A stretch of 44,561 nucleotides of DNA, taken from the NCBI GenBank assembly GCA_023663285.1, contig JAMPHT010000024.1, positions 1 through 44,561 on the forward strand, written 5' to 3'. A program made the position numbers and the translations under genes. Positions 1-44,561 of the stretch are shown piece after piece. The notes below the pieces were generated by a model. The model saw only the letters and a list, made by a program, of their open reading frames with translations. It had not been told where the DNA came from and did no database searches. The stretch is from Bacillota bacterium (GTDB taxonomy: Bacteria > Bacillota > Clostridia > Lachnospirales > Lachnospiraceae). The first letter of the stretch is position 1, and each line of letters opens with the position of its first letter.

Positions 1-93
1 GATTCTACTTTAGATATGCGTATTTATTCATCTGGCTACTGTGTGAAAAGTAACTTAATTTACAAGGCTGGACTGCCGCATTTACATAAAAAC

Positions 94-122
94 TTGACAA
101 TTGCCCGGAATAAGGGCAAAAT
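94..122 (+). promoter_or_regulatory. Possible promoter ahead of holA
   Basis: TTGACA at 94-99 is followed after 17 bases by CAAAAT at 117-122. The -35 box is perfect and the -10 box is weak. A short hairpin (TTGCCC/GGGCAA) lies in the spacer. The frame from base 1 to about 180 is open and could be the end of a gene entering from the left, but its last codons fall in a dispersed repeat and the protein is not recognisable. Confidence 0.4.
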
Positions 123-141
123 CAAAGAGAAAGCACGGCAC

Positions 142-182
142 AAAGTCAACTTCGTTGACTTGGCTCATTGCTCGCGGGAATA
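142..182. repeat. Dispersed palindromic repeat, copy 1
   Basis: AAGTCAAC (143-150) and GTTGACTT (154-161) form a perfect 8-bp hairpin with a 3-base loop. It is followed by TTGGCTCAT and TGCTCGCGGGAA. The same hairpin with loop GCG and the same downstream words occurs at 10921-10977, so this is an intergenic repeat family of the genome. It ends just ahead of the holA start. Confidence 0.7.
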
Positions 183-205
183 AATGAGAAACGGACGGCA
201 GCTGC

Positions 206-1183
206 ATGAAACAGATCACCGAGGACATCAAACAAAATAAATTCAAACAGGCTTACCTGCTCTACGGAGAGGAGAGATATCTGCGGCGGCAGTACCGGGA
301 AAAGCTGCGGGACGCCCTCTGCGCCGAGGGCGACACTATGAACGTGCATTTTTATGAGGGAAAGGACCTGTCTGTGGGCGAAATCATCGACCTGGCGGAG
401 ACCCTGCCCTTTCTGGCGGAGCGCCGGGTCATTTTTCTGTCGGACAGCGGCCTGTTCAAATCCGGCGGGGAAAAAATGGCGGAATACCTGGCCGCTCCCT
501 GCGACACCACCTTCTTTGTATTTTCGGAAAGCGAGGTAGACAAGCGGAGCAAGCTCTATAAAACGGTTCAGTCAAAGGGCTATGCGGCGGAATTCGGCTC
601 TCAGGACGAGAACACGCTGAAGCGCTGGATCGGCGGCACACTGGCGAAGGATGGAAAAAAGATCACGGAAGGCACCGCCCAGCTTATCATCTCCAAGACC
701 GGCACCGGCATGGACAACATCCAGATGGAGCTGGAGAAGCTGATCTGTTACTGCATGGACAGGGACGTGGTCACGGACGCGGACGTGGAAGCCATCTGCA
801 CCACCCGCGTCAGCAACCATATATTCGATATGATAAATGCCATCGCGGACAAAAAGCAGAGGCAGGCTCTGGAGCTTTATTATGACCTGCTTGCCTTGAA
901 GGAGCCGCCCATGCGCATCCTGTTCCTCATTGCAAGGCAGTGCAATATGCTGCTGCAGACAAAGGAACTGAAATCCGGCGGCCATGACAACCGCTCCATC
1001 GGCGCAAAAATAGGCGTGCCGCCCTTCATCGCACAAAAGTACGTGAATCAGGCGGCGCGGTTCAAGACCTCCACCCTGCGAAATGCTCTGCAGCAATGCG
1101 TCGAGGCGGAGGAGGCCGTCAAGAGCGGCCGTATGAACGATATGATGAGCGTAGAGATATTGATCCTCAACGTTCTTCTCTGA
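206..1183 (+). CDS. holA: DNA polymerase III subunit delta
   Basis: The 325-residue protein has the length and pattern of HolA, the clamp-loader subunit that opens the sliding clamp on DNA. The N-terminal part starts with the family hallmark of a lysine-rich helix followed by YLLYGEERYL, which corresponds to the degenerate nucleotide-binding region of the delta AAA+ domain; there is no working Walker A, as expected. A central helical region and a C-terminal collar domain follow. The ATG is preceded by a weak purine stretch only. The last 17 bases overlap the 3' end of the convergent permease gene, so the two genes share a terminator region. Recognition rests on overall sequence resemblance and is firm. 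Confidence 0.93.
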   Translation: MKQITEDIKQNKFKQAYLLYGEERYLRRQYREKLRDALCAEGDTMNVHFYEGKDLSVGEIIDLAETLPFLAERRVIFLSDSGLFKSGGEKMAEYLAAPCDTTFFVFSESEVDKRSKLYKTVQSKGYAAEFGSQDENTLKRWIGGTLAKDGKKITEGTAQLIISKTGTGMDNIQMELEKLICYCMDRDVVTDADVEAICTTRVSNHIFDMINAIADKKQRQALELYYDLLALKEPPMRILFLIARQCNMLLQTKELKSGGHDNRSIGAKIGVPPFIAQKYVNQAARFKTSTLRNALQQCVEAEEAVKSGRMNDMMSVEILILNVLL

Positions 1184-2156
1184 AATATGCCAGTCCCAGA
1201 TGCTCAGGGGGCTGGTTTTCTTTTTTCCGGTGGAGACTGCTGACGATCAGCACCCCGATAGTCACCACATAGGGCACCATCTGGATCAGATCCGTCACAT
1301 AGCTTGCCACGGTGAAGCCCATCAGGCTGGGCAGGAACTGGTACAGCCAGTAAAGCACGCCGAACAGGTACGCCCCCCAGATAGCGTTTAGGGGCCTCCA
1401 GGTGGTAAATATCACCAGCGCCACCGCAAGCCAGCCCAGAGCCTCGATCTGTCCCGTGGTGGCCCATATGCCGGAATTGTAATCCAGAACATAATACATC
1501 CCGCCGATCCCGGAAATGCCTGCGCCGATACAGGTGGCCAGATATTTGTATTTTGTCACATTGATACCGGCAGCATCCGCCGTTGCCGGATTCTCCCCCA
1601 CTGCCCTGAGGTTCAGTCCCACTCTCGTCCTGTTCAGGAAAAAGTGCAGCGCCACTGCCAGAACGATAGCCCCATAGACCAGGAAGCCGTACCCGAACAC
1701 AGTCTGCCCCACAGCCCCCAGCCCTGACAGGAAAGGAATCTTGCGGGTATAGGCGCTGTTTGCCAGCGGCGCGGCGGTATAGCTCTTTCCGTTTAAGATG
1801 AACACGCCGAAAAAGTTTGCAATGCCCATGCCGAAGGTAGTCAGGGCAAGGCCGGTCACGTTCTGGTTGGCCCGCAGGGAAATGGTGAGAAAGCTGTAGA
1901 TCAGCCCTCCCAGCATGGAAGCCGCCACACAGCAGATAAAGGACAGCAGCACACAGACCGCTCCGTTGGGGCTGGCCGCATTGTTTTCATAATAAAACGC
2001 GCTGGCAAAGCCTGCAAAACCGCCCAGGTACATGATGCCGGGCACTCCCAGGTTCAGGTTCCCGGATTTTTCCGTCAGTATCTCCCCCATGGCGCCGTAC
2101 ATGATAATGGTTCCGAAGGGAATCGCCCTGATGATCCATGCGATCAGATTGCTCAT
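1167..2156 (-). CDS. ABC transporter permease, nucleoside (BmpA-type) importer
   Basis: A 329-residue integral membrane protein with about eight to ten hydrophobic helices. The segment EKSGNLNLGVPGIMYLGGF near residue 30 and the VGENPATADAAGINV loop near residue 190 are typical of the BPD_transp_2 permeases that work with BmpA-like binding proteins (NupQ/YufQ group). It would form half of the membrane channel for purine nucleosides. Its start overlaps the end of the preceding permease by four bases (2153-2156), so the two are translationally coupled. The nearby xpt gene fits a purine role, but the exact substrate is inferred, not shown. Confidence 0.9.
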   Translation of the reverse strand: MSNLIAWIIRAIPFGTIIMYGAMGEILTEKSGNLNLGVPGIMYLGGFAGFASAFYYENNAASPNGAVCVLLSFICCVAASMLGGLIYSFLTISLRANQNVTGLALTTFGMGIANFFGVFILNGKSYTAAPLANSAYTRKIPFLSGLGAVGQTVFGYGFLVYGAIVLAVALHFFLNRTRVGLNLRAVGENPATADAAGINVTKYKYLATCIGAGISGIGGMYYVLDYNSGIWATTGQIEALGWLAVALVIFTTWRPLNAIWGAYLFGVLYWLYQFLPSLMGFTVASYVTDLIQMVPYVVTIGVLIVSSLHRKKENQPPEHLGLAYFREER

Positions 2157-3253
2157 GCCGCTTTATCCCCCTTTCCGGTGCGGAAGATCACCTTGTAGTT
2201 GATGAAAAACTCGCTGCCCAGAATACAGAACAGGATAATGCCCGTGATAATGGAGGCGGCATAATCGTTCAGGCCGTAGGCCGACGCGATCTCCGCCGCA
2301 CCCTTTTGCAAAAACACCAGCAGGAAAGCGATCAGCGCCATGTAAAAGGTGTTGAACTTCGCCAGCCAGGCCACAATGATAGCCGTGAAGCCGTTGCCCC
2401 CTGCGGTGGTGGTGGAGATGGTCTGGTCCCGGCCGCAGACGATAAGAAAGCCGCAGAGCCCGCTGATGGCTCCTGAAATAGCCATGGTCCGCATGATGAC
2501 CCTGGCCACGCTGATCCCCGCATAGCGGGCGGTGTTTTCAGACTCGCCCACAACGCTGATCTCATAACCGTGTTTTGTATATTTCAGATAAAAGTACATG
2601 GCAAAGGTCAGTATGACAACTACAATGATATTGATATTGTACCGCTGCCCGAACACCTGCGGAAACCATCCCGCCTGGCTTCCCATATTCAGCTTGCCCA
2701 GGCTGGACGCCTGTCCCCGCATGACATTCACGGCGCAGGCCACAAAGCTGGTGGCAACGTAGTTCATCATCAGGGTGAACAGGGTCTCGTTGGTCCTCCA
2801 CTTTGCCTTAAAGAAAGCGGGGATCAGCCCCCACACCGCTCCCACCGCCACGCTTGTAAGCAGCATTGTTAAAAACAATACCGGCGCCGGAAGCCGGTTG
2901 CCGAAGTACACCATGATCAGAGCCGTCACCAGACCCCCCATAAGCACCTGGCCCTCGGCTCCCACGTTCCAGAAGCGCATTTTAAAGGCAGGCGCAAGAG
3001 CGATCCCGATGCAGAGCAGGGAGACCAGATCCCGCATGGCCCAGGAAAAGCGGATCTTCGTGCCAAAGGTTCCCCGAAACATCACGCCGTAGACTGAAAA
3101 GGGATTCAATCCCGTGACAAAAAAGATAAACAAAGCGTCCAGCACCAGGGCAAGCAGGATCGCCGCCCCACGGGCCGCTATTTTTTCCCGCAGCCTTGCG
3201 CCGTCCCGCTTCACTACCCGCATCAGAGGTTCTTTTATCTGTGCGTTACTCAA
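2153..3253 (-). CDS. ABC transporter permease, nucleoside (BmpA-type) importer
   Basis: A 366-residue permease with an N-terminal basic cytoplasmic stretch and about nine hydrophobic segments. The motif WNVGAEGQVLMGGL near residue 115 and VVGESENTARYAGISV near residue 235 mark the NupP/YufP group, partner of the smaller permease downstream. Together they form the heteromeric channel. The start lies inside the last codons of the ATPase gene (8-base overlap, 3246-3253), consistent with coupled translation in one operon. Nothing in the sequence suggests damage. Confidence 0.9.
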   Translation of the reverse strand: MSNAQIKEPLMRVVKRDGARLREKIAARGAAILLALVLDALFIFFVTGLNPFSVYGVMFRGTFGTKIRFSWAMRDLVSLLCIGIALAPAFKMRFWNVGAEGQVLMGGLVTALIMVYFGNRLPAPVLFLTMLLTSVAVGAVWGLIPAFFKAKWRTNETLFTLMMNYVATSFVACAVNVMRGQASSLGKLNMGSQAGWFPQVFGQRYNINIIVVVILTFAMYFYLKYTKHGYEISVVGESENTARYAGISVARVIMRTMAISGAISGLCGFLIVCGRDQTISTTTAGGNGFTAIIVAWLAKFNTFYMALIAFLLVFLQKGAAEIASAYGLNDYAASIITGIILFCILGSEFFINYKVIFRTGKGDKAA

Positions 3254-4778
3254 CCTTTACACCTCCTGTCATAAGAAGCCCTACCTCTTCCTTGGTGGTG
3301 CTGCGCCCGTCCAGAATACCGCTGACCCTGCCGCCGCAGAGCACCAGTATCCTGTCGCAGAGCTCCAGCAGCACATCCAGATCCTCGCCCACATAGATGA
3401 CCGCCACACCTTTCTTTTTCTGCCGATTCAGCAGATCATAAATGGTATAGGAGGTATTGATGTCCAGCCCCCGCACCGCATATGCGGTCATCAGCACAAT
3501 GGGGGATTCGGAGATCTCCCGGCCCACCAGCACCTTCTGCACATTGCCGCCGGAAAGCCTGGATACGGGAGTATTGACTCCCGGAGTCACCACGCCCAGC
3601 TCCTTCATAATGCTCTCCGCCAGATCCTGGGGCTTCTTCCTGTCCGTCAGAAAGCCTCTGCCCCTGTCGTAGCTTTTCAGCATCATATTGCCGGTCATTC
3701 CCATAGAGCCTACCAGCCCCATGCCCAGGCGGTCCTCCGGCACAAAGGACATATGTATCCCGGCGTTGCGGATCACCCTGGGGTTCATGCCGATGACTTC
3801 CATGGGCGGCTCGCTGCCGGACGCCTCGTTGTAATACTTTACACTGCCTCCCTCCGTCACAGGCTGCAGACCCGCAATGGCCTCCAGCAGCTCCTTCTGG
3901 CCGTTGCCGGAGATCCCCGCTACCCCTAAGATCTCCCCGCCGTACACGTCAAAGGAGATATCCGACAGGATGTTTACGCCCTCCTCGCTGACTACGGAAA
4001 GGTTTCTCACCTCCAGGCGCTTCACTTTTATTTCCGGTTCCGGCCTTTCGATATTCAGATCCACCTTCTTGCCCACCATCATTTCCGTCAGTATGCCTTC
4101 ATCGGCTTCCCCGGTATTTACGCTGCCCACGTACTCACCCCTGCGCAGAATGCTCACCCTGTCAGAAATGGCAAGGACCTCTTGCAGCTTGTGGGTAATG
4201 ATGACCACAGACTTGCCATCCGCCTTCATGTTGCGGATGACCTGGAACAGCTTCTCCGTCTCCTGGGGCGTGAGGACAGCGGTGGGCTCGTCCAGGATCA
4301 GTATATCCGCCCCCCGGTACAGCGCCTTGACGATCTCAAGGGTCTGCTTCTGGGAGACACTCATGGTATAGACCTTTTTGTCAAAGTCCATCTCAAACCG
4401 ATATTTTTCACAGATCTCCTCCGCCCTTTTCCTGACCTTCCTTAAATCGAACCTCTCTTTGCTGTCCAGCCCCAGAGCGATATTCTCTGTGGCGGTAAAT
4501 ACGTCCACCAGCTTGAAATGCTGGTGGATCATGCCGATCTTCAGGTCATAGGCGTCCCTTGGCGAGCGGATCTCCACCTGTCTGCCGTTTACAAGTATTT
4601 CCCCGGAATCCGGGTAGTAAATGCCTGCAAGCATATTGAGAAGGGTGGTCTTGCCGCTGCCGTTCTCCCCCAGCAGCGCCAGTATCTCTCCCTTGTAGAT
4701 GTCCATGGACACATCCTTATTGGCTGTCACCGAGCCAAAGGTCTTGGTAACGTTTTTCATCTGGATGGCACATTCCAT
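3246..4778 (-). CDS. ABC transporter ATP-binding protein, two nucleotide-binding domains, nucleoside importer
   Basis: A 510-residue tandem ATPase energising the two permeases. The first domain has Walker A GENGSGKTT near residue 37, a Q-loop, a signature-like SVSQKQTLEI and Walker B with LILDEPTAVLTP near residue 165. The second domain has the degenerate Walker A GISGNGQKE, signature LSGGNVQKVL and a Walker B region VLMTAYAVRGLD lacking the usual acidic pair, as in YufO-type proteins. The start at 4778 is preferred over an upstream ATG at 4817 because the sequence AAAGGAAG stands eight bases before it and the protein then begins directly with the ABC core. An intercistronic hairpin separates it from the upstream binding-protein gene. 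Confidence 0.92.
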   Translation of the reverse strand: MECAIQMKNVTKTFGSVTANKDVSMDIYKGEILALLGENGSGKTTLLNMLAGIYYPDSGEILVNGRQVEIRSPRDAYDLKIGMIHQHFKLVDVFTATENIALGLDSKERFDLRKVRKRAEEICEKYRFEMDFDKKVYTMSVSQKQTLEIVKALYRGADILILDEPTAVLTPQETEKLFQVIRNMKADGKSVVIITHKLQEVLAISDRVSILRRGEYVGSVNTGEADEGILTEMMVGKKVDLNIERPEPEIKVKRLEVRNLSVVSEEGVNILSDISFDVYGGEILGVAGISGNGQKELLEAIAGLQPVTEGGSVKYYNEASGSEPPMEVIGMNPRVIRNAGIHMSFVPEDRLGMGLVGSMGMTGNMMLKSYDRGRGFLTDRKKPQDLAESIMKELGVVTPGVNTPVSRLSGGNVQKVLVGREISESPIVLMTAYAVRGLDINTSYTIYDLLNRQKKKGVAVIYVGEDLDVLLELCDRILVLCGGRVSGILDGRSTTKEEVGLLMTGGVKVE

Positions 4779-4828
4779 CAGGCTTCTTCCTTTCTGACAA
4801 ACAATAGAAGCTGTCACGACTAAGACGA

Positions 4829-4858
4829 TAAAAGAGGACCCTGTACCGTCCTCTTTTA
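4829..4858 (-). terminator. Intercistronic hairpin between binding protein and ATPase genes
   Basis: An 11-bp perfect stem, TAAAAGAGGAC with GTCCTCTTTTA, encloses an 8-base loop. It follows the stop of the lipoprotein gene by about 20 bases. It has T residues in the stem flank but no long U tail, so it is likely a partial terminator or mRNA-stabilising hairpin that leaves the lipoprotein in excess over the transporter. Confidence 0.6.
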
Positions 4859-4877
4859 CCGTCAGACTGTATTTAGT

Positions 4878-6140
4878 TTAGTTTGCGTTCTCGGTAATGC
4901 CGTCAATGCGCAGCTGGAAATAAGGCGCGCTTCTGAAGGTGGACTCGGAGAAGTAGCCGTCCTTGATCGCCTCCACGGTCTCACCCTGATAGATCGCCTG
5001 GCCTATGGACCAGTCCATGAAGGACATATCGCAGGGCGCGGTAGTCACCTTTTCTCCGCCCACGGTAAAGGTATTCGTGTCAAAGACGTGCAGGCTGCCG
5101 TTCTTCAGCGCCGCTTCCACCTCCGCGATCTTCTCCGCAGTGCCCGCCGCACAGGAATCGCTGAGCTCCGTGATGGCCACCGCATCCTGGGCATAGCCCG
5201 CAGCCCAGTCAGCTTCCAGCTCCGTTCCATTCATCATGCACTCCATGGCGTGCTTATAATATACCTTCCAGTTGTTGGTGGCGGAGGTCAGCGCCGCGGT
5301 AGGCGCCGTCTCTCTCATGTCAATGTTATAGCCTACGGAATAACAGATGGTCCCGTTGTCCAGCAGCTTCTGGGTGGCCGCAGGCGCTCCGGTGGAGTCC
5401 GCGTGCTGGCCGATGATGACGCATCCGTCCGCGATCAGGGATTCTGCCGCCGCACCCTCCTTGTCAATGTCGAACCAGGAGTTGGTGTACTCCACCTCCA
5501 TGACCACATTGGGAACAATGCTTCTCACGCCAAGGAAGAACGCGGTATAGCCGGAAACCACCTCCGCGTAAGGGTACGCCCCCACATAACCGATCTTCAC
5601 ATTGCCGTCTCCGTCAAAGCTTCCCGCCTGGGTAGCTGTACTCAAGGTGCCGTCGGATAGAAGCTCCTGCAGCTTCATGCCCGCCGCCACACCGGAAACA
5701 TAGCGGGATTCATACACATAGGTAAATGCATTTTTAAAATTAGAAAGTCCGCAGATCGCGGCAAAGTCGCCTGTCATGGCCACAAAGGTCACATCAGGGT
5801 ACTCCTCAGCAGCCTGCACCATGTAAGTCTGGTGTCCGTAGCTGTTGGAAAAAATAATATCACAGCCTTGACCGACCAGGTCAACAGCCGCGTCATAACA
5901 GGAAGAACTCTCGTCAACCTTGTACTTCCACACAAGATTATCGGAGAGTCCCAGTTCCTCCGCCGCAGCCTTGATGCCGTTGATATGAGCCGCGGTGTAC
6001 CCCTCCGTCTCATCCCCCAGCATGATGCAGCCGATCTTCAAATCGGACGTCTTTTCCTTGCCGTCAGAGTCCCCGCAGGCGGCAAGCATCAGCATCATTG
6101 CCATTGCAAGAACCAGACACAGTGTTTTTTTGATTTTCAT
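4878..6140 (-). CDS. BmpA-family substrate-binding lipoprotein (nucleoside importer)
   Basis: A 420-residue exported lipoprotein. It begins with a lysine-rich n-region, a hydrophobic stretch and the lipobox LAAC near residue 22, so the mature protein is lipid-anchored outside the membrane. The rest is the BMP/PnrA type I periplasmic-binding fold: DLKIGCIMLGD at the mature start, GQGCDIIFSNSYGHQ, and IADGCVIIGQHADSTG, the segment that contacts the nucleoside ligand in PnrA-like proteins. The start at 6140 is chosen because GGAGGA lies seven bases upstream and the signal peptide starts there; an in-frame ATG at 6227 would add 29 non-conserved residues. It is first in the importer operon. Confidence 0.93.
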   Translation of the reverse strand: MKIKKTLCLVLAMAMMLMLAACGDSDGKEKTSDLKIGCIMLGDETEGYTAAHINGIKAAAEELGLSDNLVWKYKVDESSSCYDAAVDLVGQGCDIIFSNSYGHQTYMVQAAEEYPDVTFVAMTGDFAAICGLSNFKNAFTYVYESRYVSGVAAGMKLQELLSDGTLSTATQAGSFDGDGNVKIGYVGAYPYAEVVSGYTAFFLGVRSIVPNVVMEVEYTNSWFDIDKEGAAAESLIADGCVIIGQHADSTGAPAATQKLLDNGTICYSVGYNIDMRETAPTAALTSATNNWKVYYKHAMECMMNGTELEADWAAGYAQDAVAITELSDSCAAGTAEKIAEVEAALKNGSLHVFDTNTFTVGGEKVTTAPCDMSFMDWSIGQAIYQGETVEAIKDGYFSESTFRSAPYFQLRIDGITENAN

Positions 6141-6157
6141 AATTCTCCTCCATTCTC

Positions 6158-6219
6158 TCACTTGCAGATCCCCGGCGCCATATAGGAACATCCGTGACGC
6201 CATATCTGCAAATTTGTGA
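6158..6219 (-). promoter_or_regulatory. Structured 5' leader of the nucleoside importer operon
   Basis: In the transcribed strand the leader folds into one long interrupted stem. TCAC pairs with GTGA at the ends, TTGCAGAT (8 bp) pairs inside, and a GGCG/CGCC stem lies further in. It starts at the predicted transcription start and ends about 18 bases before the lipoprotein ATG, covering the ribosome site region. It does not carry the conserved core of the known purine riboswitch as far as I can see. It could be a riboswitch, an attenuation structure or mere chance. Confidence 0.45.
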
Positions 6220-6225
6220 TACCAC

Positions 6226-6255
6226 ATTATATCTCCATCGGACGGGATTTTGCAA
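6226..6255 (-). promoter_or_regulatory. Sigma-A promoter of the nucleoside importer operon
   Basis: Read on the minus strand, TTGCAA (6250-6255) and a perfect TATAAT (6226-6231) are separated by 18 bases. It points toward the bmp lipoprotein gene and gives a leader of about 80 bases. Confidence 0.7.
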
Positions 6256-6354
6256 ATCTTTTTCGACAGATTTCCAAAAATCTATAGTTTTTTCAATCTA
6301 TATGTGCTAGCATAAGTTTCAGTACAACAATTTGCACAAAAAGGAGAATCTGTT

Positions 6355-6933
6355 ATGAAACTTTTAGAGGAACGCATTCGGCGGGACGGCCTGGTAAAAG
6401 CCGGAAATATTCTGAAGGTTGACAGCTTTTTGAACCATCAGATGGATGTGGAGCTGTTTGACGAAATGGGAAAGGAATTCAGGCGGCTGTTCGCCGACGC
6501 CCCCATCAATAAGATCCTCACTATCGAGGCTTCCGGCATCGGCATTGCCTGCGTGGCGGCCCAAAGCTTCCATGTCCCGGTGGTTTTTGCCAAAAAAGCC
6601 AAAAGCCTGAACATAGACGGAGAGGTTTTCTCCTCAAAGGTCACCTCCTTCACCCACAAACGGGAATATGACATCATTGTGTCTAAAAAGTTTCTATCTT
6701 CTGAGGACCATGTCCTGATCATAGACGATTTTCTTGCCAACGGCTGCGCCGTGGCAGGGCTGATCGAGCTGATCCGCGCCGCAGGAGCCACTTTGGAGGG
6801 TGTGGGAATAGCCATAGAAAAGGGCTTTCAGCAGGGCGGACAAAAACTCCGCGACATGGGCGTCCGCCTGGAATCCCTGGCTATTGTGGAGTCCATGGAC
6901 GATGCCACCGGCAGGATCACTTTCCGGGAGTGA
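6355..6933 (+). CDS. xpt: Xanthine phosphoribosyltransferase
   Basis: A 192-residue enzyme that converts xanthine and PRPP to XMP in purine salvage in the cytoplasm. The N-terminus MKLLEERI is typical. The PRPP-binding signature [11 protein letters not shown] lies near residues 121-131, and EASGIG near residue 60 is the second phosphate-contact region. A strong ribosome site AAAAAGGAG stands eight bases before ATG. It is divergent from the nucleoside importer operon, sharing a 214-bp control region, which fits joint purine control. The downstream ogt gene begins within a few bases of its stop. Confidence 0.95.
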
Positions 6934-6938
6934 AGATC

Positions 6939-7574
6939 ATGCAATATACCTATAAATATGGATCGCCCCTGGGCGGTATTTTGCTGGCCGCAGATGAGAT
7001 CGGCCTGACGGGGCTATGGTTTGAAGGCCAGAAATATTTCGGGCTCTGTCTTGACAGGGAAAATGAGGCGAGGCAGCTGCCTGTATTTGAACAGGCCGCG
7101 AGGTGGCTGGACGTCTATTTTAAAGGAAAAGAGCCGGATTTTAAGCCGCCTCTTCATTTTACGGGGAGCGCCTTTCAAAATAAGGTATGGGAGATCCTTT
7201 GCCGAATCCCCTACGGACAGACCACCACCTACGGCGCCATTGCAAAACAGCTTTCAGAGCAGCGCGCCGCTTTGCAGGCGGAGCCTGCAAAGGCGTCGGC
7301 CCAGGCGGTCGGCGGCGCGGTGGCGCACAATAAAATATCCGTTATCGTTCCCTGCCACAGGGTGATCGGCGTAAACGGAAGCCTCACCGGGTATGCAGGG
7401 GGCATCGACAGAAAGATCGCCCTTCTGAAGCTGGAAAAGGCTTACCGGGATACGTTTTTTACTCCGCCAGGTACATTTTCAGCCCATCCTCCATTTTCTG
7501 AATGGTCTGCTCAAGGGACTGCGTGCCCTCCAGGTAGCCCCCCAGACACTCCAGCAGCATCTCCCTTATCTTAA
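6939..7574 (+). CDS. ogt: Methylated-DNA--protein-cysteine methyltransferase
   Basis: A suicide DNA-repair enzyme that removes O6-alkyl groups from guanine onto its own cysteine. The active-site motif VPCHRVIG is present near residue 140, with the winged-helix segment PYGQTTTYGAIA upstream. I choose ATG 6939 with GGGAG eight bases upstream; a GTG at 6930 overlapping the xpt stop is the alternative. The normal family end is near the KLEK motif, but this frame continues for about 40 residues of proline- and serine-rich sequence into the 3' end of the convergent lipoprotein gene (115-bp overlap). The tail is probably non-functional and may reflect loss of an earlier stop codon. Confidence 0.9.
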   Translation: MQYTYKYGSPLGGILLAADEIGLTGLWFEGQKYFGLCLDRENEARQLPVFEQAARWLDVYFKGKEPDFKPPLHFTGSAFQNKVWEILCRIPYGQTTTYGAIAKQLSEQRAALQAEPAKASAQAVGGAVAHNKISVIVPCHRVIGVNGSLTGYAGGIDRKIALLKLEKAYRDTFFTPPGTFSAHPPFSEWSAQGTACPPGSPPDTPAASPLS

Positions 7575-9750
7575 TGTCCTCCTTTACCGGGGCGTCCAGC
7601 CTTTCGCACAGAGCCATCAACGCTTCAGCCGTCGCCTGGGAGTAAGGCTTGCTCTCAAACTCTATATATCCCCCGTCGTCAGCCATCACCGCAACAACGG
7701 CGCTCATATCCGAGCGGTCCTTTTCCGCCTGCATTTTCAGGGAAAGCTTATTGACCGGGAATCCCCGGTAATAATCGGAGTCCTGTACTTGGCTGGATAA
7801 TGCAAATTTCAGAAAATCCTTTGCCGTGTCCTGATACCCGCTCTTTGCGCAGATCCCCACCTGCTCAGAGGGAATAAACCTTTTTTCAAAGGCTGTGTAA
7901 TCGCCCTTGATATAATCCGCCATGGTCATGGGGAACATACAATCCGTGAACCCGCTTACCGTAGTGAGCGCAAGCTTCGCTTTTCCGGCAAGGTCCCACA
8001 TATCCAGGCTGATCTCATCCTCAGGCCGCTTGGCGATCACACCGCAGTTATCGGCGATCTTCTTCAGATATTCCAGATATTTTCCCAGCACTTCCTTATC
8101 AAGCTGCTTTTCACTGACTATTTTCTCACAGAAATAAGGATAAAAGTCATCCACCAGCTCCGCCGGAGTCCGATTCCCCATATAGCTGTAATCTGTCCCG
8201 GCCAGAAAATCCGCCAGGTTTTCCATGGTTTCCATGCTTTCCCTGTCAATATCCCGCCCCAGAGCCAGCGTAAAGCTAAACTGCAGCGGCACCGTATACC
8301 GCTTGCCGTCCTCTGTCACATAAGCCCCTGTGATATTGGACAGCAGCTCCCCGCTTTCCTCCATGGGCCTTACCACATCCTCCAGGTCTGCCAGCAGTCC
8401 CTTGGAAGCATAGGAGTCTATATTCAGATGGTCCAGCACCAGAATGTCCGGCGCGTCATCACCGGTAAGCATGGTGTTCAGCTTCTTATAAACGGCGTCA
8501 TAATCGGGAGTGCCGTCATAGTACAGGGGATATTCGCTCTCTATGGTGATCCTCACTTCCGGGTGGGCCTTGTGGTACAGGGCGGCAGCCTGCTTCAGCA
8601 GGGAGCTCTCATGAACCGTATACAGCTTCAGCTCTGTGGTCACCTCCGAGACCGCGTCAGGGTCATATTCATAGCAGTTCAGCCTTTGCTCCCCGTCCGC
8701 CTGAAACAGCGCATAGACAACGCCGTTTTCCAAAGCGCACAAGCCCGTGCAGTAGCAGTCCGGCATGGAAAACATAGTCTCAATGCCCTCCGCCAGCAGC
8801 TCCCATTGTTCCTCCGGCCCGTTTCCCGACAGCCGGAAAATACCGTTTTCATTTGCCGCATACAGGGCGCCGTCCTTTAAAGCATCCAGCGCCAGGCTGC
8901 CCGCCCCGCCGATGACAATTGCGCCGCCGGCGCCTCCGCCTCCATTCTCCCCGTCTGCGTCCGCTTTCAGATCTGGATAGGAAAAAGTCGCCGCATCTGC
9001 GCTTTTGCCGTCCTTTCTCTTTTCGATCTGTCCACCGCCGACCTCTGACGAGCAGAGATAGATATTTTCCCCGTCCGTCACAACGCCGCCTTCATAGGAC
9101 GCGGAAGGAGACTCGCTCTCCAGCAGCCGACCGTCCTCGCCGGAAAAGATATCTAACGAGGTGTAGGAAAGCACTGCCAGCGTACCGTTGTCCAGAGCCG
9201 CCAGCCCCTGGATCATTTCATAGCTGCCCCACTGCTCGTCCGGGACCGTCCATTTTTCCGGCGTGATCTCCTCTGCGGAAGCGCCGCTTTCCTTCCACAG
9301 ATGCCCCCGGAAGGAACCCTCTCCCTCCGCCACAAATCCGGCATAAAGGTACGAAATACCCTCCTTCGCCTGTGCCAGCTTCGCCTCGATCCACCCTGTG
9401 TCCGGCAGCTCAAGTCCCGCAAGCCAGTCTCCCGTCACATCAATAAAGCTGTCACCCTGCAGGCTCCACTCGCTTAAGCAGGTTCTGCCGTCCTGCCGCT
9501 TTGCGGTAAGCAGATGCAGAGAATCCCCGCCCTTAAATATCTGCAGGATCGCCTGGTCCTCCAGTTCGGCGGGCAGCGTTATCTCCCGTTCCACATATCT
9601 GCCGCTGCCCCCGTCCTGCCCGGCCGCCTTTCCCGGATCGGATGGGCCGCCGGCCTCCTGTCCGTCTTTTCCGCAGGCGCTAAGCATCCCTCCCAGAAGC
9701 CCAAGTACCAGCATAAATGCCGGAAGCCTTCTCCATCTTCTCTTTTTCAT
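7459..9750 (-). CDS. Large extracellular solute-binding lipoprotein
   Basis: A 763-residue exported lipoprotein with a basic start, hydrophobic core and lipobox LSAC near residue 27. A glycine-rich linker follows. Residues about 50-380 form a repeat-rich beta region (possibly a propeller-like sensor part) and residues from about 380 match the family 1 extracellular solute-binding fold, with KLYTVHESSLLKQAAALYHK and DAPDILVLDHLNIDSYA. The start at 9750 is set by GGAG seven to ten bases upstream and by the signal peptide; the longer open frame up to 10239 is spurious. It lies downstream of a regulator/kinase pair and a membrane protein, with no permease or ATPase adjacent, so a sensory role is possible. 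Substrate unknown. Confidence 0.85.
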   Translation of the reverse strand: MKKRRWRRLPAFMLVLGLLGGMLSACGKDGQEAGGPSDPGKAAGQDGGSGRYVEREITLPAELEDQAILQIFKGGDSLHLLTAKRQDGRTCLSEWSLQGDSFIDVTGDWLAGLELPDTGWIEAKLAQAKEGISYLYAGFVAEGEGSFRGHLWKESGASAEEITPEKWTVPDEQWGSYEMIQGLAALDNGTLAVLSYTSLDIFSGEDGRLLESESPSASYEGGVVTDGENIYLCSSEVGGGQIEKRKDGKSADAATFSYPDLKADADGENGGGGAGGAIVIGGAGSLALDALKDGALYAANENGIFRLSGNGPEEQWELLAEGIETMFSMPDCYCTGLCALENGVVYALFQADGEQRLNCYEYDPDAVSEVTTELKLYTVHESSLLKQAAALYHKAHPEVRITIESEYPLYYDGTPDYDAVYKKLNTMLTGDDAPDILVLDHLNIDSYASKGLLADLEDVVRPMEESGELLSNITGAYVTEDGKRYTVPLQFSFTLALGRDIDRESMETMENLADFLAGTDYSYMGNRTPAELVDDFYPYFCEKIVSEKQLDKEVLGKYLEYLKKIADNCGVIAKRPEDEISLDMWDLAGKAKLALTTVSGFTDCMFPMTMADYIKGDYTAFEKRFIPSEQVGICAKSGYQDTAKDFLKFALSSQVQDSDYYRGFPVNKLSLKMQAEKDRSDMSAVVAVMADDGGYIEFESKPYSQATAEALMALCERLDAPVKEDIKIREMLLECLGGYLEGTQSLEQTIQKMEDGLKMYLAE

Positions 9751-9851
9751 TTCCTGTCCACTCCTTTTCTGAAAGATATGATGATTACTTTCACAATGTA
9801 ACAGGAAAATGTCAAAGGCTTGTGTCCGACCTGTGCCTAAGTTGTAAAATA

Positions 9852-10820
9852 TTACGGCCCCTGCATGAGATATAAATGAATATTCAAATATTCCGCATAT
9901 TCCGGGTTTTCGGCGTCCGCCGTGGATATCGCCAGGCTGTCCGCCTGAATGACTGCGAAAAGGCCCTGCGTCCCCACGCTCTGATACCAGGGCAGCTTTT
10001 TGGCCCCGGATTCGCTTTCCCCACTGTAAAACAGCTCGTCCTCCCCTGCCAGGCCAAAGGAATGGGCATACTCGCCCAGGAGCGAGAGCAGCTGCTCCCG
10101 CTCCTGATATTCCACGGGCGAGGCGCATCTGATCGAGGCGTCCAGCACCTGGCCGCTGACGGCATTTAAGATCAGTTCGACCTCCAGCTCCTGACTGCTT
10201 ACGGATACTGTCCAGAAGCTGAGCCACGGGGTTTCCCACCGGGGTTCCCCCGAAGCCGTTTTTCCGGCGGCTGTACTCTCCGCAGCTGTACCTCCTGAAG
10301 CTCTCTTACCTGCGCCTGCACCTTCTGCGGCGTCCGGCTCCGGTCTCCACAGATAGCAGCTTATCCTGTATTCCTCAGAGGAGAAAGCGGATATTCCAAA
10401 ATGCGGCGCTAAAATATGCTCCACCCAGCTCATACCGCATTGAATGGCTTCCGTCATGGACAACTGCTCCCGATCCGGCTCATGAGGCAGGATCTCTCCC
10501 CTGTTCTCCAAGGCGTTTACGGTCTGTACCAGCTCTTCCTCCGTCAGCGGCTCCAAAACAGATATATCCCTGCTTTCCGCCGCCTCTGCGGTTCCCGCCT
10601 GATACAGCTCCACCATCCCGCCGCCGGACAAAAGGCTCTTTTCCTCCATGGACAGCATACCCTGCACCAGGAACCAGCCGCCGAAGGCAATGACGAAAGC
10701 GGACAGGATACCCAGCAGGTTGATCCATATGGGACTGCGCCCCTGCAGGGACGCCGCCTTTTTCCCCTGACGGCCTTCTTCCCGGCGGAATGCTTCCGCC
10801 TCCTGTGACTGCACCTTCAT
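9852..10820 (-). CDS. Membrane-anchored extracytoplasmic protein of unknown function
   Basis: A 322-residue protein. It has an N-terminal charged cytoplasmic stretch, one clear membrane helix near residues 30-52 (INLLGILSAFVIAFGGWFLV) and an exported remainder with an alanine- and glycine-rich low-complexity stretch near the middle. I do not recognise a family. The start at 10820 has AAAGGGG upstream; the frame above it is made of a dispersed repeat and is not coding. It sits between the histidine kinase and the solute-binding lipoprotein in one direction, so it may act in the same signalling or surface process, perhaps as an accessory to the kinase. Confidence 0.75.
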   Translation of the reverse strand: MKVQSQEAEAFRREEGRQGKKAASLQGRSPIWINLLGILSAFVIAFGGWFLVQGMLSMEEKSLLSGGGMVELYQAGTAEAAESRDISVLEPLTEEELVQTVNALENRGEILPHEPDREQLSMTEAIQCGMSWVEHILAPHFGISAFSSEEYRISCYLWRPEPDAAEGAGAGKRASGGTAAESTAAGKTASGEPRWETPWLSFWTVSVSSQELEVELILNAVSGQVLDASIRCASPVEYQEREQLLSLLGEYAHSFGLAGEDELFYSGESESGAKKLPWYQSVGTQGLFAVIQADSLAISTADAENPEYAEYLNIHLYLMQGP

Positions 10821-10855
10821 AGTGACACCCCTTTGCGTTCTTTGGCACGCCTGCC

Positions 10856-10977
10856 AGTCAACACCCCGCCGCAAAGCAAAATGCATCTGCGATGCATAGG
10901 CATGAAAATTGAAACGCCCCAAAGTCAACGCGGTTGACTTGACTCATGTGTCTGAAAAACACATTTTGCTCGCAGGA
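10856..10977. repeat. Dispersed repeat, copy 2 (two modules)
   Basis: Module one at 10856-10886 (GTCAACACCCCGCCGCAAAG core) is also found at 44462-44495, each time just upstream of a gene start. Module two at 10921-10977 repeats the AAGTCAAC hairpin seen at 142-182, with a 20-base insertion. The right edge runs into the last codons of the histidine kinase gene, so the end of that protein is repeat-derived. Confidence 0.7.
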
Positions 10978-12467
10978 ACAAGATCCAGCGAAAAGAATAC
11001 CGTCGTTCCCAAGCCCTTCCGGCTCTCAAAATGAAGCCTGTCTCCATGTATCTCTGCGACCCTGTCCGCCAGAGCCAGCCCCAGCCCTGCGCCGTGCTGC
11101 TTTCTGGAACGGGCCTTGTCTACCATATAAAATGCCTCCGTAATGCGTGAAAGCTCTTCCTCCTCCATTCCGCAGCCATCATCCCGGACACTGATAAGAT
11201 ATTTTCCCTCTCTCACCCGGCCCGACAGCTCTATCCGGCTGCTCCCCGCCTTTATGGAATTATCCGTCAGGTTCAGCAGCAGTGTTTTCAGCAGATCGTA
11301 GTCTGCGCGGACATAGGCCGGTTCCGCCTGCAGCTTGAGCTCGATCTGCTTTTCCGAAAGCATGGGGGCAAGCCCTTCCGCCACATCCCGCAGCAGCTCG
11401 TCACCGGGCAGCTCCGTCAGCGTAAAATCCTGCTTCCCCATTACCGTCAGGTCCATCAGCTTCAGGGAAAGGGCCTCCAGACGCATACCCTCATTCCAGA
11501 TATGTAAAGACGCTCTGCGGTTTTCTTCCCTGGAAAGCTCCTTTTGATAAATGGTGTCCGCATAGCCGATAATGGAGGTGAGGGGCGTTTTCAGCTCGTG
11601 GGCAAAATTTGCCACAAAATCTTCCTTTGCCCTGGCGGCCTTTTCCAGCTCCTCTATTTTCCCTTCCACGGCGTCAGCCATCTGGTTGAAGCTTTCCGCA
11701 AGGATCCCGACCTCATCCCGTCCGGACAAAGGGAGCCGCTGCCCATAGTCGCCCTCCGCTATCCGGCGGGCCGCCTTTGACATTCTGTTCAAGGAGCCTG
11801 TGAGAAGGGCGGACAACAGCATCAGAACAGCCATCCCTGCCGCCATGGCTATCCAGTAGCACCTTACAAAATATTGCCCCATGGTTTTCTGCTGCTCAAG
11901 GGTCTTACTGATATCCCATTGTGTGACAAAGTAGATCGGCTGACTATCCAGACGCAGTATGCTCCCCACCAGGATGGAGCCGCCCTCCCCGTCTTTCCGA
12001 AATTGCCAGGTATGGGTCCCCTCCGACAGCTTCTCCAGAAAAGAAGTATCCAGACCTTCTATTTCCGAATAAAAAGGAGTCTTATCCTCCGCCAAAAAAG
12101 CCGCAGGCATACTTAACTCCGCTGCCAGCGCCTCAAAGAGGCTGCCGTCCTGTACCCCAAACAGGCTGCTGTCCTCATATCCCTCCTCTGTGGAAAGCTC
12201 CTCCGAAAAGGTCTGCCATATGATAAAGCTTTTCTGATCCTCCGGCGCCGATTCCACCTCTATGCTGAAATCAACAGAGATATCCGATACCGTCAGCGCT
12301 GCGGATTCAACGGTAAATTTATCGTATTGATATTGCTTCAGGGCAAAATCCTCTTCTCTTGCAAGACTGCTCTCCAGAGAGAAGCGAAGCAGAAAATATC
12401 CGGAGGCAGAGAACGCAAGACTGAATACAAGTACGCCCAGAAGGAAAATTTTGGTAAAAAGACGCAT
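10944..12467 (-). CDS. Sensor histidine kinase with HAMP domain
   Basis: A 507-residue membrane sensor. Helix one is near residues 7-28, an extracytoplasmic sensing region of about 150 residues follows, then helix two near 205-225 and a HAMP segment. The phosphorylation site lies in FAHELKTPLTS near residue 290. The ATP-binding domain shows DNSIKAG (N box), SVRDDGCGM (G1) and HGAGLGLAL (G2). It phosphorylates the response regulator encoded just upstream; its ATG follows that gene's stop by one base, with GGAGGG as ribosome site inside the regulator's last codons. The last eight residues are encoded by a dispersed repeat. Confidence 0.93.
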   Translation of the reverse strand: MRLFTKIFLLGVLVFSLAFSASGYFLLRFSLESSLAREEDFALKQYQYDKFTVESAALTVSDISVDFSIEVESAPEDQKSFIIWQTFSEELSTEEGYEDSSLFGVQDGSLFEALAAELSMPAAFLAEDKTPFYSEIEGLDTSFLEKLSEGTHTWQFRKDGEGGSILVGSILRLDSQPIYFVTQWDISKTLEQQKTMGQYFVRCYWIAMAAGMAVLMLLSALLTGSLNRMSKAARRIAEGDYGQRLPLSGRDEVGILAESFNQMADAVEGKIEELEKAARAKEDFVANFAHELKTPLTSIIGYADTIYQKELSREENRRASLHIWNEGMRLEALSLKLMDLTVMGKQDFTLTELPGDELLRDVAEGLAPMLSEKQIELKLQAEPAYVRADYDLLKTLLLNLTDNSIKAGSSRIELSGRVREGKYLISVRDDGCGMEEEELSRITEAFYMVDKARSRKQHGAGLGLALADRVAEIHGDRLHFESRKGLGTTVFFSLDLVPASKMCFSDT

Positions 12468-12468
12468 T

Positions 12469-13119
12469 CTATCCCTCCAGCCTGTAGCCTATCCGAAATA
12501 TGGTTTTTATCTTATCCTCCCAGCCCAGCTTTTTGCGCAGCCTCTGAATATGGGAATCAAGCGTCCGGGTCTCTCCCGGAAAGGGCTCCTTCCACACCTT
12601 TTCATAGAGCCGTTCCCGGTACAGCGCCACGTTTTTATTCTGCAGCAGCTCCACCAGAAGGTCAAATTCCTTTGCCGTGAGCGTTACCGGACATCCGTTT
12701 CTGGATACCTGTCTGGCATCCGGCAGGACGGTCACATCTCCCAGCTGCAGGACCGCTCCCTCCGGTGCAAACCTTCGCAGTACAGCCTCCACTCTCGCTA
12801 TCAGCTCTCCTACCTGAAAGGGCTTTGCCAGATAATCGTCCGCCCCTGCCTTCAGGCCCCTGATACGCTCCTCCACAGCTCCCTTTGCCGTGAGAAAAAT
12901 GACAGGAGTCTTTGAGGGCTTTATGTACTCCAGAAGGCCGTAGCCGTCCAGCTTCGGGAGCATGATATCCAGCAGCACCAGGTCAAAACCGCCCTTGTCA
13001 AAAAATTCCACGCCCTCTGCGCCGTCACAGGCACGGATGCACTGATAGCCCTCCGCCTCCAGATTCATGCAGATCAGATCCGCAATGGCTTCATCATCTT
13101 CCACGATCAGTATTTTCAT
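12469..13119 (-). CDS. OmpR-family response regulator
   Basis: A 216-residue two-domain transcription regulator. The receiver domain shows VEDDE near the start, the phospho-acceptor aspartate in LVLLDIMLP near residue 50 and the lysine in AKPF near residue 100. The C-terminal winged helix shows LTAKEFDLLVELL and IQRLRKKLG, with the IGYRLEG end of the family. The start at 13119 is preferred to ATG 13131 because AAGGTGG is correctly spaced for it. First gene of the operon that also encodes the kinase, a membrane protein and a solute-binding lipoprotein. Confidence 0.93.
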   Translation of the reverse strand: MKILIVEDDEAIADLICMNLEAEGYQCIRACDGAEGVEFFDKGGFDLVLLDIMLPKLDGYGLLEYIKPSKTPVIFLTAKGAVEERIRGLKAGADDYLAKPFQVGELIARVEAVLRRFAPEGAVLQLGDVTVLPDARQVSRNGCPVTLTAKEFDLLVELLQNKNVALYRERLYEKVWKEPFPGETRTLDSHIQRLRKKLGWEDKIKTIFRIGYRLEG

Positions 13120-13175
13120 CAGGGCATCCACCTTTCATCCCAAAGATCAGTCACCGGACAATAATTTGCAGAAAC

Positions 13176-13204
13176 ATAGTAGCACAGTCTATTCTTCTCT
13201 TCAA
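13176..13204 (-). promoter_or_regulatory. Promoter of the regulator-kinase operon
   Basis: On the minus strand, TTGAAG (13199-13204) is followed after 17 bases by TACTAT (13176-13181), about 57 bases ahead of the regulator start. Confidence 0.5.
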
Positions 13205-13245
13205 TAAAAAAACAGATAGTATAAAAAATCTCCTGCAAAATATTT

Positions 13246-13271
13246 CAAGGACTATGTTGCCATAGTCCTTG
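13246..13271. terminator. Perfect 11-bp hairpin
   Basis: CAAGGACTATG and CATAGTCCTTG form a perfect 11-bp stem with a 4-base loop TTGC. It lies between the small exported-protein gene and the regulator operon. There is no strict T run on either side, so it may be a weak terminator or a protein-binding palindrome. Confidence 0.5.
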
Positions 13272-13335
13272 CATGAAGCATCACCGCAGCGACACTTTTC
13301 ACTTTGCCGTTTCAGGGTCCTGTTTTGAATATTTG

Positions 13336-13692
13336 CTAATAGCTTATGAATATATCCTCCGCTGACAAATTCATTGCGCCCGCTACATTGTCTTTTATAT
13401 TATCTTCTGTTTCAGTAGTTAAAAGCTCTGCACAATCCAAAGTCAGGTACACCTTCGTGACAGCATTGTCATCCACCTCGAAGTCCACGTCACAGGACAG
13501 TATGACCCTGGAAGCTGTCAACCTCTCTTCCAGCACCTTCGCCGTGTACTCCCTGTAGGCTTCCTCCTTATCCGCGGCTGTGGGTATCGCATCTCTTCCT
13601 GAGCCAAAACAAAATGCGCCAACGCAAATAATACCAATCACAATGGCAAAAGCTATTCTTACCATGTACTTATTTTCGTTAAATGCTTTCAT
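13336..13692 (-). CDS. Small exported or membrane-anchored protein, unknown
   Basis: A 118-residue protein with one N-terminal hydrophobic helix (residues about 11-30) and an extracytoplasmic domain of about 85 residues rich in acidic residues. No family is recognised. The C-terminal domain with alternating beta-type segments ending in DIFISY vaguely recalls small sporulation-associated membrane proteins, but I do not claim this. A ribosome site GAAGGGAGG precedes the ATG. The gene lies alone between the two-component operon and a lipoprotein gene in an AT-richer stretch. Confidence 0.65.
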   Translation of the reverse strand: MKAFNENKYMVRIAFAIVIGIICVGAFCFGSGRDAIPTAADKEEAYREYTAKVLEERLTASRVILSCDVDFEVDDNAVTKVYLTLDCAELLTTETEDNIKDNVAGAMNLSAEDIFISY

Positions 13693-13759
13693 GTGGACCT
13701 CCCTTCAGAGAAATTAAGGATATTATACCACCGATGCATTGATTTTACCAGCCATGAAA

Positions 13760-14509
13760 TTATTTTCTATTTTCAAATCTATTTTCAAAAGCAAGTTCCA
13801 CACTTTCGGGGGTCAAGTCATACCAGCCAAGATCAGGTTTATTCACTTGAGATTCGCTATCCCATACATCTCCAATAGCATATCCACCCTTAGAAAATTG
13901 CAATCTCCCTGTTCCGCTATAACCTATACCTCCTAAATAGTCGAATGTCCCATCTGCCTTCGGCTCTTCAAACCCTCTAGCCGGCAATGTAAATCCGTAG
14001 ACTTCCTGATCTTTATAGTACAAAATTTCAAATCCATAATCCAAATCATCATTTGCTTCTATCCAAAGAACAATTTCATTTTCTCCATTTCCGTCCAAAT
14101 CAATGATTGTGAACTTCTTTACCCTTGCCGTTACCCAGTCTTCGTCAGAAACCACCTCTTTGATATTTTCAATATTTAATTTTCTATCTTCTTTATGATC
14201 GACATTGATAAAATCTTCTCCCAAAAGTACTGCTTTATACATATCTTCCATTCCGGATGGTTTATCCTCTTCGGCAACCTGCTCTCCTGTGCCTTCAGTT
14301 TCGGATGGTTTATCCTCTTCGGCAGCCTGCGACCCTGGACCGTCCGTTTCGGACGGCAAATCCTCGGAACTGAATCCTTGCTCCGCCGAAGCATTTTCTT
14401 TCTGAGATTCATTATCCGTGCTATTACCGTCGGCCGTGCAGGCGCTTAACAGGCACAATAACATTACTCCCACTAAAACCGCAATAATACCTTTGTTTTT
14501 GCCAAACAT
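13760..14509 (-). CDS. Lipoprotein with EF-hand-like calcium motif, unknown function
   Basis: A 249-residue lipoprotein with lipobox LSAC near residue 24. Residues about 30-90 form a low-complexity linker with near-identical repeats of EEDKPSETEG type, followed by a C-terminal domain with IIDLDGNGENEIVLW, the DxDGxG pattern typical of VCBS/FG-GAP or dockerin-like calcium sites. A ribosome site AAAGGAGG stands ahead of the ATG. The codons for its last 15 or so residues (13770-13815) are duplicated in a fragment at 16930-16985, so a paralog was once nearby. AT-richer than the core genes, which suggests transfer. Confidence 0.75.
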   Translation of the reverse strand: MFGKNKGIIAVLVGVMLLCLLSACTADGNSTDNESQKENASAEQGFSSEDLPSETDGPGSQAAEEDKPSETEGTGEQVAEEDKPSGMEDMYKAVLLGEDFINVDHKEDRKLNIENIKEVVSDEDWVTARVKKFTIIDLDGNGENEIVLWIEANDDLDYGFEILYYKDQEVYGFTLPARGFEEPKADGTFDYLGGIGYSGTGRLQFSKGGYAIGDVWDSESQVNKPDLGWYDLTPESVELAFENRFENRK

Positions 14510-14688
14510 ATTTTACTCCTCCTTTCGGAGAAAGTATAGCACATAAAAGCTTTTTGTGCGGTTTCCTGTAATAATTGGGTAATGTTAATGTAATAACTAG
14601 ACCTTTTATAGTGATATAGCATATAAAATACGGCATATAAAAATTGCATATTTGTCTGCCGCCCTCAGAATTTAAGCAGCTGGCAGCC

Positions 14689-15957
14689 TCAGTTTCCTGT
14701 TTTTGACATATACAAAATCAACGTAACGCGGAATGTATCCTTGTCAGGGCATATTTCCATGATTCCATCATACTTTTCCACTATTTTCCGCACATTTTCC
14801 AGACCAATACCATGGAGATCTTTTTCAGGTTTTGTAGTAAGTAACTTTTTATGCTTCTTTTCCAATTTCCCGTTATAGCTGTTCTCGATCTGGATCCGCA
14901 GAACGCCTTGCTGTAATTCTATGCTGACGTCCAGCCTTTTTTCTTCCGTCTGCCTTGCCGCATCAATGCCGTTTTCCAATAAATTTCCCAGAATCACGTT
15001 TATGTCAAAGGAATGTTTCACTGTCTTTGGAAGCCGAACATTGATATTTACTGTGTGCAGCTCCTGTTTTGCCTTGATCAGCATATAATTCATCACACTG
15101 TCGATCTCAATGTTCCCTGAAGATACGATTTCGTCCGGATTTGAAATAAAATCCCTCATGTCGTCTATGTACTTTTCAATCGCTCTGTTCTCATTCTTTG
15201 CTGCCAGTATCTTTATCTCATTCATATGGTGCTTCATGTCATGCCGCAGCGCCTTTACTTTTTCCTCGCCCTGAAGCATAATATCAAGTTGATTTGAATA
15301 TCCCTGAATTGCCTGCCGTAAAATCTCATTCTCATATTGGTGAGCAAAAGCATCTGACAGCATATTATACAAGTAAAAGGTAAAGAAATTAATCAGGATA
15401 AGTCCTATGCTTGCTATAACAAGCCCTGTTTGTGTACTGCTTTCCGAATAAATCAGTGCACAAAGCATTCCAATGCTGCACAGGGGTATCAGTCCTATAG
15501 ACAGGTTGCGGACATTCTCTGCTTTATGCCGAGTACCAACAATTTTTTCCGTGAGTACCTCACAGATCAGCAGCAGGAACATATGGATCACTTCATAGAT
15601 TTGATTGAATCCCACGCCGTCCTTATAATTTACAAACGGCAAGATGGCGATCGTTTCACAACCTGCATTGATCATATAGACAGAGCAGGTCACAAACAGA
15701 ATCATCCTGGCCGATCTCGTATATGTCAAAACAATCAGACTTATTCCAGTCAAATTGCAGATAATATTGACCCATGTCAGATGGAAAGCCAGGTAGGCAG
15801 CCGTATTTACTATAAAGAATCCGCCATATGCCAGCATATGCCTCATTTTTTCATCGCAATTTTTATTTTCCTCATTATCAAGAAAAATACATATAAATCT
15901 GCTAAGCAGATAAATTCTAAACAGGTTCGTTGCAACACAAATAATAATGTCCGTCAT
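14689..15957 (-). CDS. GHKL-family (AgrC-like) sensor histidine kinase
   Basis: A 422-residue protein with six predicted helices in the first 190 residues, a helical linker and a C-terminal GHKL ATPase domain. The conserved histidine lies in LRHDMKHHMNEI near residue 240; NLLENGIDAA is the N box and HGIGLENVRKIVEKY the G box. Such kinases usually read peptide signals and act with LytTR regulators; the LytTR gene is three bases upstream in the same operon. No AgrB or AgrD-like gene is visible next to it, so the signal is unknown. Confidence 0.88.
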   Translation of the reverse strand: MTDIIICVATNLFRIYLLSRFICIFLDNEENKNCDEKMRHMLAYGGFFIVNTAAYLAFHLTWVNIICNLTGISLIVLTYTRSARMILFVTCSVYMINAGCETIAILPFVNYKDGVGFNQIYEVIHMFLLLICEVLTEKIVGTRHKAENVRNLSIGLIPLCSIGMLCALIYSESSTQTGLVIASIGLILINFFTFYLYNMLSDAFAHQYENEILRQAIQGYSNQLDIMLQGEEKVKALRHDMKHHMNEIKILAAKNENRAIEKYIDDMRDFISNPDEIVSSGNIEIDSVMNYMLIKAKQELHTVNINVRLPKTVKHSFDINVILGNLLENGIDAARQTEEKRLDVSIELQQGVLRIQIENSYNGKLEKKHKKLLTTKPEKDLHGIGLENVRKIVEKYDGIMEICPDKDTFRVTLILYMSKTGN

Positions 15958-15960
15958 AAC

Positions 15961-16662
15961 TTACCCCTTCAACAACTTTTCCCGCACTTGCTTTCGATAT
16001 GCCTTGCTGATAGATAACATCGTACCATTGTCCATCTCCGCCATTTCATAAGTATACCTGAGTACATGGGTCTTGTTTATTATATATGACTGGTGAATTC
16101 GGAGAAATTCTTTTGGCAGTTTCTTGTCCAGATCCCTTACTTCTCCATAAAACTCTTCCTCTGCATCTGCTTCCACTATTCTTATTTTGCGCCCGACGCT
16201 TTCAAAATAAATTATATCGCTATATGAAATGTAATGGTAAACTCTGCCATTTTGAAATTCAAATTTTTCCGTACTTTTCTCTATCAGCTTCACGGCCAGA
16301 GCAAGCGAGTCTTCTATCTGTTGTTGGGTAATCGGTTTCACCAGAAAATCCATTGGCTGAGACTTGAATAATTTAGGGGCGTAGGAGGACTCCCCTGATA
16401 TGTAGATAATCTGCATTCCCCTGTCTTCCATTCTGTTACGAATGAAATTGCCTACCTCTATTCCGGATAATTTAAACAATTCAATATCAAGAAACAATAT
16501 ATCAAGATGGCCGCCCTGTTCTAAAAAAGTACACAGTTCTTCGCCTGTGTACCATATTTGAATAAGCACTTTCAATTTATTCTTTTCCGCATACAGAAGC
16601 ACCATCTTTTCAAGAGACGCACAAGTATTCATTCCATCATCACATATTCCTATATTATACAT
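15961..16662 (-). CDS. LytTR-family response regulator
   Basis: A 233-residue regulator. The receiver domain begins MYNIGICDDG and carries the acceptor aspartate in LFLDIELF near residue 57 and the lysine in LVKPIT near residue 103. The C-terminal LytTR DNA-binding domain shows YFESVGRKIRIV and FLRIHQSYIIN, typical of AgrA/ComE types. The start at 16662 is chosen because GAGGTGTG is well placed and the receiver domain begins there; an upstream ATG adds eight odd residues. It is cotranscribed with the GHKL kinase. Confidence 0.9.
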   Translation of the reverse strand: MYNIGICDDGMNTCASLEKMVLLYAEKNKLKVLIQIWYTGEELCTFLEQGGHLDILFLDIELFKLSGIEVGNFIRNRMEDRGMQIIYISGESSYAPKLFKSQPMDFLVKPITQQQIEDSLALAVKLIEKSTEKFEFQNGRVYHYISYSDIIYFESVGRKIRIVEADAEEEFYGEVRDLDKKLPKEFLRIHQSYIINKTHVLRYTYEMAEMDNGTMLSISKAYRKQVREKLLKG

Positions 16663-16699
16663 AACACACCTCGTAACACATACCACACTCGGAGTTATC

Positions 16700-16920
16700 C
16701 AATTCTTATTTTTATCCCTGCTGCCTCGAAAATATCCTCAAAGCCCTCTCCACAACCGCGTTCAGTGTTTCTCCGTTTTCCTGCGAAATTTGAACCAGTT
16801 CTCTGTGAAGCTCATTTAGTCCCTTTCCGCAGGACATAACTATATTGCGGTTACATCCTACTTTCTTTTTTTTGACTTGTCAAGTATATAGCATCCCGCC
16901 GTATCATTTTTTACCCACTC
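16700..16920 (-). pseudogene. hicAB remnant: promoter region joined to the hicB 3' end
   Basis: This stretch matches two separated parts of the intact hicAB locus at 34281-34990. Bases 16700-16813 equal the last part of hicB, and 16811-16920 equal the control region upstream of hicA, including the TTGACA/TAGGAT promoter. About 500 bases holding hicA and most of hicB are deleted between them. It has the same orientation as the intact copy and marks the left edge of the accessory island. Confidence 0.8.
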
Positions 16921-16929
16921 TTATTTTCA

Positions 16930-16985
16930 CTCATTTTTATTTTCAAAAGCAAGTTCCACACTTTCGGGGGCAAGTCATTTTTTTA
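16930..16985 (-). pseudogene. Fragment of a paralog of the 13760-14509 lipoprotein (3' end)
   Basis: The sequence repeats the codons for PESVELAFEN from the end of the lipoprotein gene at 13.8 kb with one missing base, then reaches a stop. Nothing upstream matches, so only the tail survives. Confidence 0.65.
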
Positions 16986-17052
16986 TATACGATTTCCTCT
17001 CCCCCACTCTTTTCAAATAGAAATGAAGTGGGACAATATTTATCTTTGCAAA

Positions 17053-17081
17053 TTAACAAATAGCTCATTTTACTGTATAAT
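17053..17081 (+). promoter_or_regulatory. Promoter of the 17111 gene
   Basis: TTAACA (17053-17058) and a perfect TATAAT (17076-17081) are 17 bases apart, 30 bases ahead of the ATG at 17111. Confidence 0.75.
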
Positions 17082-17110
17082 GGAAGAAAAATAGAAAGGA
17101 AGAGAGAGAT

Positions 17111-17422
17111 ATGGTTACAATTAAATTTGAATTAAATAGAGAAAACCTCAATAAGGCAGGATATACAGAGCAGAAAATTATCAACTTTCTTCGTAATTTT
17201 TATGTAACAGAAAGGAAGGCTGCAGAAATTGGGCATTTGATTTTCCAACGAGATGATGAGGATGCAATGTGCAATTTTGGTGATATTATTTCTGTATTGA
17301 GAGGGAATCCCCAATTTATGGGGTTTATATCCAAATGTGAATGGGACATAGATGGAGAAGAAGAGGATATTCTTGCTGAAATCAAAGATTATGAGAAAAA
17401 AGATTCTTGGAGATTATCATAA
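17111..17422 (+). CDS. Small acidic protein, unknown
   Basis: A 103-residue soluble protein, AT-rich and with a good ribosome site (GGAAGAGAG) and a strong promoter just upstream, so it is likely expressed. It has no recognised domain. The middle is helical and the C-terminal third is strongly acidic. It is the only plus-strand gene of its neighbourhood and sits just inside the left edge of the accessory island beside the hicAB remnant, so it may be cargo of a lost mobile element. Immunity proteins and small antitoxins share this size and charge, but nothing proves such a role. Confidence 0.6.
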   Translation: MVTIKFELNRENLNKAGYTEQKIINFLRNFYVTERKAAEIGHLIFQRDDEDAMCNFGDIISVLRGNPQFMGFISKCEWDIDGEEEDILAEIKDYEKKDSWRLS

Positions 17423-17548
17423 AGCATATAGCGATATCCAAAGATTTATGGAGAAGAAAGTAAAGCCGCAGTCCATGCAGACGTGCATACTGACGCGGGC
17501 TTGCTTATCGCCTTGTGGCTCTTATAGGACGTGGTTCCGGATCGTCTC

Positions 17549-17872
17549 TCAGCGGTTTGCAAGCGCCCCCTCATACACGATGCGGCAGGCCAGGTCGCCG
17601 TTCTCCCTGCGATCCGGCCCCATTCCCTCCAGGGCGGTCCCCCTGGCGCTGTTCATGTACCGCACGTAGATGTTTACGGCATCCATGAAAGCATTGTGGG
17701 CGGAAGTGCGGTATCTGTCATTTTCCGCCCGTTCCTCCGGCCGGTAAAGGCTCCAGCGGAAACGGAACTCCGTATAGCGGAGCGCCTTTTCCAACACGTC
17801 CCTCCGGAATTCCTCGGCCTCCCCCTCCTGTGGGGTAAGTATAAGTTGTAATACATCTTCACTCACTGCCAT
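17549..17872 (-). CDS. Small protein, unknown, possible member of the CRISPR-linked regulon
   Basis: A 107-residue, helix-rich protein with many arginines and glutamates. I do not recognise the family. A GGCAGGGA ribosome-type site precedes the ATG. The 70 bases upstream contain a weak relative of the motif found ahead of three other operons of the island (GGGCAGGAAACC and GACAGAAAGGCAGGG words), but the -35 and -10-like boxes are not well kept. It follows two other unknown genes in the same direction with a gap of 143 bases. Confidence 0.55.
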   Translation of the reverse strand: MAVSEDVLQLILTPQEGEAEEFRRDVLEKALRYTEFRFRWSLYRPEERAENDRYRTSAHNAFMDAVNIYVRYMNSARGTALEGMGPDRRENGDLACRIVYEGALANR

Positions 17873-18015
17873 GAGTATGTCCCTGCCTTTCTGTCATTTC
17901 TGTTTATGGTTTCCTGCCCCTGAGGGCCGTTTGAGTAAACATGAATGTTATATCGGAATTACGACCGGAAATCACCGTAATTGTATCCAATTCTTTCCCA
18001 CTGTCTTTTGACCTT

Positions 18016-18465
18016 TCACGGAATAGCATCTTTCATGGAATAAAAGACCATACTCCGCACGGTTTCAAACAGCCGGGCGGCTTCGTACATCAATTCTGTC
18101 TTGTCCGCGTCATTCTCCTCCGGACGCAGGCTGGCGATCCTTTTCAGGCCTGTTGTCACCCTGTTTTCCAGTTCCTGCGCATCTTCGATATACGCGACGG
18201 TGAAGCGGTACTTCCTCTCCAGCTGCGGGTAAAGTTCCTCGAACTTTGCGGAGATCGGGTCGAAAAACTTATAGTAAAAGAAGCTGAATACATCGAAAGG
18301 CCGGTTCCAGCCGTCCTCCCCGTGAAAGACCTCATCCACGTAACCCAGCATGACTTCCGCATAATACCGCATTTTCAGCCCCATACTGCCCCTAGGCTCA
18401 CCCTCAATGATTTCCCTGTATTCCTGTCTGATCTCCTCGTCCAGGGAAAGCTCTTTTTCTCCCAT
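18016..18465 (-). CDS. Unknown soluble protein, cotranscribed with the 18510 gene
   Basis: A 149-residue, mostly helical acidic protein with aromatic-rich segments (DVFSFFYYKFFDP near residue 60). No family is recognised. The start at 18465 is chosen because ACAGGAGGA is eight bases upstream; the longer frame to 18525 overlaps the preceding gene without a ribosome site. It lies 44 bases downstream of the 18510-19013 gene and most likely shares its promoter at 19129-19160, the one with the CRISPR-linked motif. It may be a candidate effector or accessory protein. Confidence 0.65.
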   Translation of the reverse strand: MGEKELSLDEEIRQEYREIIEGEPRGSMGLKMRYYAEVMLGYVDEVFHGEDGWNRPFDVFSFFYYKFFDPISAKFEELYPQLERKYRFTVAYIEDAQELENRVTTGLKRIASLRPEENDADKTELMYEAARLFETVRSMVFYSMKDAIP

Positions 18466-18509
18466 ATATCGTCCTCCTGTCTCATTTTCCCGTTTTGCTT
18501 TCGTCCTTT

Positions 18510-19013
18510 TCACGACACCCTGCACAGGCCGCCGTATCCGTATGTAATGCCGATCCGCATGATCTCGCCGTGCCCGCCGGAGAGGTCCTGCGCATTCCGC
18601 ATTACAAAACCGGCGCTGTACACATAGGCTTCCGGATACAGGATATACGTTTCAATGCCCGAAATATCCTCCCGTTCACGCTCCCATTCCGCTTCCCTGT
18701 CGGAGACATACAGGAAAGAATACTGCACGTCAAAGGGTTCGGGCATCATCATTGTCAGGCACGTCATTTCATTGCGGATCACATGGTAGACAAGGTATCC
18801 GCTCTGCCGTTCAAATTCTTCCACCAGCCTCTTTTCCGCCTCTGACAGAGCATACAGCACCCCCACTCTGTTTCCCTTTCCCGCATAGCTGGCACACACC
18901 TTCCCCTCTTCTTGAAACATCCTGATCACGGACTCTTTCGGCTCATCATACAGCTGCAGCATCTGCATTCTTTTTACCGCTTCGTCGATCCATTTTTCTT
19001 TTCTTTCGTCCAT
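18510..19013 (-). CDS. Unknown soluble protein preceded by the shared promoter-like motif
   Basis: A 167-residue protein. The first 30 residues form a basic helix (MDERKEKWIDEAVKRMQML) and the rest alternates strand and helix, ending in a glycine-rich stretch (GITYGYGG). Proteins starting in this way occur as hypothetical genes in Lachnospiraceae accessory regions, from memory only; no function is known to me. GGGAGG lies upstream of the ATG. A TGCAAC-N18-CTATAGTA element lies 115 bases upstream, the same as ahead of the CARF/sigma operon, which ties this gene to the type III system. Confidence 0.65.
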   Translation of the reverse strand: MDERKEKWIDEAVKRMQMLQLYDEPKESVIRMFQEEGKVCASYAGKGNRVGVLYALSEAEKRLVEEFERQSGYLVYHVIRNEMTCLTMMMPEPFDVQYSFLYVSDREAEWEREREDISGIETYILYPEAYVYSAGFVMRNAQDLSGGHGEIMRIGITYGYGGLCRVS

Positions 19014-19128
19014 CTTCCATCCTCCCGTTTATAATCTGATCCTTTCAGACTCAGCTTTATAATATCTGCCTTCGCAAAGAGCCCTCTCCACGGATATCTC
19101 CTGCTCCGCCGCCTTGCCTTCCTGCTTT

Positions 19129-19160
19129 TACTATAGCGTCGGTTTTCCTGCCCGGTTGCA
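19129..19160 (-). promoter_or_regulatory. ECF-like promoter motif A
   Basis: On the minus strand TGCAAC (19155-19160) is followed after exactly 18 bases by CTATAGTA (19129-19136), then by AGCAGGAAGGCAAGG. Two more copies with identical spacing stand at 24456-24487 and 26912-26943. Seen as a sigma-A promoter (TTGCAA/TATAGT) the spacing would be 20, too long; the AAC core fits ECF promoters better. Confidence 0.65.
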
Positions 19161-19162
19161 AA

Positions 19163-19450
19163 AAAAGCGCAAAAAAATTCTGTAGGTCTTTTCTACAGAA
19201 CTTTTTGGAACGGGGTACCTTTCGGCTGCATCCGATTCCCTGTAAATGAGTGGGGCGGGAAATACATTTCCACAGAAATGCAACAAAAAGATTGATGGAA
19301 CCGTAGGTACAGATTACACTGTCGGGTATCAATGCCCTACTTCGGGCTCATTCCATTTCTATCCTGCCAATAGCGCCCCGCTTTCCCACTCCTTAAGCAT
19401 AACACAATCCCATACTTTCTGCAAGGAAATTAATTCGCTTTACAGCTTGC
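19163..19450. repeat. Repeat cassette copy 1, with CRISPR-like repeat
   Basis: Shares nearly all of its flanks with 20284-20556 and 20571-20810. It begins with a hairpin (TTCTGTAG 19178-19185 with CTACAGAA 19193-19200) flanked by A and T runs on both sides, a bidirectional terminator. A conserved block follows to about 19289, then a unique 35-base core (19291-19325), then a 38-base CRISPR-like repeat (19326-19363), then a conserved 85-base block. The right end abuts a truncated toxin gene. Confidence 0.75.
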
Positions 19451-19461
19451 CAGATTTTCAT

Positions 19462-19536
19462 CTAACTTTTGCCCATACGTTTTCCTGCAAGTTTTAAATC
19501 TTGCTTAAACTGATTAGATGGAACAATTTTAAGCAT
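19462..19536 (-). pseudogene. Truncated YafQ/RelE-type toxin
   Basis: The 24-residue frame MLKIVPSNQFKQDLKLAGKR matches the start of YafQ-type mRNA-cleaving toxins. It overlaps the antitoxin stop in the usual ATG/TAA manner, then ends at a TAG; the family length is about 90 residues. A frameshift would continue with KLDENL, also family-like, for a few residues. The rest is replaced by repeat cassette copy 1. Confidence 0.65.
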
Positions 19537-19678
19537 CGGTAAATACCTCGTCTAACACTTCATCCAATGATTCATAGCGCTTGTAATTACCGGAATTCTT
19601 TTTCATTTCCTCATATTCATCCAACGCCGCCCTTGTTTCCGCATTTGGCGTAAGACGTTTGATAGATGCGTAAAAAAC
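19529..19678 (-). pseudogene. RelB/DinJ-type antitoxin, C-terminal remnant
   Basis: The frame encodes SIKRLTPNAETRAALDEYEE and on through KRYESLDEVLDEVFTDA, typical of the C-terminal part of RelB/DinJ antitoxins paired with YafQ. The N-terminal DNA-binding half is missing. A stop codon lies just upstream in frame. Confidence 0.65.
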
Positions 19679-19726
19679 ACTTGAAATCTGCAAAAATCAA
19701 TGCTATTATATACATATAAAAGGGAA

Positions 19727-19750
19727 AGCACCCATTCCAAAGTGGATGCT
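19727..19750 (-). terminator. Terminator of the holin-like toxin gene
   Basis: On the minus strand AGCATCCA pairs with TGGGTGCT (one G-U pair) and is followed by TTTCCCTTTT. It lies about 60 bases after the toxin stop codon. Confidence 0.6.
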
Positions 19751-19811
19751 CCTAAAAAGGGTTAAATGTCCTTACGGACACTGCCTCTCTCGTGGACCAG
19801 ACGAGGGAGGC

Positions 19812-19951
19812 TTATTTTTTACGCTTGTTCCTCTTATCGAGAAAGGCAAGCAACGCAATAACAAAGCTACCAAAGGCAATCAGCAAAGCCATATATACAA
19901 GGTGTGCCTTGCACACCTTATGAAAATCGATATGATTTCAAAAGCTGTCAT
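19812..19951 (-). pseudogene. Holin-like small hydrophobic toxin, frame disrupted
   Basis: An AAGGAGG site precedes ATG 19951, which starts MTAFEIISIFI, the usual beginning of holin-like type I toxins. The frame then stops at 19880. A second frame from ATG 19892 gives MALLIAFGSFVIALLAFLDK plus a basic tail, the usual membrane part and end. A 21-base palindrome (19899-19919, AAGGTGTGC/GCACACCTT) sits at the join and, with a one-base shift, separates the two parts. The 26-residue product could still be made, but the gene is probably dead. A TATAAT box lies at 20053-20058 on the same strand, with a weak -35. Confidence 0.55.
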
Positions 19952-20093
19952 AAGCGCCACCTCCTTCCAACGTACTATGTACGTTTTGTACTCCGGCAAG
20001 CCGGGATAAGCTAGGAGGCTACCACCCTGTCATGGATACTTTCCGTAAATAAATTATACCATATTTCTGATAATATGTATATGGAAACATGAT

Positions 20094-20283
20094 TTAGAAT
20101 TGAAATTGGTTGACATAATCCTTTACTTTCCCATCTATTTCCTTTTCGCTTTCAGCATCCAATATTTGCAAAGAAGTTTCTGAAAATTCCACCCTGTCAT
20201 ATTGGTAATTTCTGCAAGGTGCGCGTTCACCATGTAAAAGGACAGAGAATGAAGAAAACAGACACCACCAGTAGAGTACAAGA
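20094..20283 (-). pseudogene. Possible 3' remnant of an unknown gene
   Basis: An open frame without a start enters from repeat cassette copy 2 and encodes a charged end (DRVEFSETSL ... KEIDGKVKDYVNQFQF) before TAA at 20094-20096. The amino-acid pattern looks protein-like, but I do not recognise it. Low confidence. Confidence 0.25.
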
Positions 20284-20556
20284 AAAGCGCAAAAAAATTC
20301 TGTAGATCTTTTCTACAGAACTTTTTGGAACGGGTTACCTTTCGGCTGCATCCGATTCCCTGTGAACGAGTGGGGCGGGAAAATACATTTCCACAGAAAT
20401 TGAACAAGAAGAATGTTTTGATTGCTGTTATAGCGTGACAATGCCCTGTTTCGGGCTCATTCCATTTCTATCCTGCCAATAGCCCCCGCTTTCCCACCCC
20501 TTAAGCAAACACAATCCCATATTTCTGCATGGAAATTAATTCGATTTACAGCTTGC
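20284..20556. repeat. Repeat cassette copy 2
   Basis: Same layout as copy 1: terminator-like hairpin at 20298-20320, conserved block, unique core (about 20412-20434), 38-base CRISPR-like repeat (20435-20472) and conserved leader-like block ending in CAGCTTGC. Confidence 0.75.
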
Positions 20557-20570
20557 ATTTTCTTCTTGTC

Positions 20571-20810
20571 TGCATCCGATTCCTTGTAAACGAGTGGGCT
20601 GGAAACTAGCTGGCGGTATAGATGATGCTATATTTACCAACTCATTTTTGACTAACAATCAGGAAAACTGTTCCTTGATCTATGGGTGTCAATGCCCTGT
20701 CCCAGGCTCATTCCATTTCTATCCTGCCATAGTGCCCCGCTTTCCCACCTCTTAAGCATAACACAATCCCATACCTTCTGCAAGGAAATTATTCGCTTTA
20801 CCACATTCCA
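20571..20810. repeat. Repeat cassette copy 3 (partial)
   Basis: Starts at the TGCATCCGATTCC word of the trailer block, lacks the terminator hairpin, has a longer unique core of about 80 bases (20606-20685), then the 38-base repeat (20686-20723) and the conserved block. It lies directly after copy 2. Confidence 0.7.
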
Positions 20811-20850
20811 AGTAACAGTTCAGCCCCGATGGTTTCCAGTGGCTTGTGGC

Positions 20851-21090
20851 TAATGGGACGGAGCCAGGCGGAGGCGCACTGCCCTGTTCTGAGCGGACTG
20901 TGGGGAGCGCACTTAGCAGGGATGAAATCCACTACCTACGGAGACTATGGCGCGAAGACGCAATTCGCGCCATAGGAACTGGCACATATTTTCGTGCCAG
21001 TTTCGTAGTCGTAGTTAGCAGTTAGTTCAGCGCTGCGTTGCTCCGTCCGCACAGAACAGGGCAGCACGCCTCCGCCGTCCCCTTAGCTGC
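20851..21090. other. Large imperfect inverted repeat with two inner hairpins
   Basis: Arms at about 20868-20900 and 21047-21078 pair almost perfectly over more than 30 bases (GCGGAGGCG and CTGCCCTGTTCTG words). Further inside, ACTAC-CTACG (20931-20940) pairs with CGTAG and GTAGT (21004-21014). At the tip are two perfect hairpins: a 12-bp stem (20945-20956 with 20964-20975) and a 9-bp stem (20977-20985 with 20994-21002). It lies 38 bases after the cas6 stop. It may be a structured RNA, a small inverted-repeat mobile element or a terminator complex. No known RNA family recognised. Confidence 0.6.
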
Positions 21091-21127
21091 AAACCGACAA
21101 ATCGCCGGATACCACCGGGCTGAACTG

Positions 21128-22102
21128 TTACCATTCCAAATGATATTTCCCAAACCCAAAGCTGGTATTCTTCCCGATCTGCGTCACCTCGCCCGCCAGC
21201 AGCAGATCCAGCCACTTTTCTGAAATGTCCGTCAGTTCCGCCTTTCCCACAATGCCTTTCAGCATGATATTCTGTCCGTGTCTGGAGGAATACCTGGAAA
21301 TCTCTTTCTGCCTGGCCCACCCGGAGGCCACGGTCAGCGCGGGCTGTTCCGGCGGTTGGAACAGCCTGTACCCGCCACCCTCTTCCCCGATCGCGTTTTC
21401 AAAACAAGACAGTATCCACAGCCTCCGCAGCACCCCGGCGCTCAGGGCTTCCCCTGCAAAAGACTGCTGGAACTGCCCCTGATATTTCAGGCATAAAGGA
21501 GTCTCAAAGACAAGGGATCCTGCAAACGGCTCCCTGTTCCCCGGCTCCGCCTGTTCACAGGCCTGCAGCAGTTTTGCCCTCCTGTGAGCCACATACTCCC
21601 CCAGGGTTTCCCACCGATACCGCTCCATATAGACATTCCGCCCCTCCAAAACGGGCTGTCCATACAGGTTGCGCACCGACAGGACGCGGAACCGGCTGCC
21701 ATGGCTTCCCAGCCCATTCTGCCCAAGGGCGTAAACCGCATTCAGGTACTGGCTGAAATACACTATCGTCCTGCCAAACAGGGTCAGCGTAAATTCCAGG
21801 CGATCCCCCGCCGCAAACTCTTTTCTCCTGTCCGCGCAGCAGAGGGTATATCCCACGCTGTCCCCTGCATGGACGGACTCCGGCAGCTTTTCAAAGCGGG
21901 AATACATCGTCCTCTGGACAATGCATTCGTCCCGGAACCCACAGCTTTCGCACTGCCTGTTGGCAATACAGTTGGCTCGCAGCAGCATTTCCCCGATCCC
22001 TCCGCGGATGGCGGAGACTTTCTCCCGGACTAACTCCGTCTCCTCCTCAAATTCGATCACAAACGTCAATTTTGTATACCTGATCTTTTTATAATCCTCC
22101 AT
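21128..22102 (-). CDS. cas6: Cas6-family pre-crRNA endoribonuclease
   Basis: A 324-residue RAMP protein. It cuts CRISPR precursor transcripts within the repeat to give crRNAs. Cysteines at residues 45, 51, 54 and 60 (CESCGFRDEC) match the zinc-type insertion common in this Cas6 group, and the C-terminus TSFGFGKYHLEW is the glycine-rich loop of the second ferredoxin-like domain. Last gene of the operon with the CARF and sigma-like genes, while the interference genes are in a separate operon. Its catalytic residue cannot be assigned from sequence by eye. The relic CRISPR cassettes lie just downstream. Confidence 0.85.
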   Translation of the reverse strand: MEDYKKIRYTKLTFVIEFEEETELVREKVSAIRGGIGEMLLRANCIANRQCESCGFRDECIVQRTMYSRFEKLPESVHAGDSVGYTLCCADRRKEFAAGDRLEFTLTLFGRTIVYFSQYLNAVYALGQNGLGSHGSRFRVLSVRNLYGQPVLEGRNVYMERYRWETLGEYVAHRRAKLLQACEQAEPGNREPFAGSLVFETPLCLKYQGQFQQSFAGEALSAGVLRRLWILSCFENAIGEEGGGYRLFQPPEQPALTVASGWARQKEISRYSSRHGQNIMLKGIVGKAELTDISEKWLDLLLAGEVTQIGKNTSFGFGKYHLEW

Positions 22103-22164
22103 CCGGTCAACTCCCTCTCAGCGCCTGTTCCACAGCCTGGCGCCTTTCCGCACAACTCCCGTAC

Positions 22165-22527
22165 TCAGGCCGTTCCATATTCCCTGAACCGGACAAACTG
22201 AAATTCCACTTCTTTCTTCCCCGTTGCCGGATCTTCTTTCACTTTCCGCTCACTGCAGGCCGCGACTACCCTGATCCCCCTTGCCTTCAGCCTCGTGACC
22301 ACGGCATAAACCATGCAGAATTCCCCCTGGCACATGACAGCATCGGGACAATATTTCTCAATCTTTTCACATTCTTTTTCCACACAGGCAGTCAGTTCCG
22401 CAGTCCCCATATCCGGCGGCACATTGGGAAAAGGAATGTCCACGATATCCTTCCCCAGCTTCCGCGCCGCACGGATCTGTTTTTCTCCCCAAGCACTGCT
22501 GGGATGATTCGAATAATTTACAAACAC
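22165..22527 (-). CDS. Small CRISPR-linked Rossmann-like protein, candidate ring nuclease or cOA-binding protein
   Basis: A 120-residue protein starting at a GTG that overlaps the sigma-like gene by 10 bases. The opening FVNYSNHPS, the central DAVMCQGEFCMVYAVVTRL and the strand RVVAACSER suggest a compact alpha/beta (Rossmann-like) fold. From memory, similar small proteins occur in type III loci of Clostridia, and the shape recalls the Csx15/Csx16/Csx20 group of ring-nuclease-like proteins, but the family is not confirmed. It may degrade or bind the cyclic oligoadenylate signal to stop the response. It is translationally coupled to the sigma-like gene. Confidence 0.6.
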   Translation of the reverse strand: MFVNYSNHPSSAWGEKQIRAARKLGKDIVDIPFPNVPPDMGTAELTACVEKECEKIEKYCPDAVMCQGEFCMVYAVVTRLKARGIRVVAACSERKVKEDPATGKKEVEFQFVRFREYGTA

Positions 22528-23735
22528 TGGAACACATCCCTTTCTTTCACCAAAAGCGCTTTCACCAGTTCCACATACTTCTTCCGCTCCCTTGAGATCG
22601 TGCTCTTATCCTTTCCCTCCAGTTCCGCGATCACCTTGTCCGAAAAGTCAAAATCCCCCCGCAGAAGCTTCGCGTACACCTCATGGAAATCCGCCGGATA
22701 TTCCGCCAGCGCCCTGTGCAGATATTTTTCATCCAGCAGCTTCCGGTACAGGAAACCGCCCCTGGGTTCCAGCAGCAGATAGAATTCCACATCCCCCGCC
22801 GGTTCCGCAGGATAGGGCTGACCGTTGCCGTCCAGCTTCAGTTCCTTTAACAGGTTGGAGGAAAAAAACAGCTGAATGGTTCTCTTCTCCCGCAGGCCTT
22901 TTCCTGAGTCGATCAGCGCCCATTTTCTCTCGATATTCTCACAGAAAGCTTTCAGCATATCCCTGGCCGCTTCCCGGTCCTCCGCCTCCTCCGTCCCGTT
23001 CCTCTCATCCGCCAGCTGAAATGCCACAGGATCGCCGTCCTCATCCGTTCCCCCGTCCATGGATATGCAGGAAACGGTATCGAACACCAGCGTCCGCACC
23101 AGTTCCCGCGCCTTTGCCGTATACCAGTCTTTTCCCTGACACTCTTCCCGGATCTCGTCCATGATTTTGTCGGGAGACGCTTCTTTTCCCATCCTCTGCA
23201 TCATATTTTTCCTACTGCGCGCCAGCTTCATGATCCTGCACAGATTCCGTTCCGGTATCTCCCCGTCGTATATGCCCATCCCGCTTAAGTCGTTTTTCGC
23301 CGCTCCCATCTGAGCCGCCTGCTTATAGAGCACCCCCAGACAGGCCAGGAAGCTGTATCGCTCTCCCTTCCCGTTCACTCCCGTATAACTGCATACCGCC
23401 TTATTTATGGCTTCCGCAAAGGCCACGTTGTCAATATCCTGCCTGTTTTTCACCGACGCGATATCCTCGTCCATGCCGTATCCCTTTTCCCGCTCCTTAT
23501 GGGCGTCCGTCAGCCGTTCCTGAAACCGCCTGTATGCTCCCGGTCTGTAAGCCTGCATGGCTTCCGTCCAGAAGTCGTCCCGCAGGGGATACCTCCTGAA
23601 CAGATCCAGGCGCTGCTCCTTTCCTTCCCCTCCGCCGGTTCCCACAGGCATCCGGGCAAGCTTTCCCAGGAAATCCCCATGCCTTGCCTCAAATTCTCCG
23701 GCAAGTTCCTCTTTGATATCCTCTCTCCCGTCCAT
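22518..23735 (-). CDS. Divergent sigma-70-like protein linked to type III CRISPR
   Basis: A 405-residue protein. Several parts follow sigma-70 layout. Residues about 105-145 (AFAEAINKAVCSYTG and YSFLACLGVLYKQA) resemble region 2. Residues 183-195 (GKEASPDKIMDEI) and 224-261 (ISMDGGTDEDGD, then LADERNGTEEAEDREAARDM) resemble region 3 and the acidic link before region 4. Residues about 365-395 (VIAELEGKDKSTISRERKKY) resemble the region 4 helix-turn-helix. About 95 residues are inserted before the last part, and the first 100 residues are unmatched. GGAGGACGAAAGG precedes the ATG; the CARF gene ends 16 bases upstream. It could direct polymerase to the TGCAAC-N18-CTATAGTA sites. The call is by eye and needs a profile search. 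Confidence 0.6.
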   Translation of the reverse strand: MDGREDIKEELAGEFEARHGDFLGKLARMPVGTGGGEGKEQRLDLFRRYPLRDDFWTEAMQAYRPGAYRRFQERLTDAHKEREKGYGMDEDIASVKNRQDIDNVAFAEAINKAVCSYTGVNGKGERYSFLACLGVLYKQAAQMGAAKNDLSGMGIYDGEIPERNLCRIMKLARSRKNMMQRMGKEASPDKIMDEIREECQGKDWYTAKARELVRTLVFDTVSCISMDGGTDEDGDPVAFQLADERNGTEEAEDREAARDMLKAFCENIERKWALIDSGKGLREKRTIQLFFSSNLLKELKLDGNGQPYPAEPAGDVEFYLLLEPRGGFLYRKLLDEKYLHRALAEYPADFHEVYAKLLRGDFDFSDKVIAELEGKDKSTISRERKKYVELVKALLVKERDVFQCL

Positions 23736-23751
23736 CCTTTCGTCCTCCGGC

Positions 23752-24357
23752 TTATGATCTGATCATTCTTTTTAGCGCTTCCTGCATTTCCTCGATTCCC
23801 AGTCCATGCATTTCATCGATCACATCCCCCAGCATCTGGAATACCGTCAGATCGTACAGGCAGGCTCCGGTCATTCTCCCGGCCTCCCTTTTCACCTCTC
23901 CGTAATAGACGCCGTCCACCTCACAGTCCTTTATTTTGGGGAGAAAACTCAGGGCATACAACAGGACGGCGGACATGGGCTTCGTTCCAAAGGTGATATC
24001 CCCATAGACCAGCGATCCCTCCGGTATCTCTTCCAGAATGCGCATGAGCAGTTCAAGGCTCACGGCGTCGCTCTGCTCCTCCGCCACGGAGATCGCCCTG
24101 ACTTTCTCCTCCCCTATGCCAAGCTCCGCCAGTTCGCCCAGAAACGCCGCGTAATTATCCGGCGTATCCGCAGTATCCGGACGCACGACCAGCACCGTTA
24201 CGTCGTCTCCCGGATCCTGATGACCGGCGATCACCGGAATAATGGGAAAGCTGGACTCCCGGTTATGCTCCAGCGCAAAGCCCTTCGGCTCATACAACAG
24301 CTTCAGCAGATCTCCCCTTGCCTGGAGAGAGATATTGGTAAGATAGGTTTTTTTCAA
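23752..24357 (-). CDS. Stand-alone CARF-domain protein
   Basis: A 201-residue protein that looks like a CARF domain without an effector domain. The ligand-loop motif GDITFGTKPMSAV at residues 119-131 corresponds to the DxTHG/TGGTKxM loop that binds cyclic oligoadenylate, and VDGVYYGEV near 148 is the following strand with its tyrosines, as in the neighbouring Csx1-type protein. Only a short helical tail follows. The start is a TTG at 24357 with AAAGGAGG placed nine bases upstream. First gene of the operon with the sigma-like gene, the small Rossmann-like gene and cas6. It may sense the signal and control the sigma-like protein, or act as a ring nuclease. Confidence 0.75.
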   Translation of the reverse strand: MKKTYLTNISLQARGDLLKLLYEPKGFALEHNRESSFPIIPVIAGHQDPGDDVTVLVVRPDTADTPDNYAAFLGELAELGIGEEKVRAISVAEEQSDAVSLELLMRILEEIPEGSLVYGDITFGTKPMSAVLLYALSFLPKIKDCEVDGVYYGEVKREAGRMTGACLYDLTVFQMLGDVIDEMHGLGIEEMQEALKRMIRS

Positions 24358-24455
24358 TGTCTGCGGCCTCCTTTCCGATGTACGCCACCTTGATTTTAAG
24401 GCAGAAAGCCAAAATATGCAAGCGCCATGCGCTTCCCTCTTTGCCCTCCTGCTCT

Positions 24456-24487
24456 TTCCATAGCGCCGGTTTCCCTGCCCGGTTGCA
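24456..24487 (-). promoter_or_regulatory. ECF-like promoter motif B
   Basis: TGCAAC (24482-24487) and CTATGGAA (24456-24463) on the minus strand, 18 bases apart, followed by AGCAGGAGGGCAAAG. It stands 98 bases ahead of the CARF start. The spacer is almost the same as in motif A. Its TTGCAA is a palindrome shared with the divergent promoter of the csx1-type gene. Confidence 0.65.
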
Positions 24488-24511
24488 AAAAGACAGTATT
24501 TCTGCTATACT
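24483..24511 (+). promoter_or_regulatory. Sigma-A promoter of the CARF-HEPN gene
   Basis: TTGCAA (24483-24488), a 17-base spacer and TATACT (24506-24511), 37 bases ahead of the ATG. The -35 box overlaps the -35-like box of the divergent motif B. Confidence 0.75.
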
Positions 24512-24547
24512 TTTTTCAAAATCTAAAAAGGACAACGAGGGAAACAT

Positions 24548-26113
24548 ATGAGCAGACACTTTATCACCGTACTGGGTACGGGCAACTATTCGGAATGTAT
24601 TTATGAGACAGAGGACGGACAGTTTGCATATAAGACGCCCTTTGTGCAGATCGCCGTTTTAAAGTATGTCATGCCCGACTTCAGGCGCGGCGATAAGATC
24701 ACCGTCTTTGCCACGGAGAAAGCGGAAGAAAAGAACTGGAATACCACTATAACGGCAACGCCCCAAAATACTGAAGGCAAATCCAAGCCTATACAGAAAA
24801 AACTGCGTTTCGGGAAAAAGACCTTTCATCTGCAGTTCCAGATGGAATCAGCGGCCGAAGCCGACAGCCTGTCCTCCGGCGGGACGGAGAGAAAGGGGCT
24901 GGACGCTTTATTGCAGGAAGAATTTCCCGATGTGCAGAGAACGCTGGTGCGGATACCCGAGGGCAGGAACGCCGGGGAACTGAACCAGATCTTTGAATGT
25001 ATTTACGGAGCGCTTTCCAACGGCGAAACCGTATTCTTTGACTTTACGCACGGCCTCCGCAACCTTCCCATGCAGGCGCTGGCAGTGGTAAACTATGCCA
25101 AGGTATTAAAAAGGGTCAAGGTCAGGGGACTCTACTACGGCGCTTTTGAACTGGGAACACTACAGGACGACGGTCTGCGGCATGTGCAGATCCTGGATAT
25201 GTCTTTCTGCAGTACGCTGCAGGACTGGACCAGCGCGGCTGAAGCTTTCGTGAAAACAGGCAGCAGCAATCAGATCAAGACTCTGTATCAGCGGCTGAAC
25301 GACACAGATAATGCAGATCCCGGATACAAGGACATTCTGAACAGTCTTTATGATCTGACAAACTGCCTGGAGACCTCAAGGGGAACCATCGATTCCGCAA
25401 ACCGGACGGACGCCACCCCTCCAAACAGCCGAAACAGTATCTATTGCGCCTACAAAACTTTTCAGGATCAATATAAGGAACTGTATTCCGGGCGTCTTGC
25501 CGCCCCGGATCATCCTGCCGCCGACCAGCCCATAGAGCGTCTGATCGAATATATCTACAGGGATGTGAAGATTCTAAACAGCAGAAAGCTTTTCCTTGAA
25601 AGAGACGGACGACAGGTCAAGATGAGATATACTGCCCTGGGAATGTCGGCGGTACAATGGGCGCTGGACAAAAACCTGATCCAGCAGGGCTTTACTGCCC
25701 TGAATGAAACGATCATCAGTTATATCTGTGAGTTGTACAATGTTCCGGCAAAATTCTGGCTCTGGCGGGAGGACGTCAGGAGAACGGTTCGAAGCGTGTC
25801 CGTGGACTACGAGGACGAGCGATATCCGCAGGACGTCAGGGAAAAGTATTGGATCCCGGACTGGAAAAAGAAGAATCCGGATCTTGTTGAAAAATTTGGG
25901 GAACAGGCGAAGGAAATATTGCTCACCCTTCCCGAAAGCGTATTTATGCTTGTCAAACAGATAGCCAATGACCGAAATTCCCTGAACCACTTCGGCTTTT
26001 CAAACGATGGGACCCTGATTGCCTATGATGTCCTCAGAAGCCGTCTTGTGGACAGATACCAGCGGATGAACCAGATTCTGGAAAGCACCCCCGGTATCAC
26101 AGGTTCCGTCTGA
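24548..26113 (+). CDS. CARF-HEPN ribonuclease, Csx1/Csx2 (TM1812) type
   Basis: A 521-residue ancillary RNase of type III immunity. The N-terminal CARF domain starts HFITVLGTGNYSECIYE and carries the DFTHGLRNLPM signature at residues 165-175 (the DxTHG loop that binds cyclic oligoadenylate made by Cas10). The C-terminal part is helical and ends with the HEPN motif R-x4-H at 476-481 (RNSLNH), the RNA-cleaving residues. On ligand binding it would degrade RNA without sequence specificity. It is transcribed away from the CARF/sigma operon from its own sigma-A-type promoter, so it can be present before induction. GAGGG precedes the ATG. Both active motifs are intact. Confidence 0.88.
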   Translation: MSRHFITVLGTGNYSECIYETEDGQFAYKTPFVQIAVLKYVMPDFRRGDKITVFATEKAEEKNWNTTITATPQNTEGKSKPIQKKLRFGKKTFHLQFQMESAAEADSLSSGGTERKGLDALLQEEFPDVQRTLVRIPEGRNAGELNQIFECIYGALSNGETVFFDFTHGLRNLPMQALAVVNYAKVLKRVKVRGLYYGAFELGTLQDDGLRHVQILDMSFCSTLQDWTSAAEAFVKTGSSNQIKTLYQRLNDTDNADPGYKDILNSLYDLTNCLETSRGTIDSANRTDATPPNSRNSIYCAYKTFQDQYKELYSGRLAAPDHPAADQPIERLIEYIYRDVKILNSRKLFLERDGRQVKMRYTALGMSAVQWALDKNLIQQGFTALNETIISYICELYNVPAKFWLWREDVRRTVRSVSVDYEDERYPQDVREKYWIPDWKKKNPDLVEKFGEQAKEILLTLPESVFMLVKQIANDRNSLNHFGFSNDGTLIAYDVLRSRLVDRYQRMNQILESTPGITGSV

Positions 26114-26122
26114 TACTCCGGC

Positions 26123-26159
26123 GCAAAAGGGGGATGGAGTATGGCTACTCCGCTTTTGC
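26123..26159. terminator. Nested hairpin between convergent genes
   Basis: GCAAAAG (26123-26129) pairs with CTTTTGC (26153-26159) and GGAGTA with TACTCC inside. It lies where the csx1-type gene and the J-domain gene converge and includes the last codons of the latter. Plausible bidirectional terminator without a long T run. Confidence 0.4.
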
Positions 26160-26840
26160 ATACCTTAAGAGCAGATTGTAAGCCGTGTTGATCCTCTTGC
26201 ACATTTCTTCATCCCCTCCCCCTGTATTATCCGGATGAAACTGTTTTATCAGCGCATTTCTGGCTTTTTTCAGTTCCGCCCTTGTATAGGACTCTTTCAC
26301 CCGCATCAGCTGTCTTGCCTGCTGAAGGGAGGAGGTCTGTTTCTGCTTCCGCTGCTGCGCTTTCTCCCTCTCCGCTCTTTCTCTCTCCGCTTTCTCCCTC
26401 TCCAGGCGCTCTCTCCGCATCCTCTCCTGTTCGGCTCTCTCCCGCCGGATCTTCTCCTGCTCCTCTTTCTCCTTTTGTATTTTTTCCCATTCCATCCCAC
26501 AGGCCGTCTTTTCCCATTTCCGCCTGTCATACAGCTGGGCGTAGGGCCTGGACTTTCTCTTGATGGCGACGATAACGCTCGTCATAAGGGCGTCCGCTAT
26601 GTAGGCGGAAGCCGCCCAGGCAAAGCGCAGAAGCAGATACGCCCACACCAGGCTTCCAAAGCTGCCGATCGGCCACATTTTGACCACGATAACCAGTGTC
26701 AGGACAACATCCATAAACAGCATCAGCAGGACGCCCTGGCAATCAGCCTGTAATTTTTTCTCCGCCGCCCTGTAAACGGCGTTTCCCAGAAACGCGGCGC
26801 ACCCTGTTTTCCATTCCTTTATCCTTTTCGTCATGACCAT
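26145..26840 (-). CDS. Membrane-anchored J-domain protein
   Basis: A 231-residue protein. Two hydrophobic segments lie near residues 35-60 and 65-95, then a long highly charged coiled coil (about residues 125-175, repeated REKAERER-type words) and a C-terminal J domain with the HPD motif at residues 202-204 (IKQFHPDNTGG). J domains stimulate the ATPase of Hsp70 (DnaK) and recruit it to clients; here it would do so at the membrane. It is monocistronic between the Csx1-type gene and the RAMP operon and has promoter motif C 71 bases upstream, which links it to the CARF/sigma operon. GGGAGGAGGA stands just ahead of ATG. J-domain proteins are not standard type III parts. Confidence 0.85.
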   Translation of the reverse strand: MVMTKRIKEWKTGCAAFLGNAVYRAAEKKLQADCQGVLLMLFMDVVLTLVIVVKMWPIGSFGSLVWAYLLLRFAWAASAYIADALMTSVIVAIKRKSRPYAQLYDRRKWEKTACGMEWEKIQKEKEEQEKIRRERAEQERMRRERLEREKAERERAEREKAQQRKQKQTSSLQQARQLMRVKESYTRAELKKARNALIKQFHPDNTGGGDEEMCKRINTAYNLLLRYAKAE

Positions 26841-26911
26841 TCCTCCTCCCGCGGGAGCGGTTCCATAGTACCGCTTCCCGTTCAGCCAGGGCTTTCCTGC
26901 CCTCCTGTCAG

Positions 26912-26943
26912 TACTATAGGGCTGGTCCTTGCGAACAGTTGCA
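26912..26943 (-). promoter_or_regulatory. ECF-like promoter motif C
   Basis: TGCAAC (26938-26943) and CTATAGTA (26912-26919), 18 bases apart on the minus strand, then GACAGGAGGGCAGG. The spacer differs in sequence from A and B, so the two boxes and the spacing are what is conserved. Confidence 0.65.
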
Positions 26944-26972
26944 TGAAATGAAAAATCTTTTATTTTATTTCT

Positions 26973-28859
26973 TTATTCCGGTTTTACCACCGACCTGATC
27001 TCCGGGAGCGCCGCTTTTCTGCTCTGGTACTCCCTTGCATTGATATTCATGTATCTGGTCTTTCCGTCCTCCGGGATCCTCCGGGAATCTTTCATCAGAA
27101 AGAACTCCTGGATATGTGGCAGCCGGTCTATGGTCCTGCTGCCCAGATACCGGTTTATCTCCTCCTTATAACATTCTATGGCCTGATCGATCTCTATCCC
27201 GCAGAAAGGATCCGCCGCCAGTTCTTCCGACTGATAGGCGCGCTGCATATCCAGCTTCCCGGCTTTTGTGATCCGCACGGATATCCTCCCGTAGCCGTAG
27301 GATTTTGCCTTGCCCACGTTCATCTGGGAACCCTCGTTCAGCCTCACCGCCCATAACAGCAGACCCAGTTCGTCCTCCGTCAGGTTCCAGAAACGGATCT
27401 TCCCGGCAAATTTCGCCCCTGCCGCCAGAGGCCGTATGGCTGACGCCATTATGTCATTTCCGCCAAAGGCCTCTGCCACTGGCGCTTTATGAAGCCAGTA
27501 CTGCTTCGCCCCGCGCAGCTGAAAACCATCCGTATTATATGTTTTCTCCGCTTTCCCGTCCTGCTTCAGATAATCGAGATAGCTGGAAGGCTTGGGCTCC
27601 GCCAGGATCAGCTTCCGTTCCGCCCCGCATCCCGCATCATTCTGCAGTACCGCATCCGAAAAGGAAAGCTTGGACTTATAGCTTTTTTCCGGCGAAGCGT
27701 ATCCGAACAGCGCCTTGGCATAGTCCACGCCGCCTGCTTTCCCTATCTGCTTCAGCCCCTCTTTCACGCTATGGTCATAAAACAGCCGCAGTCTGGGCGT
27801 AAAGCCGAAATATAGTCTGTCCCCTGACCGGATATAGAAAACGGGACGCATCTCTCCCTCTTCGGGCAGATCGAAGCACTGTTTTCCCCCAAACTGCTTC
27901 AGCGAATTTTCCCGCTTTTTCATATCGATCCGAAACACCCTGACGTCCTCATCAGGGATACGGAGACTGTCCTTTCCCTTATCCACTTCCGGAATGATAT
28001 AGACCGCTTTTTTCTTATTCATCCTGCCTGTGCTGACAGCGTATCCCTGATTTTTGTACTCTCCGGGATATCCTACCGCTGTAACATCTTTCCCATGGCT
28101 CACTTCATAGGACACGGGCAAGTAATAGGGATGATACTCATCGTTGGGCGTTTCCTTATAATCCACTCTGCCGTCCCGTTCACTGCGGCTGAACGCACGA
28201 AATTCATGCTGCAGAATACTCCTGCCTTTCTGGAGGAAAAAGCCATAGGAAAACCGATCCCCATGTTTCAGATAATCATTGATGATCTTCCTCTCACTTA
28301 AGACATAATAATTCATTTTGTGAAAATCCCGATCGACAGAATCTATTTTGGTCTGATAGATCACATACTCTCCGCCTTCATTGGACACATACCCTGCCTG
28401 TACATTCTGCAATACGCTGAACCGGTAACTTTTATTCCCGTCCCGAAGTACCAGCTGCTTCGCCCCCAGGATATTGTTATATCGCGCTTTCTCCGCCCCA
28501 TATGCCACAGTGCGGTACATCAGCGTGTAATCGTCAATATCCTCCTCATAGCCGCACAGCCCCAGCACCTGCACATTATTCCGGATCAATCCCCGCATGG
28601 TGCTGCCCGGAATCGCGGATCTGCCTTTTGCATCCCGGTAAAAATGCCCTGTCCCGTCGTCGATCATGACGGGGGTCTCCGCAGTGACCTCATAGGAAAT
28701 CTCCCCCGTGACCAGATTCTCCTCCATGGAATCATGGTCGGTAAGTTTTCCTGTTGGATATTGATAGGGCTTATCATAAAAAGAGATAAAATTATAGGGG
28801 GCGCCCACGTATTTCTGATTCCCGCCGCTGTTTGCCTGATATGATTTTCTGTCTCCCAT
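26973..28859 (-). CDS. RAMP protein, TIGR03986-like (Cas7-type)
   Basis: A 628-residue RAMP-superfamily protein of the type III effector complex. The N-terminal segment GAPYNFISFYDKPYQ resembles the YNFV start of the TIGR03986 CRISPR RAMP family. AIPGSTMRGLIRNNVQ near residue 83 is the characteristic glycine and helix segment of Cas7 folds, and KAKSYGYGRISV near residue 540 is the C-terminal glycine-rich loop. It should bind crRNA in the backbone. It is the last gene of the interference operon; its start is 12 bases after the Csx19-like stop, with GTAGGAGG as ribosome site. No defect visible. Confidence 0.8.
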   Translation of the reverse strand: MGDRKSYQANSGGNQKYVGAPYNFISFYDKPYQYPTGKLTDHDSMEENLVTGEISYEVTAETPVMIDDGTGHFYRDAKGRSAIPGSTMRGLIRNNVQVLGLCGYEEDIDDYTLMYRTVAYGAEKARYNNILGAKQLVLRDGNKSYRFSVLQNVQAGYVSNEGGEYVIYQTKIDSVDRDFHKMNYYVLSERKIINDYLKHGDRFSYGFFLQKGRSILQHEFRAFSRSERDGRVDYKETPNDEYHPYYLPVSYEVSHGKDVTAVGYPGEYKNQGYAVSTGRMNKKKAVYIIPEVDKGKDSLRIPDEDVRVFRIDMKKRENSLKQFGGKQCFDLPEEGEMRPVFYIRSGDRLYFGFTPRLRLFYDHSVKEGLKQIGKAGGVDYAKALFGYASPEKSYKSKLSFSDAVLQNDAGCGAERKLILAEPKPSSYLDYLKQDGKAEKTYNTDGFQLRGAKQYWLHKAPVAEAFGGNDIMASAIRPLAAGAKFAGKIRFWNLTEDELGLLLWAVRLNEGSQMNVGKAKSYGYGRISVRITKAGKLDMQRAYQSEELAADPFCGIEIDQAIECYKEEINRYLGSRTIDRLPHIQEFFLMKDSRRIPEDGKTRYMNINAREYQSRKAALPEIRSVVKPE

Positions 28860-28871
28860 CCCTTCCGCCTC

Positions 28872-29246
28872 CTACGCGATTCCCATGAGTCTTGTGAGCG
28901 CTACCGACGCCTGACCATCCTCGTCATATTCCAGATGTTCGCAGACACACAGGTATTTTCCCGGTCCGAAATAACGATCCTGCAGCGCATATTTCTTTAC
29001 CAGACAGTCCCCGTCCATGGTTCCTGTTACCCGCACCGCCCGCCATTCGCCCTCTTCCCCGTAGAGATGCATTTCCTTATCCTCGCCGAAAAACCGCGCT
29101 TCCAGACATTCATCCCAGTCAGGCTCCTTCAGATCCGCTGTTCTGCAAAAGGTAATGCCGCTCATCCCGTATACCAGGGCATACGGATACTCCCCTATAT
29201 GCTCCAGGGCCTTACCCGCATCCATCCTCTCCGCTGTGTAACTCAT
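28872..29246 (-). CDS. csx19: Csx19-like type III-D protein
   Basis: A 124-residue protein. The segment CLEARFFGEDKEMHLYGEEG near residue 50 resembles the ARxFxxxxE pattern of the Csx19 (TIGR03984) family that is specific to type III-D loci. The ATG at 29246 overlaps the stop of the double-Cas7 gene as ATGA and has GGGGAGG upstream; a longer frame to 29327 lies inside that gene and is rejected. The role of Csx19 is not well established; it may serve as a structural part of the complex. Its position between RAMP genes agrees with that. The match is by eye, so the name is moderately sure. Confidence 0.6.
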   Translation of the reverse strand: MSYTAERMDAGKALEHIGEYPYALVYGMSGITFCRTADLKEPDWDECLEARFFGEDKEMHLYGEEGEWRAVRVTGTMDGDCLVKKYALQDRYFGPGKYLCVCEHLEYDEDGQASVALTRLMGIA

Positions 29247-30589
29247 CCTGCCGCCTCCCCCCTGTGTACTGCCTTCATGCACCTTGAAACGATTCCCGCC
29301 GTATCCGTCACGACGCCCTTTTCCCATTCGATTGTGGCGGTATCATGGTTTTTACGATCCCGGATCACTATGCGTTCCACGTCGATAAAGCCTTTCCCCA
29401 CGCCATATCCGCTGCCCACGCTCATCAAACCTGCTGCCATATCCCGAAGCGCCAGCAGGAGCAGCCCGCAGGTACTGTCCGGATGATTCCGGTCATTCAC
29501 CAGCATATGGAACTCGACCCTGCCGGACACATTTTTCTCGTTAAACAGCCCGCCGTGGATGACCCCTCCCGTAAACTTGTCGAGATGGATCCTGCTCCTC
29601 ACAGGCGCCTGATCGTTGTCCTCCCTGTTCCCCACTACCGCATCAAAAAACACAATATTGCCTGTCTCTCCGAAAGTTTCTTCCATGACGCTGCCATTGC
29701 CCAGATAGGAGGCGATCTTTTCCATCTGGCTCCTGACGGCGCCCTTGAGCGAACTTCCCGGCACGATATATTCTTTTGCCGCGTTCCTGATATTCATACT
29801 GTCAGGCGCGTCCTTCCCATAATCCTGCACCGCGATGCTTTTCACAAGCAGTTCGCCCTCCGTGCTTCCCGTCACCGTCACTTCATACGCCGCCGCAGAC
29901 GCTGCAGGAGTCTGCATCTCGTGGAAAATATCCTCATAAGCATCGTCCCCAAGGGAGTCCTCATCCGCCCATTGTCTGCGGTCCTCCGCCTTTTTCATAT
30001 CAAAGGCCTTTCTTTTCAGGCTCTTCAGTTCCATAAAGCCGCAGCCGCTGCTCTTCTGCCCGCCGAACTGTACGTTTCCCTGATGAACCGCCGAAAACGT
30101 CTCCTCCAGTTCCTCCCGGAAGCCGTCGTCGTAGAGATATACGGAAAATCCGAATTCCGCGCCTGCCCCGATATATCCCGTGTTAAATCTATGACCCGCC
30201 TGCCTGTCCGTTCCCTTGATCGTACTGCCTGCACAGGTTCCGGTCTTTGGGTCGATACTGACCCGGGGGCGGAGTTCCAGGATCAGGTGTTCCTCTGAAA
30301 ACAGCCCGTCGCTGAACCTGACCCTGCTGGCGCCGCTGCCGGAATCCGTGTTTTCCCCGGAACGAATATCGCCAAAAAGTCTCGCCGCCTGCGCTTCACC
30401 GTGAATCTTCCCGTAATACTGCCGCAGCACGCCGGCCAGGCCGGAAGCCTGTATAAAGGGAACGTTGGATACCGGATGCACCAGCACTTCCTCCTGATCC
30501 CCGGATGCGCTTCCGATGTGGAAAGGCTGCGTGCAGACTGCAGTCACCAGATATTTTATCACTTTCTGATATTTCATGTTTCCTGTCAT
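29243..30589 (-). CDS. Double-Cas7 (Csm3-like) fusion RAMP protein
   Basis: A 448-residue protein with two Cas7/Csm3-type RAMP domains in tandem. The first (about residues 10-205) shows PFIQASGLAGVLRQYYGK and the loop GGQKSSGCGFMEL; the second (about 230-430) shows YIVPGSSLKGAVRSQMEKI and the loop GSGYGVGKGFIDV. Fused Cas7 units are known in type III-D and III-E systems and build the crRNA-binding backbone; in Csm3 a conserved aspartate cuts target RNA, and SSLKGAVR regions lie close to it. Start directly follows the Csx10 stop. An internal ATG at 30577 is a possible alternative start. Confidence 0.82.
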   Translation of the reverse strand: MTGNMKYQKVIKYLVTAVCTQPFHIGSASGDQEEVLVHPVSNVPFIQASGLAGVLRQYYGKIHGEAQAARLFGDIRSGENTDSGSGASRVRFSDGLFSEEHLILELRPRVSIDPKTGTCAGSTIKGTDRQAGHRFNTGYIGAGAEFGFSVYLYDDGFREELEETFSAVHQGNVQFGGQKSSGCGFMELKSLKRKAFDMKKAEDRRQWADEDSLGDDAYEDIFHEMQTPAASAAAYEVTVTGSTEGELLVKSIAVQDYGKDAPDSMNIRNAAKEYIVPGSSLKGAVRSQMEKIASYLGNGSVMEETFGETGNIVFFDAVVGNREDNDQAPVRSRIHLDKFTGGVIHGGLFNEKNVSGRVEFHMLVNDRNHPDSTCGLLLLALRDMAAGLMSVGSGYGVGKGFIDVERIVIRDRKNHDTATIEWEKGVVTDTAGIVSRCMKAVHRGEAAG

Positions 30590-32119
30590 TTACGCGCCTC
30601 CTGTTTCTGTCCCTGCTGTTTTTTTGTCATACCGTATCATTCTTATGAGCAGCTCCAGCTTATATTTCAGTTCCTCCTCTTCGGTGAGCAGCCTGGATTT
30701 CGGAACTCCCATAACACTCTCTTTCTGCTTCGTACTGACGGACAGCAATGTTTCCAGATCGGTGTCAAATACGCGGTGTATATACTTTTTCAGTTCTCCG
30801 ATACTGTTTCTGGCTTTCTGTATATTGCTGTTCTCTTCCTTGTCAAGGGTATGGCTCAGATACCCGTCGATGTATCTCACAGCCTCACGGGGTTCATATT
30901 GATATGCGGCTGCAAAGGATTCCAGGATACCCAGCTGACTGTTCGCGATCTTTCCTTTCGGAAACGGATGCTCTACCACATACGCATTTATTTTCCTGTC
31001 CAGCAGATTTCGGTAATAGCATCCCGCAGCGATCTGCAGGGTTTCCCCATCTTCCGCATATCCCTCCTCTGCGGCGGGAACCATCCTTTCTACAGGCAGT
31101 GCGGCTTCCTTATATCTGATTTTTTCATATCCGCCCAGGAACATGACCCTTCCCAGACCTTCGTTCAGACGGACGCCGATTCCCCGGTGGCAGAGCGCAA
31201 GCATTCTTTCCCTTGTAAACGTTCCGCTATATTTTAAGTGGAACACGCTGCCCTGCTCATACATGACCGCCGACGGCGTCCTGGTTCTCCATGTGTTGTT
31301 GAATCCCCTTACATCCACCGTGGATGTGGAGCAAAAAGCTGCCTCCAGATCGGTAACGCCCATCTTTTCCGCCAGCGCGGCACAGTCCAGACCGCACAGT
31401 TCTCCCTTTTCATCCCGCATGACCGTATTGGATAAGAGCATCATATAACATTCCTTTTCCAGATCCTCTGCGGGCAGATACTCCTCAAAGGGAAGCCTGT
31501 CCGTATATTCACAACGGATCACCCTGCATTTGCCAAGTCCTGCGGTGCGGGCGTTTCCCACTGTGAAATCTCCCGCAAACACATCCCGTATCCTCTCCCT
31601 GAGGCTGTCATCCTCCAGGGCGATATAGCCTGTAAAAGTATAACCCGCGCAGATATGCTCGCTTCGGAATACATTCCGCTTTTCCTCATTGATCGTGATC
31701 TTAAGGTCTGAACCGGTATCCACATTATAATAGTAAATGCAGTCACCCTCCATACGGCAGAATCTCCCCAGGGACGCCCGCTTTTTCCCTTCCTCAAACT
31801 CCCCCCGGATCACCACGTTATCTATTTCTTTCTTCCCCCGCTGTTCCGTCTTGTCCTCATAAAAGCCTTTCGGCGAAGGAATCAGTTCTTTCTCCCCGTC
31901 TGTCAGATAGGCGTTCAGATACCTGACCCTGGTGGAAAGCAGACTCCTTTTCATGGTCTCGAAATCCGCTTCCTGGGCCAGCGCATTCATCACAACGCCC
32001 CTTAACGCCGTTCCCGGTATGTATCGCAGCGTCACAGTCTGTCCGCTCTGGCTGCTGCTGTCATCGGCAATCCGCACCGGCTCCAGGTTCTGAAAAACAA
32101 TTTTTAAATATTCCCCCAT
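30590..32119 (-). CDS. csx10: Csx10-like RAMP protein (Cas5-type) of type III-D
   Basis: A 509-residue RAMP. The N-terminus MGEYLKIVFQNLEPVRIAD and TLRYIPGTALRGVVMNAL near residue 27 correspond to the Csx10 family, the Cas5 equivalent of type III-D that caps the crRNA 5' end next to Cas10. FTVGNARTAGLGKCRV near residue 185 is the glycine-rich loop. The C-terminal 150 residues are helical and basic. The start is 12 bases after the Cas7 stop; the next gene starts right at its own stop, so translation is coupled. No frameshift seen. Confidence 0.8.
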   Translation of the reverse strand: MGEYLKIVFQNLEPVRIADDSSSQSGQTVTLRYIPGTALRGVVMNALAQEADFETMKRSLLSTRVRYLNAYLTDGEKELIPSPKGFYEDKTEQRGKKEIDNVVIRGEFEEGKKRASLGRFCRMEGDCIYYYNVDTGSDLKITINEEKRNVFRSEHICAGYTFTGYIALEDDSLRERIRDVFAGDFTVGNARTAGLGKCRVIRCEYTDRLPFEEYLPAEDLEKECYMMLLSNTVMRDEKGELCGLDCAALAEKMGVTDLEAAFCSTSTVDVRGFNNTWRTRTPSAVMYEQGSVFHLKYSGTFTRERMLALCHRGIGVRLNEGLGRVMFLGGYEKIRYKEAALPVERMVPAAEEGYAEDGETLQIAAGCYYRNLLDRKINAYVVEHPFPKGKIANSQLGILESFAAAYQYEPREAVRYIDGYLSHTLDKEENSNIQKARNSIGELKKYIHRVFDTDLETLLSVSTKQKESVMGVPKSRLLTEEEELKYKLELLIRMIRYDKKTAGTETGGA

Positions 32120-32131
32120 ACTGCGCCCCCT

Positions 32132-32704
32132 TTACCCGATCACCGTCAGTTTCACTTTACCGAAACCTCTGTTACGCATCGTTCCCACCCACTTGATCAG
32201 GGACAGGACTTCCTTCACGAGCGGTTCGTCTTTCCGGGAACATCTTAACTCGCTGTAAAAGTTCAGCCCCCTGTTAATACACCTGCACTGCCTCAGGGAA
32301 CCCTCCTGTACGATTCCCTCCGGCGATATGGCGGTAAATGTCCTGATATGGGACAGCGCATCCAGCACCGTATCGGCCTGGTTCCCGCCTGTCTCTGACA
32401 GGATCTGCCGCTTTACATAACCGGATAAGGCAAAGTCCGAAAACACAAGCCTGTCCTCCTTCCGGACCCCGTGGTCGCCGCCTGCTCCCAGAAGCCTGTT
32501 CATTTCCGCCCTGGCTGCTTTTTCATCCGGCATGGTCCATGCAAGGTAATTTCCCATTTCTTCCCTGAAAATCCCCTTGAATGTTCCGCCCTTATAATAA
32601 GGGAATCCATTCTCATCGCTGAGAATGGAAATATCCTCGCCTCCCGGCACGCTCTCCCCGCTGCCAAAGACAGCGTCCGATATCAACTGCATCCTTATCT
32701 TCAA
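32132..32704 (-). CDS. Cas7 (Csm3-like) RAMP protein
   Basis: A 190-residue single-domain RAMP that should form repeated backbone subunits on the crRNA. DENGFPYYKGGTFKGIFREEM near residue 30 is the usual motif around the conserved glycine and the basic helix, and MRNRGFGKVKLTVIG at the C-terminus is the glycine-rich loop. Shorter than typical Csm3 (about 220 residues) but complete at both ends. It lies 17 bases after cas10 and 12 before csx10. Whether the catalytic aspartate is kept cannot be settled by eye. Confidence 0.8.
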   Translation of the reverse strand: MKIRMQLISDAVFGSGESVPGGEDISILSDENGFPYYKGGTFKGIFREEMGNYLAWTMPDEKAARAEMNRLLGAGGDHGVRKEDRLVFSDFALSGYVKRQILSETGGNQADTVLDALSHIRTFTAISPEGIVQEGSLRQCRCINRGLNFYSELRCSRKDEPLVKEVLSLIKWVGTMRNRGFGKVKLTVIG

Positions 32705-32721
32705 TGTAAGTCCCTCCCATT

Positions 32722-34176
32722 TTACTCCAGCGCAAGAAACGTGTCTATCAGTTCGATGGCGTCAAACAGCAGCTTATGGTCGTTGCCCAGATCCCGTCTC
32801 AGCAGTTCCTCTATCTTATGGAACCGAATAAAATACCAGGCCTCATCCTGCCCCCGCTTTAAAACCGTTCTAAGTTCCTTGAGCGTTCCCCTTGCGCAGC
32901 TTTCCTCCTTCTGAAGCTTTCGGAGCAGTCCCCTGACTTCCCGGTAGTTTCGGAATTCTTTCTCTCCCGCTGCGGCCTGCTCCGCCCTGACAACATAGGG
33001 ACGCCCTGACACCGGATTCCCGTCCGCATCGAAATAATGCCGCCTGATCTCCTCCAGCGTGTCTTTGATCTCGCCGAACTCCACATGCCAGTCCATGGCC
33101 GATACATCGCTCCCGGAGCCGTCGCCGCTTAGGGACGCCCCATACTTTTTCGCATTGCTGCACAGCATCTCCGCCAGTTCATACGCCTTGTAGAACGGAT
33201 ACTTCTGGTGTACAATGGCAACCCCCGCACAGGCGGCATAGCCTTCTTTGTCCACGCTGTTTCTCCTGCCGCCAAGTTTATCGATAAATGCGGCCGCACA
33301 TTCCAGCCCAATCCTTCCCTCCGCCACGAAACAGATATCGTCTCCCGCAGTGATGATCCTGCGGACAGGGAAATTGTTCCCCTCCAGGCTTAATTCCGCC
33401 AGCTTTCCGCCCCTGATATTGTCCGCCACATACTCGGACATCTCCTGATATGCCGCCTTAAAATCCCTGTCAATAGATTCGCTGAATTCCCGCAGCTTCT
33501 TTTTATAGTCCTCCCAGTCCAGATCCCCGCATTTTTGCTGCAGCTTTTCCACACGTTTTCCCATTGCGTTGCCGTCGATATGAACCACCGCGATAAAGCC
33601 GGATTCCCCCTTTGTACAGCCCAATTCCTCAAATCGGGATACCCGCCGGAACCCCGCCGCCATCAGGCTTTCGTCCATCTTTTCCTCTTTCCCTGGCATT
33701 CCGGAGTTCTCTCCCGCGTCATACAGAATCGGTTCACGGGTATTCACATCCGTCTGTTCCACCCCAAAACTGCCCTGGTGAAAGGCGGCGCGGCGCAGGG
33801 ATTTCTTTTTTTCCAGCGCTTTTGTCAGCTCTTTCAGGTTTTCCGCCGGGGTTTTATCCTCTTCGTACCGGATCGTTTTCCCAAAGATCTCTATGCCGGG
33901 ATACTCTTTCCGGATGGCTGCCGTGACCACTCCGGTAAAGCGTACCGCCTGTTCCAGGGTGGGAAATTCCAGCACGGTGTGGCCGCCGCCGGAATAGACC
34001 AGGTGGTTCTCCCTGTTGAATACTTGCTGATCTCCCACTGTCTGTTCCAGATAATCCGCATCCGTGACCCAGGCTATCACCGCCGAATTCAGAATATTCT
34101 CCTTCAGTTTGTTGCTCTGAAATATGTATGCCTGTTTCTGCGATACCTCTAAAATTGTCAGGTAACGTTCGCCCAT
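32722..34176 (-). CDS. cas10: Cas10, small variant without HD domain
   Basis: A 484-residue Cas10-type protein, about half to two thirds of the usual size. No N-terminal HD nuclease domain is present: the protein starts with the first palm (YLTILEVSQKQAYIFQSNKL, and GGGH at residues 63-66). The second palm has HIDGNAMGK at 199-207 and TAGDD at 276-280, replacing the usual GGDD by AGDD but keeping both metal-binding aspartates, so cyclic oligoadenylate synthesis looks possible while DNA cutting does not. The helical C-terminus is the D4-like domain. ATG 34176 with GAGGAGG eight bases upstream is chosen; the frame to 34245 is not coding. First gene of the operon. Confidence 0.85.
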   Translation of the reverse strand: MGERYLTILEVSQKQAYIFQSNKLKENILNSAVIAWVTDADYLEQTVGDQQVFNRENHLVYSGGGHTVLEFPTLEQAVRFTGVVTAAIRKEYPGIEIFGKTIRYEEDKTPAENLKELTKALEKKKSLRRAAFHQGSFGVEQTDVNTREPILYDAGENSGMPGKEEKMDESLMAAGFRRVSRFEELGCTKGESGFIAVVHIDGNAMGKRVEKLQQKCGDLDWEDYKKKLREFSESIDRDFKAAYQEMSEYVADNIRGGKLAELSLEGNNFPVRRIITAGDDICFVAEGRIGLECAAAFIDKLGGRRNSVDKEGYAACAGVAIVHQKYPFYKAYELAEMLCSNAKKYGASLSGDGSGSDVSAMDWHVEFGEIKDTLEEIRRHYFDADGNPVSGRPYVVRAEQAAAGEKEFRNYREVRGLLRKLQKEESCARGTLKELRTVLKRGQDEAWYFIRFHKIEELLRRDLGNDHKLLFDAIELIDTFLALE

Positions 34177-34248
34177 CTTCCGCCTCCTCGATTCCTTTTC
34201 CACAACCCTGTATCCGCTGAATTTCATACAGGATTGCCTGCACATTGT

Positions 34249-34277
34249 ACAGTACAGGATTCATCTGCCGCTGTCCA
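34249..34277 (-). promoter_or_regulatory. Possible promoter of the interference operon
   Basis: On the minus strand TGGACA (34272-34277), a 17-base spacer and TACTGT (34249-34254), about 73 bases ahead of cas10. The -10 box is weak. The CRISPR-linked TGCAAC motif is absent here, so the effector complex is likely made constitutively. Confidence 0.4.
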
Positions 34278-34294
34278 GATGAATTCTTATTTTT

Positions 34295-34642
34295 TTATCC
34301 CTGCTGCCTCGAAAATATCCTCAAAGCCCTCTCCACAACCGCGTTCAGTGTTTCTCCGTTTTCCTGTGAAATTTGAACCAGTTCTCTGTGAAGCTCCGGC
34401 TGAATCCTTACATTAAAAACTCCTTTATATTCTTTGCAGGGAGTCTTACCTACCTCCTCACAGAATTTCAAATAATCATCCACCGCCATATGAAACTCCT
34501 GCTCTATCTCTTCAACTTTGTCACTGGAAAAATCTACATGATCCTCAATCCCGCTAATGACCCCTCTTAATCGTCTGGCATGGGCATCATAGGTAATACT
34601 TGTACGATAACCCTTATATTCCAAAATGTTTTCTTTCATCAT
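34295..34642 (-). CDS. hicB: HicB-family antitoxin
   Basis: A 115-residue antitoxin. The N-terminal half is the partial RNase-H-like HicB fold (YKGYRTSITYDAHARRLRGV, and the FHMAVDDYLKFCEE helix), and the C-terminus carries a ribbon-helix-helix type DNA-binding segment (FNVRIQPELHRELVQIS) for self-control of the operon. It overlaps the hicA stop by four bases. The 3' end of this gene is duplicated at 16700-16813, at the other edge of the island. Confidence 0.9.
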   Translation of the reverse strand: MMKENILEYKGYRTSITYDAHARRLRGVISGIEDHVDFSSDKVEEIEQEFHMAVDDYLKFCEEVGKTPCKEYKGVFNVRIQPELHRELVQISQENGETLNAVVERALRIFSRQQG

Positions 34643-34896
34643 AATTCCCTCATTTCATGCAATTTTTTCACCAAATCCGCAACCGCTCCCCGGTCCATTA
34701 TCTCTTCCGGGTGCGGCTTATGCAACATAATAATCCGTTTATCTGATTCCCTGTAAAATTTAACCCTGGAACCTGATGTTTTTCCTTTATTATACTCCTC
34801 AAATCCAAGCTTTCCCAATAAATATTTCGCCTCCGTATAAGTATAGTCAGACGGAACATTCAAAATCCGCATCTTCGCCTTTTCAAACCTACTCAT
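34639..34896 (-). CDS. hicA: HicA-family toxin (mRNA interferase)
   Basis: An 85-residue double-stranded-RNA-binding-fold toxin that cuts mRNA. The EAKYLLGKLGFEEYNKGKTSGSRVKF and IIMLHKPHP segments are typical; the histidine in LHKPHP is the usual catalytic region. It is first in the pair, as is usual for hicAB. It lies between comEC and cas10. The ribosome site is GCGGAAAGGA upstream of ATG. Confidence 0.9.
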   Translation of the reverse strand: MSRFEKAKMRILNVPSDYTYTEAKYLLGKLGFEEYNKGKTSGSRVKFYRESDKRIIMLHKPHPEEIMDRGAVADLVKKLHEMREL

Positions 34897-34915
34897 TTAG
34901 TCCTTTCCGCAGGGT

Positions 34916-34963
34916 GTAACTATATTACAGTTACATCCTACTTTCTTTTTTTTAATTTGTCAA
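34916..34963 (-). promoter_or_regulatory. hicAB promoter and operator
   Basis: TTGACA (34958-34963), 17 bases, TAGGAT (34935-34940) on the minus strand. Just downstream is an inverted repeat GTAACT (34916-34921) and AGTTAC (34929-34934) with 7 bases between, a likely HicB operator. Both are kept, with changes in the operator, in the remnant at 16811-16920. Confidence 0.7.
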
Positions 34964-34983
34964 GCATATAGCGTCCTGCCATA

Positions 34984-37395
34984 TCATTTTTCACTCGTTT
35001 GTACATAATACTCTGCCACTGCCTGCTCCCCCTCCTCTTTGAGGATGACCGCGCCCCTTAAGTCCGTTCGGAATATAAGGCTTCCTGCCTGCTCCAGCCT
35101 CTCCAGCAGCTCCGCGTGGGGATGGCCGTAACGGTTGTTCTGTCCGCAGGAGATCAGCGCCGCCTGAGGATGAAGCTGCTCCAGAAACGCCGGTGAGGTA
35201 GAATTACGGCTGCCGTGGTGGGCTGCCTTCAGCATTGTCACCTGACCGATCCCCCTGCTCTCCAGCTCCGCCGCCAATGCTTTCTCCCCCTCTCCTTCCA
35301 CATCTCCTGTCAGAAGCAGGGAAAAACTGCCGCACTCCGCATAGATACATTCCGAATAAGCGTTTCCCTCCGCACTGCTGTACCCCTTTGCGGGATGCAG
35401 ACACAGGAACCGCACATCCCCGCAGCTCCAGCTGTCTCCCGTCCCCAGCCATGCCACCCGGACCCCGCCGCTTTGCCTCTTTGCCAAAGCATCCGCAGCG
35501 GCCAGAAGCTGTCCGAACTCTTCTTCTCTGGCTGTCTCCTCCACCGCAGGCAGAATCAACTGTTTCACTGTCAGCCGGTTGTCCCCCGCAAGCTTTAACA
35601 GCTCCAGAATGCCGTTCATATGGTCTGCATCAGGGTGGGACAGAATGATCCCGTCCAGCTGACGTATCCCGTAATACTTCAAAGCAGGCAGCAGCACATA
35701 CTGCCCCACCTTGCTCCGGCTGCTGCTGCCGCAGTCAAAGAGGTAATTCACGCCGGATTCCGTCTGGATCAGGCAACAGTCTCCCTGGCCCACATCCAGA
35801 AAGATCACTCTTGTCTGTGCCCCCGGACGGACTGCCAGAAGCAGCACTGCCAAAGCCAGTCCCGCCCCCCGCAGGATTCCTGCACAGAGGCTGACAAAAC
35901 CGCCCTGCAGAGCTGCATCTCCTATGACGAACGCCTTCTTCGGCATTATAGCGGGCGCTTTCTTCGGCATTTTGCCGGTTATCCTGTGAACCGCTGCAGA
36001 AAACACCGGCTTAACGGTCTTGCTTCCCGCGATCTTTATCAACAGCAGCACGCACCCCAGCGCCCCATAATACGCCCAGATCTGCCAGATCTTTGGTCTG
36101 CCCGGATTCCAGACGCCCAGGGGCATTTTGTCAAAAAATCCACAGGCTTTCTCATACCACCAAAGCACCAGCCTGTCCACCGCTCCCAGCCAGCCCAGTC
36201 CGGGCGCCAGGCTTAAAAAGCCCGTGACCAGCGCAGGCTTCAAAAACGGCAGTACCAGCAGATTCAACGCCGTCCCCCAGACCGGCGCCTCATAATAGAA
36301 CCACAGCTGTACCGGCAGCGTGGCAAGGGTGATGGAAAGATTGGCCAGCGCCGCATATTTCAGCCGCCTCAGCAGCTTTCGCAAAAGGAGCAGCGCCGGG
36401 CTCTCCCCATAGTACTTGGGCCGCACAGGATACTCCCCTGGAACCAAAACGGGATATATCCCTCCGATCCCCAGCACTGCGGAGAAGGATAGCAGAAACC
36501 CCGAATTCTGCAAATAATAGGGATTTACCAGCACCATACCCGCCGCCAGGATGCCCAGCGCCGTCAGCATATCGTAGGTACGTCCGCAGATCTCCCCCAG
36601 CATCCGGATCAGGTACATCCCTATGGCCCGGCAGGCGGATACGCTGAAGCCCGTCAACATTCCGTAGAGCACCAGCACCACTGCGCCTGCCACCGCGCAG
36701 GGGATGACCGGAAGCCCCGTCCTGCGCAGCAGCCTGTAAAGGCTCATACCGATTATGGTGATATGCAGGGAGGAAATACTTAAAATATGCAGGATCCCGT
36801 TTCGCTTGTACAGCTCCTTTAAGTCACTGTCCGTATCCCCCTTTTCTCCCAGCAGAAGGGCACACATGATCGTTGCCTCCCGCTCAGGAAACACCTTATA
36901 CAGACGCTCCTTCAAATAAAGCTTTGCCTGATACAGAGCCTCCCGCACTCTCCAGTACTCCCTGCTCTGCCCCAGCACCTGGGCATGGCGCAGCCGTCCT
37001 CCCGCTCCCAGAGAGCGGTAGTATACCGCCGTGTCAAACTCCCCCGGATTAGTGGCTCCGGAAAAGGACGCAAAGTCACCGGACGCCGCCACCATACTCC
37101 CCAAGGGAATATCCTCGCCGCCCTCTGTCAGTTCGCATATCAGTTTTTCTTTATAAGGGTCTAATTCATTGAAATCAGAATCGTTGATAATTACAGATTT
37201 TAACCAGATTTTATCTTCTTCTTTTCGACAGACCTGCCCTGTGACGTACCATGGAACCTGCTGCTCAAGGGTACTCTGCCCCGCGCCCTCCATGTCAGTC
37301 CGCTCCGGCGGCGGGTCCTCATACCATCCCGCCGCCAGTCCGGTCCACACCACCGCCACCACCACAGCAGCTGCCGCAAAAAGCGGTCTTTTCAT
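34984..37395 (-). CDS. comEC: ComEC/Rec2 competence DNA-uptake channel
   Basis: An 803-residue membrane protein that moves single-stranded DNA into the cell. An N-terminal region with one helix and an OB-like external part (about 40-150) is followed by the multi-helix Competence domain (about 190-480, with the motif ILHILSISSLHITIIGMSLY) and a C-terminal metallo-beta-lactamase domain with VGQGDCCLIQT and SHPDADHMNG, the metal-ligand motif. It is complete. It is last in an operon with WalRK-like genes. Its last bases belong to the sequence duplicated at the left island edge. Confidence 0.9.
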   Translation of the reverse strand: MKRPLFAAAAVVVAVVWTGLAAGWYEDPPPERTDMEGAGQSTLEQQVPWYVTGQVCRKEEDKIWLKSVIINDSDFNELDPYKEKLICELTEGGEDIPLGSMVAASGDFASFSGATNPGEFDTAVYYRSLGAGGRLRHAQVLGQSREYWRVREALYQAKLYLKERLYKVFPEREATIMCALLLGEKGDTDSDLKELYKRNGILHILSISSLHITIIGMSLYRLLRRTGLPVIPCAVAGAVVLVLYGMLTGFSVSACRAIGMYLIRMLGEICGRTYDMLTALGILAAGMVLVNPYYLQNSGFLLSFSAVLGIGGIYPVLVPGEYPVRPKYYGESPALLLLRKLLRRLKYAALANLSITLATLPVQLWFYYEAPVWGTALNLLVLPFLKPALVTGFLSLAPGLGWLGAVDRLVLWWYEKACGFFDKMPLGVWNPGRPKIWQIWAYYGALGCVLLLIKIAGSKTVKPVFSAAVHRITGKMPKKAPAIMPKKAFVIGDAALQGGFVSLCAGILRGAGLALAVLLLAVRPGAQTRVIFLDVGQGDCCLIQTESGVNYLFDCGSSSRSKVGQYVLLPALKYYGIRQLDGIILSHPDADHMNGILELLKLAGDNRLTVKQLILPAVEETAREEEFGQLLAAADALAKRQSGGVRVAWLGTGDSWSCGDVRFLCLHPAKGYSSAEGNAYSECIYAECGSFSLLLTGDVEGEGEKALAAELESRGIGQVTMLKAAHHGSRNSTSPAFLEQLHPQAALISCGQNNRYGHPHAELLERLEQAGSLIFRTDLRGAVILKEEGEQAVAEYYVQTSEK

Positions 37396-37398
37396 ACT

Positions 37399-38313
37399 TT
37401 AGTTCTCCAGTGTCGTTACAATGTCCAGATTCCTCTCAAACATATTGGTCTGAAAATCGGAAGGCGTCTCTCCGTTGATCAGTATCTGGACCTTGTTGAT
37501 ATTGTTCAGTTCCACCAATGAATTCACAATGGAATAGACAGATACATCCGTGGACACATTGTTCACCACCGTGAGAAAGCTTTCATCCATATTTACATAA
37601 CAGATGCCGTCCTTGGTCATGACGCTGATGACCCTGGTAGCCGGATTGATAGTGGGATAAAGCCCCTCCACATGGCCGCTGGGCCCGGCGATCAGCTCGT
37701 CCACCACAAAACGCTCCAGCGGAACATTGGTGGAATAGTATTTCTCCCTGTATGCAGCTATCAGGTTCGTCCCATCCTCGCCTGCAAAATACAGCATCAC
37801 CCGCACCTGCTCATAGGTGTTGATCTCATTTCCGTTATTGTCGATGAACTGATCCGCATTCATCCAGCCCACCGCATTTCCAAGACTGTCCGTCAGCTGA
37901 TTGCCCTCCACTGTGATCCCCACATAGTTGACCCGATCCAGCTGGGTCAGGGTACGGACTACGGACGCACGGGTCAGTACCTCCGTAGCTGTGGGGAGCT
38001 CCAGATAGGACGCATCCACGTCCAGCAGCACCTTCTCCCCGTCCCAGCTTACGTTCAGCACCTGAAACCCCATCAGCAGGGGCGCCTTATACTCCAGCTT
38101 CTCCGGGTTGGTGGAAAGACACTGAATCAGCTCGTCCACCTTCTCCTCCGTATCCTCGCTCTCCATCACATGGGGGTGAGCCTCCACCTTGGTCTCCGAA
38201 TTGCTGACATAATATATCTGCACCGTATTTTCGTCCTGTTCCTCCTCCGCCCCACAGGCGGACAGCGCCAGAACAGCGGACAACGCCGCCAGAATAGCAT
38301 ATAACCTCTTCAT
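37399..38313 (-). CDS. GerMN-domain lipoprotein
   Basis: A 304-residue lipoprotein with lipobox LSAC near residue 17. Two GerMN-like repeats follow: one around residues 40-140 (VLTRASVVRTLTQLDRVNYVG) and one around 175-290 (YSIVNSLVELNNINKVQILI). GerMN proteins are found in spore germination and envelope contexts. The start at 38313 is set by GAGAGGAA and the signal peptide. It follows the kinase gene with a 56-base gap and precedes comEC by three bases. A role as an envelope partner of the WalK-like sensor is possible but not proven. Confidence 0.88.
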   Translation of the reverse strand: MKRLYAILAALSAVLALSACGAEEEQDENTVQIYYVSNSETKVEAHPHVMESEDTEEKVDELIQCLSTNPEKLEYKAPLLMGFQVLNVSWDGEKVLLDVDASYLELPTATEVLTRASVVRTLTQLDRVNYVGITVEGNQLTDSLGNAVGWMNADQFIDNNGNEINTYEQVRVMLYFAGEDGTNLIAAYREKYYSTNVPLERFVVDELIAGPSGHVEGLYPTINPATRVISVMTKDGICYVNMDESFLTVVNNVSTDVSVYSIVNSLVELNNINKVQILINGETPSDFQTNMFERNLDIVTTLEN

Positions 38314-38368
38314 ATTTCCTCTCATTCCGCCGTGTAAACGGCACAAACCAATCCCACGGAGTCTGCGA

Positions 38369-39838
38369 CTAAGCCTCGGCAATATGATTCAAGGGAATCT
38401 TCACCACAAAGCAGGAGCCCTCTCCCTCCACACTGGTGACCGTGATGGAGCCCCTGTGCAGCAGCACCGCGCTCCTGGTGATGGCAAGCCCCAGGCCGGT
38501 GCCCCCGATATCCCTGGAATGGGATTTGTCTACACGGTAAAAGCGCTCATAAATATGAGGCAGGGAGTCCTCCGGAATACCCAGCCCGGAATCGCTGACG
38601 GTAAAGGTAAAAAATTGATGATCCGCATCCAGCTCCACCTTCACCCAGCCATGCTCCTTGTTGTATTTGATGGCATTCTCCACCAGGTTCGTCATGATCA
38701 GCGTCAGCTTGACCTCATCCACCTCCGCCGTCACCGTGCGCATACTTTCAAAAACCAGCTCCACATCCCTCTTTCGGGCAATGGGGCGCAGCCTCTTTAA
38801 GATCAGCTCCGTCAGATCGTTGATATTCAAAGTCACGATATTCAGGCTCTGTACCTTCTTCTCCATTCTTACCAGCGCCAACAGGTCCGTAATGATCTGA
38901 TTCTCCCGGTCGATCTCCGACACGATATCCTCCATGAATTCCCGGTACAGCTCCGCCGGCGCATCCTCCTGGGCCAGCAGCGAGTCCGCCAGCACCTTGA
39001 CGGAGGTGATGGGCGTTTTCAGTTCATGGGACACGTTTGCCACAAACTCCTGCCTGGAATCGTCCAGCGTTTTCATTCGCTTCAGCAGCTGATTGAACGC
39101 GTCCACGATATGCACCGTCTCCGTATAGTCCGGAACGTCAATGGTCTTGTCGCTGTACCCCGCCTTCACCTCATTGATGGCCTTCGTGATCCTGCTGAAG
39201 GGCCGGGTCAGCACTGTGGAGAGGATCAACGCGAAAGCAAGGATCCCGATCAGCATCAGGTACTGTAGAATCAGTGCCTCCCGGTTCAGGACTTCCATTG
39301 TAGCGACAATGGCGTCGTTGGAAATGCTGGTCACCATCACTCCCACAATAGGGCTTGCCCCCTCATTTGAACTGCTTGCATCCACAATGGGCGTAGTCAT
39401 CTCTATGTAGCCGTGCTCCCTGTCATAATGGGACATATATTCTCCCTGAAAGCCACGGATGACCTCCTCGGAGATCATGGTCTTTCCCTCGCTGATGGCA
39501 TAGGTATCCTTGACCACCTTCAGGCTGGAATCCACGATCATGACCCTGCCCTCATAGAGATTGGAGATCATCTCCAGCTCCGCATTGATCACATTTTCAT
39601 TTGTCTTTGTACTGCTGAAATAATGATTGCTGAGCAGATGGTTCCCCACGATTAGCAGCTGGTTCTGCACCGTGGAGATCCTGTTCTGAACGCTGCGCTC
39701 CTCATAGCTGTTAAGGATTCCATACCGCATAAGCACACAGGGGACAATACCCATCACCAGTATAATGATAAAGATGCGCGCCCGCAGGCTGCGCAGAGAA
39801 AGGAGATTTTTCAGCTTCTCCCAAATTTTCACCGCCAT
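38369..39838 (-). CDS. WalK/ResE-like sensor histidine kinase
   Basis: A 489-residue sensor. Helix one is near residues 20-40, an external sensing part of about 140 residues, helix two near 185-205, then HAMP. The phosphorylation site is FVANVSHELKTPITSVK near residue 275, the N box NLVENAIKYNKEHGW and the G boxes SDSGLGIPE and GGTGLGLAIT are complete. It should control cell-envelope genes together with the regulator 11 bases upstream. The WalK name is by resemblance; PAS domain is not evident, as is usual for this clostridial group. Confidence 0.9.
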   Translation of the reverse strand: MAVKIWEKLKNLLSLRSLRARIFIIILVMGIVPCVLMRYGILNSYEERSVQNRISTVQNQLLIVGNHLLSNHYFSSTKTNENVINAELEMISNLYEGRVMIVDSSLKVVKDTYAISEGKTMISEEVIRGFQGEYMSHYDREHGYIEMTTPIVDASSSNEGASPIVGVMVTSISNDAIVATMEVLNREALILQYLMLIGILAFALILSTVLTRPFSRITKAINEVKAGYSDKTIDVPDYTETVHIVDAFNQLLKRMKTLDDSRQEFVANVSHELKTPITSVKVLADSLLAQEDAPAELYREFMEDIVSEIDRENQIITDLLALVRMEKKVQSLNIVTLNINDLTELILKRLRPIARKRDVELVFESMRTVTAEVDEVKLTLIMTNLVENAIKYNKEHGWVKVELDADHQFFTFTVSDSGLGIPEDSLPHIYERFYRVDKSHSRDIGGTGLGLAITRSAVLLHRGSITVTSVEGEGSCFVVKIPLNHIAEA

Positions 39839-39849
39839 CCTGTATTCCT

Positions 39850-40554
39850 TTATTCGTTATAAAAATAATAGCCTACGCCCCACTTGGTATGTACATACTT
39901 GGGCTCGCTGGGATTCTGTTCGACCTTCTCCCGAAGCCGCCTGATATGTACATCCACTGTCCTTACGTCTCCCGGATAATCCGTCCCCCACACCAGCTGC
40001 AGCAGGTTTTCCCGGCTGTATACCTTGTTGGGGTTGAGCATCAGCAGCTCCAGGACCTCAAATTCCTTGGCGGTCAGTCCGATCTCCTTCCCTGCAATAT
40101 ATGCTCTCCTGCCCTCGCAGTCCAGCTTCATCTCACCGCTGACCACTGTTTTCGGGGCCACGGCCGCATCTCCCATGACCCGCTTGGGCTCCATGCGCCG
40201 CATGATGGCCTTGATCCGCGCTTTTACCTCCAGAATATTAAAGGGCTTGGTGATATAGTCGTCTGCGCCGTATTCCAGGCCCAGTATCTTATCCATGTCG
40301 TCCCCTTTTGCCGTCAGCATGATGACGGGCACATTGGAGAATTCCCTGATCTGCTGGCAGACCTCATAGCCCGTAAGCTTCGGCAGCATCACATCCAGAA
40401 GCACGATATCATACTGATTGTTCCGGGCGTACTCCAGCGCTTCCTCCCCGTCATAGGCGCAGTCTACCTTCATATTATCCTGCTCCAGGCTGAAACGGAT
40501 CCCTTTCACGATCAGCTTTTCATCGTCCACCACCAACGCTCTTTTCTCTGCCAT
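39850..40554 (-). CDS. WalR/PhoB-like response regulator
   Basis: A 234-residue regulator. VVDDEKLIVKG opens the receiver domain, the acceptor aspartate lies in IVLLDVMLPKLTG near residue 54, and TKPFN carries the lysine. The winged helix shows LTAKEFEVLELLMLNPNKVY and VDVHIRRLREKVE with the YVHTKWGVGYYF end typical of WalR/PhoB. It follows the ComEA-like gene by 13 bases and heads to the cognate kinase. Confidence 0.93.
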   Translation of the reverse strand: MAEKRALVVDDEKLIVKGIRFSLEQDNMKVDCAYDGEEALEYARNNQYDIVLLDVMLPKLTGYEVCQQIREFSNVPVIMLTAKGDDMDKILGLEYGADDYITKPFNILEVKARIKAIMRRMEPKRVMGDAAVAPKTVVSGEMKLDCEGRRAYIAGKEIGLTAKEFEVLELLMLNPNKVYSRENLLQLVWGTDYPGDVRTVDVHIRRLREKVEQNPSEPKYVHTKWGVGYYFYNE

Positions 40555-40567
40555 CTTAAACCTTACC

Positions 40568-41266
40568 TCACTCTATCTTGATTCTGTCCTTGATCTTACT
40601 GTAAACGCTGTCTTTGATGCCCGGCACCTTCATAATGTCCTCACAGCTCTCAAAGGGTCCGTTCTCCTCCCGATAACGCAGTATATCCCCGGCTCTGGAC
40701 TCACCGATCCCCGGCAGCGTACACAGGGCCGCCTCGTCCGCCGTATTGATATTGATCAGACCGTCCCCGGCGCTCTCCGACTGCAGTTCTGCCCGCAGTC
40801 CTGTTGTCAGTTCCGCTGTTTCTTCCTCCGTGGGAAAATACAGCTTCTCGCCGTCCTGCACCCTTGCGGCCAGATTTACATAGTCCCTTCCGGCATCCTG
40901 CCGAAAACCGCCTGCCGCTTCCAATGCCTCCTCAGCTCTGCTTCCCTCCGGCAGGATCACCACGCCCGGATCGTTCACCGCACCGCACACATACACATAG
41001 ATCAACGTCAGTTCCTCCGAGGCCGACTCCCCGGCAGCGGACGAAGCATCCGCCCCCCGGATCTCTTCCCCTGAGGCAGGCAGAACCGCTCCTGATGATC
41101 CTCTGTTCTCTTCGCCCACAGCGGACAGACCTTCCCCGGTCGCCTCAGCACCGGCCCCGCCCACAAGGACCAGACCATCCTTCTGTGTCCCGCAGCCGCA
41201 CAGCAATCCGCTCAAAATAAGACCGCACATCACAGTCTTTCGCAATATTCTTTTGTATTTCACCAT
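40568..41266 (-). CDS. ComEA-like DNA-binding lipoprotein
   Basis: A 232-residue protein with a basic start, a hydrophobic helix and a lipobox-like LLCGC near residue 26. A low-complexity linker rich in A, G, S and E follows, then an SLBB-type domain (IYVYVCGAVNDPGVVILPEGSRA) and a C-terminal helix-hairpin-helix pair (ININTADEAALCTLPGIGES), as in ComEA, which binds incoming DNA for ComEC. Unlike typical ComEA it appears to be a lipoprotein. It starts the operon with walR-like, walK-like, GerMN and comEC genes. Confidence 0.85.
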   Translation of the reverse strand: MVKYKRILRKTVMCGLILSGLLCGCGTQKDGLVLVGGAGAEATGEGLSAVGEENRGSSGAVLPASGEEIRGADASSAAGESASEELTLIYVYVCGAVNDPGVVILPEGSRAEEALEAAGGFRQDAGRDYVNLAARVQDGEKLYFPTEEETAELTTGLRAELQSESAGDGLININTADEAALCTLPGIGESRAGDILRYREENGPFESCEDIMKVPGIKDSVYSKIKDRIKIE

Positions 41267-41310
41267 AGTCCCTCTCTTTCAGGGATTGCCTCTCTATGCT
41301 GATCAACATT

Positions 41311-41339
41311 ATTGTAATAGAATTGTAATCTTTTTACAA
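41311..41339 (-). promoter_or_regulatory. Promoter of the comEA-like/WalRK-like/comEC operon
   Basis: On the minus strand TTGTAA (41334-41339), a 17-base spacer and TACAAT (41311-41316), 44 bases ahead of the ATG. Confidence 0.6.
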
Positions 41340-41350
41340 GCCACTTTTCA

Positions 41351-41782
41351 TCATTTCCATTTAAAAATAATGATCCCCGCTATTGCCACTGCCATACCCA
41401 CAGCCTTCCTCCACTCCCAGGGCTGCTTTTCCACGCCGAACCAGCCAAGCAGTTCAATGACATATGCCACCAGCAGCTGGGCCACCACGATCAGCATCAC
41501 CGCTTTTGCAGGCCCCAGCATATCCATACTCTTTATGACCGTATATGTGATAAACGCTCCTATCGCGCCGCCTAACAGCATATACTTTGGCTGCACCCTG
41601 AACACCTGCAGCAGATTGCTCCTGTCCGTAAAAAGCCAGGCGCCCAGGCATACCACCAGGGCGGACAACTGTACAAAGGCGCTGGCGGCCCAGATGCTGG
41701 ACGCCTTTGTGACCTGGGTATTAAACACTCCCTGTATGCTCATCAGAGCGCCGGAGATCAACGCAATAAAAAAACCGATCAT
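41351..41782 (-). CDS. Small DMT-superfamily transporter (YdcZ/DUF606 type)
   Basis: A 143-residue protein with five predicted membrane helices and the opening MIGFFIALISGALMSIQGVFN of the DUF606 group of the drug/metabolite transporter superfamily. The final helix ends in a short lysine-rich tail. Such small proteins form dimers and their substrates are mostly unknown. An AAGGAAAGG site lies nine bases ahead of the ATG. It stands alone between the solute-binding protein and the ComEA-like gene, facing the same way as both. Confidence 0.85.
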   Translation of the reverse strand: MIGFFIALISGALMSIQGVFNTQVTKASSIWAASAFVQLSALVVCLGAWLFTDRSNLLQVFRVQPKYMLLGGAIGAFITYTVIKSMDMLGPAKAVMLIVVAQLLVAYVIELLGWFGVEKQPWEWRKAVGMAVAIAGIIIFKWK

Positions 41783-41851
41783 TGGAATACACCTTTCCTT
41801 TCTTTATCTTAAGTGTACCCCCGATCGGTTCATTTATGCGTTTTTATCCTG

Positions 41852-43252
41852 TTATTGAACAGTACCTGTCTGGGCCTCGATCTGGGCAGCCAGCTCCTGT
41901 ACCTGGGCAGTCACGTCCTCCCCGTCCCAAACCTGGGCAAACAGCCTTTCCAGGTGCAGCCAGAAATTTCCCGTCTCCATCATCTTGGGCAGAGGTACGC
42001 TGCGGGCATACTCCAGCTTGAATATCTGCAGCGCCCCGTTGTCCGTGCCTGCGCTCAGCTTTGCAGGCGCCTTTCCCGTTCTCTCATAGAGAGAATCGGC
42101 GCACTCGTCCACCAGATACGCCGCAAATTTGTTTGCCAGCTCCTTGTGCCGGGAATAGCCGTTTACCGCAACCGCATTTGTCACGGACATGGAACGGCTC
42201 TGCAGCTCGCTGCTCACCATGGGCATCATGGCAACCCCATAGTCAAAGTCGATGCTGCCCTCCGCCTTTGCCTCCGCCAGCCTGTCTACTATGTCTGTGG
42301 TAGCAATGGTAAATACTATCTTCCCGTCCATAAAGTCCTGGATCGCGGAATCATAGGTGACAGTGTCCGACTCAATGAAAAAGAACTGCCCTAACGCCTT
42401 ATACACCTCAAGGCAGGCAATGGTCTGCTCATTTGCAATGTGGATGTCGCTTTCATCATCACCTGCGTCTCCGCCCACGATCATGTAATTCCCCACGATC
42501 CAGTAATTATAAAAAATGTCCGATACCGCCCATTTCATGATTCCTTCCACGCCCTCCGGCAGATCAAAGGTGTCGGCGATGGTCAAAAGGTCGTCCAGAG
42601 TCCCCGGAATGGCTTCCTGCAAATATTCCTCCGTCTTTGCCGCCAGTTCCTCCTCATTTATGTCGATCCCGGTTGAGTCCTCATCCGGTTCACCTTCCTC
42701 GGTGCCGTCCCCCAGCAGCTCTTTCTGGGCGCTCTGCAGCGCCCACTCCGCCAGATAGCTTTCATTGTAGATCAGAGCGCTGGTCTCAAAGGAAAGAGGA
42801 TAGGCCACTGTCTTTCCGTGGTAAGACACTGCGGACAGCGCCGCCGCCGGAAAATTGTCGGCGCTGCATACGTTTTCCTCATCCCGTATCTCTTCCGCCA
42901 GTCCTGCCAGATAAGCCTTTTCCAGAGAATCGTGGCTGATGATATACACGTCGGGCATCTGCTCTTCCTGCAGGGAAGCCCGGTTGATCGCCTCCAGATA
43001 CTCACTGTCCGAAGTCAGTACCGGGATCACATGCACATTTTCCCTCTCACCGAAGGAAACCGCCGCGCTGTTCACAAAATTAGTCATATCCTCATCAGAA
43101 TACCAGAAATAGATAGTGTCCGTCCTGTCAAACCAGGATGGCTGCGTTATTTTCTCCGGCTCTGTACCCGTATCCAGCGTACCGCCGTAAACAACAGCGG
43201 CGGCAAAAGCCGCCACCACCGCTGCCGCCGTCAATCTTCTTTTAAAATTCAT
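41852..43252 (-). CDS. Extracellular solute-binding protein (family 1), signal-anchored
   Basis: A 466-residue protein with a basic start and a hydrophobic segment (residues about 8-25) but no cysteine at its end, so it is likely anchored by an uncleaved or type I signal rather than lipid. The mature part starts with IYFWYSDEDMTNFVNSAA and follows the sugar-type binding-protein fold (PDVYIISHDSLEKAYL, YPLSFETSALIYNE, ANKFAAYLVDE). An acidic, low-complexity insert (EGEPDEDSTGID) lies near residue 200. The ATG overlaps the argD stop by three bases (ATGA), which ties it to the amino-acid gene. No ABC permease or ATPase is adjacent. Substrate unknown. Confidence 0.8.
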   Translation of the reverse strand: MNFKRRLTAAAVVAAFAAAVVYGGTLDTGTEPEKITQPSWFDRTDTIYFWYSDEDMTNFVNSAAVSFGERENVHVIPVLTSDSEYLEAINRASLQEEQMPDVYIISHDSLEKAYLAGLAEEIRDEENVCSADNFPAAALSAVSYHGKTVAYPLSFETSALIYNESYLAEWALQSAQKELLGDGTEEGEPDEDSTGIDINEEELAAKTEEYLQEAIPGTLDDLLTIADTFDLPEGVEGIMKWAVSDIFYNYWIVGNYMIVGGDAGDDESDIHIANEQTIACLEVYKALGQFFFIESDTVTYDSAIQDFMDGKIVFTIATTDIVDRLAEAKAEGSIDFDYGVAMMPMVSSELQSRSMSVTNAVAVNGYSRHKELANKFAAYLVDECADSLYERTGKAPAKLSAGTDNGALQIFKLEYARSVPLPKMMETGNFWLHLERLFAQVWDGEDVTAQVQELAAQIEAQTGTVQ

Positions 43253-44439
43253 TCTATGCTTTTCTCCAAAATCGAAATCATCTCGTCTACATTTTCTTTT
43301 GTAATAATGAGAGGAGGCACGAAGCGGATAATATTTGCCCCCGCGTTGATCAGTATCAAGCCGTTCTCCAACGCCCTGTTGATGATCTCGCCCACGGGCC
43401 TGTCGAACACCAGTCCCTGCATCAATCCGGCTCCCCGCCGCTCTATGATGCAGCCGTATCTGTCTTTCAACTCTTCAAGGCGCTTTTCCAGATAGGGGGC
43501 CGTCTCTCTCACATTCTCTATTATATGGTTCTGCTCAAATAAATCAAGCACTTTTTCCACCGCCGCGCAGGCTAACGGGTTCCCGCCGTAGGTGGTCCCG
43601 TGGTCTCCTGCCGCAAGGGAATTCTGTCCCACCCTCTCGGTCATCAGGAAAGCCCCTACGGGCACGCCGCAGCCTAATGCCTTGGCTGTAGTCATGATGT
43701 CCGGCTTCACACCGTATTTCTGCCAGGCATACATATATCCGGTCCTGCCCATGCCGCACTGTATCTCGTCCAGTATCAGCAGAATATCCCGCTCGTCGCA
43801 GATGGCCCGGACTCCCTTCAGAAAATCCTCTGTGGCAGGCACCAGGCCGCCCTCCCCCTGCACCGTCTCCATGATGATGGCACAGGTTTTGTCAGTTATC
43901 TGCGCCTTCACACTGTCGACATCATTCAGCTTTGCAAACCGGATATTCCCTATCATAGGTTCAAAGGGCTCCCGGTACTTCGGATTGCCTGTGACCGACA
44001 GGGCTCCGAAGGTCCTGCCGTGGAAGGAATGATCCATGGCAATGATCTCATGATCCGTCCTGCCGTCCTTGAGATAGGCGTACTTCCGGGCCGCCTTCAG
44101 CGCTCCCTCCACCGCCTCCGCCCCGGAGTTGGTGAAAAAGACCCTGTCCATGCCGGAAGCCTTCTTCAGCTTCTTTGCCGCCTCTATGGCGGGCCTGTTG
44201 TAATAATAGTTGGAGGTATGGATGATTTTGTCTATTTGCGCCTTCAGAGCGTCATTGTACTCTCTGTTATTGTACCCCAGCGCAAACACCGCAATACCCG
44301 CCACAAAATCCAGATACTCCTTCCCCTCCATGTCATAGAGCCGGACTCCGTCCCCTCTTTCCAGCACGATCTGATAACGGTTATAGGTGTGTAACAGTGC
44401 CTTTTCCGCCTCTTCCATGTATTCCTGCATCTTCGTCAT
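43249..44439 (-). CDS. argD: Acetylornithine aminotransferase
   Basis: A 396-residue class III PLP aminotransferase of arginine biosynthesis, interconverting N-acetylglutamate semialdehyde and N-acetylornithine. YLDFVAGIAVFALGYNN near the start, FFTNSGAEAVEGALKAAR (PLP phosphate contact), LILDEIQCGMGRTG and MTTAKALGCGVPVGAF with the PLP lysine (near residue 250) are all intact. Start ATG 44439 with AGGAAAA upstream is chosen; the longer frame to 44526 reads through a dispersed repeat (HCALRRGVD) and is spurious. Related aminotransferases such as ornithine aminotransferase cannot be fully excluded. Confidence 0.92.
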   Translation of the reverse strand: MTKMQEYMEEAEKALLHTYNRYQIVLERGDGVRLYDMEGKEYLDFVAGIAVFALGYNNREYNDALKAQIDKIIHTSNYYYNRPAIEAAKKLKKASGMDRVFFTNSGAEAVEGALKAARKYAYLKDGRTDHEIIAMDHSFHGRTFGALSVTGNPKYREPFEPMIGNIRFAKLNDVDSVKAQITDKTCAIIMETVQGEGGLVPATEDFLKGVRAICDERDILLILDEIQCGMGRTGYMYAWQKYGVKPDIMTTAKALGCGVPVGAFLMTERVGQNSLAAGDHGTTYGGNPLACAAVEKVLDLFEQNHIIENVRETAPYLEKRLEELKDRYGCIIERRGAGLMQGLVFDRPVGEIINRALENGLILINAGANIIRFVPPLIITKENVDEMISILEKSIE

Positions 44440-44461
44440 GACATTTTTCCTGCCTTTCCCT

Positions 44462-44561
44462 AAGTCAACACCCCGCCGCAAAGCACAATGGATCCGACTC
44501 CATTCTTTCCAGTCATGCCTGCACAAAGAGGTGTGTTATACACCCTCTTTGAGGTGTGTTA
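44462..44561. repeat. Dispersed repeat copy and hairpin upstream of argD
   Basis: 44462-44495 repeats the GTCAACACCCCGCCGCAAAG module of 10856-10886. After it lies an imperfect hairpin (44525-44550, AAAGAGG with CCTCTTT) and a direct repeat GAGGTGTGTTA (44529-44538 and 44551-44561). The window ends here; an upstream argB-type gene might follow. Confidence 0.55.

What the first reader, a model, noticed from the sequence alone, without database searches (positions are those of the whole stretch)
21128..24357. CARF protein and sigma-70-like protein encoded in one operon with cas6
The sequence shows, in order, a stand-alone CARF protein (motif GDITFGTKPMS), a 405-residue protein with sigma region 2-, 3- and 4-like parts, a small Rossmann-like protein and Cas6. 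A CRISPR-linked sigma factor is known from the CalpL/CalpT/CalpS pathway, where a SAVED-protease frees the sigma factor. Here no Lon-like protease or obvious anti-sigma is present, so the CARF protein itself may hold or activate the sigma-like protein when it binds cyclic oligoadenylate. That would be a protease-free, direct signal-to-transcription switch and, to my knowledge, not a described system.
Basis: partly seen in the sequence, partly recalled or inferred. Interest (0 to 1): 0.92.

Follow-up and report, generated by a model that had tools for sequence, protein, structure and literature searches.

The report
CRISPR alarm-linked sigma factor switch
A bacterial CRISPR immune locus carries a paired gene set, a likely sensor of the CRISPR alarm molecule and a likely sigma factor, with a matching promoter-like signal in front of nearby genes, so detecting an invader probably switches on a small set of defence genes.

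Summary
In a type III-D locus a CARF-only protein (23752-24357), a 405-residue sigma-like protein (22518-23735), Csx20 and Cas6 lie in order on the minus strand. The pair recurs: 28 of 29 CARF-only loci have a same-strand ORF directly downstream, 24 recognisably of this family. CARF and partner diverge together, not with Cas10. A 22-member partner profile aligns with sigma-70 over regions 2.2-4.2 (hhalign E 1e-7; reversed control 0.23), although single-sequence hits are weak and no structure prediction was available. New here: a promoter-like element (TTTTTGCAAC-N8-AAAACCGG-N2-CTATA) precedes the CARF-sigma operon and two other genes in the window, and recurs in two other genomes before orthologues of one or both and before the cas-CARF-sigma operon; its exact core is nearly absent elsewhere. 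Best reading: CARF senses cyclic oligoadenylate and controls the sigma factor, more likely as anti-sigma; the sigma factor transcribes its own operon and a small local regulon; Csx20, of a cA4 ring nuclease family, resets it. CARF-sigma contact, ligand binding and transcription are untested. It differs from the protease-based Calp and type III-E pathways; no paper found in my searches describes it.

The parts
24458..24487 (-). promoter-like site TGCAAC-N18-CTATGG, about 100 nt upstream of the CARF-sigma operon (proposed autoregulation)
23752..24357 (-). CARF-only protein, proposed cyclic oligoadenylate sensor controlling the sigma factor
   Evidence: PADLOC CARF2--CARF E 8.4e-56; conserved columns of 18 relatives include GTK.M of the ITFGTKPM motif
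22518..23735 (-). sigma-like protein, 405 aa; profile alignment to sigma-70 covers residues 109-405 (regions 2.2-2.4, 3, 3.2 loop, 4.2)
22165..22527 (-). Csx20, predicted ring nuclease (off-switch); overlaps the sigma gene by 10 nt
   Evidence: PADLOC E 3.8e-36; activity of family members from passages of PMC12409355
21128..22102 (-). Cas6
   Evidence: PADLOC E 1.5e-59; Pfam PF10040 over cut-off
26914..26943 (-). promoter-like site TGCAAC-N18-CTATAG before the J-domain membrane gene
26145..26840 (-). proposed target: 231-aa protein with C-terminal J domain (1 bit below Pfam's cut-off here, over it in the G677 and G1583 orthologues) and hydrophobic N-terminal part (by eye)
19131..19160 (-). promoter-like site TGCAAC-N18-CTATAG before the 167-aa protein gene
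18510..19013 (-). proposed target: 167-aa protein of unknown function, orthologue in G1583 (53% over 156 aa) behind a like site
18016..18525 (-). 169-aa ORF overlapping the previous gene, probably the same operon; no Pfam match
24548..26113 (+). Csx1/Csm6-type CARF-HEPN protein, divergent from the operon; the site at 24458-24487 points away from it
   Evidence: PADLOC CARF2--CARF_HEPN E 1.3e-79
32722..34245 (-). Cas10d, cyclase motif AGDD, no HD dipeptide in the first 120 residues; proposed signal source
   Evidence: PADLOC Cas10d E 2e-113
26973..32704 (-). type III-D effector genes: Cas7 26973-28859, Csx19 28872-29327, Cas7 29243-30589, Cas5/Csx10 30590-32119, and a 190-aa ORF 32132-32704 taken as a RAMP by position (not scanned)

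Best explanation
The CARF-only protein and the sigma-like protein form a two-gene signal-to-transcription switch built into type III CRISPR loci. Shown by sequence: the pair is conserved and co-inherited; the partner is a divergent sigma-70 relative; a promoter-like element stands before the pair's own operon and a few neighbouring genes. Inferred: Cas10, on meeting target RNA, makes cyclic oligoadenylate (most likely cA4, which Csx20 family members degrade); the CARF dimer binds it; this frees the sigma factor (anti-sigma mode, preferred, about two to one) or activates it (co-activator mode). The sigma factor then takes RNA polymerase to TTTTTGCAAC-N8-AAAACCGG-N2-CTATA promoters, amplifies its own operon (in relatives the cas operon too) and switches on a local set of genes (J-domain membrane protein, 167-aa protein; in relatives ClpP with a TraG-like ATPase, perhaps GTPases), while Csx1 acts as RNase and Csx20 resets the signal.
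For: Pair: 17 of 17 loci of a scan of 84,980 species genomes have a same-strand ORF directly after the CARF; 13 of 17 hit the sigma-like HMM at E <= 1e-22, three of them (L013, L015, L016) being its own training members. Gap <= 50 nt in 25 of 26, overlap in 10, with mechanically called starts. CARF and partner similarity correlate over 18 loci (rho 0.68; 0.67 given Cas10; 0 of 999 permutations), CARF-Cas10 0.23. Sigma: 22-member profile vs 29 sigma factors prob 94%, E 9.6e-8, collinear; reversed 0.26%, E 0.23; 12-member profile score 48.5 vs at most 21.5 in 105 shuffles once one artefact is set aside; the only 3 PDB hits up to E 10 are sigma factors, E 0.19-1.9. Promoter: exact TGCAAC-N18-CTATRG three times in the window, once elsewhere in 3.07 Mb; two in G677, both in its CRISPR locus; one in nine genomes without the CARF, 28 Mb. 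A matrix from the three window sites alone scores the two G677 and five G1583 sites 16.7-35.4; best of 22 other loci (415 kb) 13.4, one non-site in L010 14.5. J-domain orthologues in three genomes stand behind the element. Csx20 lies in the operon.
Against: Single-sequence sigma hits are weak: none over a curated cut-off, non-sigma families reach similar E-values, and a sigma HMM gives E < 0.05 to only 3 of 26 partners. The divergent partners as a group of 10 match sigma poorly (prob 2%, score 24.4 vs 14.1 in shuffles). Leave-one-out fails for 4 of 26, and of the 22 successes three (L022, L023, L116) are weaker than a false hit at 1.2e-4 (the CARF in L113). G557 has no partner. The tryptophan pair of region 2.4 (recalled) is absent. 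No structure model. Nothing tests CARF-sigma contact, ligand binding or transcription. The element was defined from the window; it shows no genome-wide excess over the reversed pattern (8 vs 15 in G000, 43 vs 59 in G1583 with one mismatch), only clustering. None stands before the window's own cas10 operon, and none was found in L012-L019 or the more distant loci scanned.
Confidence: 0.6

Rival explanations
1. The CARF-only protein is a ring nuclease (Crn1-like) or cOA sponge that damps the signal of Csx1, and does not control the sigma factor; the sigma factor merely keeps the locus expressed.
For: CARF-type ring nucleases (Crn1) are a known class (passages of PMC12409355). The locus has a CARF-HEPN effector whose signal would need damping.
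Against: Csx20, a ring nuclease family, is already in the operon. The CARF keeps its sigma-like partner where no cas gene was recognised nearby (G304; Treponema plasmid) and co-diverges with it rather than with Cas10.
Confidence: 0.15
2. CARF is an anti-sigma that is removed by proteolysis, as in Calp and type III-E, with a host protease (for example Clp or Lon) doing the cutting after cOA binding.
For: Both known CRISPR sigma pathways use a protease. In G1583 a ClpP gene stands behind one of the promoter-like sites.
Against: No protease family among the 10 window proteins scanned; ClpP was found near the pair only in G1583 (tblastn of seven loci).
Confidence: 0.1
3. The partner is a sigma-derived DNA-binding protein that no longer works as a sigma factor, and the shared element is bound by it, or by another protein, as an operator.
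For: Weak similarity, missing tryptophan pair of region 2.4 (recalled), large insertion before region 4.2.
Against: Profile alignment keeps regions 2.2-2.4, 3, 3.2 loop and 4.2 in order. The element is not a palindrome, has two blocks 18 nt apart, and in G1583 ends about 20 nt before the J-domain start codon, as a promoter would.
Confidence: 0.1

Closest known systems
Calp pathway (CalpL SAVED-Lon protease, CalpT anti-sigma, CalpS sigma factor)
   Same: Type III CRISPR, second messenger, output through a sigma factor (passages of PMC12751052, and PMC11229360).
   Different: There a SAVED-Lon protease cleaves the anti-sigma CalpT. Here a stand-alone CARF protein is paired directly with the sigma-like protein; no SAVED or Lon match among the 10 window proteins scanned.
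Type III-E CASP: Cas7-11, Csx29 protease, Csx30 inhibitor, CASP-sigma
   Same: A CRISPR locus whose output is a sigma factor (passages of PMC10028731).
   Different: No cyclase signal there; an RNA-activated protease cuts Csx30. CASP-sigma is a clear ECF sigma factor; the proteins here match it only in one relative and weakly (L023, E 0.096).
Csa3 and RtcR (CARF domain in a transcription regulator)
   Same: CARF sensing coupled to transcription (Csa3: abstract of PMC8699464 as listed; RtcR: passage of PMC4012209, and abstract listing of PMC7790460).
   Different: Csa3 fuses CARF to a winged helix; RtcR acts through sigma-54. Here sensor and a sigma-70-type protein are separate gene products.
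PADLOC families CARF2--CARF (PDLC01820-01823)
   Same: The CARF proteins of the window, G304 and the Treponema plasmid belong there.
   Different: The library has no model matching the sigma-like partner: no hit for the window protein up to E 1 nor for the G304 partner up to E 0.01.

Membership tests
sigma-70 family | regions 2, 3 and 4 collinear by profile | tested here: met
   hhalign prob 94%, E 9.6e-8, residues 109-405; reversed 0.26%
sigma-70 family | match over a curated family cut-off | tested here: not met
   best 19.3 bits against 42.9 (TIGR02937, L032); window 17.4 against 354
sigma-70 family | binds core RNA polymerase and starts transcription at its own promoters | not testable with these tools
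   only a candidate promoter class was found
sigma-70 family | sigma fold | not tested
   structure prediction not accepted
CARF superfamily, CARF2 CARF-only | family match over the whole length | tested here: met
   E 8.4e-56 over residues 1-200
CARF superfamily, CARF2 CARF-only | binds cyclic oligoadenylate | not testable with these tools
   only the conserved motif was seen
Calp pathway | SAVED-Lon protease in the locus | tested here: not met
   no such family among 10 window proteins scanned
Calp pathway | sigma factor released from an anti-sigma on cOA signal | not testable with these tools
   works-like claim only; CARF as anti-sigma is inference
type III-E CASP pathway | Cas7-11 effector with Csx29 and Csx30 | tested here: not met
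   the effector is type III-D with Cas10d; gRAMP hits far below cut-off
type III-D CRISPR-Cas | Cas10d, Csx10/Cas5, Csx19, Cas7-IIId | tested here: met
   Cas10d 2e-113, Cas5_IIId 6e-43, Csx19 4.9e-12, Cas7_IIId 3.4e-167
Csx20 ring nuclease | family match | tested here: met
   PADLOC E 3.8e-36; NCBIfam E 2e-10 but 41.1 bits against a cut-off of 70
Csx20 ring nuclease | degrades cA4 | not testable with these tools
   shown for another family member (passages of PMC12409355)

The most novel reading that the evidence does not exclude
A protease-free cyclic-oligoadenylate-to-sigma-factor switch: the CARF protein is itself a messenger-gated anti-sigma (or co-sigma), and the sigma factor reads its own promoter class, giving type III immunity a self-amplifying second wave with a compact regulon of effector genes. 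The module can leave cas genes and be wired to other operons (VWA/kinase-like cluster in G304, Treponema plasmid).
Probability: 0.55. Interest if true: 0.93.

Novelty: new variant of a known kind. Interest (0 to 1): 0.86.

Why it matters
Type III CRISPR output is mostly known as direct damage by activated nucleases and membrane proteins. A sensor paired straight with a sigma factor would make the response transcriptional and self-amplifying, and would offer two proteins that turn a cyclic nucleotide into promoter activity. The predicted promoter makes the regulon findable by sequence, so unknown defence genes such as the J-domain membrane protein can be listed by what stands behind the site. 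How type III signalling reprogrammes a cell would become directly testable in laboratory E. coli or B. subtilis.

Tried and rejected
Pfam, NCBIfam and PADLOC scans of single sigma-like proteins gave no match at a curated cut-off. phmmer of the L032 partner against the PDB gave 0 hits. PDB search with the CARF profile gave six hits at E 0.056-0.83, none a CARF protein. A viral-contig scan with the CARF profile found no relative. Among plasmids the window CARF matched two records, the Treponema pair and a partial Deinococcus csx2; the L032 partner matched none. With two mismatches the promoter pattern is at chance in the window (5 found, 5.14 expected), so only exact or matrix-scored sites are used. 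In G1584 and G1585 only the ten-site matrix finds variants (24.6 and 13.8; 23.7); with the window-only matrix the G1584 ones do not stand out (3.9 for the better) and the G1585 one scores 14.5, like a non-site in L010, so they are not among the ten. No site was found in L012-L019 apart from a poor 19-nt-spacer match in L018.

Artefacts set aside: three hhalign shuffles near score 130 (one with the 12-member profile, two with the 22-member first version) and one. Only the last was looked at (two aligned columns); the other three are taken to be the same.

Rows dropped before counts: L007 (98% copy of the window) and L012 (cut by the contig end) from the leave-one-out test; G557 has no partner to test. 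CARF-HEPN type hits with frames over 300 aa (L093 looked at) were not counted as CARF-only. Of 30 sigma loci fetched, 29 passed my motif filter and entered the sigma profile.
Full report
What is there. The window is contig C16 of an unnamed 3.07-Mb assembly, 86% complete. The nearest named record is a MAG titled Blautia sp. (L007; CARF 96%, partner 98% identical). The window holds a type III-D locus. On the minus strand, reading down from 24357: a CARF-only protein, the 405-aa sigma-like protein, Csx20 and Cas6; CARF and sigma genes are 16 nt apart, sigma and csx20 overlap by 10. Cas10d carries AGDD in place of GGDD and has no HD dipeptide in its first 120 residues. That an A in the first position can be active is recalled from diguanylate cyclases, not tested. 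In L013, L014, L015 and L021 the motif reads EGDD or DGDD, so an active cyclase cannot be taken for granted in each locus.

The pair. A scan of 84,980 species genomes with three CARFs returned 17 loci; in 17 of 17 a same-strand ORF follows the CARF directly. Thirteen of 17 hit the first sigma-like HMM; three of these are its own training members. The other four (L020-L023) have more divergent partners. Searching 392 genomes of the order, 391 of the class and 398 of the phylum with 18 CARFs gave ten further distinct CARF-only loci, and a Treponema plasmid one more. With the window that makes 29, of which L007 is nearly the window again. A same-strand ORF of 200 aa or more follows in 28; G557 is the exception. 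In a leave-one-out test of 26 partners, 22 were the best hit of their locus at E <= 0.005; L020, L021, L117 and L122 were not. One non-partner, the CARF of L113, reached 1.2e-4, and three of the 22 (L022, L023, L116) are weaker than that. Adding L007 and L012, caught by the first HMM, gives 24 of 29 recognisable, 21 of them beyond that false hit. Conversely, a search of 397 family genomes with the sigma-like protein found three other genomes, all with the CARF gene directly upstream.

The pair is a unit. Over 18 loci, CARF and partner similarities correlate (Spearman 0.68; 0.67 after removing Cas10; 0 of 999 permutations as high), CARF and Cas10 only 0.23. Window against L008: CARF 76%, sigma 54%, Cas10 29%; window against L017: 44%, 28%, 48%. 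So the module has moved between Cas backbones as one piece. G304 has the pair beside VWA (TerY-like), SspH-like, kinase-like and MkoA-like genes, with no match to 21 cas and Csx1 reference proteins in 32 kb apart from CARF. The Treponema pair has no other annotated cas gene in about 93 kb of record viewed; that gene table is incomplete.

Is it a sigma factor? Single sequences barely match, but weak matches keep pointing the same way: RpoD (window, E 0.0026), SigI (L020, 0.0025; L028, 0.041), ECF and FliA (L032, 0.00067 and 0.0042), cyanobacterial RpoD (L019, 0.011), type III-E sigma (L023, 0.096). Other families reach such levels too, for example Sol_i_2 at 0.00012 for L018 and an iron repressor HTH at 0.00019 for L032, and several partners have no sigma hit at all. 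The 13-member profile hits three PDB sequences up to E 10, all sigma factors (0.19-1.9). Against 29 sigma factors from 13 genomes the 12-member profile gives probability 79%, E 1.5e-5, score 48.5, where 105 shuffles reach 21.5 at most once one artefact is set aside. The ten divergent partners alone give only 2%, score 24.4 against 14.1 in 60 shuffles, yet they match the 12-member profile (86%, score 50.6). The 22-member profile gives 94%, E 9.6e-8, collinear through regions 2.2-2.4, 3, the 3.2 loop and 4.2, and 0.26% when reversed. As a group the 26 partners outrank 315 background ORFs in a sigma HMM scan (P 1e-11, not corrected for relatedness), though only three score E < 0.05.

A promoter of its own. 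Three window copies of a repeat listed share TGCAAC-N18-CTATRG and lie upstream of the CARF-sigma operon, the J-domain gene and the 18510-19013 gene. The own genome has one further exact copy. Among eleven same-genus genomes, G677, which has the pair, has two exact copies: one about 70 nt before cas10, the head of the operon that ends in CARF-sigma, the other right before the J-domain orthologue. Nine genomes with no CARF match have one copy in 28 Mb; the reversed pattern gives four in all eleven. At that rate 0.003 are expected in 25 kb (P about 4e-6 for two; pattern taken from the window, not from G677). The J-domain proteins are 45% identical over 242 residues and the spacers 7 of 18, while both blocks are intact. 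That gene is rare: 3 of 121 genus genomes, one of them G000, one the genome of L007 or its twin, one a 33% partial match without the CARF.

In G1583, the genome of L008, five same-strand sites lie within 7 kb, the last heading the signal peptidase-cas6-cas10-...-CARF-sigma operon. About 0.2 are expected in that stretch from the genome's 43 hits with up to one mismatch (P about 1e-6). One of the five was known before, and the pattern's last letter had been loosened because of it, so four are new. They precede the orthologue of the 167-aa protein (53%; about 580-640 nt downstream, the least convincing), the J-domain orthologue (38%; start codon about 20 nt after CTATAT), ClpP with a TraG-like ATPase, and a 263-aa protein. 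As a held-out test, a matrix from the three window sites alone scores the G677 sites 34.5 and 29.4 and the G1583 sites 35.4, 28.8, 22.0, 17.4 and 16.7; the best of 22 other loci (415 kb) is 13.4, and one non-site in L010 reaches 14.5. The ten-site consensus is TTTTTGCAAC-N8-AAAACCGG-N2-CTATA, then AAGCAGG. The 18-nt spacing was part of the pattern; scans that allowed 17-19 gave 18 for the sites of these three genomes. Genome-wide there is no excess over the reversed pattern: the signal is the clustering at the locus. Variants appear before an ORF-csx1-csx20-cas6-cas10 operon and before nrdG/nrdD-like genes (named by eye) in G1584, and before a GTPase pair in the genome of L011; these are weaker.

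How it most likely works. Known: type III Cas10 makes cyclic oligoadenylates that activate ancillary proteins (abstracts and passages); Csx20 family members degrade cA4 (passages). Inferred: the CARF dimer gates the sigma factor. I prefer the anti-sigma mode because sensor and sigma factor are made together from an operon that seems to be autoregulated, as in many sigma/anti-sigma pairs (recalled); the data do not separate it from co-activation.

Against the literature. Calp and type III-E both free a sigma factor by proteolysis (passages of PMC12751052; PMC10028731; PMC11229360). For the 2025 classification paper (PMC12669027) I saw passages only: 'sigma' does not occur in its main text, and transcriptional regulators are named among type III effectors in general terms. 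Eight full-text searches listed no paper that describes a CARF-sigma pair in its title or the start of its abstract; three lists were capped (8 of 42, 12 of 14, 12 of 13) and most listed papers were not opened. The 2020 CARF census (10.1093/nar/gkaa635) was not held, so it may note this neighbourhood. Preprints and most subscription papers are outside the library.

Verdict.

Noticed in passing
window 16709-16914 and 34292-34994: Two duplicated stretches (99% over 105 nt, 87% over 93 nt) flank the CRISPR locus, one inside a HicB-like ORF (34295-34642, named by eye); the locus may have been inserted here.
   Followed up: no
window 19326-19398, 20435-20507, 20686-20758: Three copies of a 73-nt repeat whose reverse complement holds a string like one upstream of cas10 in L009 (by eye); possibly collapsed or remnant CRISPR arrays.
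   Followed up: partly
L113/L114 (G304): CARF-sigma pair at the head of a cluster with VWA, SspH-like, kinase-like and MkoA-like proteins and a WXG-like one (by eye), no cas gene recognised.
   Followed up: partly
L110 8001-9587 (Treponema saccharophilum plasmid pTS2): CARF-sigma pair without other annotated cas genes nearby; AAA ATPase and VWA genes follow.
   Followed up: partly
L011 14271-15863 and L017 26-1660: GTPase gene pairs lie close to the CARF-sigma pair in two loci (IIGP/AIG1-like by Pfam in L011, by eye in L017), in L011 behind a weak promoter-like site.
   Followed up: partly
L174 11164 and 11270-13446 (G1584): A variant promoter-like site stands before nrdG/nrdD-like genes (named by eye) near the CRISPR locus.
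   Followed up: no
L122 9782-11710 (G1335): CARF-only gene followed by a 642-aa protein that failed the partner test; may be a very divergent sigma-like protein or something else.
   Followed up: partly
Cas10 of L013, L014, L015, L021: Cyclase motif reads EGDD or DGDD instead of GGDD.
   Followed up: no
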